64,000 bases of DNA, taken from NCBI GenBank assembly GCA_002197525.1, contig NFUN01000019.1, positions 1 through 64,000 on the forward strand, written 5' to 3'. A program made the position numbers and the translations under genes. Below are positions 1-64,000 of this stretch, piece after piece. This DNA is from Acidobacteria subdivision 13 bacterium RH2 MAG17b (lineage in GTDB: Bacteria; Acidobacteriota; Terriglobia; UBA7540). Positions within the stretch are counted from its first letter, which is position 1. Each line of letters begins with the position of its first letter. Below the pieces are notes generated by a model. It had not been told where the DNA came from, searched no databases, and worked only from the letters and a program-made list of their open reading frames with translations.

Positions 1-690
1 CCGCACCGTGAAGAACTTCACGGCCGCCATCTATCATTGCTGCGCGCATCTTCCGCTACCGGAGGAATGCTAATCACACTTTTGGGAGACGAACCAAAAG
101 TCTTACTGCTCTTCGAGGCGGTCCTAACCGCAGCGCCTGCTGGCCATTCACACCGCCAGCTCCGAAACCGGGCGCTTTCGGCCCTAAACCAGCCGTGGCA
201 ACTCCGCAATTATGAGCCGCGGCTTCAACCGCGTCAACCGGCTAGGGAAAGCTCTCGGCGGCGGCCATCCTCCCACTCCATGCTGCGGTCCACGAGGCCC
301 GCTTTGGGGCAAGGCGAGTAGCCGGAAAAGGGCAAGCCACGCCAGCGGCTTCCGCTCTCCGGTTGTCGCCCTGCAAGTTCCGGTCAAACCGGCATCTTAT
401 TCATTCAACAAGAGATAAGCGGAGCGAAACCTATCTCGTTTCAATTCAACTCGTTCCTCCGCTTCGCCCCGGTTCGAAACGCCGGTTTGTTCCGGTTTGC
501 TCGTCTAATGTTCCTTTGTTTTCAATAAGATTCCGGTTTGCTAGGTTAAACATTCTCTTTTTCGCTTCCGGGCGCTCTCCGGAGAGCGTTTTCCGGTCAT
601 AGAAACGCACGAAAATTGACGGCATTCCGCGCCCTTTTCCTGCCGGTTTTGGGGAGTGTGAAGCGTGGCATAAGTGGGTCATGGGGGTGC

Positions 691-736
691 GCCGCCTTGA
701 TGATAGCGTAGTGTACTACGCTATCATCAAGGCGGC
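691..736. repeat. Perfect inverted repeat, 21-bp arms with 4-nt loop
   Basis: gccgccttgatgatagcgtag-tgta-ctacgctatcatcaaggcggc; arms are exact reverse complements. Confidence 0.9.
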
Positions 737-771
737 AAGGGAGTGGTTTGGAGGGTAGTGACTCAGTGTGT

Positions 772-838
772 CGTAGCGCCGACCTTCAGGTCGGCATTTG
801 AAGAAGGCGCTGTGCCGGGCTAAAGCCCGGCGCTACAA
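772..838. repeat. Palindromic intergenic element (GTAGCGCCGACCTTCAGGTCGGC...GCCGGGCTAAAGCCCGGCGCTAC)
   Basis: Two nested palindromic cores flanked by tagcgcc/ggcgcta; the same cores recur near 35280 and 37200. Confidence 0.75.
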
Positions 839-1306
839 AACCAAAGGAGGGATTCGGAGGCGGCGGCCCCGGTCAGCACAGAGGCGGTGGCGGGCGTATT
901 GTGAAGGTCCGCGGCCTGTGAGCGGAGAAAAGCCGGGTTAGGAAGCTTGCGCAACGGCAGGATGCACGTGGCGCTCAATTTCGACCGCTGTGCCCGATCG
1001 TCTCTCGATTTCGAGGTCGAAGGAGCGGGGTAGCGCAGAGTTTCGCCTCTCAGAAACTCTGCGGCACGTAGTCAATCCCGAATTCAAGAACCGCAGAGTT
1101 TGAAATGCACAAACTCTGCGCTACCTCGCTACCAACGTGTGCCCACAGGCTTCTGAAAAAAGCCGCAACGTTGCACGGCGAACGTTGCGCTACAAACTAC
1201 CGCGAAGCGGTGTGACATGAGATTGGCACTCCAATTGCCAAAACTAAAGAAAAAGGCCACGGCCAGACATACGCTGGCCGTGGCGCTCCGCACCCGCGTC
1301 AACCAG

Positions 1307-2872
1307 TTAAAACAATCCTGGCAGCACTTGCGTCTTATCGATGCGCACCGCTTCGAGCGCCTGCGGGTCGAGTCCCAGCAGCTTTAGAATCGTGGGCGCA
1401 ATCTGCGCGGTTTGCACGCTTGTCTGCACCGTGCGAGCTTCAAAGCGCGGGTTCGCTATTAGAATCGGCACGTGTGTGTCTTCGTCGCTGAAGCCGCCGT
1501 GCTCGGCGATCGTGGGATTGCTGGGTTTCGTGTAGATCACCCCGAGATTGGGCTCGACAATAATATCCGGCGTGCGTGAATCTTTCGCCGGATCGTCAAA
1601 TTTGATCTTTAAAGCCGTGCCCGAAAGGATTCTCCGGATATGCGCCTGGGTCTGCACCGCCTCCAAGGCCTTCACGGCCTCTGCCGTCTTGCTTTGATCC
1701 CGGAGCCAGAACATGAAGATGTCATCGCCGGTGCTATCAGCTACCAGGCCTGGCGCGACTCCGTTAACTGCGTCAACCATCACTTTCGGATCGATTTTCG
1801 CCAGCTTGCTGATATCAATAGGCGCCTGTCCGTGTTTGGCGGTCACGATAATTGCGGTGGAAGACAGAAGGTTGTTTGCCTTCAGTTCATCGACCATTTT
1901 GCCGATGTTCGCGTCGATTTCATCGAACGCGCTGGTAAGGTGGGCGCTCGGGGTTCCGCTGGCGTCCGTCCAGCCATAACCGGCTTTCAGTTTTTCTCCC
2001 TGCGAAACAGCCTGAAAAGTCACGCCCATAATAGCCGGGACAGGCGCAGATTCCGTTCCCTTACCATTTTTGCCGTTGATCCAGTTAAGCACTGCCTTCG
2101 CCCGAAAGTTGTCGTAGGCTTCTATCCCTTCCAAACTGTGGTTTGCGGCATGAAGTTCCGGCGTATAAAAATCGTCGATGGCATGTCCCGTAGGGCCTTG
2201 GTCGGTATCATCACCGAGCTGCTTGTCTGAAAAGGCCGTATACATGCCCGCTTCTTTGATCACATCAAAGATGGTATTCACCCGCAATAACTGGTGAGGG
2301 TACACCGGTGAGCAGTTATCTTTAGGATTTCGAGGCAGGGCCGCCGTGTTAAACCCGCCCCCGCCCCAGACGTCATTCTTGTTGATGTCAATGGTTTCGT
2401 CGAGGGCTATTTCGGTTCCTATTTTGCTGCAATCCGATCCTGGAGGAGATAGCGAGCGGTCGTAGCTGATTTCATACCAAACGCCCGTCGTGGCGGGTGT
2501 CCCTCCGGTGATGATGGCCATCATGGCCGGAAACGAATCTGACGGACTGGAGGCTGAAACGTTCTTGTACACTATTCCCATGCTTTTCAGCTTGGCGAGC
2601 GCTGATTGCGGGTGAGAATCAATATATTTTTCCAAATCCAAAGCGTGAGCGCCGTCCATCGTAAGTAGCAGAACATGGCGAATGTTGGCCGCCGCTGCGG
2701 GAACCTCGCCCTGCGCGCCTTGAATGGCCTGCTTCGGCGCGGCCAATATGGATGCGGCCCGGCTGCCTCCGCACATGGCGGCCTGAGGCAGCAATAAGAC
2801 AAGTCCAAGAACAAACAAGATAGCGAAACAATCCAAAAATCTAGCAACCCTGGAACCTAGTGGCACGGACAT
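1307..2872 (-). CDS. Alkaline phosphatase family protein (type I phosphodiesterase/nucleotide pyrophosphatase-like)
   Basis: N-terminal signal/TM stretch; LLLTMDGAHALDLEKY, ASSPSDSFPAMMAIITGGTPATTGVWYE, TAKHGQAPID and EHGGFSDEDTHVPILIANP motifs of the family. Confidence 0.8.
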   Translation of the reverse strand: MSVPLGSRVARFLDCFAILFVLGLVLLLPQAAMCGGSRAASILAAPKQAIQGAQGEVPAAAANIRHVLLLTMDGAHALDLEKYIDSHPQSALAKLKSMGIVYKNVSASSPSDSFPAMMAIITGGTPATTGVWYEISYDRSLSPPGSDCSKIGTEIALDETIDINKNDVWGGGGFNTAALPRNPKDNCSPVYPHQLLRVNTIFDVIKEAGMYTAFSDKQLGDDTDQGPTGHAIDDFYTPELHAANHSLEGIEAYDNFRAKAVLNWINGKNGKGTESAPVPAIMGVTFQAVSQGEKLKAGYGWTDASGTPSAHLTSAFDEIDANIGKMVDELKANNLLSSTAIIVTAKHGQAPIDISKLAKIDPKVMVDAVNGVAPGLVADSTGDDIFMFWLRDQSKTAEAVKALEAVQTQAHIRRILSGTALKIKFDDPAKDSRTPDIIVEPNLGVIYTKPSNPTIAEHGGFSDEDTHVPILIANPRFEARTVQTSVQTAQIAPTILKLLGLDPQALEAVRIDKTQVLPGLF

Positions 2873-3170
2873 TATCCCTCCTAGAAATGGTGTAACTTGC
2901 GGCGTCTCGCCTTATTGAACGATTTCGCGGCAGTTATGACCGGCATGGCTGTTCTACAGAGCTTATTTTTCCGCTGCTGGAAAGCAGCGCTCGCTACAAC
3001 CCCGGCTGAAGCAGTGTATCCCACCCCGCATCGAGACCGCATGAATACAGGATTAATTTCCGTTTAGCCCGCGCTAGCGCAACCTATCAGCAGGTTACGC
3101 CCGACGCCACTCGAGCTTCAAAAGTGCTCCGGGAAATGATGGCCAGCCGACCCTGAGCCATGTCTGAATG

Positions 3171-3281
3171 CCGGGTAGTGGGTCAGCTTGGTTGTAGCGG
3201 CGGCCTCTGGCCGCCGACCTTTATTTTTCAAACAATTCGGCGGCCAGAGGCCGCCGCACCAGCAAACTGACCCATTACCGA
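3171..3281. repeat. MITE-like palindromic element (type A)
   Basis: Imperfect terminal inverted repeats ccgggtagtgggtcagcttg / caaactgacccattaccg enclosing two palindromes cggcggcctctggccgccg and cggcggccagaggccgccg. Confidence 0.8.
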
Positions 3282-3366
3282 ATGCCGCTATGAAGAAAAA
3301 GAGGCTCTTCGCGATCCGTTGGTTTGTGAAGCAGGAATTAGGCCTGATGAATTGGGCCGAAGGCGT

Positions 3367-3486
3367 CTTGGAGTGCGGCAGCGTAACTGCCGCCTTGCTT
3401 GGCGCGCTGCTGCCTTCCCGGCGCAAATTCCCCCGGCCGCTTGCAGCGCACGGGCAAAAGCGGGAGCTTTGCTCCCGCACTCCAAG
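3367..3486. repeat. Palindromic element with cttggagtgcgg...cccgcactccaag termini
   Basis: Terminal inverted repeats; internal cgggagctttgctcccg hairpin; related copy at about 29953. Confidence 0.7.
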
Positions 3487-3862
3487 GCGCTTCGCGCTGG
3501 GGTATTGACCGGCTGAAGATGACCTTGGAGAGTCCGTGAACTAAGTGCTGCTGCCTTCCCGGCAGAGCCTGGGGATGCGCTAGATATTAGGTTTCGCTCA
3601 TGATAACCGCTCTCACCGAAAACCTCTACGCCAAACATTTCCCCAATTCGCAAAAACCGGCCAATTCGACCTGTCCGCCCGATGCTCGGATACCCATTTG
3701 GGTCGCGCATATTGACCATTCGATGCCTTTCGTTTCGCTCCTATGGCTAACCTATCGAATAATCCACGTGTTATCAAAAGCGTGGTCCGGCGTCGGGGCT
3801 TTTGCGCGGCAACCTTTGCGAACGGCGCACGGATCGATTCCCAATCTTAATCGAGGTGAGAC

Positions 3863-5641
3863 ATGAGCGCGACACCCTTCTCCAATCCCCTGCAACCCAG
3901 CGGGCAGGTTCAAATCGGTTCGAACGAGGATTTTATCCACCGGCGTCTTGAAGAAGAGCGGACGCGCCTCGAGCAGGAGGCGGGAATTGAAAGGCGCCCT
4001 ACCGAGCGCTTTCACCGTCCTGTTGAGAACTCTTTCACGCGTTCGCAGCGGGACAAGACCACCATCCTTTTCGGCGGCCTCACTTGGAAGCACGAGAAGC
4101 TTGTGCACGGTGCACTCGAAAGCCTGGGCTACAGATGCGAAGCGCTGCCCGTCCCCAACAAGAAGGCTTTCCAACTGGGCAAAGAATACGGCAACAACGG
4201 CCAATGCAACCCGACCTACTTCACGGTCGGCAATCTCGTCGAGTATGTTCAAGGCCTCGAAGAGAAGGGGCTGAGCAAGAAAGAGATCATTGACCGCTAC
4301 GTCTTTTTCACGGCGGGCGCCTGCGGGCCGTGCCGCTTTGGAATGTACGAAGCGGAGTACCGCCTGGCGCTTCGCAACTCCGGGTTTGACGGATTCCGCG
4401 TTCTGCTCTTCCAGCAAGGCGGCGGCCTGAACCAGGCGGAGGCTGCGGCCGGGCTCGAAATGAACCTGGATTTCTTCCTGGGCATCCTGAACGCGCTCAA
4501 CATAGGCGACGTGGTCAACGACACGGCCTATCAGATTCGCCCTTATGAAGTTAACCCTGGCGAGACGGACCGTGTGCTGGATGAGTGCATGGATCTGCTG
4601 CAAGAAGTCATGCGCCGCAAGCAGCCCTACACGCTCGAAGGTAAGCTGGGCTCTATGCTAAAGAACACGTCGTTCTCAGGCACAGCCGTGATGGTAGGCA
4701 AGTTCCTCAACCAACTCTATGGCGATGATTACACCGCGGCCCTCGAAGAAGTACGCGACCGGTTCAATGCGATTCCCATTGACCGCACGCGGGTGAAGCC
4801 GTTGGTGAAAGTCACCGGGGAGTTCTGGGCGCAGACCACGGAAGGCGACGGCAACTTCAATATGTTCCGCTTCCTTGAAAAGGAAGGCGCGCAAGTGCTG
4901 GTCGAGCCGATCGGGACCTGGATCATGTATATGATCCACCAGGCCAAGCAAAAGATTAAGGATGAAAAGGGGCTGGACCTGATCGCCAACCGCATTTCCA
5001 AATGGAACCTGGCCAAGGTGTTCGGCAGCCATCTGGACACAAAACAGAAGCTTGCCAAGCTTACATTTGCCGAGGCGATCTTCAAGCGCGAATACACCCG
5101 CCTGATTGACGCGCTTGGTTCCGTTGCCCATCACCTCACCGACCAGTACGAAATGCAACGCCTCGGCCATCCCTTCTATAACTCGCGGGCGGGCGGCGGC
5201 GAAGGCCACCTGGAAGTAGCGAAGAACATCTACTATTCGAACAAAGGCCTTGCCCACATGGTGCTCAGCCTCAAACCATTCGGCTGCATGCCTTCAAGTC
5301 AATCCGACGGCGCACAGTCAGCCGTTGTCTCGCAATACAAGGACATGATCTTCCTGCCCGTCGAAACCTCCGGCGAAGGCGACGTGAACGCCCACAGCCG
5401 CGTCCAGATGGCGCTGGGCGAGGCCAAGATTCGATCCAAGAACGAGATGAAGGAAGCTCTTGCAAAAACCGGCACTACGATCGAAGAGATTCAGGAGTTC
5501 GTGAAGGACCATCCTGAGATGCAGCGCCCGATGTATAAATTCGGACACCGCAAGGGCGTGGTGGGCGTGGCCGCGAACTTCGTCCTGCACGCCGCCGAAC
5601 GCATGAAGGCCGAGATGCACGAAACCGTAGCAGTTGGGTAG
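3863..5641 (+). CDS. 2-hydroxyacyl-CoA dehydratase (HgdB/BcrC-like) protein, PlsA/GeR C-terminal-half type
   Basis: 592 aa; GACGPCRFGMYEAEYR, VTGEFWAQTTEGDGNFNMFRFLEKEGAQV and FGCMPSSQSDGAQSAVV motifs; directly upstream of a double activase gene. Confidence 0.75.
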   Translation: MSATPFSNPLQPSGQVQIGSNEDFIHRRLEEERTRLEQEAGIERRPTERFHRPVENSFTRSQRDKTTILFGGLTWKHEKLVHGALESLGYRCEALPVPNKKAFQLGKEYGNNGQCNPTYFTVGNLVEYVQGLEEKGLSKKEIIDRYVFFTAGACGPCRFGMYEAEYRLALRNSGFDGFRVLLFQQGGGLNQAEAAAGLEMNLDFFLGILNALNIGDVVNDTAYQIRPYEVNPGETDRVLDECMDLLQEVMRRKQPYTLEGKLGSMLKNTSFSGTAVMVGKFLNQLYGDDYTAALEEVRDRFNAIPIDRTRVKPLVKVTGEFWAQTTEGDGNFNMFRFLEKEGAQVLVEPIGTWIMYMIHQAKQKIKDEKGLDLIANRISKWNLAKVFGSHLDTKQKLAKLTFAEAIFKREYTRLIDALGSVAHHLTDQYEMQRLGHPFYNSRAGGGEGHLEVAKNIYYSNKGLAHMVLSLKPFGCMPSSQSDGAQSAVVSQYKDMIFLPVETSGEGDVNAHSRVQMALGEAKIRSKNEMKEALAKTGTTIEEIQEFVKDHPEMQRPMYKFGHRKGVVGVAANFVLHAAERMKAEMHETVAVG

Positions 5642-5749
5642 CGCAGCGTTGCTCTACAACTCTGCGACCTATACAAAGAAAAAATGCCGCAGCGTTTCTG
5701 AGGAGCGTAACTCGGCGCTACAAGCACCATGCTTGAGGGAGGCTTCACA

Positions 5750-8700
5750 ATGAATATTCACGGCCCAAAGGACCTGATGGTTGGCTTGGACGTAGGTTCA
5801 ACCACCGTCAAGTCCGTCGTTATGGACCTGAACACGCAGGACATCCTCTGGAGGGACTACCAGAGGCATGACACGAAACAGCCCGAAAAGGTGCTGGAGT
5901 TCCTGAAGCGCATGGAAGCCGAGACGGGGATCAAAGCCGGTGAAACCCGCATTTTCATCACCGGCAGCGGCGGCGGCGGTATCGCTCCGCGCATCGGCGC
6001 TAAGTTCGTGCAGGAAGTGAACGCCGTGTCCCTTGCGGTGGAACACCTCTATCCCGAATGCGGCTCGGTCATCGAGCTGGGCGGGCAGGACGCCAAGATC
6101 ATCATCTTTAAAGAAGATCCTGAAACCGGCCGCAAAAAGAAAATCCCCTCCATGAACGACAAGTGCGCCGGAGGCACGGGCGCCGTGATCGACAAGATCA
6201 ACGCCAAGCTGCGCATCCCCGCCGAGCAACTCTGCCAGATGGGCTACTTCGGCATGAAGCTTCATCCCGTGGCCGGCAAGTGCGGCGTTTTTGCCGAAAC
6301 GGATATTAACGGCCTGCAAAAAAGCGGCGTACCGCCCGATGAGATGATGGCCTCGCTCTTCGAAGCTATCATTCAGCAGAACCTATCGGTGCTCACGCGC
6401 GGCAACACGCTCCTCCCGGTGGTATTGCTGCTTGGCGGCCCGAACACCTACATCACGGGGATGCGCGATTGCTGGCGGCACAATATTCCGAAGGTCTGGG
6501 AGGAGCGCAACACTCCGCTGCCCGAGGGCAAGGACCCAAAGGAACTAATCCAGGTTCCGGAAAACGCTCAATACTTCGCGGCCATCGGTTGCGTGCGGTT
6601 CGGCATGGATGAGGACGCGAACGTCGGCGTCTACCAGGGCTTCGAAAAGCTCGATTGGTACATCAACGTGGGACGGACGGAAGAGAAGCAGAAGCGAGGC
6701 TCGGGAGGGCTTTACAAGACCGAAGACGAGCTCGCAGCCTTCAAGGACCGGTATAAGCCGAATAAGTTCATCCCCAAGACGTTTGAGCCCGGCGAGCACG
6801 TGAAGGCGTTTATGGGCATCGACGGCGGCTCCACTTCCACCAAAGCCGTCCTGCTCAGCGAGCAGGGCGAAGTGATGGTGAAGTGCTATCAACTTTCCAA
6901 GGGCAATCCGCTCGAAGACGCGATGGAGATGTTTTCGAACCTACGCAACCAGGTGGAAGCCCAGGACGCGACGCTCGACCTGCTCGGCATCGGCACCACG
7001 GGCTACGCCAAGGACATCCTGAAGGACGTGCTCCAGGCCGACGTGGCCATCGTTGAAACCGTGGCGCACACGGAAGCCGCGCTGCACTTTTATCCCGACG
7101 CCGACGTGATCTGCGACGTGGGCGGCCAAGACATCAAGCTGATCATCTTGCAGAATGGCCGCGTGAAGGACTTCAAGCTCAACACGCAATGCTCGGCTGG
7201 CAACGGTTACTTCCTGCAGTCCACCTGCGCGGGGTTTGGCCACGACATCAAGGACTACGCAGACCTGGCGTTCAGCGCCAAGGCGATGCCGATGTTCGGC
7301 TACGGCTGCGCCGTCTTTATGCAGTCGGACATCGTGGACTTTCAGCGGCAAGGCTGGAGGCCGGAAGAGATTATGGCCGGGCTCGCCAACGTCCTGCCCA
7401 AGAACATCTGGCTTTACGTCTCTCAGATTCCAAACCTCGCTTCACTCGGAAAAACCTTCATCCTGCAAGGCGGCACGCAGCACAACCTGGCGGCCGTGAA
7501 GGCGCAGGTGGATTTCGTCGAATCCCGCTTCAAAGATAAGGGCGGCAAACCCAACGTCATCGTCCACGAGCACTGCGGAGAGTCCGGCGCCATTGGCGCC
7601 GCGCTCGAATCGCGGCGCCTTTACAATTTTGGGCAGAAGACCCGCTTTATAGGCTTCGAGGCCGTGGAGCAGATTTCCTACGTGACCCATCGCAATGAGG
7701 GTACGCGCTGCTATTTCTGTAAGAATAAGTGCCTGCGGACGTTTATTGACGTGAAGATCGCGGGCGCCGACGAGTCCGCGAAAAAGACCAAGATTCCCAT
7801 ACTCAAAGACGTGAAGCGCCTGATCGTGGGCAATAGCTGCGAAAAGGGCTTGGTTGAAGACGTCGCCGACATGCGCGACATCAAACGCGACCTCGACGCC
7901 ATGAAAAAGAAGAATCCCAACATGGCGGAGGTTGGAGCGCGCTACGCCTTCCGCTCCTATGAGCCTCCCAGCGTGGCCGATCCGCTGCCCAAGTTCACCC
8001 TTACCGCCGGGCAGAAACGGCGCGTGGAACTCATGAAGCGGCGCAAGGACCTGCGCATCGGCGTGCCGCGCATCTTGAACGTCTATTCGGTTATGCCCAT
8101 TTTCAGCGCCTATTTCGAGGCCCTGGGCATCAAAGCCGAAAACATCATTTACTCGGATTATACGAGCGAACAGCTTTACAAGGAGGGCGCAAAGCGCGGC
8201 GCGATCGATCCGTGTTTTCCCTCCAAGGTCGGCATCCCGCACGTTCACAATCTGCTCTACGCGCACCACACCAAGAAGCCGCTCGACATGATTTTTTGCC
8301 CGATGATCGACGACCTGCCGAGCGACCTGAAGTTTGCCCAGTCGCATCGCTCCTGCCCTACCGTGGCTACCACTCCGGAAGCGGTGAAGGCGGCCTTCAC
8401 CAAGGAAGGCGATCTGTTCAAGCAGAACAACATCCTGTATCTTGACACTTTCGTTAATCCGGGCAAGCCGGCGCTTCTGGCAAAGCAGCTCTACGATCAG
8501 TTTGCGGATATCTTCGGGCTTTCCATGGAGGAGAATCTGCGAGCGGTCGCGGAAGGCTACAAAGCTCAGGACAAGTTTATGGACGGCGTCCTACGCGCCC
8601 AGGGCCGCGAAATCCTGAAGGAACTGGAGGCCGAGGATCGTATCGGCATCGTCCTGCTTGGCCGCCCGTACCACAACGATCCAGGCATCAATCACGAGAT

Positions 8701-9274
8701 TCTGGAGGAATTCCAGAAGATCGGCTATCCCGTGCTCACGCTTCAGTCGTTGCCCATCGATGACGACATCCTGCGTCCCTTGTTCGAGGAGGATATGAAG
8801 GCCGGCGTCATCGAGCATCCCATGGACATCCGCGATGTTTGGAAGAACAGCTATAGCGAAAACACGTCGCAGAAGGTTTGGGCCGCCAAGTACACAGCGC
8901 GCCACCCGAACCTGGTGGCGCTCGAACTATCGAGCTTCAAATGCGGGCACGACGCTCCCATTTACTCCGTGGTTGAAGAAACGGTCACCAAATCCGGCAC
9001 TCCGTACTTCTCGTTTAAGGATATTGATGAGAACAAGCCGACCGGCTCCATCAAGATTCGCGTGGAAACCATCGGCTATTTCCTAAAGCGCTACCGCGAA
9101 GACCTCGCCCGCAAAAACCAGAAGCACCGGGAAATCGACGCACGGCTTGACGAGCTAGAGGCTCAACTCCGCGCTGAACTAGGCCCGCCTTCCGTTGGCG
9201 CGCCGCCTGAGCCATACGAGGCCGAAATGCCGGTTGCGGTGAACGCCATACGGGCCATCCGCCGCGAAGAATAG
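5750..9274 (+). CDS. Double BcrA/BadF/BadG-type ATPase activase with DUF2229-like C-terminal region (PlsA/GeR N-terminal-half type)
   Basis: Two ASKHA domains: MVGLDVGSTTVKSVV..ELGGQDAKIII..NDKCAGGTGAVID and FMGIDGGSTSTKAVLL..DVGGQDIKLIIL..NTQCSAGNGYFLQ; CYFCKNKC motif; GVPRILNVYSVMPIFSAYFEALGI region. ATG at 5750 follows gagggagg; the ORF track starts at 5729. Confidence 0.85.
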   Translation: MNIHGPKDLMVGLDVGSTTVKSVVMDLNTQDILWRDYQRHDTKQPEKVLEFLKRMEAETGIKAGETRIFITGSGGGGIAPRIGAKFVQEVNAVSLAVEHLYPECGSVIELGGQDAKIIIFKEDPETGRKKKIPSMNDKCAGGTGAVIDKINAKLRIPAEQLCQMGYFGMKLHPVAGKCGVFAETDINGLQKSGVPPDEMMASLFEAIIQQNLSVLTRGNTLLPVVLLLGGPNTYITGMRDCWRHNIPKVWEERNTPLPEGKDPKELIQVPENAQYFAAIGCVRFGMDEDANVGVYQGFEKLDWYINVGRTEEKQKRGSGGLYKTEDELAAFKDRYKPNKFIPKTFEPGEHVKAFMGIDGGSTSTKAVLLSEQGEVMVKCYQLSKGNPLEDAMEMFSNLRNQVEAQDATLDLLGIGTTGYAKDILKDVLQADVAIVETVAHTEAALHFYPDADVICDVGGQDIKLIILQNGRVKDFKLNTQCSAGNGYFLQSTCAGFGHDIKDYADLAFSAKAMPMFGYGCAVFMQSDIVDFQRQGWRPEEIMAGLANVLPKNIWLYVSQIPNLASLGKTFILQGGTQHNLAAVKAQVDFVESRFKDKGGKPNVIVHEHCGESGAIGAALESRRLYNFGQKTRFIGFEAVEQISYVTHRNEGTRCYFCKNKCLRTFIDVKIAGADESAKKTKIPILKDVKRLIVGNSCEKGLVEDVADMRDIKRDLDAMKKKNPNMAEVGARYAFRSYEPPSVADPLPKFTLTAGQKRRVELMKRRKDLRIGVPRILNVYSVMPIFSAYFEALGIKAENIIYSDYTSEQLYKEGAKRGAIDPCFPSKVGIPHVHNLLYAHHTKKPLDMIFCPMIDDLPSDLKFAQSHRSCPTVATTPEAVKAAFTKEGDLFKQNNILYLDTFVNPGKPALLAKQLYDQFADIFGLSMEENLRAVAEGYKAQDKFMDGVLRAQGREILKELEAEDRIGIVLLGRPYHNDPGINHEILEEFQKIGYPVLTLQSLPIDDDILRPLFEEDMKAGVIEHPMDIRDVWKNSYSENTSQKVWAAKYTARHPNLVALELSSFKCGHDAPIYSVVEETVTKSGTPYFSFKDIDENKPTGSIKIRVETIGYFLKRYREDLARKNQKHREIDARLDELEAQLRAELGPPSVGAPPEPYEAEMPVAVNAIRAIRREE

Positions 9275-9337
9275 TTTGGCAGGAAAGCCGGCGCGGTGGC
9301 ATAGCATCGGAGAGCCGCCAGGCGCGCCTGAAGATCA

Positions 9338-9634
9338 ATGCAGACCATGGTCCTAGCAACCGACAAAATCATGTTTGAGATCTACCGGGAGGCCACCTAC
9401 AGCGGCCGTTACAAGGTGGTCTATTTCACCGAACTCCAGGACCATAACCGTGAGTTCGAAATCAGCCGGGCTTTGGCCGGCGAACACTTTTTTGACGGCT
9501 TTATCCGGGGCTTTCGCAAGGAAGAAGCCAAACAAGCGCTCCAGCAGATGATCGAGCGGTTGAATGCGGGCGAACGGATCGATCGGGCAGAGATCGAACA
9601 GGCATTAAAGCCATTTAAGCCGGCTGAGGAATAG
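9338..9634 (+). CDS. Conserved-looking small hypothetical protein
   Basis: 98-aa ORF between the activase and radical SAM genes; DHNREFEISRALAGEHFFDGFI; start codon uncertain. Confidence 0.5.
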   Translation: MQTMVLATDKIMFEIYREATYSGRYKVVYFTELQDHNREFEISRALAGEHFFDGFIRGFRKEEAKQALQQMIERLNAGERIDRAEIEQALKPFKPAEE

Positions 9635-9678
9635 CAAAATCGCCCTTCGCAATGCGGGGCGGCCGGGCAGCCTAGGAA

Positions 9679-10035
9679 ATGACATTCTGGCGACAGGACG
9701 TGATTCAGCCAGCGCTCGACGCCGACGTGGAGGCCGAGGTCCGCGAGCAGGAGGATCTGATTCGCAGCAACCCTGCGGACCCTTTTGCGCATTTCGCCCT
9801 GGCTTCGCTGGCACATTTCCGTGGGCAGACCGAAAGAGCCATTCAGCACTTTGAAAAGGCTATTGAGTTGGACCCCGCTTATGCGGCGCCGTGCGTAAGT
9901 CTGGGGCGCATCTATGCCGTCCGCGGCGACTACGATCGGGCATGGAAGCACGCCCGAGAGGCTGCTCAGCGTGGCGATTCTACCTTGCTCGGCCAGCTTG
10001 CGAGGTACCCAAATCTGGCAAAAGTCAGTCAATAA
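9679..10035 (+). CDS. Small TPR-repeat protein
   Basis: NPADPFAHFALASLAHFRGQTERAIQHFEKAIELDPAYAAPCVSLGRIYAVRGDYDRAWKHAREA. Confidence 0.65.
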   Translation: MTFWRQDVIQPALDADVEAEVREQEDLIRSNPADPFAHFALASLAHFRGQTERAIQHFEKAIELDPAYAAPCVSLGRIYAVRGDYDRAWKHAREAAQRGDSTLLGQLARYPNLAKVSQ

Positions 10036-10464
10036 CGGGAGAGCAAGCGGAGTTCTTCCTGGCACGCCTCATAGCCGGGATAAAAGGCAGTCGGCGAGAG
10101 ACGGGTAAGGCGTAAAAGCCTTTCAATGCATTGATGTTAACGGGCTTTTAAGGTTGCAATTCACGGCAGGATCAATGCCATCCAACCTCCCAAAAGCGCC
10201 GTTCGGCGGAAAGCGCTTAACCGTTTCATTATGAGCGCTTACGATGAGGTCTGGATTCGCATAAACGGAAGGCTGATCCCATAGACAGATCACAAGATAG
10301 CCGTGATTGCCGGGATGTGGTAATCTTGCTGATTGGATTTCTCTAAGCCGAAATCCGTTGCGTAACAGAAAGCTAGCGTAACGCGCCGAAAGGCAAATAT
10401 TTGATCGACGTTCTGCGACGCCCTTCGGTGAGCGGAATCACAAAAATCAGGAGGTCAAAGTTCA

Positions 10465-12552
10465 ATGCCAAGAGATAGAAGACAGCAGATGATGAAGTAT
10501 TTCGACAGTGCGTTATGCTCGTTCGCCGGCGCGACGTTCAATACCATCCAGTTTTTCAACAAGTACAGCCCAAACCCGGCCTTCACTCCCAAATGGTCCG
10601 ATAAGCCTCTGCTGAAATCATGGCAGAAAACCAGGCCTCAACTGGGATTTCCGCGTGAGACTGACTCGCTTTGTCCGGATTGTGTGAAGGAGGCTCGAGA
10701 GAGAATCATCAACGGGGAGCAGGATATAAACACACTCCTCAATGAAAAAGTGGGCGAAATCAAGGCTCAGATTATCGAACGCGACGGGCAGGTCTGGATG
10801 GTGAAAGATTGCCCGATTCACGGCCATTACGAAGACATGATGGCGGTGGATGTGAACTTCCTAGCGTGGATTGAAAAGAACTTCCCAGGCCGTGATATCC
10901 GGGCGCACAATGACGAGAAACTTCACAATCACGGTTCCAGCACCATCCGCCACGGACGCGGCTCCGTGTTGACGGTTGACCTCACCAACCGCTGCAACAT
11001 GATGTGCGACCCGTGCTTTATGGACGCCAACCAAGTCGGCTTCGTGCACGAGCTTACGTGGGAAGATATCACAGAGATTCTGGATAACGCCCTCAAAATC
11101 AAGCCGCGCCGCCAGATGTCCGTGCAGTTTTCGGGTGGTGAGCCCACCATGTCCCCGTACTTCATCGACGCCGTCCGTTACGCCCGCAAGATCGGCTACA
11201 ACAGCGTGCAGGCCGCAACGAACGGAATTGAATTTGCCAAGGACAAGGAATTCTGCCGCCGCGCATTTGAAGCCGGCCTCCGTTATGCTTACCTGCAGTT
11301 CGACGGCGTCGGCAACGATGCCAATAACCACCGGCAAGTGGGCAACCTGTTTGACGTTAAGCTGAAGGCCATCGACAACATGCACGAGGCCGGCATCGAC
11401 ATCATTCTCGTGACGACGCTCGTCAACGGCGTCAACAACGATCAGGTCGGTCCCATCATCAAGTTCGCGCGCGCGAATCCCAAGAAGATCGCTTTCGTCG
11501 CCTTCCAGCCGGTTTCCTTCACTGGCCGCGATGAAGACATCACTCCTGAACGCCGCTTAAGGCAGCGCTACACGCTCTCGCACATGGCGAGGGATGTGAA
11601 AACACAGCTCGGCATCACCGAGCCCACGCGTGACTGGTTCCCTCTTTCGCTCTTCAGCACGTTTGCGGATTTCGCGGACCTGGCTCACGGGCCGGAGTCA
11701 CAGTGGGGTCAGGTGAGTTGCGGATGCCACCCAAACTGCGGCATTGGCACCGCGCTGATGATCAACAAGGAGAACGGCGAGTGGGCGCCTGTGCCCGAGT
11801 TCCTGAACGTGCCGGGGCTGATCAAGGATGTCCAATCGATTACCGACGCGGGGCGGAAAAAGTGGTTTTCTAATCTCATGATGGGACTGGCTCTTCTCAA
11901 GAACTACAAACCTTCAAAGGCCCCGGCCAGCTTGGCGCTGGTGGACATCCTCAAGAAGTTCGATAAATCCTTCGCGCTGCGAGGCGAGGACAAAACCAAG
12001 CAGATTTATGGCGATTCCGGGCCTGACCGCACGCTCGAAGACACCATCAAGAGGCGCCAGGATCCCTGGAACTTCCTCTTCATCGCCGGTATGTGGTTCC
12101 AGGATCTGTTCAACTACGATTTCCGCCGCACCGAAATGTGCATCATCCCTTACGCCACGCAGCAGGGTGAAATCTCATTTTGCGCGTACAACACCGGCAT
12201 CGGCTGGCGGAAGATTATCGAGAACATGCACAAGAACGCGACCGTGGCCGAATGGTACAAGGAGCACGGCAAGCATGAGATCTATGCCCGCGGCAAGAGC
12301 GTGAGCCTGGAAAACTTCGAGCACTCTCTCCAGGTGGATCAAGCCGACGCCGCTCGCGTTCGCGAAGTCGAGCACGACGTTCCGCTCACGGCTTCCGAAG
12401 AAGAACGAGCCCGCCGCAAGGCCGCTTGGGAAGCACAGCAGGTGCGCCAGATGTACGAGGAGATCGTCCTCAAAAAGCCTGCCCCCGAACTCGTGCAGAT
12501 CGGAAGCGCGAACCCTGCTCCTCAGCCGGAAGCGGAGAAGGTTTCCGTCTAA
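10465..12552 (+). CDS. Radical SAM protein, tetraether synthase (Tes/MJ0619)-like / membrane-spanning lipid synthase candidate
   Basis: CX3CX2C (NRCNMMCDPCFMDA) SAM/[4Fe-4S] motif; N-terminal LCPDC...KDCPIHGHYED metal-binding element; FSGGEPTMSP; CGCHPNCGIGTALMIN; 695 aa. Confidence 0.75.
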   Translation: MPRDRRQQMMKYFDSALCSFAGATFNTIQFFNKYSPNPAFTPKWSDKPLLKSWQKTRPQLGFPRETDSLCPDCVKEARERIINGEQDINTLLNEKVGEIKAQIIERDGQVWMVKDCPIHGHYEDMMAVDVNFLAWIEKNFPGRDIRAHNDEKLHNHGSSTIRHGRGSVLTVDLTNRCNMMCDPCFMDANQVGFVHELTWEDITEILDNALKIKPRRQMSVQFSGGEPTMSPYFIDAVRYARKIGYNSVQAATNGIEFAKDKEFCRRAFEAGLRYAYLQFDGVGNDANNHRQVGNLFDVKLKAIDNMHEAGIDIILVTTLVNGVNNDQVGPIIKFARANPKKIAFVAFQPVSFTGRDEDITPERRLRQRYTLSHMARDVKTQLGITEPTRDWFPLSLFSTFADFADLAHGPESQWGQVSCGCHPNCGIGTALMINKENGEWAPVPEFLNVPGLIKDVQSITDAGRKKWFSNLMMGLALLKNYKPSKAPASLALVDILKKFDKSFALRGEDKTKQIYGDSGPDRTLEDTIKRRQDPWNFLFIAGMWFQDLFNYDFRRTEMCIIPYATQQGEISFCAYNTGIGWRKIIENMHKNATVAEWYKEHGKHEIYARGKSVSLENFEHSLQVDQADAARVREVEHDVPLTASEEERARRKAAWEAQQVRQMYEEIVLKKPAPELVQIGSANPAPQPEAEKVSV

Positions 12553-12924
12553 CCGGTTGCTGAAGAACGTTCTGGGTTTGTCCAAAGGGCGGGGTTAAAA
12601 GCCCCGCCCTTGTAGTTTCCGCACCGCTTATTCCTCAAGAACGGACGCCAAACTAGACCGTGGCGCAAGTAGGCCGTGGGTTTCAGTTTGGCCGAGGCTT
12701 TCCAGGAAAATCACGCTGCAAGGCCTACAACCCATTCCAAATCGTTATATTACACCTCTGGCACACATTCCCTGGCGTTCACAAGTTTTGACGAAGTCCA
12801 GCAAATGTGCGAGCATGAAGCATAAAGCATTAAGGCCAACGGAAATCCGTATTGTCCGCGGGAGTACCAAGAGTTCCTCCCAGAGCGCATTCTCCGGAGC
12901 CTGTGGCGCATCAAACTGCTAGTC

Positions 12925-15459
12925 ATGAAAAGTAAACTACACTTGTGGCTCCGGCTAGCCGCGTGCCTCAGCTTGCTCGGCCTCGGAATCCAAGTCCCGG
13001 CGCTAGCGCAGACCGTCGACCTGAAGGGCCAGGTACTCGCTGATCAGAACACTCCCCTCCAAAACGCCGTGTGCTCGTTGAGTGGCCATCGGCTACCCCA
13101 GCAGGGACTGCAAACAACAACCGATGCCCGGGGATACTTTGATTTTCCGGCGCTAATGCCCGGAGCCTATGTCCTCACCTGTGCTGCAGTGGGAAGAGAG
13201 CCGGTCTCAAAACCCACCATCGTCATCACGGCTGGCGTCGCGCTACCCGAACAACGCATCATCCTTCCGCCCGAGATTTTTCATCAGCAGATCACTGTGC
13301 ACGGCCACGCCGGCGGCATCGCTACGGTGCAAACCGCGGCGCCGCCCAGTACGATCTCCGGGCATCAACTCATGACGCTCCCTCTAGCGCAACTGAAGTT
13401 TAAGGCGGCGCTGCCACTCGTTCCAGGAGTTATCCGGACTCCGGATGGCAAGCTGAATATTAAGGGCGCTCCGGAAGAACAGGGATTGCTGCTGGTAGAT
13501 GGCGCGGATTTGGTAGATCCCGTAACCGGAGCTTTTTCGGTCGAAGTGCCGATCGACACGATTGAAGAGCTCCAGGTCTACAAGAGCCCCTATCAAGTGC
13601 AATACGGGCGATTCTCCGGCGGGCTGACGGTGATTCAGACCAAGCCGCCCCTTGATCACTGGCATTGGGAACTCAACGATTTGATTCCCGACGTGTTCAT
13701 CGAACAAGGCCACATCCAGGGCATCCAGGGAGATGCTCCCCGGCTCTATCTCACCGGACCGATCATCAAGAACAAGTTGAATTTCTCCGAATCCTTCATC
13801 TACGACCTGGACCGCGAATTCGTGGAGGGGCTGCCCTGGCCTCACAATATCAGCCGGCGCGAGGGCGTATCCTCCTTTACGAACTTTCAATATATCCTCT
13901 CGCCGCAGCACCTGCTATCGCTGAACGTCCGCGTCTTTCCGGAGCATCGCCAATTCGACAACATCGATGCGCTGATTCCGGAGCCCGCATCCTTGAATTA
14001 CGGGCAACGCGGGTATTCGGCCGGTGGGATCGACCGCTACCTCTTCAAATCGGGCGCCGCTCTCACCTCCCTTTTCCAGGCGACCGAATTCGATACCTAT
14101 GCCAACGGCCAGGGCCCCCAACCCATGCTCGTGACGCCCAACGGCTTCGGCGGCAACTACTTCAACGCTTACCGGCGTTTTGCGGATCAGCAGGAATTGC
14201 TTGAGACTTATGAGTTTCCGCAAAAAAACTGGCACGGTGTTCACAACATCCAGACCGGCGGCGACTACTTTCACCGTTCCTACACCGGTGCCAGCATCTC
14301 TCAGCCCCAACTCATCACCAACACACTCGGCAACGTGCTCGAACGCATTGATTTCTCTGGTCCGGCGCACTTGAGCGATGAAGACACGGAGTTTGAAGGT
14401 TACGCGCAGGATCACTGGGCGATGACCGGTCATCTGAGCCTGGATTACGGGCTTCGCTTCTCGACGGAGAACATCGGCAGTTCCGCCGCGTTCGCGCCGC
14501 GCCTGGGCTTTGTCTATTCTCCGGGCAGCAGCGGGCGGACGGTAATTCACGGCGGGATCGGCGTCTTTTATGACCGGGTTCCGATGCTTGCCGCCGATTA
14601 CACTGAAAATCCTACGCGCACCATAACGTCCTACTCGCCGTCGGGAACTCCCCTCGGCTCGCCCCAATTTTACTCTAACGAATACAGCATCGTGGGCGAA
14701 AACGGGAAGCAGATCATTCCGGTGAAAAACCACCTCGGGTCAACGCCCTACGACCGCACGTGGAGCCTTGAGCTGGATCAGGAACTCGCGCCCAACTGGC
14801 TCCTGCGCCTGAGTTATCTGGGAAGCGACGCATACAACGAATTCATCGTGAACCCACAAAACCTTGGCGGCGGGCAGAATGCGTTCCTGCTGAGTAACGC
14901 GGGGTCTTCGCGTTATCACGAATTTCAATCCACCATGCGCGTACGGGTAGGAGAAAAAGTGGACTTCAATTTCTCTTACATTCACAGCATGGCGCGCGGC
15001 GACTTGAACACCCTCGGAGCGCTCTACGTTCCTTTCGAGCAGCCCATCATTCACCCAAATTTTTTCGCCGATCTGCCTTCCAACGTTCCGAATCGCGTCA
15101 TCACCTGGGGCGTTTTCAGCGCGCCCTGGGGCCTAACGCTAAGCCCCGTCTTCGACATTCATGATGGATTTCCTTACTCATCCTATGATGTCCTCCAAAA
15201 TTACTTTGGCCAACCGGACGGCCGCCGCTTCCCCGCTTTCTATTCGCTCGATCTGAAGATCAGCAAGGATTTCCACCTGCCCTTTCTTCACATGAGCTTT
15301 TTCAAGAAACACAAGTTCCGCGGCGCGCTCCAGATTTATGACATCACCAACCATCAAAACCCCGTGGATGTCTATAACAACGTTGCTTCCCCTTACTACG
15401 CAGGATTCACCGGCTTCCAGCACTTAACTTTCGACACCTACTTCGATCTCATTTATTAA
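12925..15459 (+). CDS. TonB-dependent receptor with N-terminal carboxypeptidase-regulatory-like domain
   Basis: Signal peptide; VDLKGQVLADQNTPLQNAVCSLSG..; plug-like GLLLVDGADLVDPVTGAFSVEVPIDTIEELQVYKSPYQVQYGRFSGG; long beta-barrel region. Confidence 0.8.
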   Translation: MKSKLHLWLRLAACLSLLGLGIQVPALAQTVDLKGQVLADQNTPLQNAVCSLSGHRLPQQGLQTTTDARGYFDFPALMPGAYVLTCAAVGREPVSKPTIVITAGVALPEQRIILPPEIFHQQITVHGHAGGIATVQTAAPPSTISGHQLMTLPLAQLKFKAALPLVPGVIRTPDGKLNIKGAPEEQGLLLVDGADLVDPVTGAFSVEVPIDTIEELQVYKSPYQVQYGRFSGGLTVIQTKPPLDHWHWELNDLIPDVFIEQGHIQGIQGDAPRLYLTGPIIKNKLNFSESFIYDLDREFVEGLPWPHNISRREGVSSFTNFQYILSPQHLLSLNVRVFPEHRQFDNIDALIPEPASLNYGQRGYSAGGIDRYLFKSGAALTSLFQATEFDTYANGQGPQPMLVTPNGFGGNYFNAYRRFADQQELLETYEFPQKNWHGVHNIQTGGDYFHRSYTGASISQPQLITNTLGNVLERIDFSGPAHLSDEDTEFEGYAQDHWAMTGHLSLDYGLRFSTENIGSSAAFAPRLGFVYSPGSSGRTVIHGGIGVFYDRVPMLAADYTENPTRTITSYSPSGTPLGSPQFYSNEYSIVGENGKQIIPVKNHLGSTPYDRTWSLELDQELAPNWLLRLSYLGSDAYNEFIVNPQNLGGGQNAFLLSNAGSSRYHEFQSTMRVRVGEKVDFNFSYIHSMARGDLNTLGALYVPFEQPIIHPNFFADLPSNVPNRVITWGVFSAPWGLTLSPVFDIHDGFPYSSYDVLQNYFGQPDGRRFPAFYSLDLKISKDFHLPFLHMSFFKKHKFRGALQIYDITNHQNPVDVYNNVASPYYAGFTGFQHLTFDTYFDLIY

Positions 15460-15543
15460 TATCCCTGAGCGTTCTGGTGAAAAACTAATGCTGGGCCTTC
15501 GCAGTGCGCCTTCACGCGAGCACATTCCAACGGAGATACCCGG

Positions 15544-16530
15544 CTACAGGCTGGCGCTGCGAGAAACTATGAGGGGTTTTGCTGAGCGCGAAGGGTGCAT
15601 CAACACTGGCAGCTTTCCCGGCAGCACAGTAATCTCCAAAGGCAGCTTTCCCACCGGCTCGCCATCGACTTCGATAAACGTAGGATTCTCGGCGTGGGCC
15701 TCAACCCGGATGCCGCGCAGGTGATGCGCTTTCGGGTGCTGATAGATCTCACCGGAATATAGGACGCGAATATCGCGGATCAGCCGTAGCATGTTCATGT
15801 ACTCGATGACGGTCACCTCCAGCACTCCATCGTCCATCACCGCCGTAGGGCAAGGATGCATTCCTCCACCGTGGAAGCGCCCGTTGCCTACCGCCACGTT
15901 CGTCACGTGATACTCCGCGGGAGCGCCGCCGTCGAGAGTAACCCGCACGGTCCTGCCCCGATAACTCAGTAGCACTCGAAACGTGGCCCAAAGAAAAGCG
16001 GCCCGGCCGCCGAATACGCCGAAGGAATTCCGGGCCCGCTCCGCAACCAAGCCGCCCATTCCGAAGCTGACTAGATTGACGAAGTATCGCTCCTGCGTCT
16101 GCCCGTCTAGCGTCACGAATTTTGCCTTGCCGGCGTCAATGAATTGAAGTTCGCCATTCGCGAGCGTATCGAGCACCTGTTCCAAGCGATTCTGCCCGTT
16201 GAATCCGAACATCCGCTGGAAATCGCCGCCGGTCCCGGCGGGAAGGATGCCCATCGCCGCTCCCATACGCACCAACTCATCGGTTTCGAGGAAGCCGTTC
16301 GCAATCTCATTGAACGTGCCGTCACCGCCGGCACCGACGATCAGATCGAAGCCCTCACCGAGCAGCTCCCGAGTAAGTTGAACGGCGTGGCCCCGGCGTT
16401 CCGTGAACCGCACAGTTACCGGACCCAGCCGCCGCTCGAGCTGGCGCGAAATCTCAGGCCACCGCTTGCCCGTCTTGCCGCTCGCGGAATGCGGATTAAC
16501 GATCGCAGCGATCTTGCGCGTTGGTTTCAT
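15544..16530 (-). CDS. Diacylglycerol/lipid kinase family protein (DagK/YegS-like)
   Basis: IAAIVNPHSASGKTGKRW, IVGAGGDGTFNEIANGF, GILPAGTGGDFQRMF, HPCPTAVMDDGVLEVTVIE motifs. Confidence 0.88.
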   Translation of the reverse strand: MKPTRKIAAIVNPHSASGKTGKRWPEISRQLERRLGPVTVRFTERRGHAVQLTRELLGEGFDLIVGAGGDGTFNEIANGFLETDELVRMGAAMGILPAGTGGDFQRMFGFNGQNRLEQVLDTLANGELQFIDAGKAKFVTLDGQTQERYFVNLVSFGMGGLVAERARNSFGVFGGRAAFLWATFRVLLSYRGRTVRVTLDGGAPAEYHVTNVAVGNGRFHGGGMHPCPTAVMDDGVLEVTVIEYMNMLRLIRDIRVLYSGEIYQHPKAHHLRGIRVEAHAENPTFIEVDGEPVGKLPLEITVLPGKLPVLMHPSRSAKPLIVSRSASL

Positions 16531-17576
16531 GCGCCTGTCATTGTTCCGGAGCGCACCCTTGCTGTGCTCACCCTGTCACTGCCTTCAGCCGGCTGGTGCT
16601 GCAAGTCTTCCACCGTGTCTCTGAGAGTTGCGAGAGGATCGCGAGTAGTAAAGCCCAGTTCGTTACGGGCCTTGCTCGAATCGCAGTACCAGAACAGACT
16701 CGACATCTTAATAGACGCTTCATCCAGGCGAAATGATTTGCCGAACAGTGGAAAAAGGCGGCGCAGCAGCCGCGCGCTCCAGATGGAAAATTGTAAAGAG
16801 GGTTCGAGCGAGGGCGCACTGCGGCCCGCGATTCGCGCGACGGTCTGTATGATCTCGCGAAAAGTCCAGTTGGGTCCGCCCAGCAGATAGCGCTCTCCCG
16901 GCTCGCCGTGTTGCATGGCGGCTCGCAAGCCCGCCGCCGCGTCACGCGCATCCACAAAGTTCAAGCCGCCTCGCGGAATGGCTAAAATCTGGCCTTCCAG
17001 GAAGAGCGCCACGTCTCCCGTCGAGGAGCGCCGGTCGTCGCCCGGCCCGAAAAGCAAACTCGGATTCACCACCACCACCGGCAAGCCGCGCCGGTGAAAG
17101 TAATCGCGCGCCAGCTTTTCGGCGAAGATTTTGCTCAGATAGTACGGCCACTCGCCCACCACATCATTCTTGTACCCGGAGTCTTCATTGTGCACCACAG
17201 GCTCCGGGCCGACGGCAATCGTGCCGGAAGAAGATACCGCCACCACCTTCTTCACGCCCGCCCGTAACGCGGCCTCACAGACGTTCAGGGTCCCTTCGAC
17301 GTGGGTGCGAAAAAGCAGCGCGGAGTCTTTCGGATCGCGGGAAACAACGCCGGCAAGATGATAAATCTCACTCGCGCCCTCGGCGGCGCGAAACACGTCT
17401 TCGCGGGAAACCACGTCACCGCGCACCACCTCAATGCCCGGTTCGTGATCCCATCGTGTCTCCGAGCGGCTGAGCAGGCGCAATCGCGATTGCGGCTCCC
17501 TTGTCCTGATATCTCCCACCAGGTGTTTGCCAAGAAAACCGGTAGCGCCGGTAATCAGGATGGATTTCATGTTCAT
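16527..17576 (-). CDS. NAD-dependent epimerase/dehydratase (extended SDR)
   Basis: ILITGATGFLGKHLV; YLSKIFAEK (YxxxK); overlaps the downstream lipid kinase start by 4 nt. Confidence 0.85.
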   Translation of the reverse strand: MNMKSILITGATGFLGKHLVGDIRTREPQSRLRLLSRSETRWDHEPGIEVVRGDVVSREDVFRAAEGASEIYHLAGVVSRDPKDSALLFRTHVEGTLNVCEAALRAGVKKVVAVSSSGTIAVGPEPVVHNEDSGYKNDVVGEWPYYLSKIFAEKLARDYFHRRGLPVVVVNPSLLFGPGDDRRSSTGDVALFLEGQILAIPRGGLNFVDARDAAAGLRAAMQHGEPGERYLLGGPNWTFREIIQTVARIAGRSAPSLEPSLQFSIWSARLLRRLFPLFGKSFRLDEASIKMSSLFWYCDSSKARNELGFTTRDPLATLRDTVEDLQHQPAEGSDRVSTARVRSGTMTGA

Positions 17577-17620
17577 CCCCGCAGAGGACCGCTGGCAAGA
17601 GCCGCTCGCTCCCCGCCCGG

Positions 17621-18055
17621 TTACCGCCGGAAGGGATTTGTAACACGCAGTTTCGGAAATCTCAGAAAGTCGTCATCGTTCGTCAGGATTTCCTCAACGC
17701 CATGCTCAATCAACAGCGCTGCGATATGCGCGTCGTGCAGCAGATTGCCTGCCACTGGCGAGCCGTGCAAGAGATCATCGACGATAGCGCGGTGTCGCTC
17801 ACCCTCGGAGAGCACCACCACGGAGGGCGAATCCAGGAGCAGCCTCACGGCTTCCCAAGCCGCATGGACCGGTGTGGGCGGATGGAATACTCGCGGGTGT
17901 GTGACGACACGAAGGAACTCGTAAATACACGGCCAAGGCAACGCCCAGGGCTCAGCGCCCGTGCTCAGCCCGGCAAGGAGATCGCGGGCCACCGGATGCT
18001 CCGGCGGTTCCTGGCGGCGAGCATACACCAGGATGTTCGTATCCACGGCCCGCAT
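17621..18055 (-). CDS. PIN-domain ribonuclease toxin (VapC-like)
   Basis: MRAVDTNILVYARR..., HDAHIAALLIEHGVEEILTNDDDFLRFP; start overlaps antitoxin stop. Confidence 0.85.
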   Translation of the reverse strand: MRAVDTNILVYARRQEPPEHPVARDLLAGLSTGAEPWALPWPCIYEFLRVVTHPRVFHPPTPVHAAWEAVRLLLDSPSVVVLSEGERHRAIVDDLLHGSPVAGNLLHDAHIAALLIEHGVEEILTNDDDFLRFPKLRVTNPFRR

Positions 18056-18291
18056 CAGCGGCCGTCCATCAGATCAAACAAGGATTCGCGGTCATTCAGT
18101 CGCGCGCCAGGCTGGATGGTTCCAAGAGGGTCCACCTTCCAGTCAAACCGGTATTTGGGTCTCTGCTCAGGGCGATCCAGAGTGCGGCGCAACAGTTCAT
18201 TCACTACCTGGCGCAAGGTTGTCCCCCTTGCAGCAGCTTGGCGCTTCAACTCGCGAAATACCCGGTCATCCAGCTCAATAGTAGTTCTCAT
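18055..18291 (-). CDS. Ribbon-helix-helix antitoxin (VapB-like)
   Basis: MRTTIELDDRVFRELKRQAAARGTTLRQVVNELLRRTL; TGATG junction with the PIN gene. Confidence 0.8.
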   Translation of the reverse strand: MRTTIELDDRVFRELKRQAAARGTTLRQVVNELLRRTLDRPEQRPKYRFDWKVDPLGTIQPGARLNDRESLFDLMDGR

Positions 18292-18381
18292 ACACAGAAG
18301 CATATTCAAGATACATATTTATGTCAATCGTCATCCAGTCGCTTCTTTGCGGCCCACGCCAAACAGTTTTTCATCAATCTC

Positions 18382-20073
18382 TCAAACGGTCTGCGGTACT
18401 CCCGCCACGTCCGCCATCAGGATGGGCGCGAAATGCATCATCGTGACGCTCGGCTTGCGCCCAACATGCGATTCCGCCATGGCGAGCGCCTCATTCATAT
18501 TGGGCGCCGTCTCCCATCCCATCAGCTTGGCGGCGCGCTTCGATTCCGCTCCAACGCAGATCACCTTGCCCGTGTGCGCGCGGCCGTTTTCGCCCCAATA
18601 CCACATGTAGAACGGATGCACGCCGTGGTAGGCGTTGCCCGTGCGGTACATGCGGATGTAATCGGGGTTGTGCGCGAACTCCGCCTCATACTTCCGCTGC
18701 AGTTCCAAGGAGTCGCGCGTCTCGGGCAGCAGCCGGTGGAAGAATTCGATATAAGACGGATGATGGAGGGGATCAAATTCGTCATAAAGCGGATGGGTGA
18801 TGATGAGTACGCCATTCTTCTTCACCACCGGCATGCCGCGGTACATGTTGTGAAAGTAACCGAGCGCCATCACCTGCACGAGGAGGGGGTTCAGAATAGA
18901 GTTCACATTATATGGGGAAACGAACGGGATGCCATAAACAACCACATCCGACTGCTGGTCCACCGGCACGCAGTACTGCGCGTAGCAGTATGCGAGGGTT
19001 TTCGCGTGGGTAGGCAACGTAGCGCCCGCGTGGACCGCGATCATCGCGTACGGAGCCGGAATGCCGAACAGTATCTTCCTCTTGAGGCTTCGTGAAAGCT
19101 TGCTCAAACCGTGGCGGGTAGCGCTGAACATCATGCGGTCGTAGGCGTTGTGACGGTCTTCGTTCTTTACGAAAAAAGCCATGCGGGGATCGAACATCGC
19201 GTTATTCAGCACCGTCTCGATGTGAAACACTTTCAGGTGATCGTTGATCACCTTGCCGATGCGGTCGCAGGAGCGGCCCATTTCCGACCGCGTGTGGTCG
19301 AAGTATGAATCGCACTTCAGTATCGTCTGGGGTGTGTGATGGGCTTGGAGCGTGGGGTAATCGCAAAGCCCGACTCCCACCGACTTATTGCCGCCATCCA
19401 TGGGTACCAGATTGATGTTCACGTAAATCAAAAGATCGGATTCGGCGGCTCGGCGGTTCAAGCGCACATGCTCGCCATGCTCCGTCACTCCGAGTTCCAC
19501 CATGCCACCAGGAGCCTCGCCGTCGTGGTTGTACAAGCGACCGGGATGATAGGCGCGGAAAATCCGCGAGCCTACCGCATGCTCGATCTCCGGTGCGGTC
19601 ATGCGGCGGTGAAACGAGGTCGCAACGATGATGTGGACGTCGTCAACACCCTTGGCGGCGAGCAACTCGAGCACGATCGTCAGGACGGACTCCCGGACAT
19701 CCGGGCGCTTCATGGGCGGCAGCGGCAAAGAAATGTCATCTATGGCGATAGTCGCCTTCATGCCCGGCTTGAGGAGAGACTCGAGCGGCTCCATGCCTTC
19801 CGGGTGGTCTAGCGCGTAGCGGATGGCGGCAAGGCGGTCGCGGAGGCCTGGGATGGTGGGCTTTGGGTAAACCACGCGGGCGCCTGCCGGCATTTCCACT
19901 TCGAGCAGATCCTCGCCGTACCACATCAGCCGCGGGCGCGAGCTGGATTCAAGATGTACTACACACCCGTCAGGAGAAACTAACGCATCACGGCCCACCG
20001 CATTCGGCGCGGGATCGGTGGATTCGAGGATTTGGTCGAGCGCCTTGTGCGGCACGTCAAGATACGTGGACAT
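18382..20073 (-). CDS. LarA-like (DUF2088/lactate racemase N-domain) protein
   Basis: [73 protein letters not shown] start overlaps the end of the HAD gene; ORF track starts at 20127. Confidence 0.7.
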
Positions 20074-20782
20074 GATTTCCTCGCTCCACTCCCGGCTTGC
20101 TCCGGCCCTGGCGGCCGAGTTCGACAATCGGCCAGCCTCGCGCCTTCGCCACTTTCCTGAGCCGCGCGTCGGGGTTGACGGCGGACGGCTTTCCCACAGC
20201 CTCGAGCATGGGAACGTCGGAAAAACTATCCGAGTACGCCTTTGCCTGCGCGAGTTCGGCGCGATGATTCTGGCATTCCTTCTCCATCACCTCAACTTTT
20301 CCCTCTTCGGCAAGCAAGGGCTGCGCCACTTCTCCGGTGGCGACGCCGTTTTCAAAGATAAGTGAATTGCACACGAGCCCGTCAAAACCGAAGTAACGCA
20401 CCACCGGAGCCAAAATTGAACCGATCTCACCCGTCACCAAAACCACGCGAAAACCCTGTTGCCGGTCCTGCTGAACCAAATCGAGCGCTCCGGGGTATAT
20501 GCCGGGGCGTATCACCCGCTCAAAAAGTTCTTCCGACTGCTGTTCGAGCCAGGCGCGGCTCACACCACGATATTCACGGAAGAAAACCTGGTTGAAAAGC
20601 CGCCGGGAAAGGCGGTCCAGCAAGAGATAGGTGGGAACACTCGAAATGAGCCTCAAGTTCTTCCACGTCGACATGGCGCGCGAAGGCAGGCGCTGAATCA
20701 GGGAGGCGTAACGAGTAACGATGTTGCTCGCCACGAGCGTTCCGTCAAAATCGTAAAAGGCGATTCGCACTGTTTCCTTCAT
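20057..20782 (-). CDS. HAD-IB family phosphatase
   Basis: FYDFDGTLVASN, VVLVTGEIGSIL, AYSDSFSDVPMLEAVGKPSAVNPD motifs. Confidence 0.82.
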   Translation of the reverse strand: MKETVRIAFYDFDGTLVASNIVTRYASLIQRLPSRAMSTWKNLRLISSVPTYLLLDRLSRRLFNQVFFREYRGVSRAWLEQQSEELFERVIRPGIYPGALDLVQQDRQQGFRVVLVTGEIGSILAPVVRYFGFDGLVCNSLIFENGVATGEVAQPLLAEEGKVEVMEKECQNHRAELAQAKAYSDSFSDVPMLEAVGKPSAVNPDARLRKVAKARGWPIVELGRQGRSKPGVERGNHVHVS

Positions 20783-20949
20783 CTCTCATGTTCGTTGGGT
20801 GGCGCATCCATATCGGTTTGTGCGATGTATGCGATTTAATTCACGTTCGCAGACATCGAAAAGCTCCGATGTCTGCGCCACCCGATTTCGTATAGCCATT
20901 TGAGCCTCGCTACACTAACGAGGCTCCGCCTCAGACCGCCGAAGCATGG

Positions 20950-21021
20950 CCCCCTCACCCGTCCCGCTACGCAGTCCACCCTCTCCCCCGGCTGGGGGAG
21001 AGGGTCTGGGAGTGAGGGGGC
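20950..21021. repeat. CCCTCACCC-type palindromic intergenic repeat
   Basis: cccctcacccgtcccgc..accctctcccccggctgggggagagggt..gtgaggggg; related core at 47262-47334. Confidence 0.7.
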
Positions 21022-21067
21022 GGCGCAAACTTAACTCATTCACATCCAGTTTCGCAACTCTAGGATT

Positions 21068-21715
21068 CTAGCTTTGCGCGGTGGCCGCCTCCCGCCGCTC
21101 GCCGATATGAGCAAGGTTTTTCTTGTGCCGCCAAAACAGAAAGGCGGTCACGCCGGCGGCGCACAACCAGTCATCCCGTCCTTCAAAAAAAACCATCATC
21201 ACCACGAACAGCGCCCAGGCAGAGAGCGAAGCGATGGCGCCTGCTTCTTTCAACTTCAACATCTTGCTACCCGCCACTCGCGTGGCCGCGAAAAAGGCCA
21301 GGGCGATGGCAGCGTAGACCGGATAGAGCACCAGCATCACACCCGCCGAAGTGGCGATGCCCTTGCCTCCATTGAACTTCAGAAAGGGCGAATAACAGTG
21401 CCCGAGAATAGCGGCAAATCCAAAAAGCCAATCCTGCCAGACGGCGGTCGCGCCGTGGCGCACCAACAGCAGAGCCACAATGCCCTTGCCCATGTCCCCG
21501 ATCAACGCCACGAGCGCGCGCGGCACGCTCACGCGCAGCACGTTGTTGAACCCTGGATTGCCCGAGCCCACCTTGCGGATGTCAACACCGGAGCCCGCCA
21601 TGGCCAGCACGGCGAAGGGGATCGAACCGCAAGCAAAACATATTAGAATTCGAATCAGCATAACGACCGGCGTCTCCACCGGTTTCTTTCGGTGCTGAGC
21701 ACAGTGCCGCACCAT
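21068..21715 (-). CDS. plsY: Glycerol-3-phosphate acyltransferase PlsY
   Basis: CFACGSIPFAVL, IRKVGSGNPGFNNVLR, GHCYSPFLKFNGGKGIATSAGVML, RHKKNLAHIGERRE; an alternative start is at 21661. Confidence 0.85.
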   Translation of the reverse strand: MVRHCAQHRKKPVETPVVMLIRILICFACGSIPFAVLAMAGSGVDIRKVGSGNPGFNNVLRVSVPRALVALIGDMGKGIVALLLVRHGATAVWQDWLFGFAAILGHCYSPFLKFNGGKGIATSAGVMLVLYPVYAAIALAFFAATRVAGSKMLKLKEAGAIASLSAWALFVVMMVFFEGRDDWLCAAGVTAFLFWRHKKNLAHIGERREAATAQS

Positions 21716-21726
21716 CGTTCAATCCA

Positions 21727-24573
21727 TCAACCGGAAAGTTTCGCCAGGGATTCCCGGACGAATTCCCGCAATTGAGTCATGTCTTCCCTGCCGCCGGACT
21801 CCGGCTGAATCGCGTCGCCAATCACGAGTTTTGGAGATGCGTCCCGTCCCGGCTCACCGGAGCTTTCCAGTCCGATCTGTGAGCTGCGAACCTTTGCCTC
21901 CCATTCTCCGTCCGGCCACAGGATACCTTCGGTTCCCTGGAACCGAACCGGGCGTATCGGCGTGGAAGCCGAAGTAGCAGCATGGAACGCTTCCAGCCGG
22001 AAGCGCGAACGGGTGGGCGGAGCGCCTACTGGTCCGTCCGGAAACACCAGCACCGGGCAGCCGCGCTCAAGCGTCTGCTGAATCCGTTCCCGCAAAGTTC
22101 CGCCCGGCGGAGAGTCCGCGCTTGAGACTGCCAGAACCAGCAGCGGCTCCAGCAAAAAACAGGCTGCTGGCGGCAAATCGCGAAGCACGCGAGCGTCGGC
22201 AAAACGAAACCATCCGGGGAGGTACGCCGCTGCCACCAGCGGATCGAGATGCCCAGCGCGGTTTGAAATCCAGACCGCGGGTCCGCCGCGGACCGCTTGC
22301 AGTTTCTCCACCACGCGCACCGAGTGGCCACCCAGCCGCAAAATGACCCGCGCGGAGACCCGCGCAATAAAAGCGGAAGATCGCTCTCCCGGAGCCAGCC
22401 GCACCGCGAGACCGCCGAGTCTCGCCACGGTGCCGAAACTCGCGGCACGATAGGCGCGATGCAATCGAGCTGCTGCGTTTCGCGCGCCAAGCCTCAGCCA
22501 ATTGCGAGAGTTCTCCAGCCACAGACGGGCCATTTGCACCCACGGGCGGCGCTTGCTGCCCATGAGCTGGCCGTTCAGGTAAAGCGCCCGGGTAGCGTTA
22601 CGGCGAATCTTGCCGCTGCTGGTTTTGGGAACGATCTGCGGCTCGACCAGCACCACCTTATCCGGAGGGATTCCGAGAACCGCATCCACCCTTTTGACAA
22701 TCTCTTCTTCGATCCGCCGCAGTTCTTCAGGCCTGGCAGCGCGCGTTTCCGCGACCACCACCAGCCGCTCCGTGCCGGTCTGCGGGTCCAAGGCGCCGAA
22801 CGCAGCCACGCAGCCTTTGCGCACACCGGCGACTTCCGCCGCCGCCGCTTCGATTTCTTGGGGAATAATGTTGCGGCCCGATTTGATGATGCAATCCTTC
22901 AGCCGCCCGGTGACGTAAAGCTCGCCGCCTGCCCAATAACCGAGATCGCCCGAATCCATCCATCCGTCCGCTGTGATGACGGCAGCGCTGGCCGCAGGAT
23001 TGCGATAATAACCCGCTGTCCGCGAAGGCCCACGGAAGAATATCCGCCCTTGCACGCGTTCTCCCAGCTCCCGGCCCTCCTCATCGAGAACCTTCACTTC
23101 ATGGCCGCGCATGGGCCGTCCGTTTGCGACAAAGCGCAGAACGTTCGTCTCGCCGGGAGGGGCGGGCGCAGCCTTACCTTCGGATTCGAAGAGTTCGCGC
23201 CTGATCGTATCAATCACCGGGACGCGATTCATGGGAGTGAACGTGAGCGCCACGGAAGATTCAGCCAGACCGTAACAGGGCACAAAACTTTCCGCGCGGA
23301 AGCCGTAAGGCTTGAAGCGCTCTGCAAATCGCGCCAGAGTGTCTGGCAAGACGGCTTCGCCGGCGTTAATGGCCACTCGCCAACGGCTCAGGTCCAGCCC
23401 TTCGAGCACCGCATCCGGAATCTTGCGCGCGCATAGCTCGTAGGAAAAGTTTGGCGCCGGGCACAGCGACCCGCGCGAGTCATTCATGGCCCAAAGCCAA
23501 CGCTCCGGGCGGCTCAGGAAAGCGAGCGGCGACATCAGCGTGATTGGCGCGCCCTGATACACGCTGAAAAGCCAGGAGCCGATCAGTCCCATGTCGTGAT
23601 AGAGCGGCAGCCAACTCACCACAATGTCGTCCCGCCGGAACTGGACGGATTCGCCGATGCCGCGCACATTGGCAAGCACATTCGAGTGCGTCAGCACGAC
23701 GCCTTTCGGATCACCCGTGCTGCCTGACGTGTACTGAATGAAGGCGATTTCGGCGGGCTCGACGCCGTGCGAAGGAAGCCGCGCTCCGCTGCCCGCAAGC
23801 GCTTCCACGCTCGTCACCTCAATGAGGCTCGGAATGCTGAGCCGCATGATCTGCGAAACGGCGCGAACGCGGTCAAAGCTGATCAGGAAGCGGACCTCCG
23901 CATTGCGCAGGATCAGGACTTGGCGGCGCACGTACTCTTCGATCTTATCAGGGCGCGCCGGAGGATAAATGGGAACGGCCACGCCGCCCGCGAGCATGAC
24001 GCCGAAGAACGCGTAGAAAAAATCGGCGCAGGTGGGCAACATGATGGCCACCGTCTCGTCCGGCCGCAGTCCCGCGTCACGCAGACCGCCTGCCACTCGC
24101 GAGGCCGTTTCAAGCAACTGCCCGTAAGTGATGTCCCGGCCCGATTCCTCTTCGAGAAGGTGAATCTGCACGCGGTCAGGCTCAATCTGGGCGTGATGGC
24201 GCAGAACCTCCGGCCAGCTCCGGGCAGCGGCCGGAGCTTCCGGCGCGTCGCGGGCGGGCTGAACGATGCGGTAGCGCTCTTGGCGACCCGCCGCCTTGTC
24301 CCCATCGAAAATCGCGCGCGCCCAATCGCCGGGCGTTTCCGCCTCCTGCGCCGCTTCTTCCGGAAGCCGGGTCTTGAAGCGCGCTTCAAGGCGCACGAGC
24401 AATTCCACCCGCTCCAGGCTGCCCAGGCCCAAATCACGGTCGAGCAGCGAATTCATGGAGAGGCTTTCCGCCGCCCGCTCCGATCCCAGCTCAAGCAGCA
24501 GTTCCCGGATCACCTCCAAGATTTGCCCTTCGACGGAATCGGATTCAATCTGCTGTTTTGGAACAGTTGGCAT
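21727..24573 (-). CDS. Fusion protein: acyl carrier domain + fatty-acyl-AMP ligase + PlsC-like acyltransferase domain
   Basis: ACP DRDLGLGSLERVELLVRLE; AMP-binding FIQYTSGSTGDPKGVVLTHSNV, GLAESSVALTFTP, DSGDLGYWAGGELYVTGRLKDCIIKSGRNIIPQEIE; C-terminal VWISNRAGHLDPLVAAAYLP...VLVFPDGPVG. The MPTVPKQQ start at 24573 is preferred over the track start at 24762. Confidence 0.82.
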   Translation of the reverse strand: MPTVPKQQIESDSVEGQILEVIRELLLELGSERAAESLSMNSLLDRDLGLGSLERVELLVRLEARFKTRLPEEAAQEAETPGDWARAIFDGDKAAGRQERYRIVQPARDAPEAPAAARSWPEVLRHHAQIEPDRVQIHLLEEESGRDITYGQLLETASRVAGGLRDAGLRPDETVAIMLPTCADFFYAFFGVMLAGGVAVPIYPPARPDKIEEYVRRQVLILRNAEVRFLISFDRVRAVSQIMRLSIPSLIEVTSVEALAGSGARLPSHGVEPAEIAFIQYTSGSTGDPKGVVLTHSNVLANVRGIGESVQFRRDDIVVSWLPLYHDMGLIGSWLFSVYQGAPITLMSPLAFLSRPERWLWAMNDSRGSLCPAPNFSYELCARKIPDAVLEGLDLSRWRVAINAGEAVLPDTLARFAERFKPYGFRAESFVPCYGLAESSVALTFTPMNRVPVIDTIRRELFESEGKAAPAPPGETNVLRFVANGRPMRGHEVKVLDEEGRELGERVQGRIFFRGPSRTAGYYRNPAASAAVITADGWMDSGDLGYWAGGELYVTGRLKDCIIKSGRNIIPQEIEAAAAEVAGVRKGCVAAFGALDPQTGTERLVVVAETRAARPEELRRIEEEIVKRVDAVLGIPPDKVVLVEPQIVPKTSSGKIRRNATRALYLNGQLMGSKRRPWVQMARLWLENSRNWLRLGARNAAARLHRAYRAASFGTVARLGGLAVRLAPGERSSAFIARVSARVILRLGGHSVRVVEKLQAVRGGPAVWISNRAGHLDPLVAAAYLPGWFRFADARVLRDLPPAACFLLEPLLVLAVSSADSPPGGTLRERIQQTLERGCPVLVFPDGPVGAPPTRSRFRLEAFHAATSASTPIRPVRFQGTEGILWPDGEWEAKVRSSQIGLESSGEPGRDASPKLVIGDAIQPESGGREDMTQLREFVRESLAKLSG

Positions 24574-24670
24574 GGAATGGTTTGTCTTTCGCGACGCGTT
24601 CTGCGGCTGTGCCGCTTGCTGTGCGGAAAGGCTTCGCCTTTCCGGCGCCCGGCAATCCTTCCCAACCTGG

Positions 24671-24713
24671 TTTTCTTTGGGCGCGAAGGCTGAGCCTTCG
24701 CGCCCAAAGAAAA
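24671..24713. repeat. Perfect 19-bp-arm hairpin
   Basis: ttttctttgggcgcgaagg-ctgag-ccttcgcgcccaaagaaaa between the FAR and ACP/FAAL genes. Confidence 0.85.
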
Positions 24714-24911
24714 TTATAAGAATGTGCGTCCATGGCCGGAAAGCCATAGGCATTCCGCACAACGGGGCGGCGCAGCCGCTCCCACATCGGAATGTGCGCT
24801 AATGGACGGGCTTGCGGTGAGGCGGCGATGCTGCAACCGTGAACCCCTCACCCAACTTACCAGTTTGCCATGAGACAGATGAGATTCATGAAACTGTTTT
24901 TTTTCGACGGC

Positions 24912-26486
24912 TCAGATGCTAAAGGTCCAGTCCCGGACGGCCTCAGGCTGAACCCATTTTTCGATCCCGGCGATCTGGTGGTGAATCCAATAGCGCTCCC
25001 AATCAATCTGCTCCGGTTGCCAAGAAAGCCGTTCCCGGTCGCTCGGGGCAAGAGCGGAGTAGGCGGCGCGGATATTTTCCGACTCGAAGACGTAACGGTT
25101 CTGCAACACAAAGGGCAGGTACTGCTCAAGCGTCTGTTCGCGGAATTTGGCTTGCAAATCGAGCTTGCGCAACTCCGCCGACCAGCTAGCTAGCCATTTT
25201 CCCCCCGGCAATCCCGCCTTTTCAAGAGCAGTCTGGCCGCCCGCTAGCCAACGCTGAGAGCGCGCGATATTACCCTGCAGGCGAAGCCGGCGAGATCGAG
25301 CATCCTCAGCCGAGACAAACCGGGCCTTGCCTCCTCGCCGCGCACCGCCCAGCCAGTCCATGAACCGCCGCCCCAGCGCTCCGTTTCCATTGCGTGCGCC
25401 GCGCCTTCGCGCCTCTCGATCCAGCAGCTCCACAATGGCGCCAAGGGTGCACGGATTCACATCCGCCGAGCCAAGTTGGTAAACCGCCCGATGCCGCTTT
25501 TGAAGCAGCAGCGAAGCCACCGCAAGAATTGCCGCCGCTGTCATATCCACCGGGACAATTTCGAGCGGCGCATCTTCCCGCACCGGCCAATCCTTGAGTC
25601 CACCGAGCGCCATTAGAACGAGCGGCGCGGCGGTGCGGCCGCCCTCAATCCAGCCGGGAAAAGGAAATTGCCAGGCACTCTCCACAATGGCCGGACGGAC
25701 GATTGCGTACTCCAGGCCCGGCGCCGAAGCGATGATCTGTTCGCCGAGACTCTTGGAATAAGTGTAAGTGTTCACCCATCCCCAGTCCGCGGCTCGCTGC
25801 CTGCCGAGCGCAGTCAGCCGTTGGGCCAGCTCCCGGGAACGGCGGCCCTCCGCAGCGCCGTTCGAGCCTTCTGACTCATAAATCTGGCGGATAATCTCTC
25901 GCGCGCGCTGAATCTCTTCGGCGTGATTGAAGCGCTGGTCCTCCGGACCGCGACGGTGAGGGTAGAAACCGGGAATCGGTTCGGTTTCCTCAACCAGCCC
26001 GTCCCTCTCGCCAGAAACAAAGGCCGTCGAAACGTGCAGCAGCGGCGCTCCGAGGCTTTGCGCGAACTCGACGACATTCGCCACTCCATCGACGTTCGAG
26101 CTGAAGGAGTCATCGAGCGGAGGAAAGAAGTCCACTCGGCCGGCGCAATTCAGCACCAGCCCGACGCGCCCTGCGAGGCGTCCGCAATCCGCCGCATCCA
26201 GACCGCATCGCGGCGCGCTGATGTCCCCGGACCATAGGGTGATCCGGCTGTCCAGAAACTCCCTGCCCTTCGCGGCGGCAATCCCGGAAAGCGCCGGAGA
26301 TGCCAGCACCTCATCGGCGAAGCGCTGGGCAGCGGACAAATCCGCTCGCGGACGAACCAAAATGTGGAGGTGTTTAAGGTTCGGGTACCGGTCCAGAAGC
26401 ATTCCCAGGATCACTTTCCCCAGGAAGCCGTTGGCCCCGGTCAGAAAAAGCTCGCGTTCTTGGAATATTTGACTGGATTCGGTCAA
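24912..26486 (-). CDS. Fatty acyl(-ACP/CoA) reductase, thioester-reductase/Male-sterility-type NAD-binding
   Basis: ELFLTGANGFLGKVILGMLLDRYPNLKHLHILVRP; WSGDISAPRCGL; VLNCAGRVDFFPPLDDSFSSNVDGVANVVEFAQ; YTYSKSLGEQI. TTG start at 26486 proposed; the longer ORF in the track runs into the divergent gene. Confidence 0.78.
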   Translation of the reverse strand: MTESSQIFQERELFLTGANGFLGKVILGMLLDRYPNLKHLHILVRPRADLSAAQRFADEVLASPALSGIAAAKGREFLDSRITLWSGDISAPRCGLDAADCGRLAGRVGLVLNCAGRVDFFPPLDDSFSSNVDGVANVVEFAQSLGAPLLHVSTAFVSGERDGLVEETEPIPGFYPHRRGPEDQRFNHAEEIQRAREIIRQIYESEGSNGAAEGRRSRELAQRLTALGRQRAADWGWVNTYTYSKSLGEQIIASAPGLEYAIVRPAIVESAWQFPFPGWIEGGRTAAPLVLMALGGLKDWPVREDAPLEIVPVDMTAAAILAVASLLLQKRHRAVYQLGSADVNPCTLGAIVELLDREARRRGARNGNGALGRRFMDWLGGARRGGKARFVSAEDARSRRLRLQGNIARSQRWLAGGQTALEKAGLPGGKWLASWSAELRKLDLQAKFREQTLEQYLPFVLQNRYVFESENIRAAYSALAPSDRERLSWQPEQIDWERYWIHHQIAGIEKWVQPEAVRDWTFSI

Positions 26487-26663
26487 CAGCGCCCCTATGC
26501 AATGAAGGAATGTTATCGACCGCGTTCGGCGCTTGTCAAGGCTGGATGCGCCGGACGCGCTTCTTTCGGGATTCCCGGCCGCAGGTGTCTTATACTTCGG
26601 TATCGGCGGAGCGGCCATCAACGGGGTGCGCGCCCTGGGGCCGAAGACGAAACGCAGGGTATC

Positions 26664-28043
26664 ATGAGCGAAAACCGCGAACTGATGCGGGGATTGGGCC
26701 TCTATGGAGCGGCCTCGGTGGCCGCGGGCACCATGATCGGGACGGCCATCTTTGTGGTTCCAAGCATTATGCTGGAACAAACCGGCACGCCGATGCGCGT
26801 GCTGGGCATTTGGGCTCTTGCCGGCGTGCTCAGTCTTTTCGGCGCGCTCGGCTATGCGGAACTGGGCGCTGCACTGCCCGCGGCAGGCGGCGAATACGTC
26901 TACCTTCACCGCGCTTACGGACCCAGCATGGGCTTTCTCTATGGATGGACGCAATTCATCGTCGCCAAGACCGCTTCCATCGCCGCCATCGCCACTGGGT
27001 TCTTGCTCTACCTCGCCTATTTTTTCCCGGCGCTTTCACATGTCCTTTGGAGCAGACCGCTCTCGCTCGCAGGCCACGCGTTCACGCTCCGGCTCACCGG
27101 CATTCAGGCGGGTTCGGCGGGACTCATCGTTCTACTTTCGGCCCTGAACATGCTCGGCGTCCGGCGGAGCGGCGCCATTCAGACCACCTTTACGGTAGCC
27201 AAGCTAGCCGTGCTCGCAGCGCTCATCATTCTCGGACTGGCTTTCGGCCACGGTTCCTGGTCAAATTTTCGAGAAGCGCTTCCCCATTATGCCGGCGCCG
27301 GAGGGCTGGCGGCCGTCGGCATCGCAATTATCTCCGCGCTTTGGGCCTACGACGGCTGGAATAATCTCAGCATGGTTGCGGGCGAAGTAAAAAATCCGCA
27401 ACGTAATATCCCTCTGGCCCTGATTGGCGGCTCTGTACTGGTAATCGTGGTTTACATTCTGGTGAACATCGCGTATTTTCACGTGTTGACTCCCAGCCAA
27501 GTCACGGGCACGCGAACCGTGGCGGCAGAGGCGGCCCGGCATCCGCTCGGCAGGGCCGGGGGAGCGTTCGCAGCCGTGGGAGTGCTCATTTCCACCTTCG
27601 CCACGTTGAACGGCTCAATTCTGGCCGGCTCGCGGATTCCTTACGCGCAGGCGCGCGACCGCCTGTTTCCTCAATCTCTCGCGGCGGTTCATCCGCGCTT
27701 TCAAACTCCGGTGGCGGCGATTGCAGCCCAGGCTGTAATCGCCGGAATCCTGGCCTTGAGCGGCCGCTATGAGACGCTTTACACCAAGGCCATCTATTCC
27801 GAATGGGTGTTTTACGCCTTGGTCACGGCGAGCGTCTTTGTGCTGCGCCGCAAGGAACCACAACTGGCCCGGCCCTATAAGACTTGGGGATATCCGGTGG
27901 TTCCCGCGGTCTTTGTTGTCCTGGCCGTGCTGCTTTTGGCGAATGCATTCGTCTTCGAGCGGTCTGACGCGCTCTGGTGCCTGGCGCTGATCGCGAGCGG
28001 CATACCGGCCTACTTTCTTTGGAAGTTCTGCACACGACCATGA
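26664..28043 (+). CDS. APC-family amino acid permease
   Basis: MSENRELMRGLGLYGAASVAAGTMIGTAIFVVPSIMLEQTGTP...; about 12 hydrophobic segments; WAYDGWNNLSMVAGEVKNPQRNIP. Confidence 0.88.
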   Translation: MSENRELMRGLGLYGAASVAAGTMIGTAIFVVPSIMLEQTGTPMRVLGIWALAGVLSLFGALGYAELGAALPAAGGEYVYLHRAYGPSMGFLYGWTQFIVAKTASIAAIATGFLLYLAYFFPALSHVLWSRPLSLAGHAFTLRLTGIQAGSAGLIVLLSALNMLGVRRSGAIQTTFTVAKLAVLAALIILGLAFGHGSWSNFREALPHYAGAGGLAAVGIAIISALWAYDGWNNLSMVAGEVKNPQRNIPLALIGGSVLVIVVYILVNIAYFHVLTPSQVTGTRTVAAEAARHPLGRAGGAFAAVGVLISTFATLNGSILAGSRIPYAQARDRLFPQSLAAVHPRFQTPVAAIAAQAVIAGILALSGRYETLYTKAIYSEWVFYALVTASVFVLRRKEPQLARPYKTWGYPVVPAVFVVLAVLLLANAFVFERSDALWCLALIASGIPAYFLWKFCTRP

Positions 28044-29167
28044 AAATTCGACTGCTTTCACGAGCCGGGTTGAAGCTGGCTGCATTGCTGATGATCTCGG
28101 GTGCAACGGTGCTCGTTGCAACCAGCCGCGCTGATCCTGCCCGGAAGCCCGCTGCGCGGGCGATTCGTCTGCAGATTCCCAAAGACCGCCCCTTGCGCCT
28201 TTATTACTACGTTGATGACGCTCGCGGCTTCGACTCTCTGCAGGAACACGCGCGGGAAATTGACGTGCTCGCGCCGCAATCCTTCTGGATCGACGCTCAA
28301 GGCTCCGTGCACGGAGCCTTGCCGCCGCGCATCAAGCCTATGATCCGTCAGGCCGAAATGCCCGTCATGCCGCTGGTTTTCAATCGGGAGTTCAACCGCG
28401 CCACCGTCCACGCCGTGCTCCGAAGCGCCGCAGCGCGCCGGCGGCTTCTGACCGCTATCGCGCGTATTGCGCGGCTGGACTCTGTAGTTGGAATTCAGAT
28501 CGACTTTGAGAATATTGACCCTGCGGATCGCAAGCTCTATAGCAGCTTCGTACGCCAAGCGGCCGTGGTGCTCCACCACGAAGGCAGGCTTTTGAGCGTG
28601 GCTTTAGTGCCCCGATTGTCCATCCCTCCATCAGGCGCTCACGGTCCGGCCCATCCCGGCAAGTCCGCCCAAGCAGCCTGGTCCGCCGCCTTTGACTATC
28701 GAGCGCTCGGCCGGGCTGCCGACTTCGTTGCCGTGATGGCCTACGATCACTCCGGACGTGATGATCCTCCCGGCCCCATCGCCGGATTAAGCTGGGTTGA
28801 TCGCGCCCTTGCTTATGCCATAGCCCGCATCCCAAGCCGCAAGATTCTGCTAGGCATCCCGCTTTACGGACGTGAATGGATTTACGCCGCAGGAAAGTAC
28901 AACACGCAGAGTGTAACGTTTTTGGATGTCGATCAGATCCTGGCAAGATACCACATTGAACCACTCTGGGACGCGCAGTGGCAGGAGCCGTGGTTCCCTT
29001 ATCACGCCGGCGGCGCGCTTCGCACGATTTATTACGAAGACCAGCGCAGCTTGCGCGGGGAACTCGACCTGATCTCGCGCTATCACTTGCGCGGCTACGC
29101 AGCATGGCGCATCGGCGACGAAGACCCGGCATTCTGGACGGTCAGCAAACGCACTGCCTCCCGCTGA
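28040..29167 (+). CDS. Glycoside hydrolase family 18-like protein (YaaH/SleL-type)
   Basis: VVGIQIDFENIDPADRKLYSSFV, DFVAVMAYDHSG, RKILLGIPLYGREWIY; ATGA overlap with the upstream permease stop. Confidence 0.72.
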   Translation: MKIRLLSRAGLKLAALLMISGATVLVATSRADPARKPAARAIRLQIPKDRPLRLYYYVDDARGFDSLQEHAREIDVLAPQSFWIDAQGSVHGALPPRIKPMIRQAEMPVMPLVFNREFNRATVHAVLRSAAARRRLLTAIARIARLDSVVGIQIDFENIDPADRKLYSSFVRQAAVVLHHEGRLLSVALVPRLSIPPSGAHGPAHPGKSAQAAWSAAFDYRALGRAADFVAVMAYDHSGRDDPPGPIAGLSWVDRALAYAIARIPSRKILLGIPLYGREWIYAAGKYNTQSVTFLDVDQILARYHIEPLWDAQWQEPWFPYHAGGALRTIYYEDQRSLRGELDLISRYHLRGYAAWRIGDEDPAFWTVSKRTASR

Positions 29168-29235
29168 GCCGCTGTTTGGCGGGTGGCGCAGACGCGGCGC
29201 AGTTTGCCGTGTCTGCAATAGCCATTGATACGAGG

Positions 29236-29460
29236 TCAGGCAAATTCGAACAACGGAACCCTTCGCGCCGGCTGGCCCATTGTATTAAGGAGACCCTCAA
29301 TCCTTCGCACGGTTTCAGGCTTCAGCAGAACGTCACCGCAGACTGTGCAAACTTCCGCAGGAACATGGTCAATCACGATCACCTCTCCTCGGTAACGCAC
29401 CGTGTGAACGACGGCTTGCTCTTCATACTCTCCAGGGCAGCTTTCAACAGAGCAATTCAT
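29236..29460 (-). CDS. YgiT-type zinc-finger antitoxin
   Basis: MNCSVESCPGEYEEQAVVHTVRYRGEVIVIDHVPAEVCTVCGDVLLKPETVRRIEGLL; 4-nt overlap with the DUF4258-like gene. Confidence 0.8.
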   Translation of the reverse strand: MNCSVESCPGEYEEQAVVHTVRYRGEVIVIDHVPAEVCTVCGDVLLKPETVRRIEGLLNTMGQPARRVPLFEFA

Positions 29461-29771
29461 CGTAGCCTCCTTTGCGTTAGGTTTATCCATTTCGGCGCTT
29501 TGGGTCCATAAACTGTTATGGCAATTAAGAGAGGGCGCGCCGTCGTGCACACAATGTGAAGTGGGCGTTCGCCTCTAGCCGAACCGTTCAACAAACAGCA
29601 CGGCCCACGACGATGGTCAGGATAGTTTTCCAGAATCTCTCCCGTCCGAATCGCTTCCAGGACGTCGTCAAGACTGATTTCCTGATGAGCGTGCTGGGTG
29701 ATTCTGATTCGTTCTTCAGCAGCCAGCAACTTAATTCGGGCCAGAATTGGGTCAAGCTCGCTGCCATCCAA
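29457..29771 (-). CDS. DUF4258-like toxin
   Basis: RIRITQHAHQEISLDDVLEAIRTGEILENYPDHRRGPCCLLNGSARGERPLHIVCTT. Confidence 0.78.
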   Translation of the reverse strand: MDGSELDPILARIKLLAAEERIRITQHAHQEISLDDVLEAIRTGEILENYPDHRRGPCCLLNGSARGERPLHIVCTTARPLLIAITVYGPKAPKWINLTQRRLR

Positions 29772-29952
29772 CGCTTCACCTGTTTGATCGCTATGACGGT
29801 GGTATATAACCCACGCCTTAGCTTATATCTGTACTTCCAGGAAAAGCAAAGCAGTAGCGCGGACTTGTTGTTTAAGTCCGCGGCTTTTCCTGCGCCTGAC
29901 GACTAAGGCCGCGGAGTTGTAACACAGCCCCGCGCTTACATCATTCAGCACG

Positions 29953-30067
29953 TTTGGAGTGCGGGAGCTTGCTCCCGCTTTCAACGCGGGGAAGCTTGCT
30001 TCCCGCGAACGAATGGCCGCTCATTGGGCGCAAGCAGCCTCGCTTACGCAAAGCGGCGGCACTCTAT
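29953..30067. repeat. Palindromic element with ttggagtgcgggagc terminus
   Basis: ttggagtgcgggagcttgctcccgc ... ggcggcactct; related to 3367..3486. Confidence 0.6.
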
Positions 30068-30114
30068 GCAATACCGCGCCGCGTCTGCGTCACCCCGGCT
30101 CTTCGGCACCATGG

Positions 30115-31761
30115 TCAAGCAACAAGGCTGGCTGCTGCCGTCTTAGGACGGTTGCTGCGCCAGTTCGCCGCCTGCTCATAAGCATAGGCCGCGCGGAGAA
30201 TGATTGCCTCATTCCATGCCGGCCCGGCTAACTGAAGTCCGACAGGCAGCCCTTCTTGCGAGAAACCACAAGGCACTGAAATGGCCGGCAGGCCAGTCAG
30301 GTCGAAGACGCGCAGGCACCTCGTTAAGACCGGCAGAAGCAATCTCTCTTGGCCGTCCAGGAGGACGCTTTTTTGCCCCATCTTCGTCGCAGCGATCGGA
30401 CAGGTTGGGGTGGCAATGACGTCTGCCTTCTCGAAAGTGTCTTCGAGATTTCTCCGGACAATCGCGCCCAGCCGCCGCGCCTTGGTGTAATCCATGCCAG
30501 TAACCTTGAACGCGCCCTCCATTCGTTCGCGAACCGGGGCGCTGATATCTTGCGGACGAGTCCGCAACGCTTTTTCGTAGACGGTTAAGGCTTCGGTGGC
30601 CGTGATCAGCTCTGCGGGATCCCACCCCTCCGCGATTCGAGGTATGGACATTTCCACGACTTCTGCTTTCAGTTCCCGAAACGTCCCGAGGGCTGCCTCG
30701 AAAGCAGCCTTTACGTCAGGTTCGGTTTGGGCCAATGCCCATGCCGGATCCACGGCAATTCGCAATCCACGCACCCCTTGGCGGATGCCCGCTGTGAAAT
30801 CCGGCGCCGGGCGGTTTGCGCAGGCCGGATCACGCGGATCATAGCCGGACATCACCCCGAGCATCAGCGCTGCGTCCATGACAGTCCGGGTCAAAGGCCC
30901 CGCATGGTCTTGCGACCAGGAGACGGGTAAAAGGCCACGGCAACAGACGCGGCCATAGGTGGGCTTGATTCCTACCACGCCGCACAGGGCCGAAGGGATG
31001 CGTATCGAGCCCCCTGTATCGGAGCCGGTCGCGGCGGCGCACAGACCGGCTGCCACTCCCGCGCCGGAACCTGCGCTCGATCCGCCCGTGATGTGGTCCG
31101 TCATCCAGGGATTGTGCACCGGGCCGAAGGCAGACTCCTCGCCTGTAGCGCCCAAAGCCAGTTCGTTCATGTTGGTCTTGCCGATGATGATGGCTCCGGC
31201 CTTTTTCAGGCGCGCCACGCTCGGCGCATCTTCCTTGGCGATGTTCCCGATGAAGAGCTTCGATGCCCCGGTGGTTGGCACGCCGCGCAGGTCGTACAAA
31301 TCTTTGAGGGCTATGGGAAGGCCGTGAAGCGGGCCTTTGTAATCACCCGCGAGGATTTCCCGCTCCGAGCGCCGGGCATCGGCCCGGGATTGCTCCGCCA
31401 GGATTAATATAAAGGCGTTAAGCGGCTTACCGGCGCCTTGTATCCGCTCCAGATAGGCGTTCACTAACGTGACCGGGGAAATTTCCTTGCTTCTAAGCCT
31501 CTTACTGAGATCTTCGATGCTGAGCGCATACAGTTCCGTATTCGAGGACCCTGCTTGCGGCTGGCGAACGCTCGCCGCTGCACGCGCCCTTCCCAGTTCG
31601 CCTGCGACCGCCGCCAATGCCGGGCCGAACACAGCCCCCGCACCGAGTAAAGGAATGGCCTTTAGCGCACGCCGCCTTGGCCACATCGTGGATCCGGCGC
31701 AAGAAGCGCTGGTCCCTTCGTCACCGCTGTTAGTCTTGTGATCTATCCGGTCGTTGTTCAT
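30115..31761 (-). CDS. Amidase (amidase signature family, GatA-like) with Tat-like signal
   Basis: PRRRALKAIPLLGAGAVFG; KDLYDLRGVPTTGAS; GKTNMNELALGATGEESAFGPVHNPW; GGSSAGSGAGVAAGLCAAATGSDTGGSIRIPSALCGVVGIKPTYGRV. Confidence 0.9.
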   Translation of the reverse strand: MNNDRIDHKTNSGDEGTSASCAGSTMWPRRRALKAIPLLGAGAVFGPALAAVAGELGRARAAASVRQPQAGSSNTELYALSIEDLSKRLRSKEISPVTLVNAYLERIQGAGKPLNAFILILAEQSRADARRSEREILAGDYKGPLHGLPIALKDLYDLRGVPTTGASKLFIGNIAKEDAPSVARLKKAGAIIIGKTNMNELALGATGEESAFGPVHNPWMTDHITGGSSAGSGAGVAAGLCAAATGSDTGGSIRIPSALCGVVGIKPTYGRVCCRGLLPVSWSQDHAGPLTRTVMDAALMLGVMSGYDPRDPACANRPAPDFTAGIRQGVRGLRIAVDPAWALAQTEPDVKAAFEAALGTFRELKAEVVEMSIPRIAEGWDPAELITATEALTVYEKALRTRPQDISAPVRERMEGAFKVTGMDYTKARRLGAIVRRNLEDTFEKADVIATPTCPIAATKMGQKSVLLDGQERLLLPVLTRCLRVFDLTGLPAISVPCGFSQEGLPVGLQLAGPAWNEAIILRAAYAYEQAANWRSNRPKTAAASLVA

Positions 31762-32116
31762 GAACGCCTCCGCAGTCCAAGTTTGCGATTTGAACTCTAG
31801 TTTGCGGTAAGATCATAGTTCGACTGGCCCGCCGGTTCAAGGCGAGCGGCACAGATGCGGCGATTGTTGCGATGTCTGCAACCCTGGGCGATACCCGGAA
31901 AAACAAACCACCAAGACGCCCCTCTCAATAGGACACAAAGACCGCATTCTTATCAACCCGCCGTAAGACCTTGTCCCTTTGTGTCTTCGTGGTGAATTTG
32001 TACATCTACTTCGGCTCAACTCTTCAGGTCTCTTCGAAGGCTTGACATCATCCGTCGATCCGAGTAGATTTCGCTATTCTCAATTTGATTCTGCATGTTG
32101 GTATTTTGGAGGCGCG

Positions 32117-32395
32117 ATGAGACACTTTCTAGTTCATGACAGCCGGGACAATGTGGGCGTCGCGGTGATTGACATCCCGGCAGGCGAAGCCGCGCAAGGA
32201 GCAACGCTGGATCAGCAGGCGACGCTGACGGTTACGGCGCGAGAAGCGATCCCACTCGGTCACAAGATCGCGCTTCGAGACTTCCGCCCAGGCGATACAG
32301 TGATTAAGTATGGCGAGGACATCGGAAAAGTTGTCGCCGAGATCCACGCGGGCCAGCACGTTCATGTACATAATCTTAAAACCAAGAGGTGGTAA
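32117..32395 (+). CDS. UxaA-family hydratase/lyase small (SAF-domain) subunit
   Basis: [49 protein letters not shown]; ggagg RBS before ATG 32117. Confidence 0.82.
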
Positions 32396-33561
32396 CAGTG
32401 CAAGTTCCCCATTTCAAAGGCTACCGGCGCAAGAACGGGCGCGTCGGGATTCGAAGCCACGTCATTGTGCTGCCGGTCGATGACATCTCCAACGCAGCGG
32501 CAGCGGCCGTGGCCAAGGTGATTCCAGCGGCCCTCGCGCTTCCTCACGCCTACGGGCGGCTCCAATTTGGCGAAGACCTGGAATTGTTTTTCCGGACGCT
32601 GATTGGAACTGGCTCCAACCCGAACGTGGCCGCAGCCGTCGTGATCGGCATCGAGCCAGGCTGGACCGACCGGATCGTACAAGGAATCGCTTCGACCGGC
32701 AAACCCGTGGCGGGGTTTTCGATCGAGCGTCACGGCGACCTGCAAACGATCGCAGACGCTGCCCGCAAGACGAAAGAATATGTCCAGTGGGCTTCCGGGC
32801 TTGAACGGGAAGAATGTTCCTTCGACGAGTTATATGTTTCGGTCAAATGCGGAGAATCTGACACCACCACCGGGCTTGCTTCCTGCCCCACCGTGGGCGC
32901 CGTCGTGGATCGCCTGGTTGAGTGGGGAGCCACATCGTCTTTTGGGGAAACTTCGGAACTGACAGGAGGCGAGCACGTGGTTAAGCGCAAGGCGGCAACC
33001 CCGGAGGTCGCCGAGGAGTTCATGCGCGTCTGGCAGGAATACAGCGACATGATTTTCCAAAACAAAACCGATGACCTGTCTGAGTCCCAGCCGACGAAGG
33101 GCAATATTCGCGGCGGCCTTACGACCATTGAAGAGAAGGCGTTCGGCAATATTGAGAAACTCGGCAAAAAAACCAAGTTTGCGGGAGTTTTGAAGCCGGC
33201 GGAAGCGCCGGGCGGCAAGGGTCTTTGGTTCATGGACACCTCTTCGGCGGCGGCTGAAGCTTTGACGTTGTGGGCCGCCTCGGGCGCGGTGCTTCATCTC
33301 TTTCCGACTGGGCAGGGCAACATTGTGGGCAATCCGATCATGCCCGTGATCAAGCTGTCAGGTAACCCGCTAACCTGCTCGACCATGAGCGAACACATCG
33401 ACCTCGATGTGTCAAAAATTCTGGCGGGCGACCTTACGATCAGCGCCGCAGGGACGCAGCTCCTGGACCTTATGGTGCGCACCTGCAACGGGCGGTTGAC
33501 GGCTGCCGAATCGCTTGGCCATCGTGAGTTCGTTCTGACCAAACTTTATCGAAGCGCGTAG
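32389..33561 (+). CDS. UxaA-family hydratase/lyase large subunit (altronate dehydratase / sulfolactate lyase-like)
   Basis: [106 protein letters not shown] start overlapping the upstream stop. Confidence 0.82.
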
Positions 33562-33624
33562 AGATCCGTCTTATACCGGAATATGGCCGCCCCGCGACCG
33601 GCCCGCCACGCCAAGCGAGTTGCT

Positions 33625-33760
33625 TATTGAGAATTGCACATTATGGTGACGGCTAATTGTAGCGGCGCTCTCTGAGCGCCGAAAAAACCGCGGCCAGAGG
33701 CCGCCGCTACAGTAAAGGTCGTCACCACTTAATTGACCCCTCAGTAATTTGTAACCCTCA
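33625..33760. repeat. MITE-like palindromic element (type D-related)
   Basis: tattgagaattgcacattatggtgacgg ... gtcgtcacc ... taatttgtaaccctcag with internal cggcgctctctgagcgccg and cggcc..ggccg hairpins. Confidence 0.65.
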
Positions 33761-33786
33761 GCAAGAGGCAGGCCTACGGCGGCGAG

Positions 33787-35256
33787 ATGCCACATCAGCC
33801 AGGCATAACAACTCCCACGGCAGAGACAGCACGAACAAAAACGCGCGGCCCATCATGGATTGCGCCGCGGATGGCGGCGCTGGCGGTCATCTACTTCGTG
33901 ATCGTCTACGCCGTTCCCCGCCCAGAAGCAATTAGACCGGAAGGATGGCGGCTCCTCGGCCTATTTGCAGCGACGGTGGCGGGCTTGGCTCTGGAACCCC
34001 TTCCCGGCGGCGCGCTGGTATTTATCGCCGTAGTGCTCTCCTCGGCGATTTGCGGCCTAACCCTCCGCCAGTCGCTCTCAGGCTACGCGGACCCCACAGT
34101 CTGGCTGCTGCTTGCGGCGTTTTTCATTGCGCGTAGCTTGATCCATACGGGCCTGGCGCGCCGCATTGGGCTCTTTTTCGTCAGGCTATTTGGAAAGAGT
34201 TCGATCGGAATCTATTACGCACTCTCGATGTCAGAGATGACGCTCGCCACCGTCATCCCTTCGAACGGTGCGCGTTCGGGCGGAGTGATCATGCCCATCG
34301 CGCGTTCGATTGCCGAGGTCTATGGGTCAGAACCCGGCCCGACCGCGGCGCTCCTGGGATCATTTCTGATGACAGCCGTCTACCAAAGCGATTGCGTTGC
34401 AGCCGCGATGTTCTATACCGGACAGGCAGGCAATCCGTTGGCCGCGAAGCTGGCGCCTGCCAGCATGGGGCACATAGTGACTTGGTCGAGCTGGTTTGCA
34501 GCAGGAATTGTGCCGGGACTCTGTTCGCTTGCGGTGATTCCCTGGGTGGTGCTATGGCTCAATCCCCCTACGATCAGGAAGACCCCGGAAGCCCACGCCT
34601 TTGCCTCCCGTGAGCTCGAAGCCATGGGCCCGATGAGCCGCCGCGAATGGATTCTTGCCGTTGTGTTTGCGTCGGTGTGCGGCCTATGGGTCACCTCCGG
34701 TTGGACCCACCTCAACATCACCTGGACGGCCTTGTGCGGCGGGGCTGCGCTGATTCTGACCGGCGTTTTGTCTTGGGAGGAAATCAAGGGCGACAAGGCG
34801 GCGTGGGACCTGTTCATCTGGTTTGGCGGTCTCGTCATGTTAGGGAAGGCTCTGAATGACGCGAAGGTGACTACTGAATTCGCCAGGATCGTCGCAGGCG
34901 CATTCGGCGGGACGGGATGGGTGTGGCTGCTTGCGGCCGCGCTACTCATCTATTTTTACGCACACTACGCGTTCGCCAGCATCACTGCTCACCTGCTGGC
35001 CATGTATCCGCCGTTTTTGGTGGTCTTGCTCGCAAAAGGAGCGCCGCCCGGCCTTGTGATCTTTTCCTTCGCCTGTTTTGCAAATCTCTCTGCCGGGCTG
35101 ACGCACTACGGCACAACGCCCGCGCCCATGTATTTCGCCCAGGGCTATGTTTCCTTAAGGAAATGGTGGACCGTGGGACTTGTGGTGTCGTTCGTAAATC
35201 TGGCGATCTGGAGCGTAATCGGATTTAGCTGGTGGAAGCTGATCGGAATATGGTGA
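33787..35256 (+). CDS. DASS/SLC13-family anion transporter
   Basis: Polytopic; SEMTLATVIPSNGARSGGVIMPIARSIAE; CFANLSAGLTHYGTTPAPMYFAQGYVS. Confidence 0.83.
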   Translation: MPHQPGITTPTAETARTKTRGPSWIAPRMAALAVIYFVIVYAVPRPEAIRPEGWRLLGLFAATVAGLALEPLPGGALVFIAVVLSSAICGLTLRQSLSGYADPTVWLLLAAFFIARSLIHTGLARRIGLFFVRLFGKSSIGIYYALSMSEMTLATVIPSNGARSGGVIMPIARSIAEVYGSEPGPTAALLGSFLMTAVYQSDCVAAAMFYTGQAGNPLAAKLAPASMGHIVTWSSWFAAGIVPGLCSLAVIPWVVLWLNPPTIRKTPEAHAFASRELEAMGPMSRREWILAVVFASVCGLWVTSGWTHLNITWTALCGGAALILTGVLSWEEIKGDKAAWDLFIWFGGLVMLGKALNDAKVTTEFARIVAGAFGGTGWVWLLAAALLIYFYAHYAFASITAHLLAMYPPFLVVLLAKGAPPGLVIFSFACFANLSAGLTHYGTTPAPMYFAQGYVSLRKWWTVGLVVSFVNLAIWSVIGFSWWKLIGIW

Positions 35257-35395
35257 CCGCAACCCTCAAGCCTTCAAAATGCCGACCTGAAGGTCGGCGC
35301 TACGGCAAACTGAGACACTACCATAGGGCGAAAGCGCTTCAGCCCGGCCGCAACCGTTGATATACTGAGGCGCGATTCCCGCTTCGAGAGCCTCC

Positions 35396-37048
35396 ATGTC
35401 CAGCAGCCCGCCACGCCTGATCGTTCGTGACGCACAGGGAAATACCCGCGAGATCAAGGTTGCCGGAACCCCATTTACCATAGGCCGCCAGGCGGATAGC
35501 GACCTCGTGCTACTGGATAATCGTGTCTCCCGCCGCCATGCGCAGATTCTGCGCGACACCGGATCATACATTCTTGAGGATACAAGCAGCCGGCACGGAA
35601 CCTACGTGAACGGCCAGCGGGTGGAACGTTGGCGGCTGAAGAGCGGCGACCGCATCAGCCTGGGAGCCAGCGATTCCTACCGGCTGACCTTCGTGAGCGA
35701 TGAAGCAGAACTCAACCAACTGCTCAAAAAAATCGAAAAAGCGCCGGAAAGTTCCACGCCGCGATTGCAGCATCTGAACCTGCTGCTTGAAATCGCCCAG
35801 ATGCTGCAACGGGCCGCGGCGCTCGAGGAGATTCTCACCGCCGTGGTGGACTCGGCTCTGCAGCTTTCCGGCGCGGAGCGCGGCATTCTCTTCCTCGTCG
35901 ATGAGCACGGCGAGCCGCAACTCCGTCTGGTCCGGCCACGTCCGGAGTCCGGACAAACGGGTGACCCCGATTACTCTGAGGACGTTGTCCGCCGCGTGAT
36001 GCGCACGCGCCGTGGCGAGGTGCTGATGGAGGGAGCGGGCGGCGGCAGCGCCTACGAGACGGTAATGCTCTCCTCCGATGCGCGGGGCGTGGTAGCAATC
36101 CCTCTACAAAAACTTCCGGTGGCCGAGGCCGGAGGAGAAACCCTTCTGCGATCCGACCCGGAGCTGCTGGGCGTGCTCTATCTCGAAAGCCGTTCGCGCT
36201 CCGCCGCCCTGACTCATCTGGACCGCCAGGCTCTCGACACTTTGGCGATCGAGGGCGCCATGATCATCGAAAACGCCCGGCTGCTGCGGGCGGCGCGCGA
36301 ACAGGAGCGCAGCCGGCACGAGATGGCGGTGGCCCAAAGCATCCAGCAAAGCCTGCTTCCCCGCGCGCTTCCGCAGGCGGCGCACTTCCGCCTGCACGCC
36401 GTCACCATTCCCTGCCGGACCATCGGAGGCGACTATTACGACGTCATTCCACTGCCGCATGGCCGCCTGGGATTGAATGTGGCGGATGTTTCCGGCAAGG
36501 GCTTACCCGCGGCCATGCTGGCCATGACACTGCAGGGCGCGTTTTCCGCCCTTGCTGCCGCTGACCCCGGTCTTGAAGATCTCTTCCAGCAAATCAACCG
36601 GTTCCTGTGCGAACGGACCCCGCCCGAAATGTACGCCACGCTGTTCTACGGCGTGCTGGACGCATCCGGCGGATTTGAGTTTGTAAGCGCCGGACACGTC
36701 CCGCCACTATGCGTCCATACCGGTGGATATGTGGAAGTACTGGATGCTCCGGGTTTCCCGCTCGGCATGTTGGAACGGGCCACGTTCCAGGTCTCAAAGC
36801 GGCAACTCGATCCGGGCGACCAGATTCTGGTCTTCTCGGATGGAGTTACCGAAGCCCAGAACGACGCGTCCGAGATGCTGGGCGACGAACGGCTACTCGA
36901 GATCGTTCAAGCCTGCGCCTCGAACCGGGTGCAGCCCGAGGAGCTTTGCACTCGTCTGGTGACCGCCGTGGAGACTTTTGTTGGATCGGCGCCACAAGCG
37001 GATGACGTTACGGTGGCGGTTTTGCGGTACGCGCCCGCCGCGACTTGA
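35396..37048 (+). CDS. FHA-GAF-PP2C (SpoIIE/RsbU-type) serine phosphatase
   Basis: FTIGRQADSDLVLLDNRVSRRHAQI..SRHGTYVNGQ (FHA); GAF-like middle; GGDYYDVIPLPHGRLGLNVADVSGKGLPAAMLAM and DQILVFSDGVTEAQN. Confidence 0.88.
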   Translation: MSSSPPRLIVRDAQGNTREIKVAGTPFTIGRQADSDLVLLDNRVSRRHAQILRDTGSYILEDTSSRHGTYVNGQRVERWRLKSGDRISLGASDSYRLTFVSDEAELNQLLKKIEKAPESSTPRLQHLNLLLEIAQMLQRAAALEEILTAVVDSALQLSGAERGILFLVDEHGEPQLRLVRPRPESGQTGDPDYSEDVVRRVMRTRRGEVLMEGAGGGSAYETVMLSSDARGVVAIPLQKLPVAEAGGETLLRSDPELLGVLYLESRSRSAALTHLDRQALDTLAIEGAMIIENARLLRAAREQERSRHEMAVAQSIQQSLLPRALPQAAHFRLHAVTIPCRTIGGDYYDVIPLPHGRLGLNVADVSGKGLPAAMLAMTLQGAFSALAAADPGLEDLFQQINRFLCERTPPEMYATLFYGVLDASGGFEFVSAGHVPPLCVHTGGYVEVLDAPGFPLGMLERATFQVSKRQLDPGDQILVFSDGVTEAQNDASEMLGDERLLEIVQACASNRVQPEELCTRLVTAVETFVGSAPQADDVTVAVLRYAPAAT

Positions 37049-37404
37049 GGTGGATTTACAGGGCGCAACGGCTCGGGCGGGCGCGGCGGCAGTTTATGGT
37101 CTTGATAATAATTAATACCCGTTCTGCTACTTGACGAATGGATTCAACTTGGCATAATGAGGCGAAGCTTCGGCTTTACCCTCAACTTGTAGATACAAGC
37201 GCCGGGCTTTATGCCCGGCATTGCCGATCTGAAGGCGTTACAGGTAAACGCATTTTCCGGAAGCAACACTAACGCAAGCCCTGCGCTGGGTTTCTAGAAG
37301 CCGGAGCGGAGGCAGCCAAGGTGGGGGCAACAGCAAGCTCAGCACATATGCCCTGGGACACATTGTCATTTTCTTGCAAGGCGCCCCCAAAGGAGGGGGA
37401 ACGT

Positions 37405-38010
37405 ATGAAGTTACGACGTGGCGTTCTCGTATTTCTGTCGATTCTTGCGTTTGCGATCAGCGGCGCGGTCAATAGCGCTTTGGGCTCCGACATGCACATT
37501 ATTTTCGACCCGCCCTCGCCGTCCCCTACGATTACCACCTATTTGCTGCTGCAGGATAACGCTCCTCTCACCGTCAGTTGGACCACATGCAATCAGTCCG
37601 GATTCCCGAATAAGGCTGGCTACACCGCCTGCCTCGGGTTCACGAATTTGACGGGCGGCCCTATAAACACCCTGGCGTTGGAATTTACCGTTCCGATTCC
37701 GCCGAACCCGCTCGTGGGTCAGACCCTCGATTGCACAACTACGGGCTTAAATCTTACTGACAATACTTGCCCGTCTGGAGCGCTCCGAGCAGGGGAGACA
37801 GCAGACCTCGCGTTTTTTGGCGGCGAACCTGTACCCAATATGAACGTCTTCTTCATAGGGGAGACTGGGGTCGATCTTGCTGATCTTCCCCCGTTCACAG
37901 TCACGCCAAACCCCACGCCAGAACCGGGCGCATGGCTACTGTTCACCACCGGGCTCGCGATCATGGGACTTTGGGGTTTCCGCCGCTGGAATCTGGATTC
38001 TGCCATCTAA
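37405..38010 (+). CDS. PEP-CTERM sorting domain protein
   Basis: Signal peptide MKLRRGVLVFLSILAFAISG; C-terminal NPTPEPGAWLLFTTGLAIMGLWGFRRWN. Confidence 0.82.
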   Translation: MKLRRGVLVFLSILAFAISGAVNSALGSDMHIIFDPPSPSPTITTYLLLQDNAPLTVSWTTCNQSGFPNKAGYTACLGFTNLTGGPINTLALEFTVPIPPNPLVGQTLDCTTTGLNLTDNTCPSGALRAGETADLAFFGGEPVPNMNVFFIGETGVDLADLPPFTVTPNPTPEPGAWLLFTTGLAIMGLWGFRRWNLDSAI

Positions 38011-38017
38011 AGCGGCT

Positions 38018-40867
38018 TTAATGCGCGCCGTGGCTGAACTGCTCCACGAGTTGTTTGAACGCGGCGCTCGATTGTAGGGTGGCTAGATTAGGGTCGTCAA
38101 TCGCCTGCTGGGTCGCGAAGCCTTTCTGGAAGGCGTCGCGCAGGCCCTGGAGCGCATCGCGCGACTTACCCGCGAGCGTCTGAACCACCGCCTCTCCGTA
38201 AATGTAATCCGGGTCGGCGGGGTCAATAGAGCGGGCGTTGCGAATGAACTGAAGCGCCTGATCGTATTGGCCTTCGCTGGCGTAATAAAGCGCCAAGTCC
38301 GCCATAGTGGGCGCGTCGCGGGGATTTACCTGAAGTTGCTTGTAGGACATAGCGATGGCCTGATCGAACGTCTTGTGCGCTTGCTCGTTCCGCCCTGCGA
38401 AGCGATACGCTTGCGCCAGGTTTCCCACTAACGCCTCCTGCTGCGGACTCAGTTCCACCGCTTTTCCCAACGTCTTGATTGCGTCGTCGTAGCGCTTGAG
38501 ATAAAAGTAGGCCGTGCCCAAATTGGAGTAGTGGGCGTAAGTCGGACTGAGCTGCAGGGCCTTTTGCAGCACCGGAACAGCTTGGGCGTATTGCCCTTCC
38601 TGCAGGTAAACTCCGCCTACATTCTCATAGCCTGCGGCGGCGTCTGGCTTGAGCTGAATCACGCGGTTAAAAGCGCGCCGCGCCTGGCCGTAATCACCAG
38701 CAGCATCGTACGCCTTGCCGAGGGCGTCGGCGTTGGCCCAGTAGTACGGATCAATCTGAACCGCTTTCTTGAAGGCCGCGACGGCCTGCTGCGCTTTGCC
38801 GCTGGCTTCGTAGGCCGCACCCAGCCGGCGATAGCCTTCGTCGGAATTCGGCGCGAGTTGAATGGCCCGCTTCAACACGCCAATGGCCTCAGAATACCTG
38901 CCCGTCGCCCGGTAAACGTCCCCGAGTGCGAGATAAACCTGCGGTTCGTTGCTGTTAAGCTGTTGGGCTTGCTGAGCGGCGCTCATGGCCTTCTCCATCC
39001 AGAAGCGGTCCTTTTTCTCCTGGTACATCCGGAGGGTTGCGTCGGCTAGCCCAGCGTATGCGAGCGCAAAACCGGGGTCTTGCGTCAGGGCGTTCTGGAA
39101 GAGGTCAACCGCCGCCTGCGCCGTCTTTTCATCCGGAAGGCCGCGCATCGCATCGCGCCCCTTCAGGTACATATCGTAGGCGGCGACGTTTTCCGTTGGG
39201 TGCGCGGCAGCCTGAGCCATTTCCTGGTTGCCCGGATGAAGCTGAAGGGCGTCAACCAACTTGGTTGAAATCCGATCCTCTATGGTCAGCAAGTCCCCGG
39301 TCACGCCGGTGAACTCCTGCGTCCAAAGCAGCCGCCCCTGGCCAACGTCCACCAGCCGCACGACGATGGCGACGTGGCCGCCCGCCCCTTGCAACGTGCC
39401 CTCGACCGCAAGATTCGCGCCCAGCTCCTTTGCGACCTTGGAAAGCGAGCCTTGCTTTGCGCCTTGCCCCGCGGCGTCCGGGGACGCAACGTGGAGACCG
39501 CGAATGTTGAAAAGCTTGGCTGCAAGCGCCTCATTCAGTCCTTCCGCGACATAGCCGAGGCTGGATTGATTCCCCAATACTCGAAACGGCAGCAGCGCCA
39601 AATACTTTCCCTGGGCGAGGGAAGGAACTCCAGCTACGGTCGGCTGGTTGCGAACCGCCAGGGCAGGGTGGGTTAGCCTGCGGACGGTAAAAAAGGTGAC
39701 GCCGGTTATTACCAGCAGCACAATCGCGGCGGCGGCCAACCGCGCGCCCTTACTTTCGGGCGCAGGAACCGAGATCTGAAGCGACCGGAAGGATCGCGGA
39801 GCTTGCCCGGCATCGAGATCGCGCAGAACCTCGCTCGCGCTGGCGTAGCGGCGTGCAGGATCCACTTCCAGGCACCGGAGGATGATGCGCGAAAGGTATT
39901 CGGGAACATCCGGATTCAAAGCTCTCGGATTCTTAACTTTTTGCGTGATCCGCTGCAGCATCAACTGCGGAACCGAGCCACCGCTGAAGGGGATGCCACC
40001 CGTCACCATCTCATAAAGCATCAAACCGAGCGCGTAAAGGTCGCTGCGGTGGTCCGCAGGCTGGCCTTGAGCCTGCTCCGGCGACATATAGCGCGGCGTC
40101 CCCAAAACTTCGCCGGTCTGAGTCATCATGCCGGAAGCGCTTTCAAGCGACTTGGCAAGACCGAAGTCGGAAACATAGGCGTTTCCCTCGCCGTCGATCA
40201 AGACGTTTTGCGGCTTCAGGTCGCGGTGGATCACCCCTTCAGCGTGCGCCGCCCCCAACGCGGAACAGAGTTGCCGGGCAATCGCCACCGACTGGTCCAC
40301 ACTCAGGCGGCCGGTCCGCCGGATGAGGCGATGCAGGTCTTCGCCCTCCACATACGCCATGGAGATGAATTTGACCCCTCCCACTTCGCCCAGGTCGTGG
40401 ATGCGCAGAATATGCTTGTGCGAAATTTTGCTCGCAAGCAGCAGTTCCTGCTTGAACCGGCGCATCGCTTCCAGGTCCATCGTCAGTTCGGGGCGCACCA
40501 GCTTTAGCGCCACCTCACGATCCAGCTCGCGATCGTACGCCTTGTAGACCAGCCCCATTCCGCCTTTACCGAGCAGAGATTCTATGCGGTAGCGCGGACC
40601 AAAATCTGCGCCCGGCGCGAGCGCCGCTGAAAAGGCGGGCGATGCGATTGAGGGATCAAGACCGGAAGGATTCTGGCTGAATGAAGACGGAGGGGTAACT
40701 ACACCAATCGTCTCACCCGCCTCTTGGCGCAGCGGAGACTGAGCGCCGCCCCCAGCCTGTGCCCCGATGATAGTTTCCGCTTCGCTGAACTCCGCGAACA
40801 GTCTGCCACATTGGGTGCAACTCAAGCTGTTATTCGCGCTTTCGGCCTTGCAGTAAGGACACTTCAT
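38018..40867 (-). CDS. Serine/threonine protein kinase with N-terminal zinc ribbon and C-terminal TPR repeats
   Basis: MKCPYCKAESANNSLSCTQCGRLF; YRIESLLGKGGMGLVYKAYDRELDREVALK; VIHRDLKPQNVLID; YVSDFGLAK; multiple TPRs. Confidence 0.93.
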   Translation of the reverse strand: MKCPYCKAESANNSLSCTQCGRLFAEFSEAETIIGAQAGGGAQSPLRQEAGETIGVVTPPSSFSQNPSGLDPSIASPAFSAALAPGADFGPRYRIESLLGKGGMGLVYKAYDRELDREVALKLVRPELTMDLEAMRRFKQELLLASKISHKHILRIHDLGEVGGVKFISMAYVEGEDLHRLIRRTGRLSVDQSVAIARQLCSALGAAHAEGVIHRDLKPQNVLIDGEGNAYVSDFGLAKSLESASGMMTQTGEVLGTPRYMSPEQAQGQPADHRSDLYALGLMLYEMVTGGIPFSGGSVPQLMLQRITQKVKNPRALNPDVPEYLSRIILRCLEVDPARRYASASEVLRDLDAGQAPRSFRSLQISVPAPESKGARLAAAAIVLLVITGVTFFTVRRLTHPALAVRNQPTVAGVPSLAQGKYLALLPFRVLGNQSSLGYVAEGLNEALAAKLFNIRGLHVASPDAAGQGAKQGSLSKVAKELGANLAVEGTLQGAGGHVAIVVRLVDVGQGRLLWTQEFTGVTGDLLTIEDRISTKLVDALQLHPGNQEMAQAAAHPTENVAAYDMYLKGRDAMRGLPDEKTAQAAVDLFQNALTQDPGFALAYAGLADATLRMYQEKKDRFWMEKAMSAAQQAQQLNSNEPQVYLALGDVYRATGRYSEAIGVLKRAIQLAPNSDEGYRRLGAAYEASGKAQQAVAAFKKAVQIDPYYWANADALGKAYDAAGDYGQARRAFNRVIQLKPDAAAGYENVGGVYLQEGQYAQAVPVLQKALQLSPTYAHYSNLGTAYFYLKRYDDAIKTLGKAVELSPQQEALVGNLAQAYRFAGRNEQAHKTFDQAIAMSYKQLQVNPRDAPTMADLALYYASEGQYDQALQFIRNARSIDPADPDYIYGEAVVQTLAGKSRDALQGLRDAFQKGFATQQAIDDPNLATLQSSAAFKQLVEQFSHGAH

Positions 40868-41002
40868 GCGAGAGCAGCGCCGCCGCCGCTAAATCCGGAT
40901 GGCGCTATTATCGGGCAGTAGAAAGTCCACTGCAAGATAAACCGGCTCCAGCACTGTGGCAGATGAAGGGAAACCGGCGCGCAGGCCGGATGTGCGGCGC
41001 GG

Positions 41003-43468
41003 TTACAACGCCAGCTTGCGCAGGCGCAACGCGTTGCTGATGACCGATACGGAGCTGAAAGTCATGGCCGCGCTCGCAATCACGGGGCTGAGGAGCAGCC
41101 CGAAGAAGGGATAAAGAACGCCCGCTGCAAGAGGGATGCCGAGCGAGTTATAGATAAACGCGAAGAAGAGGTTCTGCCGGATGTTGCGCATGGTGGCGCG
41201 GCTCAGCCGCCGCGCCCGCACGATGCCCTGCAAGTCGCCTTTCACGAGAGTAATTCCGGCGCTTTCGATGGCCACGTCGGCGCCCGTTCCCATGGCGATG
41301 CCCACCTGCGCCAGCGCCAGCGCGGGAGCGTCATTGATGCCGTCGCCCGCCATAGCCACGATTCTGCCTTGCGCTTGCAGCCTCTTCACCACCTCGCCCT
41401 TCTGCTCCGGCAGCACTTCGGCTTCAACCTCGTCAATACCCAGGCGGCGCGCCACGGCTTCGGCGGTGCGCCGGTGATCGCCGGTCAGCATCACCACGCG
41501 CAGGCCTTCGCGCTGCAACAGCCGAATGGCTTCCGGGGTGGAGTCTTTGATAGGATCGGCGACGCCGAACAGGCCCGTCGCCCGCCCGTCCACAGCCAGA
41601 AACATAATCGTCTGCCCCTCGCCTCGCAGCGCTTCAGCCCTGCCAAGAAGGTCTTCCGGATCAATTTTCATTTCGTTCAGCATCGCGACGTTGCCCAGGG
41701 CGCACTCGCGGCCCTCCACCCTCCCCATCACGCCTTTTCCGGCCACGGCCCGGAAATCCGCTGGCTCGGAAATCGGAAGGCCCCGCTCCCGCGCCGCCGA
41801 GGTGATCGCAGCGGCTAGCGGGTGCTCGCTCAAAACCTCAAGGCTTGCGGCGAGGCGGAGCAGATCCGAATCCTTCCAACCGGGAGTAGCCACGACAGAA
41901 ACAAGTCGAGGCTTGCCCTGGGTCAGCGTGCCGGTTTTGTCCACCACGACCGTGTCAACTTTTTCGAGCGTTTCGAGCGCCTCCGCATTCTTCACGAGCA
42001 CGCCCGCGCGCGCCCCGCGGCCGGTACCCACCATGATCGCCATGGGGGTAGCGAGTCCCAGGGCGCAGGGGCAAGCGATGATCAGCACAGCGACAGCATT
42101 AACCAGCGCATGAGCCAGGCGCGGTTGCGGTCCCACGAATTCCCAGATGATAAACGTCACCACCGCCACACCTACCACCGCCGGCACGAAATATGCGGCG
42201 ACCACATCCGCCAGTCGCTGGATGGGAGCTCGGCTGCGCTGAGCCTGGGCTACCATGCGCACGATCTGCGCGAGCAGCGTGTCGCTGCCCACGCGCTCTG
42301 CTCGCATAATCAGACCGCCCGTGCCGTTGATTGTCCCTCCGGTCACACGGCTGCCGGGCGGCTTCTCGACAGGAATGGATTCGCCGGTCACCATGGATTC
42401 ATCCACCGAACTTGCCCCGTCCAGCACCGTGCCATCCACGGGGATTTTTTCGCCGGGGCGCACCCGCAACCGGTCGCCGATTTTCACCCGCTCTAGTGGA
42501 ATTTGCTCTTCCGTTCCGCCGTCCTTCAGCAACGTGGCCGTCTTCGGGGCGAGCCCCAGCAGCGCCTTGATGGCGCTTGAGGTGCGGCTGCGCGCGCGCA
42601 ACTCCAACACTTGTCCCAGCAAGACCAACGTAACGATGGCCGACGACGCCTCGAAGTAAACCGGCACGCCGCCCTGCCCGGTCCGAAATGTGGCAGGGAA
42701 AATCCCAGGCGCGATTGCGGCAATGCAACTGTAGAAATAGGCAACGCCGGTGCCGAGCGCGATCAGCGTAAACATATTCAGGCTGCGGTTCACGATGGAC
42801 GCCCAGCCGCGCTCGAAAAACGGCCACCCTCCCCATAACACGACTGGAGTGGCGAGGGCCAGTTGCATCCACTCTGCGTTCCGCCCGCTCAGGGCATTGC
42901 GCAGCAATCCGGGAGGCAGCACATCTGCCATGCCGAGCGCAATCACCGGCAGGGTCAGCACAAGGCTCACCCAGAAGCGCCGTCGCATCAGGGCGAGTTC
43001 CGGATTCTCAGGCTCTTCGAGCGTCACCGTGCGCGGCTCAAGCGCCATGCCGCAGATCGGGCACGAACCTGGCTCCGGGCGGACGATTTCAGGATGCATC
43101 GGACAAACGTATTCAGTTCTGATGGCCGGTGCTGCCGCCACCTCCGGTTCCAGCGCCATGCCGCACTTCGGACACGGCCCAGGAGCGGGCTCGTGCACTT
43201 CCGGGTCCATCGGGCAGACATAGGAACCGGCCACCGGCGTTTCTACCGCCGCTGGCGCAGGACTGAGATACCGGGAGGGGTCAGCCTGAAATCTCTCTCC
43301 GCACCCCGGATTGCAGAAGTAGTACGTTTGGCCGTCATACTCGAACCGCGCAGCCGCCCGCTGCGGGTCAATCTTCATTCCGCAAACAGGATCAATCACC
43401 GTAAGTACAGGACTCGCCGCTTCCGAAGCCGAGGGAAAATTTGAGGATTGCTTGACCGGCTCACTCAT
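41003..43468 (-). CDS. Copper-translocating-type P1B ATPase with YHS and two HMBD domains
   Basis: [10 protein letters not shown]...[12 protein letters not shown] (YHS); two YVCPM(D/H)PE...CP(K/I)[41 protein letters not shown]. Confidence 0.9.
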
Positions 43469-43881
43469 AAATCACCTGTAACCATTGGATGCACAAGAAG
43501 TCAGTGCGATTGTCAACGATCCCTCCGCAACAATATCACTCTCGGCCGGGCGTCGCTAACCACTCGGAAATTCCTTGGGCTGCTTCGCGCCTTGGTACCG
43601 CTCGTAATTTTGGTCTATGTGGCTCAGACCATAGAGTGTTGCTGGATTTTTATCCTCTCGCGGAACGGGCGAACGTTTGCCCACAAAATGCCGCCTGCCT
43701 CCTGACTTTGGGCGGCCATGGCGCGCAGCCCACAGCCGCTGCTTTATGGCGCTCGCGATCACAACACGAATCATACACGCAGTGTTCAACTAGATGTCGC
43801 ACTTGCGCAACAGATGCGAGGATAAGATGATTCGGAAGCCTGAAAAAGAGTTTTCTCAAGAAGCGGCAAGATTCAGCCGAT

Positions 43882-44250
43882 TTAACTTACGGGATGGCTG
43901 AAGCTAAGCGCCCACAGGTAGGAAGGTTCTGCGGGGGTGACTCGCACCACCTCAGCGCGGAATGTTCTAACCAGTTTTGGCCGGCTGGAAAGCTTCGGCA
44001 AAGGCGCCGCTGGAATTTCCAGCGTGACGGAGCTTTCAGGGGACAGATAACGGCGCATTGCCAAAAGCGCGCCGCTGTTACTGATGTTCAGGGTTGTGGT
44101 GAATTCCAGGAATTCCTTGCCTTGATCATCCACTCCCCGCGCGAAGATGGGAATTGCAAGGGGTATGCGTTCTGAGCGGCGGCGTTCTTTGCGTCGCCTT
44201 TTGGGTTCCACGTGAGCTCCTTGCCCGATGACATGAAAAGAGGCCCGCAC
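43882..44250 (-). CDS. PilZ-domain protein
   Basis: RRKERRRSERIPLAIPIFARGVDDQGKEFLEFTTTLNISNSGALLAMRRYL. Confidence 0.7.
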   Translation of the reverse strand: MRASFHVIGQGAHVEPKRRRKERRRSERIPLAIPIFARGVDDQGKEFLEFTTTLNISNSGALLAMRRYLSPESSVTLEIPAAPLPKLSSRPKLVRTFRAEVVRVTPAEPSYLWALSFSHPVS

Positions 44251-44615
44251 CGCCGTCGAGTAACTCCAGTGATTGACTATAGCTTACCGCTGGGTTTATA
44301 CTCGCAAGTAAAGGGCCAAATAACTCCATGAAGACTCTTGTCAAAATGTGGGCAACTTGCAGTGTTCTCACTAACTTGACGTTCCTCGCGCGCACGGCAG
44401 CAGCCCTGAACCCCGTGAAACTGGCTGGGGCTGGGCAAACCTTTTCTCACTGAGGGAAGGAAATTTCCTTTTTGATGCCATGTACTTGGCGCACGCAGGA
44501 AGCAGACGAAAGAGCAATCGAGGCAGAGGGACAAGCCAGTTGAAGGCTCCGTCCGCCGGGTTTCTTAAGTCTGGAAGGTCTTTTGTAGATACTCTGAAGA
44601 GGAGTTCATAGAGCA

Positions 44616-45545
44616 ATGGCCACCACTCGTCAAGACACCTTTTCTGCTGCAATTGGGTCAGGAATTGAGTTGAACGTTACTCAGACTCCGGGAACCGGGG
44701 CTAATCCGGATCTTGCGTTGTGCGCAGAGACGCCGCCTTCCGGGTACATGGAGTTGCTTGAGGCCTACCAGCGACTGCAGGAGGAGAACCGCCGCCGCAC
44801 GGTGGCGCTGGGAACGGCCGCCCATCAGTTGAAGACGCCGCTCGCCATCATCTCGGGTTACATCGAGCTGCTCCTCACCAAGAAACCCGGGCGCCTCAAC
44901 GAACGCCAGAACCAGATCCTCCAGGAATCCCAGTACAATTGCACCCGGCTGCGCCAATACATCGAGGATTTCCTCAGCTATAGCGCGCTCGAAACGGGAA
45001 AACTCACGCTGAAGTACGCACTGGGCGATTTGAATGCCTGCTTGTCCGAGCTATATACGTATTGGCTTTCCTCGTTCCAGAAGAAGGGTGTAGCGCTTTA
45101 TCCACCCATGCAGAAGAAGATGACGCACTTCCCGTTTGACTACGATAAGGTGCAGCACGTAGTCTCGAACCTGCTTGAGAACTCCCTCAAGTTTACGCCC
45201 CCAGGGGGAACGGTGTGGCTGACCGCGGAGCCTTACATTTGGGAGCGCCGCAGCCGCGAGGAACAGAGTGTTCCCCACGACCGGCGCAAACAGGCGTTGA
45301 CGGCTTCAAACTCGGTTCGAGTGGCGGTATCGGATACGGGTCCGGGGATCGCCCCAGAGTATCACCAGGAAATATTCGATGATTTCGTAAAGTTGCCCCA
45401 GCAAGGAGACCCGGCGGGTGGAATGGGATTGGGTTTGGCGATTGCCAAGCGTCTGGTCGCCGCGCATAATGGCAAGATATGGGTGGAGAGCGAACTGGGA
45501 TCGGGCAGCACGTTCTGCTTCTTGCTGCCCTCGAACCCGCTCTGA
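44616..45545 (+). CDS. Cytoplasmic sensor histidine kinase
   Basis: AAHQLKTPLAIISGYIELL (H-box), HVVSNLLENSLKFTPPGG, VSDTGPGIAPE, GGMGLGLAIAKRLVAAHNGKIWVES. Confidence 0.9.
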   Translation: MATTRQDTFSAAIGSGIELNVTQTPGTGANPDLALCAETPPSGYMELLEAYQRLQEENRRRTVALGTAAHQLKTPLAIISGYIELLLTKKPGRLNERQNQILQESQYNCTRLRQYIEDFLSYSALETGKLTLKYALGDLNACLSELYTYWLSSFQKKGVALYPPMQKKMTHFPFDYDKVQHVVSNLLENSLKFTPPGGTVWLTAEPYIWERRSREEQSVPHDRRKQALTASNSVRVAVSDTGPGIAPEYHQEIFDDFVKLPQQGDPAGGMGLGLAIAKRLVAAHNGKIWVESELGSGSTFCFLLPSNPL

Positions 45546-45647
45546 CATGATGATCCTAGGGCGCGTTGCCCGGTCTTCAGGAATCTTTGACCAAGCTGGC
45601 CGTGGCGTTTGGCATATCGGGTATAACATATTGGGCGCTGTCCTGAT

Positions 45648-45768
45648 GAGTCTGTGTGAACACTGCGGCTGGTGCGGCGGTCTGCGACCGCCGGCCTTTA
45701 TTTTTCAATAGCCTCGGCGCTCATAGAGCGCCGCACCAACTCAAAAACGGCAGTTTTCACACAGACTC
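45648..45768. repeat. MITE-like palindromic element (type B)
   Basis: Termini gagtctgtgtgaacactgc / cagttttcacacagactc; internal gcggtctgcgaccgc and cggcgctcatagagcgccg palindromes. Confidence 0.8.
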
Positions 45769-45805
45769 TGATGGCTAGCGTAATCCTTGCATACGGAGCG
45801 TTCTT

Positions 45806-47215
45806 TTGAGCGATAAACCGGCTCACATTCTGGTGGTGGATGACGAGCCCAGCATGTTGCGCTATTTGCAAACGCTGCTCGAGGTGGATTCATATGACGT
45901 GACCGCCGTACAAAGCGGCATCGAGGCGGTGAAGCGGTTGCAGAACGGCCACGCACCGGACCTCGTGCTGCTCGATCTCCTGATGCCGGGGCTCGACGGC
46001 CTGCAAACACTCGAGCAAATGCGGCAAGCGCGCCCGAACCTGAGAGTGGTGATGCTTTCCTGTGTCACCGACACGCGCAAAGTTGCGCAGGCAATCAAGC
46101 TGGGAGCGCAGGATTACCTGACCAAGCCGTTCCAGAAGGCGGAGCTCGATGCGGTGCTGAATCATTGTCTCGGCGACCGCATGGGACCAGGTGGCGCAGA
46201 GGACGCCGTCGGTGAAGTGGAAGAGCTGAGCGACGATCAGTTTTTCGTAGCAGCCAGCCCGGCGATGCGCAAGATTCGCGCCCAAGTGGCGCAAGTGGCC
46301 GGCGTGGACGTTCCAGTCCTGATGCTTGGCGAAAGCGGCACCGGCAAGGAAGTGGTCGCACGCCTCATCCACAAGCTGTCGCCGCGGTCAGACCGCACGC
46401 TATTGAAGGTGAACTGCGCGGCGCTGCCTGCGGATTTGCTGGAAAGCGAGTTGTTCGGTTATGAGCCGGGAGCCTTCACCGGCGCCACGCGCTCGAAACC
46501 GGGCAAGTTTGAGTTGTGCGACAAGGGTACTATCCTGCTCGATGAAATCGGCGAAATGGCGCCCGCGCTGCAGGCCAAACTGCTTCACGTTTTGCAGGAT
46601 CAACAGTTCTCGCGCCTGGGCAGCCGTTCCATGGTTAAGGTGGATGTCCGCATCCTCGCGGCGACCAACATCAACATTGACGAGGCAATCTCTTCCAAGA
46701 AGTTTCGCGAGGACCTCTATTACCGCCTGAACGCCTTCACCATCGTTTTGCCGCCGCTGCGCGAGCGCAAGGAAGAAATCCCCTTGCTGCTCCGCCATTT
46801 CATTGGGCTGTTCGCCACAAGGTACGCTAGAGCGCCACTCCCCGTTTCACCGGCGCTCGTGGAAACGTGCCTGAATTATCGATGGCCCGGCAATTTGCGC
46901 GAGCTGGAAAACTTCGTCAAGCGCTATCTGATTTTGGGCGATGAGGCCCTGGTTCTGAGCGAGTTGGAAGCGAAGAGGGAAGGACGGCCGTCTTTTGACG
47001 AAACCGCTCCGGAACCTGAAACTCCCAAGGACCATGAGAAGTCTTCGGACCTCAAGTCTCTTGTTCGCAGCAGCAAGGACGAAGTCGAGTGCGAAGCGAT
47101 ATCCCGCACGCTGAAACAGACCAAGTGGAACCGCAAGGAAGCCGCCCGCTTGCTGAACATCAGCTACAAGGCCCTTCTATACAAAATCCGCCAATATAAC
47201 TTGGACCGCAGCTAA
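45806..47215 (+). CDS. Sigma-54-dependent NtrC-family response regulator
   Basis: Receiver ILVVDDEPSMLRYL..DLVLLDLLMPGLDG; AAA+ GESGTGKEVVARLIH, FGYEPGAFTGATRSKPGKFE; Fis-type HTH RKEAARLLNISYKALLYKIRQY; TTG start. Confidence 0.93.
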   Translation: MSDKPAHILVVDDEPSMLRYLQTLLEVDSYDVTAVQSGIEAVKRLQNGHAPDLVLLDLLMPGLDGLQTLEQMRQARPNLRVVMLSCVTDTRKVAQAIKLGAQDYLTKPFQKAELDAVLNHCLGDRMGPGGAEDAVGEVEELSDDQFFVAASPAMRKIRAQVAQVAGVDVPVLMLGESGTGKEVVARLIHKLSPRSDRTLLKVNCAALPADLLESELFGYEPGAFTGATRSKPGKFELCDKGTILLDEIGEMAPALQAKLLHVLQDQQFSRLGSRSMVKVDVRILAATNINIDEAISSKKFREDLYYRLNAFTIVLPPLRERKEEIPLLLRHFIGLFATRYARAPLPVSPALVETCLNYRWPGNLRELENFVKRYLILGDEALVLSELEAKREGRPSFDETAPEPETPKDHEKSSDLKSLVRSSKDEVECEAISRTLKQTKWNRKEAARLLNISYKALLYKIRQYNLDRS

Positions 47216-47367
47216 GTGCTGCTGTTTGGAATTACGGCGCCGTATTCTTTGTGCCAGTAACCCCTCACCCGTCCCGCGACGCGGTCCGCCCTCTCCCTGC
47301 GGGAGAGGGTGGCGCGGAGCGCCGGGTGAGGGGAAATACGTAACCGTAATTCCGAACAGCAGCAGCT
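47215..47367. repeat. MITE-like element (type G) with CCCTCACCC core
   Basis: Termini agtgctgctgtttggaattacggcgccgtatt / aatacgtaaccgtaattccgaacagcagcagct; abuts the NtrC gene stop. Confidence 0.8.
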
Positions 47368-48456
47368 AAGGTCGCAAACGCCGGTTTGAAAACGCCCGTT
47401 CCCCTCGCACCTTGCCTCTTCACTTGTTTGTTGATGCTCCCGTCACCTTCTTTATTCACACCTTTCTCCGTAGCGCAAGCAGCGCCCTATGTCGAAAAGT
47501 CTTAGCTATTTCGCATGCAATATCCATAAAGTAAAAACGACACAGTATGGGAAAAATTTTCCGGCTGCGCAGATTGATAGCAGGCAGATTTGGCAGATAC
47601 AGCCAGCGGGCAACAGAAGCTAGGCGCTGCGTAACCAACTTTTCCTGCAATAGGTTAGCTCTCAAGTTGGTTCAATTTCATGCTCTGGTTGGATACGCGA
47701 ATCTTATGGCGCAGCAATTGCTCCAGTGGTTGGGGCTTGGCAGCCCTTTTGGCTAAACTTGCGCAGGTTTTGCGTCAAGCTCCGCGAAACTTTCTTGAGT
47801 TGTGGGCTTGTCCATTGAGTGCGATTTGCGGATTCAAGGGGCTGGAAACAAGCTGATGACGCCACCGGCGGACATGATGGGAAACGAGGAGACCTGGGCA
47901 AGCACTACCGCAACGCCTTCAGTCGCTATGTCTAAATTGGTGAGTTGGCATGAAGTCGCGAAAGAATTCGCCGGGCTTGTGTTTACTAGCGACGAACCGG
48001 TCACATGCCGCCACCAGGAATGAATTACGAGCCGTTTGACTAATGTGTGCGTTGTTGAACACCTACGTGTCTAATTTTGACCAGACGGCTCAAGTCTGAC
48101 CTGTTAACTTCTTTAAGGAGCCTGATTCTCTGGAGCGTGCATCGACAGCTACCTAGAATTCAAAAATGGGAATCACGCAGGAAAGTAACGAAATCGATCA
48201 AGAAAGATGACGGTAAAGCATTTTGCCGCAAGCGGGCAACGAAAGCGAAGAGACGGTTTTTCCACTTAGCTGAACGGATTTTGATCTGCAATCCGTTCGG
48301 ATCACTTACTTGGTCTAACCTAATCGCAACTGATTTACAGCTTTAACAAATAAACTTAACTGTCAGGGATTCGACAATCGCTAAACGGTTTACCTTTCGA
48401 CCGCAATCGTACGAACGAGAAGACTAGTGAGCTTAATCCAAAGGAGAAACAGTGTT

Positions 48457-49125
48457 ATGAGAAAGTCTTTAAGACTTCTGGCTGTCGTGGTTGGTATTAG
48501 CGCAATGACGGTCATCGGAGCCGGGCTGGCAAAAGCTACTAACGTCACATTTAACTTTGGGGCGTGCCCCAGCAGCTCAGTAAGCGCCTGCCCTGGTAAT
48601 TTTGGGACGAACACTGCAACCTTTACGACCAGCGGACTGAGCGTCGTAGCGTTGGGTTTCGGCTCTTCCGGCACGTCAACCCCAGTCAACCTGTTTTTGA
48701 AGGCTGGTGGGGGTGCTGAAAACGGCTTGGGCTTGAACGGAACGTCCGATAATGAGATCAATGCGGGTCAGTATATTTACCTGGATATGTCCAATCTCGT
48801 GTCGAACGGCCTCTTTAGCGGAGTCGTTGGCTTTGGGAGCGTGCAGTCTGGAGAGGTTGCCAGCGTCTGCACAACGGCCGCGGTAGGGACGCCTGGAAGC
48901 ACCTGCGTGAGCGTCACCGACTCTGGCTCGAGCATGGGTTCGGCAAACATCACCTGGAGCGCAGCAGATCCCATACTGAGCATCACGGCGACGTCTGGAA
49001 ACGTGCTGCTGGCTAATATTGGTGTATCGACGGTTCCGGAGCCGGCTTCGCTCGCGCTGTTTGGGACCGGCTTGTTCGGCCTCGGTTATCTACTCCGGCG
49101 CAAAAAGCTCCTCGCGCGGCGTTAG
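48457..49125 (+). CDS. PEP-CTERM sorting domain protein
   Basis: Signal peptide; C-terminal VPEPASLALFGTGLFGLGYLLRRKKLLARR; aaggag RBS. Confidence 0.88.
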   Translation: MRKSLRLLAVVVGISAMTVIGAGLAKATNVTFNFGACPSSSVSACPGNFGTNTATFTTSGLSVVALGFGSSGTSTPVNLFLKAGGGAENGLGLNGTSDNEINAGQYIYLDMSNLVSNGLFSGVVGFGSVQSGEVASVCTTAAVGTPGSTCVSVTDSGSSMGSANITWSAADPILSITATSGNVLLANIGVSTVPEPASLALFGTGLFGLGYLLRRKKLLARR

Positions 49126-49151
49126 CTTCCTATTTCCGCAGGACATCCAAA

Positions 49152-49178
49152 CCCCGCAGGCTTTGTCTGCGGGGTTTT
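49152..49178 (+). terminator. Rho-independent terminator
   Basis: ccccgcag-gctttgt-ctgcgggg-tttt downstream of the PEP-CTERM gene. Confidence 0.85.
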
Positions 49179-49244
49179 CCTTTTCCAAAGCCGCCTTCCC
49201 ACCGCAGTTCGCAGGTCCAGTTGCCGCTTGATGACCGGGCAGGA

Positions 49245-50480
49245 TTAGTCCGCCTGCATGAAATCGCGGCTATGGCGTTCCCGGCCCAGGGAGATCACCA
49301 CGATCGAGCTCATAATCACGACCATCTCAAAACCGCCGAGCGCCCAAGCGTAGCCCACGCGATCGCGCAGGGCGTATAAAAACGTGTTCGTGAATGCTGC
49401 AAATAAAATCGCCATTTGATAGGCCATGCCGGGCAGCAAGCTGCGGGCGGAGGCCGGAGCAAGCTCGGTGAGATGTGCAGGTATCACGCCCCATGCCCCC
49501 TGAATGCCCACCTGCATCAGGAACGCGCCCAATGTGAGCATCGCAACCGAATGGCCAAAGGCCCACAGAGGAATGACAAGCAAGGAAAGCGCCAGCGCCG
49601 ATTGCATTCCGATGCGGCGGCCGGCTCTCTGGGAAAACTCTCCAAAGATGATTCCGCCGAGCAGGGCGCCGCCGTTGTAGAGCATGGCGATGGAGGCGGC
49701 GGAGCGCGGCGCAACATGATGCGCGGACATCAGAAAGTCCGGGTAAAGGTCCTGCGTGCCGTGCGAGCAGAACATCATGAGGATCAGGAGCATGACCAAA
49801 TATGCGAATTCTTTCGAGTGCTCCCCGAGCGTGCGCAGGATGGCGCCGGCGCTCGCAGCCCGGTGCACGCGCCATGCTTCAGGCTCCGGCATTTTGTAGG
49901 ATACGTATAGCGCCAGGAGCGCGGGCGCGACTCCCGCAAAAAACATCGCTCGCCAGCCCCAAACCGGCAGGATGAAGCGCGCCGCCACCGCAGCCATCAG
50001 GTACCCTGCGGCATACCCAGCCTGCAAGATGCCGGATATCAGCCCTCGCCACCGGCTGGGCACGGTTTCCATGGCGAGCGAAGCGCCCACTCCCCACTCG
50101 CCTCCCATGCCGATCCCGAACAGCGCGCGCAAAATCAAAAAGACGGTGAAACTCGGCGCAAAGCCGCAAGCTACTTCCAAGACTGTAAAGCAGACGATGT
50201 TTCCGATCAGCGAGAGGCGGCGGCCGTAACGGTCCGAAAAAAGCCCAAAGATGAATGCGCCAATGGGGCGCGTGGCGAGCGTGGCAGTCAGAGTCCAGAT
50301 GATGTCGGCCTTGCTGACTCCGAATTGCGCGGCGAGGTGGCCGACCAGGAAGACGACAACGAAAAAATCGAAGGCGTCAATCGACCAGCCGAGGAATCCG
50401 GCAGAAGCGCCCATCCACCGGCTCAACCCGCGCGGCGACCTGCGATTCCGGGCGATGTTGACATCGGCGCTATCCGGCAT
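49245..50480 (-). CDS. MFS transporter
   Basis: GLFSDRYGRRLSLIGN, RALFGIGMGGEWGVGASLAMETVPSRWRGLISG; paralog of the next gene; ORF track starts at 50519. Confidence 0.88.
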   Translation of the reverse strand: MPDSADVNIARNRRSPRGLSRWMGASAGFLGWSIDAFDFFVVVFLVGHLAAQFGVSKADIIWTLTATLATRPIGAFIFGLFSDRYGRRLSLIGNIVCFTVLEVACGFAPSFTVFLILRALFGIGMGGEWGVGASLAMETVPSRWRGLISGILQAGYAAGYLMAAVAARFILPVWGWRAMFFAGVAPALLALYVSYKMPEPEAWRVHRAASAGAILRTLGEHSKEFAYLVMLLILMMFCSHGTQDLYPDFLMSAHHVAPRSAASIAMLYNGGALLGGIIFGEFSQRAGRRIGMQSALALSLLVIPLWAFGHSVAMLTLGAFLMQVGIQGAWGVIPAHLTELAPASARSLLPGMAYQMAILFAAFTNTFLYALRDRVGYAWALGGFEMVVIMSSIVVISLGRERHSRDFMQAD

Positions 50481-50636
50481 GCGCCTCCGCGAGCGATTTG
50501 GCCGCCGGACGCGCTGCACTCAGCGCTCCTGCTGCGGCGCGCGCAGGAAAGGAAAGAAGGGAGCGCCTACGCGTGAGTACAGCCGCCATATTTTGTATTG
50601 TCCGGTAGTGCGGTTTTCGCTTGATGATCGGGCCGG

Positions 50637-51872
50637 TTAGTCCGCCAGCATGAAATCACGACTATGGCGTTCGCGGCCAAGCGAGACTACTATGATCGTG
50701 GCCACGATGACCACAAGTTCGAAGCCTCCGATCGCCCACGAGTAGCCCACGCGGTTACGCAAGGCATACTCGAACGTATTGGTGGGAGCGGCGATCAGGA
50801 TTCCCAATTGGTAGGCCATGCCAGGCAGCAAACTGCGCGCCGCCGGTGGAGCGAGTTCAGTGAGGTGGGCAGGGATCACGCCCCAAGCCCCCTGAATGCC
50901 CATTTGCATCAGGAACGCGCCCAAGACCAGCATCGTCACGCTGTGACCGAAAGCCCACAAGGGGATAACGAGCAAGGAAAGCCCCAGCGCACAGTCCATC
51001 CCGATACGCCGCCCGGCGCGCTGGGAAAGCTCTCCGAAGATGATCGCGCCACATATGGCGCCGATATTGTACAGGATCGCAATCAGCTCGACGGAGTGGA
51101 CCACAACATGATGCGCGGTCTCGAGAAAGTCCGGGTAAAGGTCCTGCGTGCCGTGCGAGCAGAACATCATGAGGGTCATCAGCAGAACGAGATACGCAAA
51201 CGCCTTCAGGTTACCGGTGATCGTGCGCAGGATCGCGCCACTGCTTTCCGCACGATGCACCTTCCACGCCTCCGGCTCCGGCATCTTGTAGCATACGTAG
51301 AGCGCCACGAGCGCTGGTATGGCGCCAGCAAAAAACATGGCTCGCCAACCCCAAGCGGGCAGGATGAACCGCGCTGCGACAGCGGCCAGCAGATAGCCGA
51401 CCGAGTATCCGCACTGTAGAACGCCGGATAACAGCCCTCGCCAGCGGCTGGGCACGGTTTCCATGGCCAGCGAAGTGCCTACGCCCCACTCGCCGCCCAT
51501 GCCGATGCCGAACAGCGCACGCAGGACCAAAAAAGCCATGTAGCTCGGCGCGAGTCCACAAAGTATTTGCAGTACGGTGAAGCAGACGATGTTTCCGATC
51601 AGCGCCCAGCGCCGGCCGTAACGATCCCCGAAAAGCCCAAAAAAGAACGCGCCGACGGGGCGGAAGGCAAGCGTGGCCGTGAGAGTCCAGACAATCGCCG
51701 CTTTGCTGACCTCAAATTGCGTGGCGAGGCGGGAGATCAGGAAGACAACGACAAAGAAATTGAACGCGTCGAGCGACCAACCCAGGAAGCCCGCCGAAAT
51801 CCCCATCCAATTGCTCTGGCCGCGCGGCGCGCCGGGCCTCGGAGCGGTTTTGACATCAACGTTATTTGCCAT
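50637..51872 (-). CDS. MFS transporter (tandem paralog)
   Basis: GLFGDRYGRRWALIGN, RALFGIGMGGEWGVGTSLAMETVPSRWRGLLSG; ORF track starts at 51890. Confidence 0.88.
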   Translation of the reverse strand: MANNVDVKTAPRPGAPRGQSNWMGISAGFLGWSLDAFNFFVVVFLISRLATQFEVSKAAIVWTLTATLAFRPVGAFFFGLFGDRYGRRWALIGNIVCFTVLQILCGLAPSYMAFLVLRALFGIGMGGEWGVGTSLAMETVPSRWRGLLSGVLQCGYSVGYLLAAVAARFILPAWGWRAMFFAGAIPALVALYVCYKMPEPEAWKVHRAESSGAILRTITGNLKAFAYLVLLMTLMMFCSHGTQDLYPDFLETAHHVVVHSVELIAILYNIGAICGAIIFGELSQRAGRRIGMDCALGLSLLVIPLWAFGHSVTMLVLGAFLMQMGIQGAWGVIPAHLTELAPPAARSLLPGMAYQLGILIAAPTNTFEYALRNRVGYSWAIGGFELVVIVATIIVVSLGRERHSRDFMLAD

Positions 51873-52758
51873 GGGTCTCCAGGGGCGCATCGTTCGCGCA
51901 AGCGCAAAATGTTACATCCGGCATTGGGTCTCGAACATCAAGGCAAAAGGACCGCGAAAGATGAAGCCGAGTCTAACCGAATTCGGGAGGAATATACAAG
52001 AGCAAGCACGGCGGTAGGGGTAAATTTACTGTCGTGGTGCGCCAGGCCGGAGGGCCCGTGCGCCGGGTGGCGCATACATCGCGCTTGTCGCGATGTGTGC
52101 GGCTATGAGAGGCAGCGAACAGCGTTAGTGGGGCGAGCGTCCTTCAGCAAAATCTGGGCGTGATTCAAGGCCGATTTTTCAGGCGGGCTATTCTCTAGAT
52201 CGTACGCATGGCATACCACGCCCTGTAGCGTCACCCGCCGGATCATATTTGCGCATGACCTCAAATCCGTATCATTTGGGCAAAATTCCGGCGAAGCCAC
52301 CGCAAAATCACCGTATCCTATTGAATATAAGCGTGATAAATCCAAACATCCGAGAATTCCATGTATTTTATTTATTATCAATAGGTTACGAGGAAATTGA
52401 GCGTTAGCGCGGTGGGTTCGTTTGGGTTCGTTCCAAAGTTTTGTCTTTATTTTCATATACTTATGGGTTCGTTGGGTCAAACAATCCTTTTTGTTTTTTC
52501 GCCCTTTTCTTCTCTCCAACCGCGTCCCTGGCTGCTGAACCTGCGGTTTTCCCATCATCTCGGCCTGTGATGCCCTCGCCACCCGCTTCTCTTTCCTCAA
52601 CGCCTTCGGCCTCGCCTGCCACGCCCGGCAACTCATGGTTCCATTCCTCAATCATGACGCCTCCGTTTTCTTGGGTGCAGCCTCTGACGGCAAGTCGTGC
52701 TTGCCGAAGCGCCGGAAAAAGCCGTCGCCCTGAGCGGAGCGAAGGGCCTGCTCTTCCA

Positions 52759-52847
52759 CTGTAGCGGCGCTGTCCTCAGCGCCGAAAGACGCCGGTGGGG
52801 ACACCGGCGCTACAAAAAAGCCGTCACTATGATTTGTAATTCTCAAT
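52759..52847. repeat. Partial type-D palindromic element
   Basis: ctgtagcggcgctgtcctcagcgccgaaagacgccggtggggacaccggcgctac ... gtcactatgatttgtaattctcaata; matches the reverse complement of the interior of 58711..58835. Confidence 0.75.
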
Positions 52848-53302
52848 AGCAGGAGTGCGCGCGCTTGATTATGGGTTGTGGTCCGGTCCATGAAGAGGAA
52901 GGCCTCGGGGCCTTCGCACGGCGAGGGGTGAAACTACTAGGCTATCATACTGGTAAGTACGGGCAGGGTCAAGGGATTTGTGGGATGGGGCCTGTCTCTA
53001 TCGCACACATCACGGAAGACGCGATGTCTGCGCCACGCCGGGAAGAGTAACGAATCCATGTTTCGCTACGTGTTCCATCAGCCAGACGACACAAATCGAG
53101 AACTGCTCCTGACGGTCATGGCGTTTAATGTTCCAAGACTAACGACTCCGTCAAGTCCCGGGGATTCTCGTCAGAGCCATGTCGTCGTGAGATAATCTCC
53201 CTTATCATCTTGGCTTCTGAACATAAATATAACGATACCAATGCTGGTCCTGAACATCGACGGATTGGCTTTGCGCGCAGAGTGCGATACGATCCTTCGC
53301 AA

Positions 53303-54343
53303 ATGGACACCTCAAAGCATCCAGCGGAAGATGTTTTTGACAAGCGATCTTTCGACCGAAAGCATTGTTTCTTGTGCGGCGTCAAGCTCGGTGCGAGGAA
53401 CACCACACGAGAGCATATTTTCCCGAAGTTCGTGCTGCGCGAATTTAAGCTGTGGGAACAAAAACTCACATTGATAAATGGCACCGAAATATTCTACCGA
53501 AAGGTGGTTATCCCTTGCTGCCGCCGGTGCAATAATGACCACATCGGTCGGCTAGACAATCGGATAGCAAGCTTTCTCAAAGGAGGATTCGGCACATTCA
53601 AGAAAATCGACGAGCCTTCCCTGTTTCAGTGGCTATCAAGAATTCTCTATAGCATCCTGTACCTTGAGCTCATCACCCCGCGAGACCCACGGTTCAAGCG
53701 AAGGAAGATACTCAAGAGGGAATTTTTCAAAACGCTGCAGACTGTGCATCTGTTCCTAAACTCCGTTCGCATTCCCACAAAGTTTCACCGGCCATATCCA
53801 TGGTCAGTGTTTCTTTTCAAGACGCAGAAGCACGCGAATCCAGCATTCAATTTTGATTTCAAGGACAATCCTCTCTTGCTGACCGTAGCGATTCGTATGA
53901 ACGATGTGGGTGTCGTGGCTGCGCTTCAGGATAATGGCGCGGTGCGGATGCTCGGGCAGAGGGTCGTCGGTATTCGGACTACCCGGAAAGTTGTTCTGCA
54001 TCCTATTCAGTTTAGCGAAATTGCTGCGCGGACTTTTTACCTTGCGAGCCTGTTAAACCGAGTACCGAAGTACGTTTCATTCTTTTCCTCGGACAGACCA
54101 ATGGAAGTCGTATCACTGCCAATGCAGGGGTTTTCGGCGAAACCTATCTTCGATCCCTGGGTCATTGAAAATTATGCACGCGTCCTAAGCTGGTCGTGCC
54201 ACCTGCCCTACGAGCGACTCTACCATCCGGGCAAGGGGGTAATGACCTTTCTCCATGATGAGAAAGGAAGGCCCAAGCGCATACCGTTTGATGGATCTGT
54301 ACTAGTCGTAGGCGATCTATCTCGGCCAATTGTACCGGAATGA
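53303..54343 (+). CDS. HNH-endonuclease-like protein
   Basis: KHCFLCGVKLGARNTTREHIFPKFVLREF...VIPCCRRCNNDHIGRLDNRIASF; the C-terminal part is unrecognised. Confidence 0.6.
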   Translation: MDTSKHPAEDVFDKRSFDRKHCFLCGVKLGARNTTREHIFPKFVLREFKLWEQKLTLINGTEIFYRKVVIPCCRRCNNDHIGRLDNRIASFLKGGFGTFKKIDEPSLFQWLSRILYSILYLELITPRDPRFKRRKILKREFFKTLQTVHLFLNSVRIPTKFHRPYPWSVFLFKTQKHANPAFNFDFKDNPLLLTVAIRMNDVGVVAALQDNGAVRMLGQRVVGIRTTRKVVLHPIQFSEIAARTFYLASLLNRVPKYVSFFSSDRPMEVVSLPMQGFSAKPIFDPWVIENYARVLSWSCHLPYERLYHPGKGVMTFLHDEKGRPKRIPFDGSVLVVGDLSRPIVPE

Positions 54344-54873
54344 GGGAACCCTAGCCCGAAAAATTCATGTTCTTTAAAGACACGAAAAACCTCCTGTGGT
54401 ACAAACACGTTGTTGAGACGATGTTTGAAAGGCCAAAGGAGGCTTTGCTTGGCTGACGATCACAACACAGCGTTTCCTGTTTCCCGATATTTTTCCAAGG
54501 CCCGCCGGGTGGCGCATCGATCTGTGATGTCTGCGGCTTGCAGCGGTAGAATCTCTCCATGTCCCGGTTGCGCCACTACTTTGTCTGTGCCAGCAAAAAC
54601 GGTCAGAAATAACGCTGACCGTGGTCTCACCCGTACAAGCCCACGGCACACAAACCGTGCCGTGGCTACACCACCTGCGCAAGCCCGCGAAGCGGACGAT
54701 AGATTCTAGCCCAGGGCGCGAGCCCTGGGACGCCGGGCGTTTGAATCATAAGCCCCAGAGGGGCGAAAGAGTTGTAGGCGTTGGTAGAAAAGCTCGACCG
54801 GAAAACCTAAACCCACGGCTTACGCCGTGGGCTAATGTCATACGCCCGCGGCAGCGGGCTCACCCCCTCATGC

Positions 54874-54945
54874 CGACCGCCGGCCTTTATTTTTCAATAG
54901 CCTCGGCGCTCATAGAGCGCCGCACCAGCAAACTGACCCATTACC
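54874..54945. repeat. Chimeric palindromic element (B core + A right end)
   Basis: 54-nt exact match to 45685..45738 joined to a 26-nt exact match with 3254..3279. Confidence 0.85.
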
Positions 54946-55018
54946 CGCTGCCGTGAGAAGACGCAATCCGCGGCTATGCGGGGATATAATAAGTTATGAT
55001 TGGGTGCTGAAGAACTCA

Positions 55019-56041
55019 ATGAACGGCCTAAATTCAGAACGATATTCCCGGCAGATCCTCTTTCCGCCCATCGGGCGCGAAGGCCAGGAAAAGCTGCGCA
55101 ACGCGCAGGCCGTAATCCTCGGCTGCGGCGCGCTGGGCACGGCGCAAGCTACGCTGCTCGCTCGCGCGGGCTGCGGAAAGCTGCGCATCGTGGACCGTGA
55201 CTACGTGGAGGAAAGCAACCTGCAGCGCCAGATGCTTTTTGACGAATCTGACGCCGCCCAAAGGCTTCCCAAGGCAGTCGCGGCGCAGCGGAAATTGCAG
55301 CTCATCAATTCGGACATTAAGGTTGAGGGTATCGTGGCCGACGCCCGTGGCAGCAACATCGAGGAATTGATTGCCGGCTCCAACCTGATTTTGGACGGGT
55401 GCGACAATTTCGAAACCCGCTTCTTGCTGAACGACGCCGCCGTGAAACACAACATTCCCTGGATATACGGCGCGGTCGTGGGCAGTTACGGCGTTACGCT
55501 CACGGTTCTGCCGGGCCGCACCGCTTGCCTGGCTTGCGCGTTGCCGGAACCTCCCCAAGGGCTTGGCGAGACCTGTGACACGGCGGGCGTCATCGGTCCG
55601 GCAGTGAGTTGGGTAGCGTCAATTCAGGTGGCCGAAGCGCTAAAAATCCTGCTGGGCTTGGAGGCGGAGCTGCACGGCAAGCTGATGGACTATGACATCT
55701 GGACGAACCGGCACCAGCAGGTGCGCGTCGCCCGCGACCCCGAGTGCCGCGTCTGCGGCAAGCGCGAGTTCGCTCACTTGAGCAGAAAGTTACCCGGCCA
55801 CATCGCGCTTTGCGGGAGAGACGCGGTACAAATCCATCAGAGCCAGCCGAGGAGCCTCGACCTTGCCGCGCTCAAGAACCGGCTTGCGGCATTCGGAGAA
55901 GTCCGCGCCAACGCCTACCTCCTGCAATGCCGCCTGGAACAATACGAACTCACAGTGTTTCCGGACGGCCGCGCCCTGATCAAGGGGACGCAGGACCCCG
56001 CCGTGGCTCGTTCGCTCTATGCGCGTTACATCGGCGCGTAG
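55019..56041 (+). CDS. ThiF/MoeB/HesA-family adenylyltransferase
   Basis: RYSRQILFPPIGREGQEKLRNAQAVILGCGALGTAQATLLARAGCGKLRIVDRDYVEESNLQRQMLF; CLAC and CRVC zinc-site pairs. Confidence 0.9.
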   Translation: MNGLNSERYSRQILFPPIGREGQEKLRNAQAVILGCGALGTAQATLLARAGCGKLRIVDRDYVEESNLQRQMLFDESDAAQRLPKAVAAQRKLQLINSDIKVEGIVADARGSNIEELIAGSNLILDGCDNFETRFLLNDAAVKHNIPWIYGAVVGSYGVTLTVLPGRTACLACALPEPPQGLGETCDTAGVIGPAVSWVASIQVAEALKILLGLEAELHGKLMDYDIWTNRHQQVRVARDPECRVCGKREFAHLSRKLPGHIALCGRDAVQIHQSQPRSLDLAALKNRLAAFGEVRANAYLLQCRLEQYELTVFPDGRALIKGTQDPAVARSLYARYIGA

Positions 56042-56126
56042 CAGCCCCAACGAGGAGCGGTTGCCGGGCCTGTTGTTGCAACCCCGGCGTGGCTTTTGAC
56101 ATCCAGATTGATAGGGATATGGCCGA

Positions 56127-57779
56127 GTGGCGCCTATGAAGCCTATGTCGAGTCTGCCTTTCCGGGTTCTGTATGCCACACTCTTCGTGGCGCTCGCTGC
56201 TGGCGCGGCGCGGTCTCAGGAAAACCCTGCGGCGCGCGTGGCGCGCCTTAGCTTTGTCGAAGGCTCTGTGAAGCTGGAGCCTGCCAACCTTTCAGAGTGG
56301 GCGATCGCCTCCGTCAACACACCCATCGAGCAGGGATACAAGCTCGCAACCACCAAAAACAGCTTTGCCGAAGTGCAATTTGAAGATGGCTCGACGGTTC
56401 GCGCCGGCGAATCCTCCGAGGTCGATTTCCGGAGGTTTTCGGCGGATTCAGCAGGAGAACCCGTCAATGAGGTTGCCCTGGCTCGGGGTTATGCAACCTT
56501 TCACGGTCTCTCCGAAACGGGAGGCGTGTATCGCGTGCGGGTGGCAGACGCCACAATCGACGCGCCGGAGCCGGCGGAGTTCCGCGTGGATCTGGATCAG
56601 GGCGCGGTGCGGGTGGAAGTGTTCAAAGGCTCGGTCGCGTATTCAGCGCCGCAAGGCAGTGCGCAGCTTGACGCCAACGGAGTGCTGATAGACGAGCCGG
56701 GTTCCGGGAAACCCTACAGCATTTCAACCGGCATCACGACCGATGGCTGGGACGCCTGGGTTGAAGCGCGGGATAGCGATCAGACCGCGGCGCAAAACCA
56801 GGCGGTGACGCCGGAGTCTTATTCAAGCTCTACTGGCTCTGATCTCTACGGCTGGAGCGACCTTTCCGATTACGGTTCGTGGGTCTACTTTGCGGGCTAC
56901 GGCTACGGCTGGTGCCCCGTGGTCTCCTACGGCTGGTCCCCTTACACTTACGGAAGATGGGCGTGGTATCCCGGCCTCGGCTACACGTGGATTTCCTACG
57001 AGCCGTGGGGATGGCTGCCGTTCCATTACGGGCGTTGGGGCTACATGCCCAACGGCTTCGGCTGGGCCTGGATTCCCGGAGGCTTTCAGACGTGGTCGCC
57101 CGCTACGGTGAACTGGTATCAAGGCGCGGGCTGGATCGGCTGGATGCCGCAGTTGGTGAACGGGGGATTTCCGCAAGCGGGTTGCGGACAGGCGGGTGGA
57201 TGCATTACGGCGATGGGCGTCCAGGCTTTTCAAAGCGGCCTGCCCGTAAGCTCAGAACACGTTCGCATCATCAGCGCTGAAAGGGCTCATTTAGTCGCGA
57301 AGCCGGGCATCCAACCGGCGCGTCTGGCAATGTTACCCGGCAGGCCGTTGGGTCCAGCCGTCTCTGAAGCCGCGAGGCCGCCGCGCGGTCCTGCTGCACA
57401 GGATGAGCTTGCTGACCAGGCGAACATGCATCGCGCCGCCATGATTCACGGGGGAGCGAGTCCAGCGTTAAATTCGTGGCGGCGGGCTTCGGCCTTCCTG
57501 CCCGTCTCAAAGCCGTTCGCTCCCTCGATCACAGAGCCTTCTCCGTTGCTGCACCCTGGCGTTTGGACGCCGCGCGCGGCGCCGCTCGCGACAACTCACT
57601 TCTCCCCCGTGCCTGACTTTATCCTGGGGGGCGCGCATCATTCGTTCGGAGCCGCGTCTTCTCCGCTCGGAATTCACGCCGCTACTCCACCCTCGACGCC
57701 TCACGTCGCCAATCCCAGGGTTTCAGGCGCGGTCGGGCCGCTCGGAGGCGGCGGTCACATCGGGCCCATGGGCCGCTAG
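56127..57779 (+). CDS. FecR-domain protein with Trp/Tyr/Gly-rich (DUF6600-like) repeats
   Basis: FecR-like VEGSVKLEPA..EVQFEDGSTVRAGESSEVDF; repeats SYGWSPYTYGRWAWYPGLGYTWISYEPWGWLPFHYGRWGYMPNGFGWAWIPG. Confidence 0.75.
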   Translation: MAPMKPMSSLPFRVLYATLFVALAAGAARSQENPAARVARLSFVEGSVKLEPANLSEWAIASVNTPIEQGYKLATTKNSFAEVQFEDGSTVRAGESSEVDFRRFSADSAGEPVNEVALARGYATFHGLSETGGVYRVRVADATIDAPEPAEFRVDLDQGAVRVEVFKGSVAYSAPQGSAQLDANGVLIDEPGSGKPYSISTGITTDGWDAWVEARDSDQTAAQNQAVTPESYSSSTGSDLYGWSDLSDYGSWVYFAGYGYGWCPVVSYGWSPYTYGRWAWYPGLGYTWISYEPWGWLPFHYGRWGYMPNGFGWAWIPGGFQTWSPATVNWYQGAGWIGWMPQLVNGGFPQAGCGQAGGCITAMGVQAFQSGLPVSSEHVRIISAERAHLVAKPGIQPARLAMLPGRPLGPAVSEAARPPRGPAAQDELADQANMHRAAMIHGGASPALNSWRRASAFLPVSKPFAPSITEPSPLLHPGVWTPRAAPLATTHFSPVPDFILGGAHHSFGAASSPLGIHAATPPSTPHVANPRVSGAVGPLGGGGHIGPMGR

Positions 57780-57785
57780 GAAGCG

Positions 57786-58616
57786 TTACTGAATTACAAT
57801 GCCTGCGTAACCTACCACGGAACGCCTATCGCCTCCGGCATCCGCGGAAGTGGCGTATTTCACGAGGCTCGCTTGGCTTGCTCCCAATGCTTTCATCGTC
57901 GCCAGAGTTGCGACAGCAGGACCGCTTCCGCACATCGTGATTCGTTCGCGGAAAATGACGTCGGAGAGACCTTTGGGGTCGAGGGCCAAAATTCTGTCAA
58001 TGGCCTTTTGATCCTTGGCTCGGGTGATGCCATCGGGTTCATAGTGGTTCATGTCGCTCGATGCGATCACGAAGACCGGCTTTGCGTACTCCCGAATCGC
58101 CTGCGCGAGCTGCTGCCCGAACGTTGCGAGCATTTCATAGCCCACGCCGCCGAGGGCAATCGGCACGAAGCTGAACGATTTCATCCTTCGCTGCAGAAAC
58201 GGGAGTTGCACTTCGAGCGAGTGCTCCTGGGCGTGGGCCGTCTCATCCTCCACCAGAAACTCGCAATGATGGAGGATTACATCCGCCAGATCCGAGTCAA
58301 TCGGCACATCACCAAGCGGCGTGCGCCATGCTCCGCGCGCCATGATCGCGAGCGGCTCCCCGCGCCCGAAATGATTGGGACCGAGAATAACGAACGAATC
58401 GCACGGCGGAAGATGCCGGTAAACCGCTCCTGCAACGCGCCCGGAATACATATAGCCCGCGTGCGGAGCAACGCAGGCCTTGGCCGCGCCCAACACTTCT
58501 TCCGGCTCAGCAGGCTCCGCGCCCAAGTACAGATCGACGGCTTGAGCGAGTTCTTCAGGATGGGAAGGATAAAATCGCCCTGCGACTGCGGGCTTCCGGA
58601 CGAACGAGGCGTCCAT
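57786..58616 (-). CDS. amrB: MEMO family protein (AmmeMemoRadiSam system protein B)
   Basis: RKPAVAGRFYPSHPEELAQAV, VAPHAGYMYSGRVAGAVY, VILGPNHFGRGEPLA, VIASSDMNHYE. Confidence 0.88.
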   Translation of the reverse strand: MDASFVRKPAVAGRFYPSHPEELAQAVDLYLGAEPAEPEEVLGAAKACVAPHAGYMYSGRVAGAVYRHLPPCDSFVILGPNHFGRGEPLAIMARGAWRTPLGDVPIDSDLADVILHHCEFLVEDETAHAQEHSLEVQLPFLQRRMKSFSFVPIALGGVGYEMLATFGQQLAQAIREYAKPVFVIASSDMNHYEPDGITRAKDQKAIDRILALDPKGLSDVIFRERITMCGSGPAVATLATMKALGASQASLVKYATSADAGGDRRSVVGYAGIVIQ

Positions 58617-58710
58617 GAGCCCATGCTAGTGTCCGCATCCCGCCCTGTCAAGAACGCCAAGCGAGACGGCCTGCCGCGCGCAAATCGCAACCTCAAGAAT
58701 AAGGTTATGC

Positions 58711-58835
58711 TATTGAGGTTTACAAATTATAGTGACGACCGCTACTGGTGCGCAGGTGTCCCCACCGGCGTCTTCCGGCGCTGAGGACAGCGCCGCTACA
58801 GTTAACGATGTCACTATAATTTGTAAGCCTCAATA
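58711..58835. repeat. MITE-like palindromic element (type D)
   Basis: tattgaggtttacaaattatagtgacgac ... gatgtcactataatttgtaagcctcaata terminal inverted repeats. Confidence 0.85.
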
Positions 58836-58852
58836 GAACTGAGAGCGCGTTC

Positions 58853-59854
58853 ATGAACTACGATGCTGTTCTTGTTCTGTCGTTTGGAGGACCTGAGAAA
58901 AAAGAAGACGTCATTCCCTTCCTCGAAAACGTCCTGCGCGGCAAGAACGTTCCTCGCGCACGGATGCTGGAGGTCGCGGAGCATTACCACCATTTCGATG
59001 GCCGAAGCCCCATCAACGGCCAAAACCGCGAACTGATTGCGGCCCTTGAAGCCGAACTTGTGCGTCGCGGCCCCCGGCTGCCGGTTTATTGGGGAAACCG
59101 GAATTGGCATCCGCTGCTGGCTGATACGCTGCGAGCCATGAAGAAAGACGGCGTGCGCTGCGCGCTGGCATTTGCAACCTCCGCTTACAGTTCCTATTCC
59201 GGGTGCCGCCAGTATCTGGAGGATATTGCCCACGCCCGCGCTGCAGTGGGCAGCGGCGCTCCCGAAATTGACAAGTTGCGCACGTTCCACAACCATCCGG
59301 GTTTTATCGCGGCCACGGCCTCTCGCGTTTCCGGCGCCATGGCGGCAATTCCTATCGAGAGAAGAGAGGCGGCTCACCTGGTTTACACGGCGCATAGTAT
59401 TCCGCTCTCGATGGCCCGGCATTCCCGCTATGTTAAAGAGCTTGAGGAAACGTGCGCGCTGGTTTCCCATGCTCTCGGAAGAAATGGCGATCCTTTGGTT
59501 TACCAGAGCCGGAGCGGACCTCCGTCGCAGCCGTGGCTAGGACCCGATATTCTCGAGTACTTGCGCGGCCTTCCCGCTCGCGGGATTTCAGACGTCGTGA
59601 TCGCTCCCGCAGGATTCCTTTCCGACCATCTTGAGGTTCTTTACGATCTCGACACCGAAGCCAAAGCTCTATGCGATGAACTGGGCATCCGTATGGTGAG
59701 GGCTTCGACCGTGAGTTTACATCCGGATTTTATTGCAATGATTCGCGAGCTGATCCTGGAGCGCATCGAGGAAAACCACCCAAGAAAGGCTCTCGGCGTT
59801 ATGGGTGCAAGCCCGGACTTTTGCCCGGCGGGTTGCTGCCTTCCGCCACAGTGA
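58853..59854 (+). CDS. hemH: Ferrochelatase
   Basis: VLSFGGPEKKEDVIPFLENVLRGKNVP, FATSAYSSYSGCRQY, YTAHSIPLSMA, YQSRSGPPSQPWLGPDI, APAGFLSDHLEVLYDLD. Confidence 0.88.
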   Translation: MNYDAVLVLSFGGPEKKEDVIPFLENVLRGKNVPRARMLEVAEHYHHFDGRSPINGQNRELIAALEAELVRRGPRLPVYWGNRNWHPLLADTLRAMKKDGVRCALAFATSAYSSYSGCRQYLEDIAHARAAVGSGAPEIDKLRTFHNHPGFIAATASRVSGAMAAIPIERREAAHLVYTAHSIPLSMARHSRYVKELEETCALVSHALGRNGDPLVYQSRSGPPSQPWLGPDILEYLRGLPARGISDVVIAPAGFLSDHLEVLYDLDTEAKALCDELGIRMVRASTVSLHPDFIAMIRELILERIEENHPRKALGVMGASPDFCPAGCCLPPQ

Positions 59855-59860
59855 GTTTTA

Positions 59861-60018
59861 GAGTCTGTGTGAAAACTGCCGTTTTTGAGTTGGTGCGCAG
59901 CGTTCGCCGTCGAACGCTGCGGCTTGTTGATTTTGGCGTTGCGAACGGCAAAAAACCGCAGGGTTACAAACCAGACCCTGCGCTACAATTTCTACAGCCG
60001 CAGTTGTCACACAGACTC
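59861..60018. repeat. MITE-like element (type B termini, different core)
   Basis: gagtctgtgtgaaaactgccg ... cagttgtcacacagactc; internal cagcgttcg..cgaacgctg and gcagggt..accctgc palindromes. Confidence 0.8.
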
Positions 60019-60019
60019 T

Positions 60020-60391
60020 TTAGGCCGTTTTCGCAAGCTCTTGTAAGAGGCGTTGCAGGACTTCAGCGGCCAAAACAGCCGCGTGGCGGGATGCTGCAGG
60101 CAAGCCTCCCAGGGCTTCTTCAATGCTGGCCGGGGCAAGCGGTGAGAGAGAGTGGAACCGCTTATTTTCAAGGTACTCCGCCAGCCACGACCCGCAGGCG
60201 ATTGCGGGAACACAGCCGGCAGCCTTAAACCGCACTTGCGTCAGGATCTCGCCCTGCACTATGGCCGACAACTTGAGCGCGTCGCCGCATACTGGATTGC
60301 TGGCTTCAGCGGCAGCGCTTGGGTGCGCAATCTCGCCTGCGTTTCTGGGATGGTGAAAATGGTCGAGCAGCTTTTCGGAATAGTGTCCCAT
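60020..60391 (-). CDS. NifU/IscU N-terminal-like Fe-S scaffold protein
   Basis: MGHYSEKLLDHFHHPRNAGEIAHPSAAAEASNPVCGDALKLSAIV...FKAAGCVPAIACGSWLAEYL. Confidence 0.82.
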   Translation of the reverse strand: MGHYSEKLLDHFHHPRNAGEIAHPSAAAEASNPVCGDALKLSAIVQGEILTQVRFKAAGCVPAIACGSWLAEYLENKRFHSLSPLAPASIEEALGGLPAASRHAAVLAAEVLQRLLQELAKTA

Positions 60392-60404
60392 GGTTGACGG
60401 CGTA

Positions 60405-61199
60405 TCAGGGTGTAGCGTGAGCGAAAAACACAACCCGGAGCAGCAGAACCAGGAACATTCCCGCTGCAATGGTCAACGCTACGCGAAGGCCGGGCATTTT
60501 GCTTACCTCCGGAATTAAATCTGATGCCGCGACGTAAAGCGTGACACCACCTGAGATGGCAAGCCCGCTACTCACGTGGCGGTGAAATGCGGCCATGGCC
60601 AGGACGCCTAAAATCCGCGAGACGCCGAGCGCCGTGACCGCAGCGATGCCCTTGGCTTCGCTTTTTTCTGCTGCGCGCATGATTGAAGCCATGGTGAACC
60701 CTTCGGGGACGTTGTGCAGGATCACCGCGCCAAAAATCACAGTGCCGAGCCATGTGGAAACAAGAAATCCCGAAGCGATGGCGACACCGTCAAAAAACGT
60801 ATGGATGAGCAGCCCGCCGAGAGCGGTATAGGCGACGCGCGGGTTCATAAATTCGGCGGTGTGCGTTTCCTCTCCAAAATGGAAATGGGCCGGCCAGGAG
60901 TGCTCAAAAACGTGAACGATGAAATAGCCCGCCAGAATGAACGCGGGGGCGCGCAGCGGGGCGAGGCGCAAGCTTTCCGGAACCATTTCCGTGAGCGTGG
61001 TAGCCAGCATGAAGCCGGAACCCAGGGCGATGAAGTAAGTGAGAAAAGATCGCCGCCACACACGGGCGTAGACAATGGCGCCGCCTAGAATATTGGCGAT
61101 TCCCGCCACGACGCCTAACACCAAGCTGATAGCCAGAGGGGACATAGAAAGACTTTGGATAGCGCCACCGCACAACACTGCCAGCGCAAGTGAACACAC
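60405..61199 (-). CDS. ZIP-family metal transporter
   Basis: ALGSGFMLATTLTEMVPESL; ALGGLLIHTFFDGVAIASGF; VILHNVPEGFTMASIM. Confidence 0.88.
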   Translation of the reverse strand: MCSLALAVLCGGAIQSLSMSPLAISLVLGVVAGIANILGGAIVYARVWRRSFLTYFIALGSGFMLATTLTEMVPESLRLAPLRAPAFILAGYFIVHVFEHSWPAHFHFGEETHTAEFMNPRVAYTALGGLLIHTFFDGVAIASGFLVSTWLGTVIFGAVILHNVPEGFTMASIMRAAEKSEAKGIAAVTALGVSRILGVLAMAAFHRHVSSGLAISGGVTLYVAASDLIPEVSKMPGLRVALTIAAGMFLVLLLRVVFFAHATP

Positions 61200-62272
61200 T
61201 ACGAAGAATGCCGGAAGTGGACGATTTCGCCGTCTCTCACGACGTACTCTTTCCCTTCCAACCGCAACTGGCCGCGGTTGCGGGCCTCTGCCAGGTTCCC
61301 GCAGGCCATGAGATCTTCATAGCTTACAACCTCTGCGCGGATAAAGCCTTTTTGGATATCGCTGTGAATTTCGCCTGCCGCTTCCCATGCTGTGGACCCG
61401 GAGCGGATCGTCCAGGCGCGGCACTCGTCTTCGCCGACTGTGAAGAAGGAGATCAGTCCGAGCAATCTGTAGCTGGATCGAATGACGCGCGCGATGGCTG
61501 ACTCCTTCAGACCGAAAGTTGCCATGAACTCCGCTGCCTCCGCATCACTCAGTTCGGCCAGCTCTGATTCCACTTTGCCGCAAACCGCCGTTACAGCCGT
61601 TTTGGGCCGCTGCTTGAGCCCGGTAGCCGCCGCGAATTCCTCCGCGGCGTCGGCTCGCGCGGCATCCTTTTCATTAAGGTTCAAAATGTACAGCATTGGT
61701 TTAATCGACAGAAACGTGAAGCCGCGCACCACCCGTTCCTGATCCGCAGAAAGAGCCGCTTCGCGCAACGGCGTCTGCTTTTCGAGGGCTTGCTTGCAAA
61801 CTCGCAACGCTTCAAGTTCCTTCTCCAGGGCTGGGCTTTTCTGTTTCTTCACATCCTTTTCGAGCCTCTCGATCCGTTTCTCCGCAACGCCGAGGTCAGA
61901 CAGGATCAACTCCAGTTCGACGTTCTCCATGTCGCGCTGCACCGCGGCTAGTTCGCCTGCATCATCACCAAAAGCGTACAAGACCAGCGCCAACGCCTGT
62001 ACCTCCCGCAGCGCCGCGCTTTGCGGGCCGGAGCGTACGACGTCAATGACGCTGCCCGGCATGTCCACATATTCCACGCTCGCATAAACGGTCTTTCGCG
62101 GCTGAAACATTTCCGTCAAACGGTCGAGACGCTGATCCGGCACCGGAACCACGCCTACATGAGCTTCCGGCCGGGTAGAGCCGGTACCGCTTCCGAGCGC
62201 CTTGGTGAGAATCCGAAAGAACGTGGTCTTCCCTGCCTGGGAAAGTCCTACAATGCCAATCTTTAGCAACAT
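61199..62272 (-). CDS. ychF: YchF/OLA1-like GTPase family protein
   Basis: IGIVGLSQAGKTTFFRILT; YVDMPGSVIDVVRSG; LYILNLNEKD; C-terminal TGS-like LISFFTVGEDECRAWTIRSGSTAWEAAGEIHSDIQKGFIRAEVV. Confidence 0.88.
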   Translation of the reverse strand: MLLKIGIVGLSQAGKTTFFRILTKALGSGTGSTRPEAHVGVVPVPDQRLDRLTEMFQPRKTVYASVEYVDMPGSVIDVVRSGPQSAALREVQALALVLYAFGDDAGELAAVQRDMENVELELILSDLGVAEKRIERLEKDVKKQKSPALEKELEALRVCKQALEKQTPLREAALSADQERVVRGFTFLSIKPMLYILNLNEKDAARADAAEEFAAATGLKQRPKTAVTAVCGKVESELAELSDAEAAEFMATFGLKESAIARVIRSSYRLLGLISFFTVGEDECRAWTIRSGSTAWEAAGEIHSDIQKGFIRAEVVSYEDLMACGNLAEARNRGQLRLEGKEYVVRDGEIVHFRHSS

Positions 62273-62371
62273 AGTCCCTCAGCCAGCCGGAACACCCGGC
62301 GAAATGCGTTCACAAAGCTAAAATTTCTCGACTTGTAACCAGGAAGGATCGAGCCGCCAATCACCAACGTC

Positions 62372-63160
62372 TTATCGAGCAACAACGGGAACGGCTGGTC
62401 GTGGCCAGGAGGCTGGATTGAAAAATTTGCCCTTAATGGGCGGGTGTTTCCATGGGCCATCACCAAAGACGGATTCCCAAGCGAGCTTGGACGCTTCGAA
62501 CAGCCAGGTCTTCGCGTATTTCCTGTTAAGCCACCAACCCCGTGGCTCAAAGCTGCCATCCTGAACGCCGTGCACCCAGAGCTGGGAGGCCGGCTGTGAG
62601 CCGGCTAGCGCGGCTCTCCAGATGTTGCCCGCGCGCCGCGTGTGGTAATTGGAAGTTACTACGATTACTTTTCTCCATCCCGCACTTTCCAGACATTGCC
62701 GGACAACTCCCGCTTCTTCGATCGTCGAGTCTGCATCTGAAACGCAGAACGCAATGTGGCTCGCAACCTGATTTCCGAAGCGGCTCTTGAAGTAGCCGAA
62801 CGCCTCGACGGGCACACTTTTGCCCCAGTAGCTCTTGGGCGGAAGGCTAAGCAGGAGATAGCCAACAATGCCCTGTTGCAGCAATCGCACGCCCTCGGCT
62901 GTGCGCGCCCGCAAGCCAATCTCTCCGCCATCCAACACCAGCGCCACATCGGCGTGCTTCGGGAGTGGATCGGTATGGACAAGAGCGTAACCGCCAAAGC
63001 GCAACAGCGCAATGAATGCAGCCGCGATCAGCACCCCGATGATTGCAACCGCACGAATCCAATGCCGGCCCGTTTGACCGGCCGCTCTTTCGTGCTGCGA
63101 ATTCTGTTCGTTGCCCGGCAAATATCCTGGCTCCTTAAGCAACGCGTCATGACGAGGCAT
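62372..63160 (-). CDS. YdcF/DUF218-family protein
   Basis: DVALVLDGGEIGLRARTAEGVRLLQQGIVGYLLLS; VTSNYHTRRAGNIWR. Confidence 0.75.
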   Translation of the reverse strand: MPRHDALLKEPGYLPGNEQNSQHERAAGQTGRHWIRAVAIIGVLIAAAFIALLRFGGYALVHTDPLPKHADVALVLDGGEIGLRARTAEGVRLLQQGIVGYLLLSLPPKSYWGKSVPVEAFGYFKSRFGNQVASHIAFCVSDADSTIEEAGVVRQCLESAGWRKVIVVTSNYHTRRAGNIWRAALAGSQPASQLWVHGVQDGSFEPRGWWLNRKYAKTWLFEASKLAWESVFGDGPWKHPPIKGKFFNPASWPRPAVPVVAR

Positions 63161-63178
63161 CGAAGCATCCTTCTGCGG

Positions 63179-63964
63179 CTATCGCCGGTCGAGCGCGCCG
63201 GCGCGCAATCTTTCATAGGCGGAGTTGCCTACGACTCTCTTCGCTCCATCCAGAAGCGCTTGCTTGGCTCGCGGCAACCAGAGTCCCTCCCCACGACAGA
63301 GTAAATCAAATTCCGTTAGCTCCGTTTGCCGCTGTACGACGATTCGGGCCAGATTGAATGCATCGCCGCCGCTCCGATTAACTCCGATGCGGCTAGTGGC
63401 GACTGACCGGTAGCCAGCCCTCCGGCAACAATCCGAAATGGCAACATTCCATCTACCTCCAGGGCAGGAAAAATGCTCGACGCGATGGCCGAGTATCTGT
63501 TCCAACCGGTTCTTCGATGCCACAATTTCCTCTTCCAAACCCCCGGCATCGAGTTCGGTAAGATAAGCGTGCGTCATGGAATGGCAACCCACCTCGAACC
63601 CCTCCAGGCTGAGCGCCCGCAACTGGTCCGGCGTCAGATAGCCGCGCCGTCCGAGAAATCCTGCGACCACGTAAAATGTCGCTCTAAAACCGTTCTCCTT
63701 GAGAATTGGAGCCGCAACCAGATAGTCGGTTTCGCACCCATCATCGAAGGTAATCGCCACTCTGCCCGCGCCGTCGCGGGTGCATTCCAAATCCTCGCCA
63801 ACGCTCACGCCGCGGATTCCAGCGGCCGCAAGGCGCTGCAACTGCTGCCGGAAGTCCGCTTCCCGAACGGCGTATCGAACATAACCTTCATCCTCGGAGC
63901 ATAAAGACCGGCCGGGTGTCTCAAGCTCGTGATACATGAGATAGACAGCGCCGCCCTTGGGCAT
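63179..63964 (-). CDS. Polysaccharide deacetylase family protein
   Basis: VAITFDDGCETDYLVAAPILKENGFRATFYVVAGFLG; EVGCHSMTHAYLTELD; HFSCPGGRWN. Confidence 0.88.
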   Translation of the reverse strand: MPKGGAVYLMYHELETPGRSLCSEDEGYVRYAVREADFRQQLQRLAAAGIRGVSVGEDLECTRDGAGRVAITFDDGCETDYLVAAPILKENGFRATFYVVAGFLGRRGYLTPDQLRALSLEGFEVGCHSMTHAYLTELDAGGLEEEIVASKNRLEQILGHRVEHFSCPGGRWNVAISDCCRRAGYRSVATSRIGVNRSGGDAFNLARIVVQRQTELTEFDLLCRGEGLWLPRAKQALLDGAKRVVGNSAYERLRAGALDRR

Positions 63965-64000
63965 TCAAAAAATCCTTCGCAAATGAGACTTCAACGCCGA

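Follow-up and report, generated by a model that had tools for sequence, protein, structure and literature searches.

A probable rebuilt relative of the elb cluster in group 13 Acidobacteria, a candidate alkyl-ether glycerolipid locus with a LarA homologue at its core

Which enzyme forms the alkyl-ether bond in ElbD-type bacteria that lack AGPS? To our knowledge, it has never been identified. Acidobacteria are suspected makers of brGDGTs, ether lipids that serve as soil thermometers, and the enzymes forming their ether bonds are unsettled. In Myxococcus xanthus, ElbD belongs to the operon elbA-elbE (Lorenzen et al. 2014, via review PMC9131029); the ether lipids of this organism require ElbD and possibly ElbE, and the function of elbC is given as unknown (PMC9131029). 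Homologues of elb have been reported from Acidobacteria subdivision 4 (PMC10087280). Here we analysed a window of 64,000 nucleotides (the whole stretch of DNA under study) from a soil MAG of Acidobacteria group 13 (gp13), 90% complete, in which a sequence-only reading had seen a disassembled ElbD-type pathway.

Gene content and conservation of the cluster

An ORF check placed all seven genes of the cluster on the minus strand, their order, coordinates and identities agreeing with the sequence-only reading and the domain matches to Pfam/NCBIfam scoring well over the cut-offs. The gene at 24912..26486 codes for a fatty acyl reductase (FAR; 524 aa, TTG start) with PF07993 (177 bits) and a C-terminal Sterile domain, its nearest solved chain being the fatty acyl-CoA reductase 7eoz (E 2e-37). 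Next come a 948-aa protein joining an ACP, a fatty acyl-AMP ligase (FAAL) and a degenerate PlsC domain (21727..24573), a divergent PlsY acyltransferase (21068..21715; PF02660, 131 bits, alignable to 5xj5), a HAD-IB family phosphatase (20057..20782), a LarA homologue of the nickel-pincer-nucleotide type (18382..20073), an epimerase/dehydratase-type SDR (16527..17576; PF01370, closest NCBIfam HpnA), and a lipid kinase matching YegS/DAGK-type domains in Pfam/NCBIfam (15544..16530). By position and family, the HAD phosphatase and the SDR are the equivalents of ElbB and ElbE (PMC9131029). The LarA ORF is open to 20127, and the ATG start at 20073 agrees with the homologues. The gene spacing is operon-like: 11 bp separate the FAAL and PlsY genes, those of HAD and LarA overlap, and those of SDR and DAGK overlap by 4 bp. 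One gene had been overlooked, that of a PIN-domain protein on the same strand between LarA and SDR (17621..18055), which is probably a passenger. A PIN gene occupies the equivalent site in one further genus (L046).

The sequence-only reading had proposed conservation of the neighbourhood in relatives as a check, and the gene order is indeed kept in many gp13 genomes; therefore, the arrangement is not due to chance. Whole or in part, the set of FAR, ACP-FAAL-PlsC, PlsY, HAD, LarA, SDR and DAGK was found in 25 genomes of 14 genera. Other Acidobacteriota have a HAD-LarA-FAR-SDR(-DAGK) set in which FAR is fused into an ElbD-like FAR-ligase-ACP-PlsC protein of ~1480 aa, and the HAD-LarA-FAR-SDR set also occurs in clusters with a standalone FAR. 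The HAD-LarA-ElbD-SDR clusters follow the published elbB-C-D-E order, and the HAD-IB phosphatase and PF01370 SDR of the gp13 cluster are orthologous to those beside the ElbD-like genes of Acidobacteriota. Plasmid searches with LarA and FAR queries gave zero matches, as did scans of viral contigs with LarA and ElbD-like alignments, and no Myxococcota locus was among the matches of one scan of genome contigs.

FAR, the ligase protein and PlsY compared with their relatives

The description of the locus as a disassembled ElbD is only half right. In a midpoint-rooted tree with ElbD-like comparison sequences from Acidobacteriota, the cluster FAR was sister to the ElbD-like FAR domains (support 94/86). 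Hence, the FAR is of the ElbD lineage; the sequence-only reading had counted a place in a wax-ester or secondary-metabolite clade as contrary to its proposal. The ACP-FAAL-PlsC protein, in contrast, was ruled out as a fragment of ElbD. Its ligase domain, which has the fatty acyl-AMP ligases as its nearest subfamily, stands apart from the ElbD-like ligases in the phylogeny (support 100/100); it shares ~25% identity with the latter, as against ~50% with the ligases of ACP-FAAL-PlsC tri-domain proteins, which occur in many phyla. The ACP, with its serine within DRDLGLGSLERVELL, comes first, whereas in ElbD-like proteins it follows the ligase. The catalytic His of PlsC is replaced by Arg (NRx4D) in all 22 gp13 copies readable over the motif, whereas NHx4D is intact in 74 tri-domain relatives. 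Judging from these comparisons, the protein is a member of a distinct and widespread family, and gp13 does not unite FAR, ligase, ACP and acyltransferase on one ElbD polypeptide, the FAR being separate and the ligase protein of another clade. Near the tri-domain gene at 78 loci outside gp13, no FAR, PlsY, HAD or LarA was found.

The PlsY had been recorded earlier as present, its unusual motif 1 (GSGNPGFNN, not GSGx(x)GATN) having been missed. The motif reads GFNN in 18 cluster PlsYs, whereas 12 canonical members of the PlsY family have GATN. Ala40-Thr41, the acyl-carbonyl contact in motif 1 of aaPlsY (PMC5700162), is absent from these 18 proteins. The cluster PlsY is the sole PlsY in 12 of the 15 near-complete cluster-bearing genomes; the source genome also encodes PlsX and, outside the cluster, two canonical PlsC proteins.

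The LarA homologue and AGPS

The LarA homologue matches NF052592 (LarAH14/15/16; 805 bits against a cut-off of 740), a group for which we know of no activity. In an alignment of homologues, Lys248, His173 and the HH pair at 263-264 are invariant, and the protein keeps the first catalytic His, the cofactor Lys and the Ni-ligand His. The second catalytic His of two-base racemisation is missing from the stretch preceding the cofactor Lys in 24/24 sequences, in agreement with groups 14 and 15, which lack this residue (PMC12611868). The predicted structure, of low confidence (pLDDT 57) and used for fold assignment only, gave 9q3k and 9q3j as the best fold matches. LarC is present in the source genome (C73) and in 36/40 LarA-positive versus 246/356 LarA-less genomes (p 0.005); as proof of cofactor use this is weak, since so many LarA-less genomes also carry it. 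Among the papers searched, none paired lactate racemase with ether lipids.

LarA is core to the cluster and not a bystander, because 39 of 40 LarA-positive genomes carry FAR or ElbD, in 35 cases within 10 kb of LarA. At 74-84% identity, no other gene of the cluster is as well conserved, and LarA accompanies FAR/ElbD across three architectures.

In three relatives from two lineages, all of them MAGs (G014, G019 and G027), HAD-LarA-SDR is absent, as scored at the locus only, and a true AGPS and a classical SDR are found there. The AGPS proteins score 557-565 bits to guinea-pig AGPS and carry the SHHHGVG motif, and the partner SDR is of the adh_short type. Both genes lie inside the cluster in G019, which reads FAR-FAAL-PlsY-AGPS-SDR-DAGK, and in G027, and beside DAGK in G014. 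AGPS occurs at 0/26 LarA loci versus 3/4 LarA-less loci. No FAR lies near the cluster of G027, and the cluster pieces of G014 are on separate contigs. The search of the 90% complete source genome for AGPS returned only GlcD/YdiJ-type PF02913 proteins without the HHH motif (42-87 bits versus 1268-1379 for true AGPS). From the gene content of these loci, HAD-LarA-SDR appears exchangeable with AGPS-SDR. The sequence-only reading had rightly listed HAD, SDR and a LarA-like protein; it had passed over this exchangeability and the core status of LarA.

A possible route to alkyl ethers and its place among known systems

On balance, we lean slightly towards reading the locus as an alkyl-ether glycerolipid cluster, a rebuilt elb relative in which HAD-LarA-SDR would do the job of AGPS and its reductase. 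The ether-lipid link first proposed is strengthened by the ElbD-like fusion clusters, the sister FAR lineages, the conserved neighbourhood and the AGPS in the relatives' cluster. In the proposed route, FAAL would load a fatty acid on its own ACP, FAR would turn the acyl group into a fatty alcohol, and PlsY would form a 1-acyl backbone (acyl-G3P or acyl-DHAP) using PlsX-derived acyl-phosphate. The HAD-LarA-SDR module would then swap the acyl ester for an alkyl ether, as AGPS and alkyl-DHAP reductase do elsewhere, giving 1-O-alkyl-glycerol, free or phosphorylated. Acylation at sn-2 would fall to a housekeeping LPAAT and (re)phosphorylation to the lipid kinase. No CarF/PEDS1 plasmalogen desaturase was found in the source genome (9/396 genomes of the phylum sample have one); therefore, a plasmalogen end product is unlikely in this organism. 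Several observations count against this explanation: the AGPS swap is seen in three MAGs, one with no FAR near its cluster and another with the pieces on separate contigs; no 2-hydroxy-acid intermediate, the substrate type of the functionally known LarA enzymes, is obvious in an ether-lipid route; and a Ger/PlsA-like gene in the window could supply ethers without the cluster.

A rather unlikely alternative is an Elb-type ether cluster in which LarA is an accessory, supplying for example a 2-hydroxy acid for head group or chain, while the FAR/SDR side or another enzyme makes the ether bond and the AGPS genomes run another complete pathway. The functionally known LarA enzymes are 2-hydroxy-acid racemases/epimerases (PMC11770544, PMC7583248), and the need in M. 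xanthus was shown just for ElbD and possibly ElbE (PMC9131029), as such a reading would have it; however, LarA is the best conserved member, tracks FAR/ElbD over three architectures, lacks the second His of ordinary racemisation and is missing exactly at the loci with AGPS. It is quite improbable that the ethers come from the Ger/PlsA-like protein (5729..9274; BcrAD_BadFG and DUF2229), with the Tes homologue (10465..12552; match 7tol, E 7e-61) coupling the tails, and that the cluster serves the synthesis of ordinary glycerolipids, together with fatty-acid recycling and the production of fatty alcohols. Both genes are in the window, the former ~6 kb from the cluster, and the cluster PlsY is usually the sole one; yet among 20 Tes loci a Ger-like gene adjoins Tes solely in G002, Tes is near-universal in the class (58/61) even where the cluster is absent, and AGPS within the relatives' cluster suggests that the ether chemistry belongs to the cluster. 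As one brGDGT locus, Tes, the Ger-like genes and the cluster were ruled out, their proximity not being conserved. FAR and FAAL are also known from wax-ester and secondary-metabolite clusters, but such an identity is most improbable here: the cluster genes include neither a wax synthase nor a ketosynthase, nor any NRPS condensation domain, PlsY and DAGK are glycerolipid enzymes, the FAR groups with ElbD-like FARs, and AGPS can replace part of the cluster.

Within the preferred alkyl-ether reading, a more speculative and in itself unlikely idea is that the single-His LarA homologue acts as an ether synthase independent of AGPS. By hidden redox chemistry, this nickel-pincer enzyme would transiently oxidise glycerol C2, exchange the C1 leaving group for fatty alcohol and return the hydride, yielding 1-O-alkyl glycerolipids. 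If this is true and Myxococcus elbC is the same gene, LarA would supply the ether-forming step that the ElbD pathway as a whole is missing. The conserved pairing of an orphan nickel-pincer enzyme with ElbD/FAR, together with the apparent AGPS swap, offers a concrete candidate for the bacterial ether-forming step and places the LarAH14-16 group in a possible metabolic context; the divergent PlsY is worth an assay. Surveys seeking only full-length ElbD call for caution, as gp13 does not show it.

Among known systems, the LarA homologue resembles superfamily groups 14/15/16 and the single-His proteins (PMC7583248, PMC12611868) in its NF052592 score, residue pattern and 9q3k/9q3j fold. The solved single-His proteins (group 17, with Asn), for which a role in carbohydrate metabolism was proposed (PMC12611868), differ in that the gp13 LarA sits among ether-lipid genes. 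In domain order and ligase sequence, the gp13 protein resembles the tri-domain proteins found in Proteobacteria, Acidobacteriota and Actinomycetota, but the examined members of that family keep NHx4D. The ester-to-ether reductases PlsA/PlsR and Ger (PMC13274423, PMC11868695) yield the same product class by unrelated enzymes, none of them within the gp13 cluster. The eukaryotic DHAP pathway (FAR1, GNPAT, AGPS, alkyl-DHAP reductase) likewise combines a FAR with an acyltransferase for the backbone and with an SDR, and the G019 cluster is a near-complete set; the source genome, however, has HAD-LarA-SDR instead of AGPS, and its acyltransferase is of PlsY rather than GNPAT type. Closest is the elb operon, with an ElbD-lineage FAR, HAD phosphatase, epimerase-type SDR, ligase, ACP and PlsC-type domain in one conserved cluster and, in Acidobacteriota relatives, the order HAD - X - FAR/ElbD - SDR, where X is the LarA homologue. 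The gp13 cluster differs in its separate FAR gene, in drawing ligase, ACP and PlsC from another, ACP-first protein family with a dead PlsC motif, and in its additional PlsY and lipid kinase.

Gene cluster of the window and its conservation

The minus-strand region 15544-26486 encodes, in transcription order, a fatty acyl reductase (FAR), an ACP-FAAL-PlsC protein (FAAL, fatty acyl-AMP ligase), PlsY, a HAD-IB phosphatase, a LarA homologue, a PIN-domain protein, an epimerase-type SDR and a YegS-type lipid kinase (DAGK), with overlaps and spacing that are operon-like. The source assembly, from Acidobacteria group 13 (gp13), is a MAG of 2.8 Mb, 89.7% complete. The FAAL-type protein was found at at least 60% identity in 25 genomes of 14 genera, and the gene order is kept in many relatives: besides the window, six loci (L037, L042, L046, L050, L052 and L054) carry the whole ordered set FAR-FAAL-PlsY-HAD-LarA-SDR-DAGK, while at the remaining loci a gene is missing, the cluster is interrupted or a contig end cuts it. 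Of the cluster proteins, LarA shows the highest conservation (74-84% identity), and the flanking genes of the window fall outside the conserved block. The PIN gene (17621-18055, minus strand), located between LarA and the SDR, has a 79% identical copy at the same position in L046, from another genus, and none in other relatives. In the congener G002 (locus L036, contig C151) the cluster is broken up into FAR, a 3.4 kb gap, and FAAL with PlsY, followed on the opposite strand by radical SAM, ApbE and Na/H-exchanger genes; no HAD, LarA, SDR or DAGK gene was found near these.

The window also encodes a Tes-type radical SAM protein (10465-12552, plus strand, 695 aa; tetraether synthase 7tol, E 7e-61). 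Since Tes homologues are present in 58 of 61 related genomes, Tes is general in the class and a link to the cluster was rejected. A 1181-aa BcrAD_BadFG + DUF2229 protein resembling PlsA/Ger (5729-9274, plus strand) and the gene at 3863-5641 adjoin Tes also in G002, and in none of the other 18 loci examined.

Acyltransferases and LarA homologue

In the ACP-FAAL-PlsC protein, the PlsC motif NHx4D has become NRx4D: each of the 22 gp13 copies that can be read through the motif shows the change, and one further copy, L055, breaks off after NR. The FPEG motif of this domain is eroded. NHx4D is intact in the ElbD-like proteins and in 74 tri-domain relatives. Tri-domain proteins with the intact motif (L104-L181) are widespread (Proteobacteria, Actinomycetota, Nitrospirota, Entotheonella and other groups), with no FAR in their gene context.

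In the cluster PlsY, GATN is replaced by GFNN (18 of 18 genomes aligned), as in PlsY of two standalone-FAR clusters. The residues at these positions in Aquifex PlsY, Ala40 and Thr41, touch the carbonyl of the acyl group, and the exchange T41A impairs the enzyme severely (PMC5700162), which makes an altered donor, acceptor or product plausible. PlsX is general. The cluster PlsY is the sole PlsY found in 12 of 15 cluster-bearing genomes at least 90% complete; canonical PlsY was found in 2 of these 15 versus 3 of 4 equally complete genomes without the cluster (p 0.04, leaving out a partial second match in G031), and in about 4/24 versus 11/14 among all 38 genomes (p 3e-4, partial matches counted and relatedness ignored). 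Hence, the cluster may feed bulk glycerolipid synthesis.

The LarA homologue belongs to LarAH14/15/16, a group without known activity; LarAH14 was inactive on the substrates tried (PMC7583248). The first catalytic His, the cofactor Lys and the Ni-ligand His are present and the second catalytic His is absent, the pattern described for groups 14 and 15 (PMC12611868), and the top fold matches of a low-confidence structure model were single-His LarA-like structures. In the phylum sample, 39 of 40 LarA-bearing genomes carry FAR or ElbD, 35 of them within 10 kb (formal p 6e-37, inflated by shared ancestry). Four LarA-bearing genomes of family f30 (G198, G245, G283 and G339; at least 97% complete) gave no LarC match at E 1e-20, owing either to a divergent or split LarC or to a LarA without the usual cofactor.

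AGPS loci and the proposed pathway

Genomes G019 (L041) and G027 (L056) have a PF02913 match of about 600 aa inside the cluster, and in G014 (L278) one lies beside DAGK. The two proteins tested match guinea-pig AGPS, the ether-bond-forming enzyme of the DHAP pathway, over nearly full length at 557-565 bits (next non-AGPS, 105-110), and both carry SHHHGVG. An adh_short SDR adjoins each AGPS gene, and alkyl-DHAP reductases belong to the SDRs (PMC13256971). None of the three loci has HAD, LarA or the epimerase-type SDR, and no FAR was seen near the G027 cluster. AGPS occurs at 0 of 26 LarA loci versus 3 of 4 LarA-less loci (p 0.001, with genomes that are not independent). In the tree of FAAL sequences, G019 is nested with LarA-bearing G007 and G023 (100/96) and G027/G014 form a separate branch, which argues that the swap arose twice or moved laterally. 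No AGPS was found in the window's own genome (89.7% complete); a further AGPS adjoins a distant ElbD-like gene (L199).

From this swap, the strongest evidence on both points, we infer that the product is probably an ether lipid and that HAD-LarA-SDR probably does the work of AGPS. Judged by protein family, FAAL would carry out activation onto ACP, FAR reduction, PlsY acylation and the kinase phosphorylation; ether formation would fall to HAD-LarA-SDR because of the swap and elb genetics. That LarA itself forms the ether bond is a hypothesis of low probability.

Relation to ElbD and the elb operon

Across 396 genomes of the phylum, a FAR profile revealed several settings: standalone FAR in HAD-LarA-FAR-SDR-DAGK clusters (L182, L183, L185); ElbD-like proteins of about 1480 aa (FAR-ligase-ACP-PlsC, FAR N-terminal) in HAD-LarA-ElbD-SDR clusters (L186-L192; no SDR seen in L189); and fusions that are more distant. 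A second, more distant acidobacterial set of ElbD-like FAR-ligase-ACP-PlsC proteins (L193-L195, L199, L200) mostly has no LarA nearby, with DAGK adjoining in three loci. In another locus type (L196, L197, L198, L201), a fusion of an N-terminal HAD-like region with FAR (about 800 aa) adjoins more FAR-like and acyl-CoA ligase genes.

The sequence-only reading had likened the cluster to an ElbD-type ether lipid pathway split over several genes. In the midpoint-rooted FAR tree, the gp13 and standalone FARs join those of ElbD-like proteins (94/86). The ligase tree separates the gp13 FAAL from ElbD-like ligases with full support and places it among ACP-FAAL-PlsC proteins of Acidobacteriota, Proteobacteria, Actinomycetota and others; ElbD was therefore not taken apart in gp13. 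Its cluster instead combines FAR and accessory genes of the elb-like type with an activating protein from another family. The HAD-X-ElbD-SDR order of Acidobacteriota is that of elbB-elbC-elbD-elbE, in which elbC has no known function (PMC9131029), and the entire elb operon is said to occur in several subdivision-4 Acidobacteria (PMC10087280).
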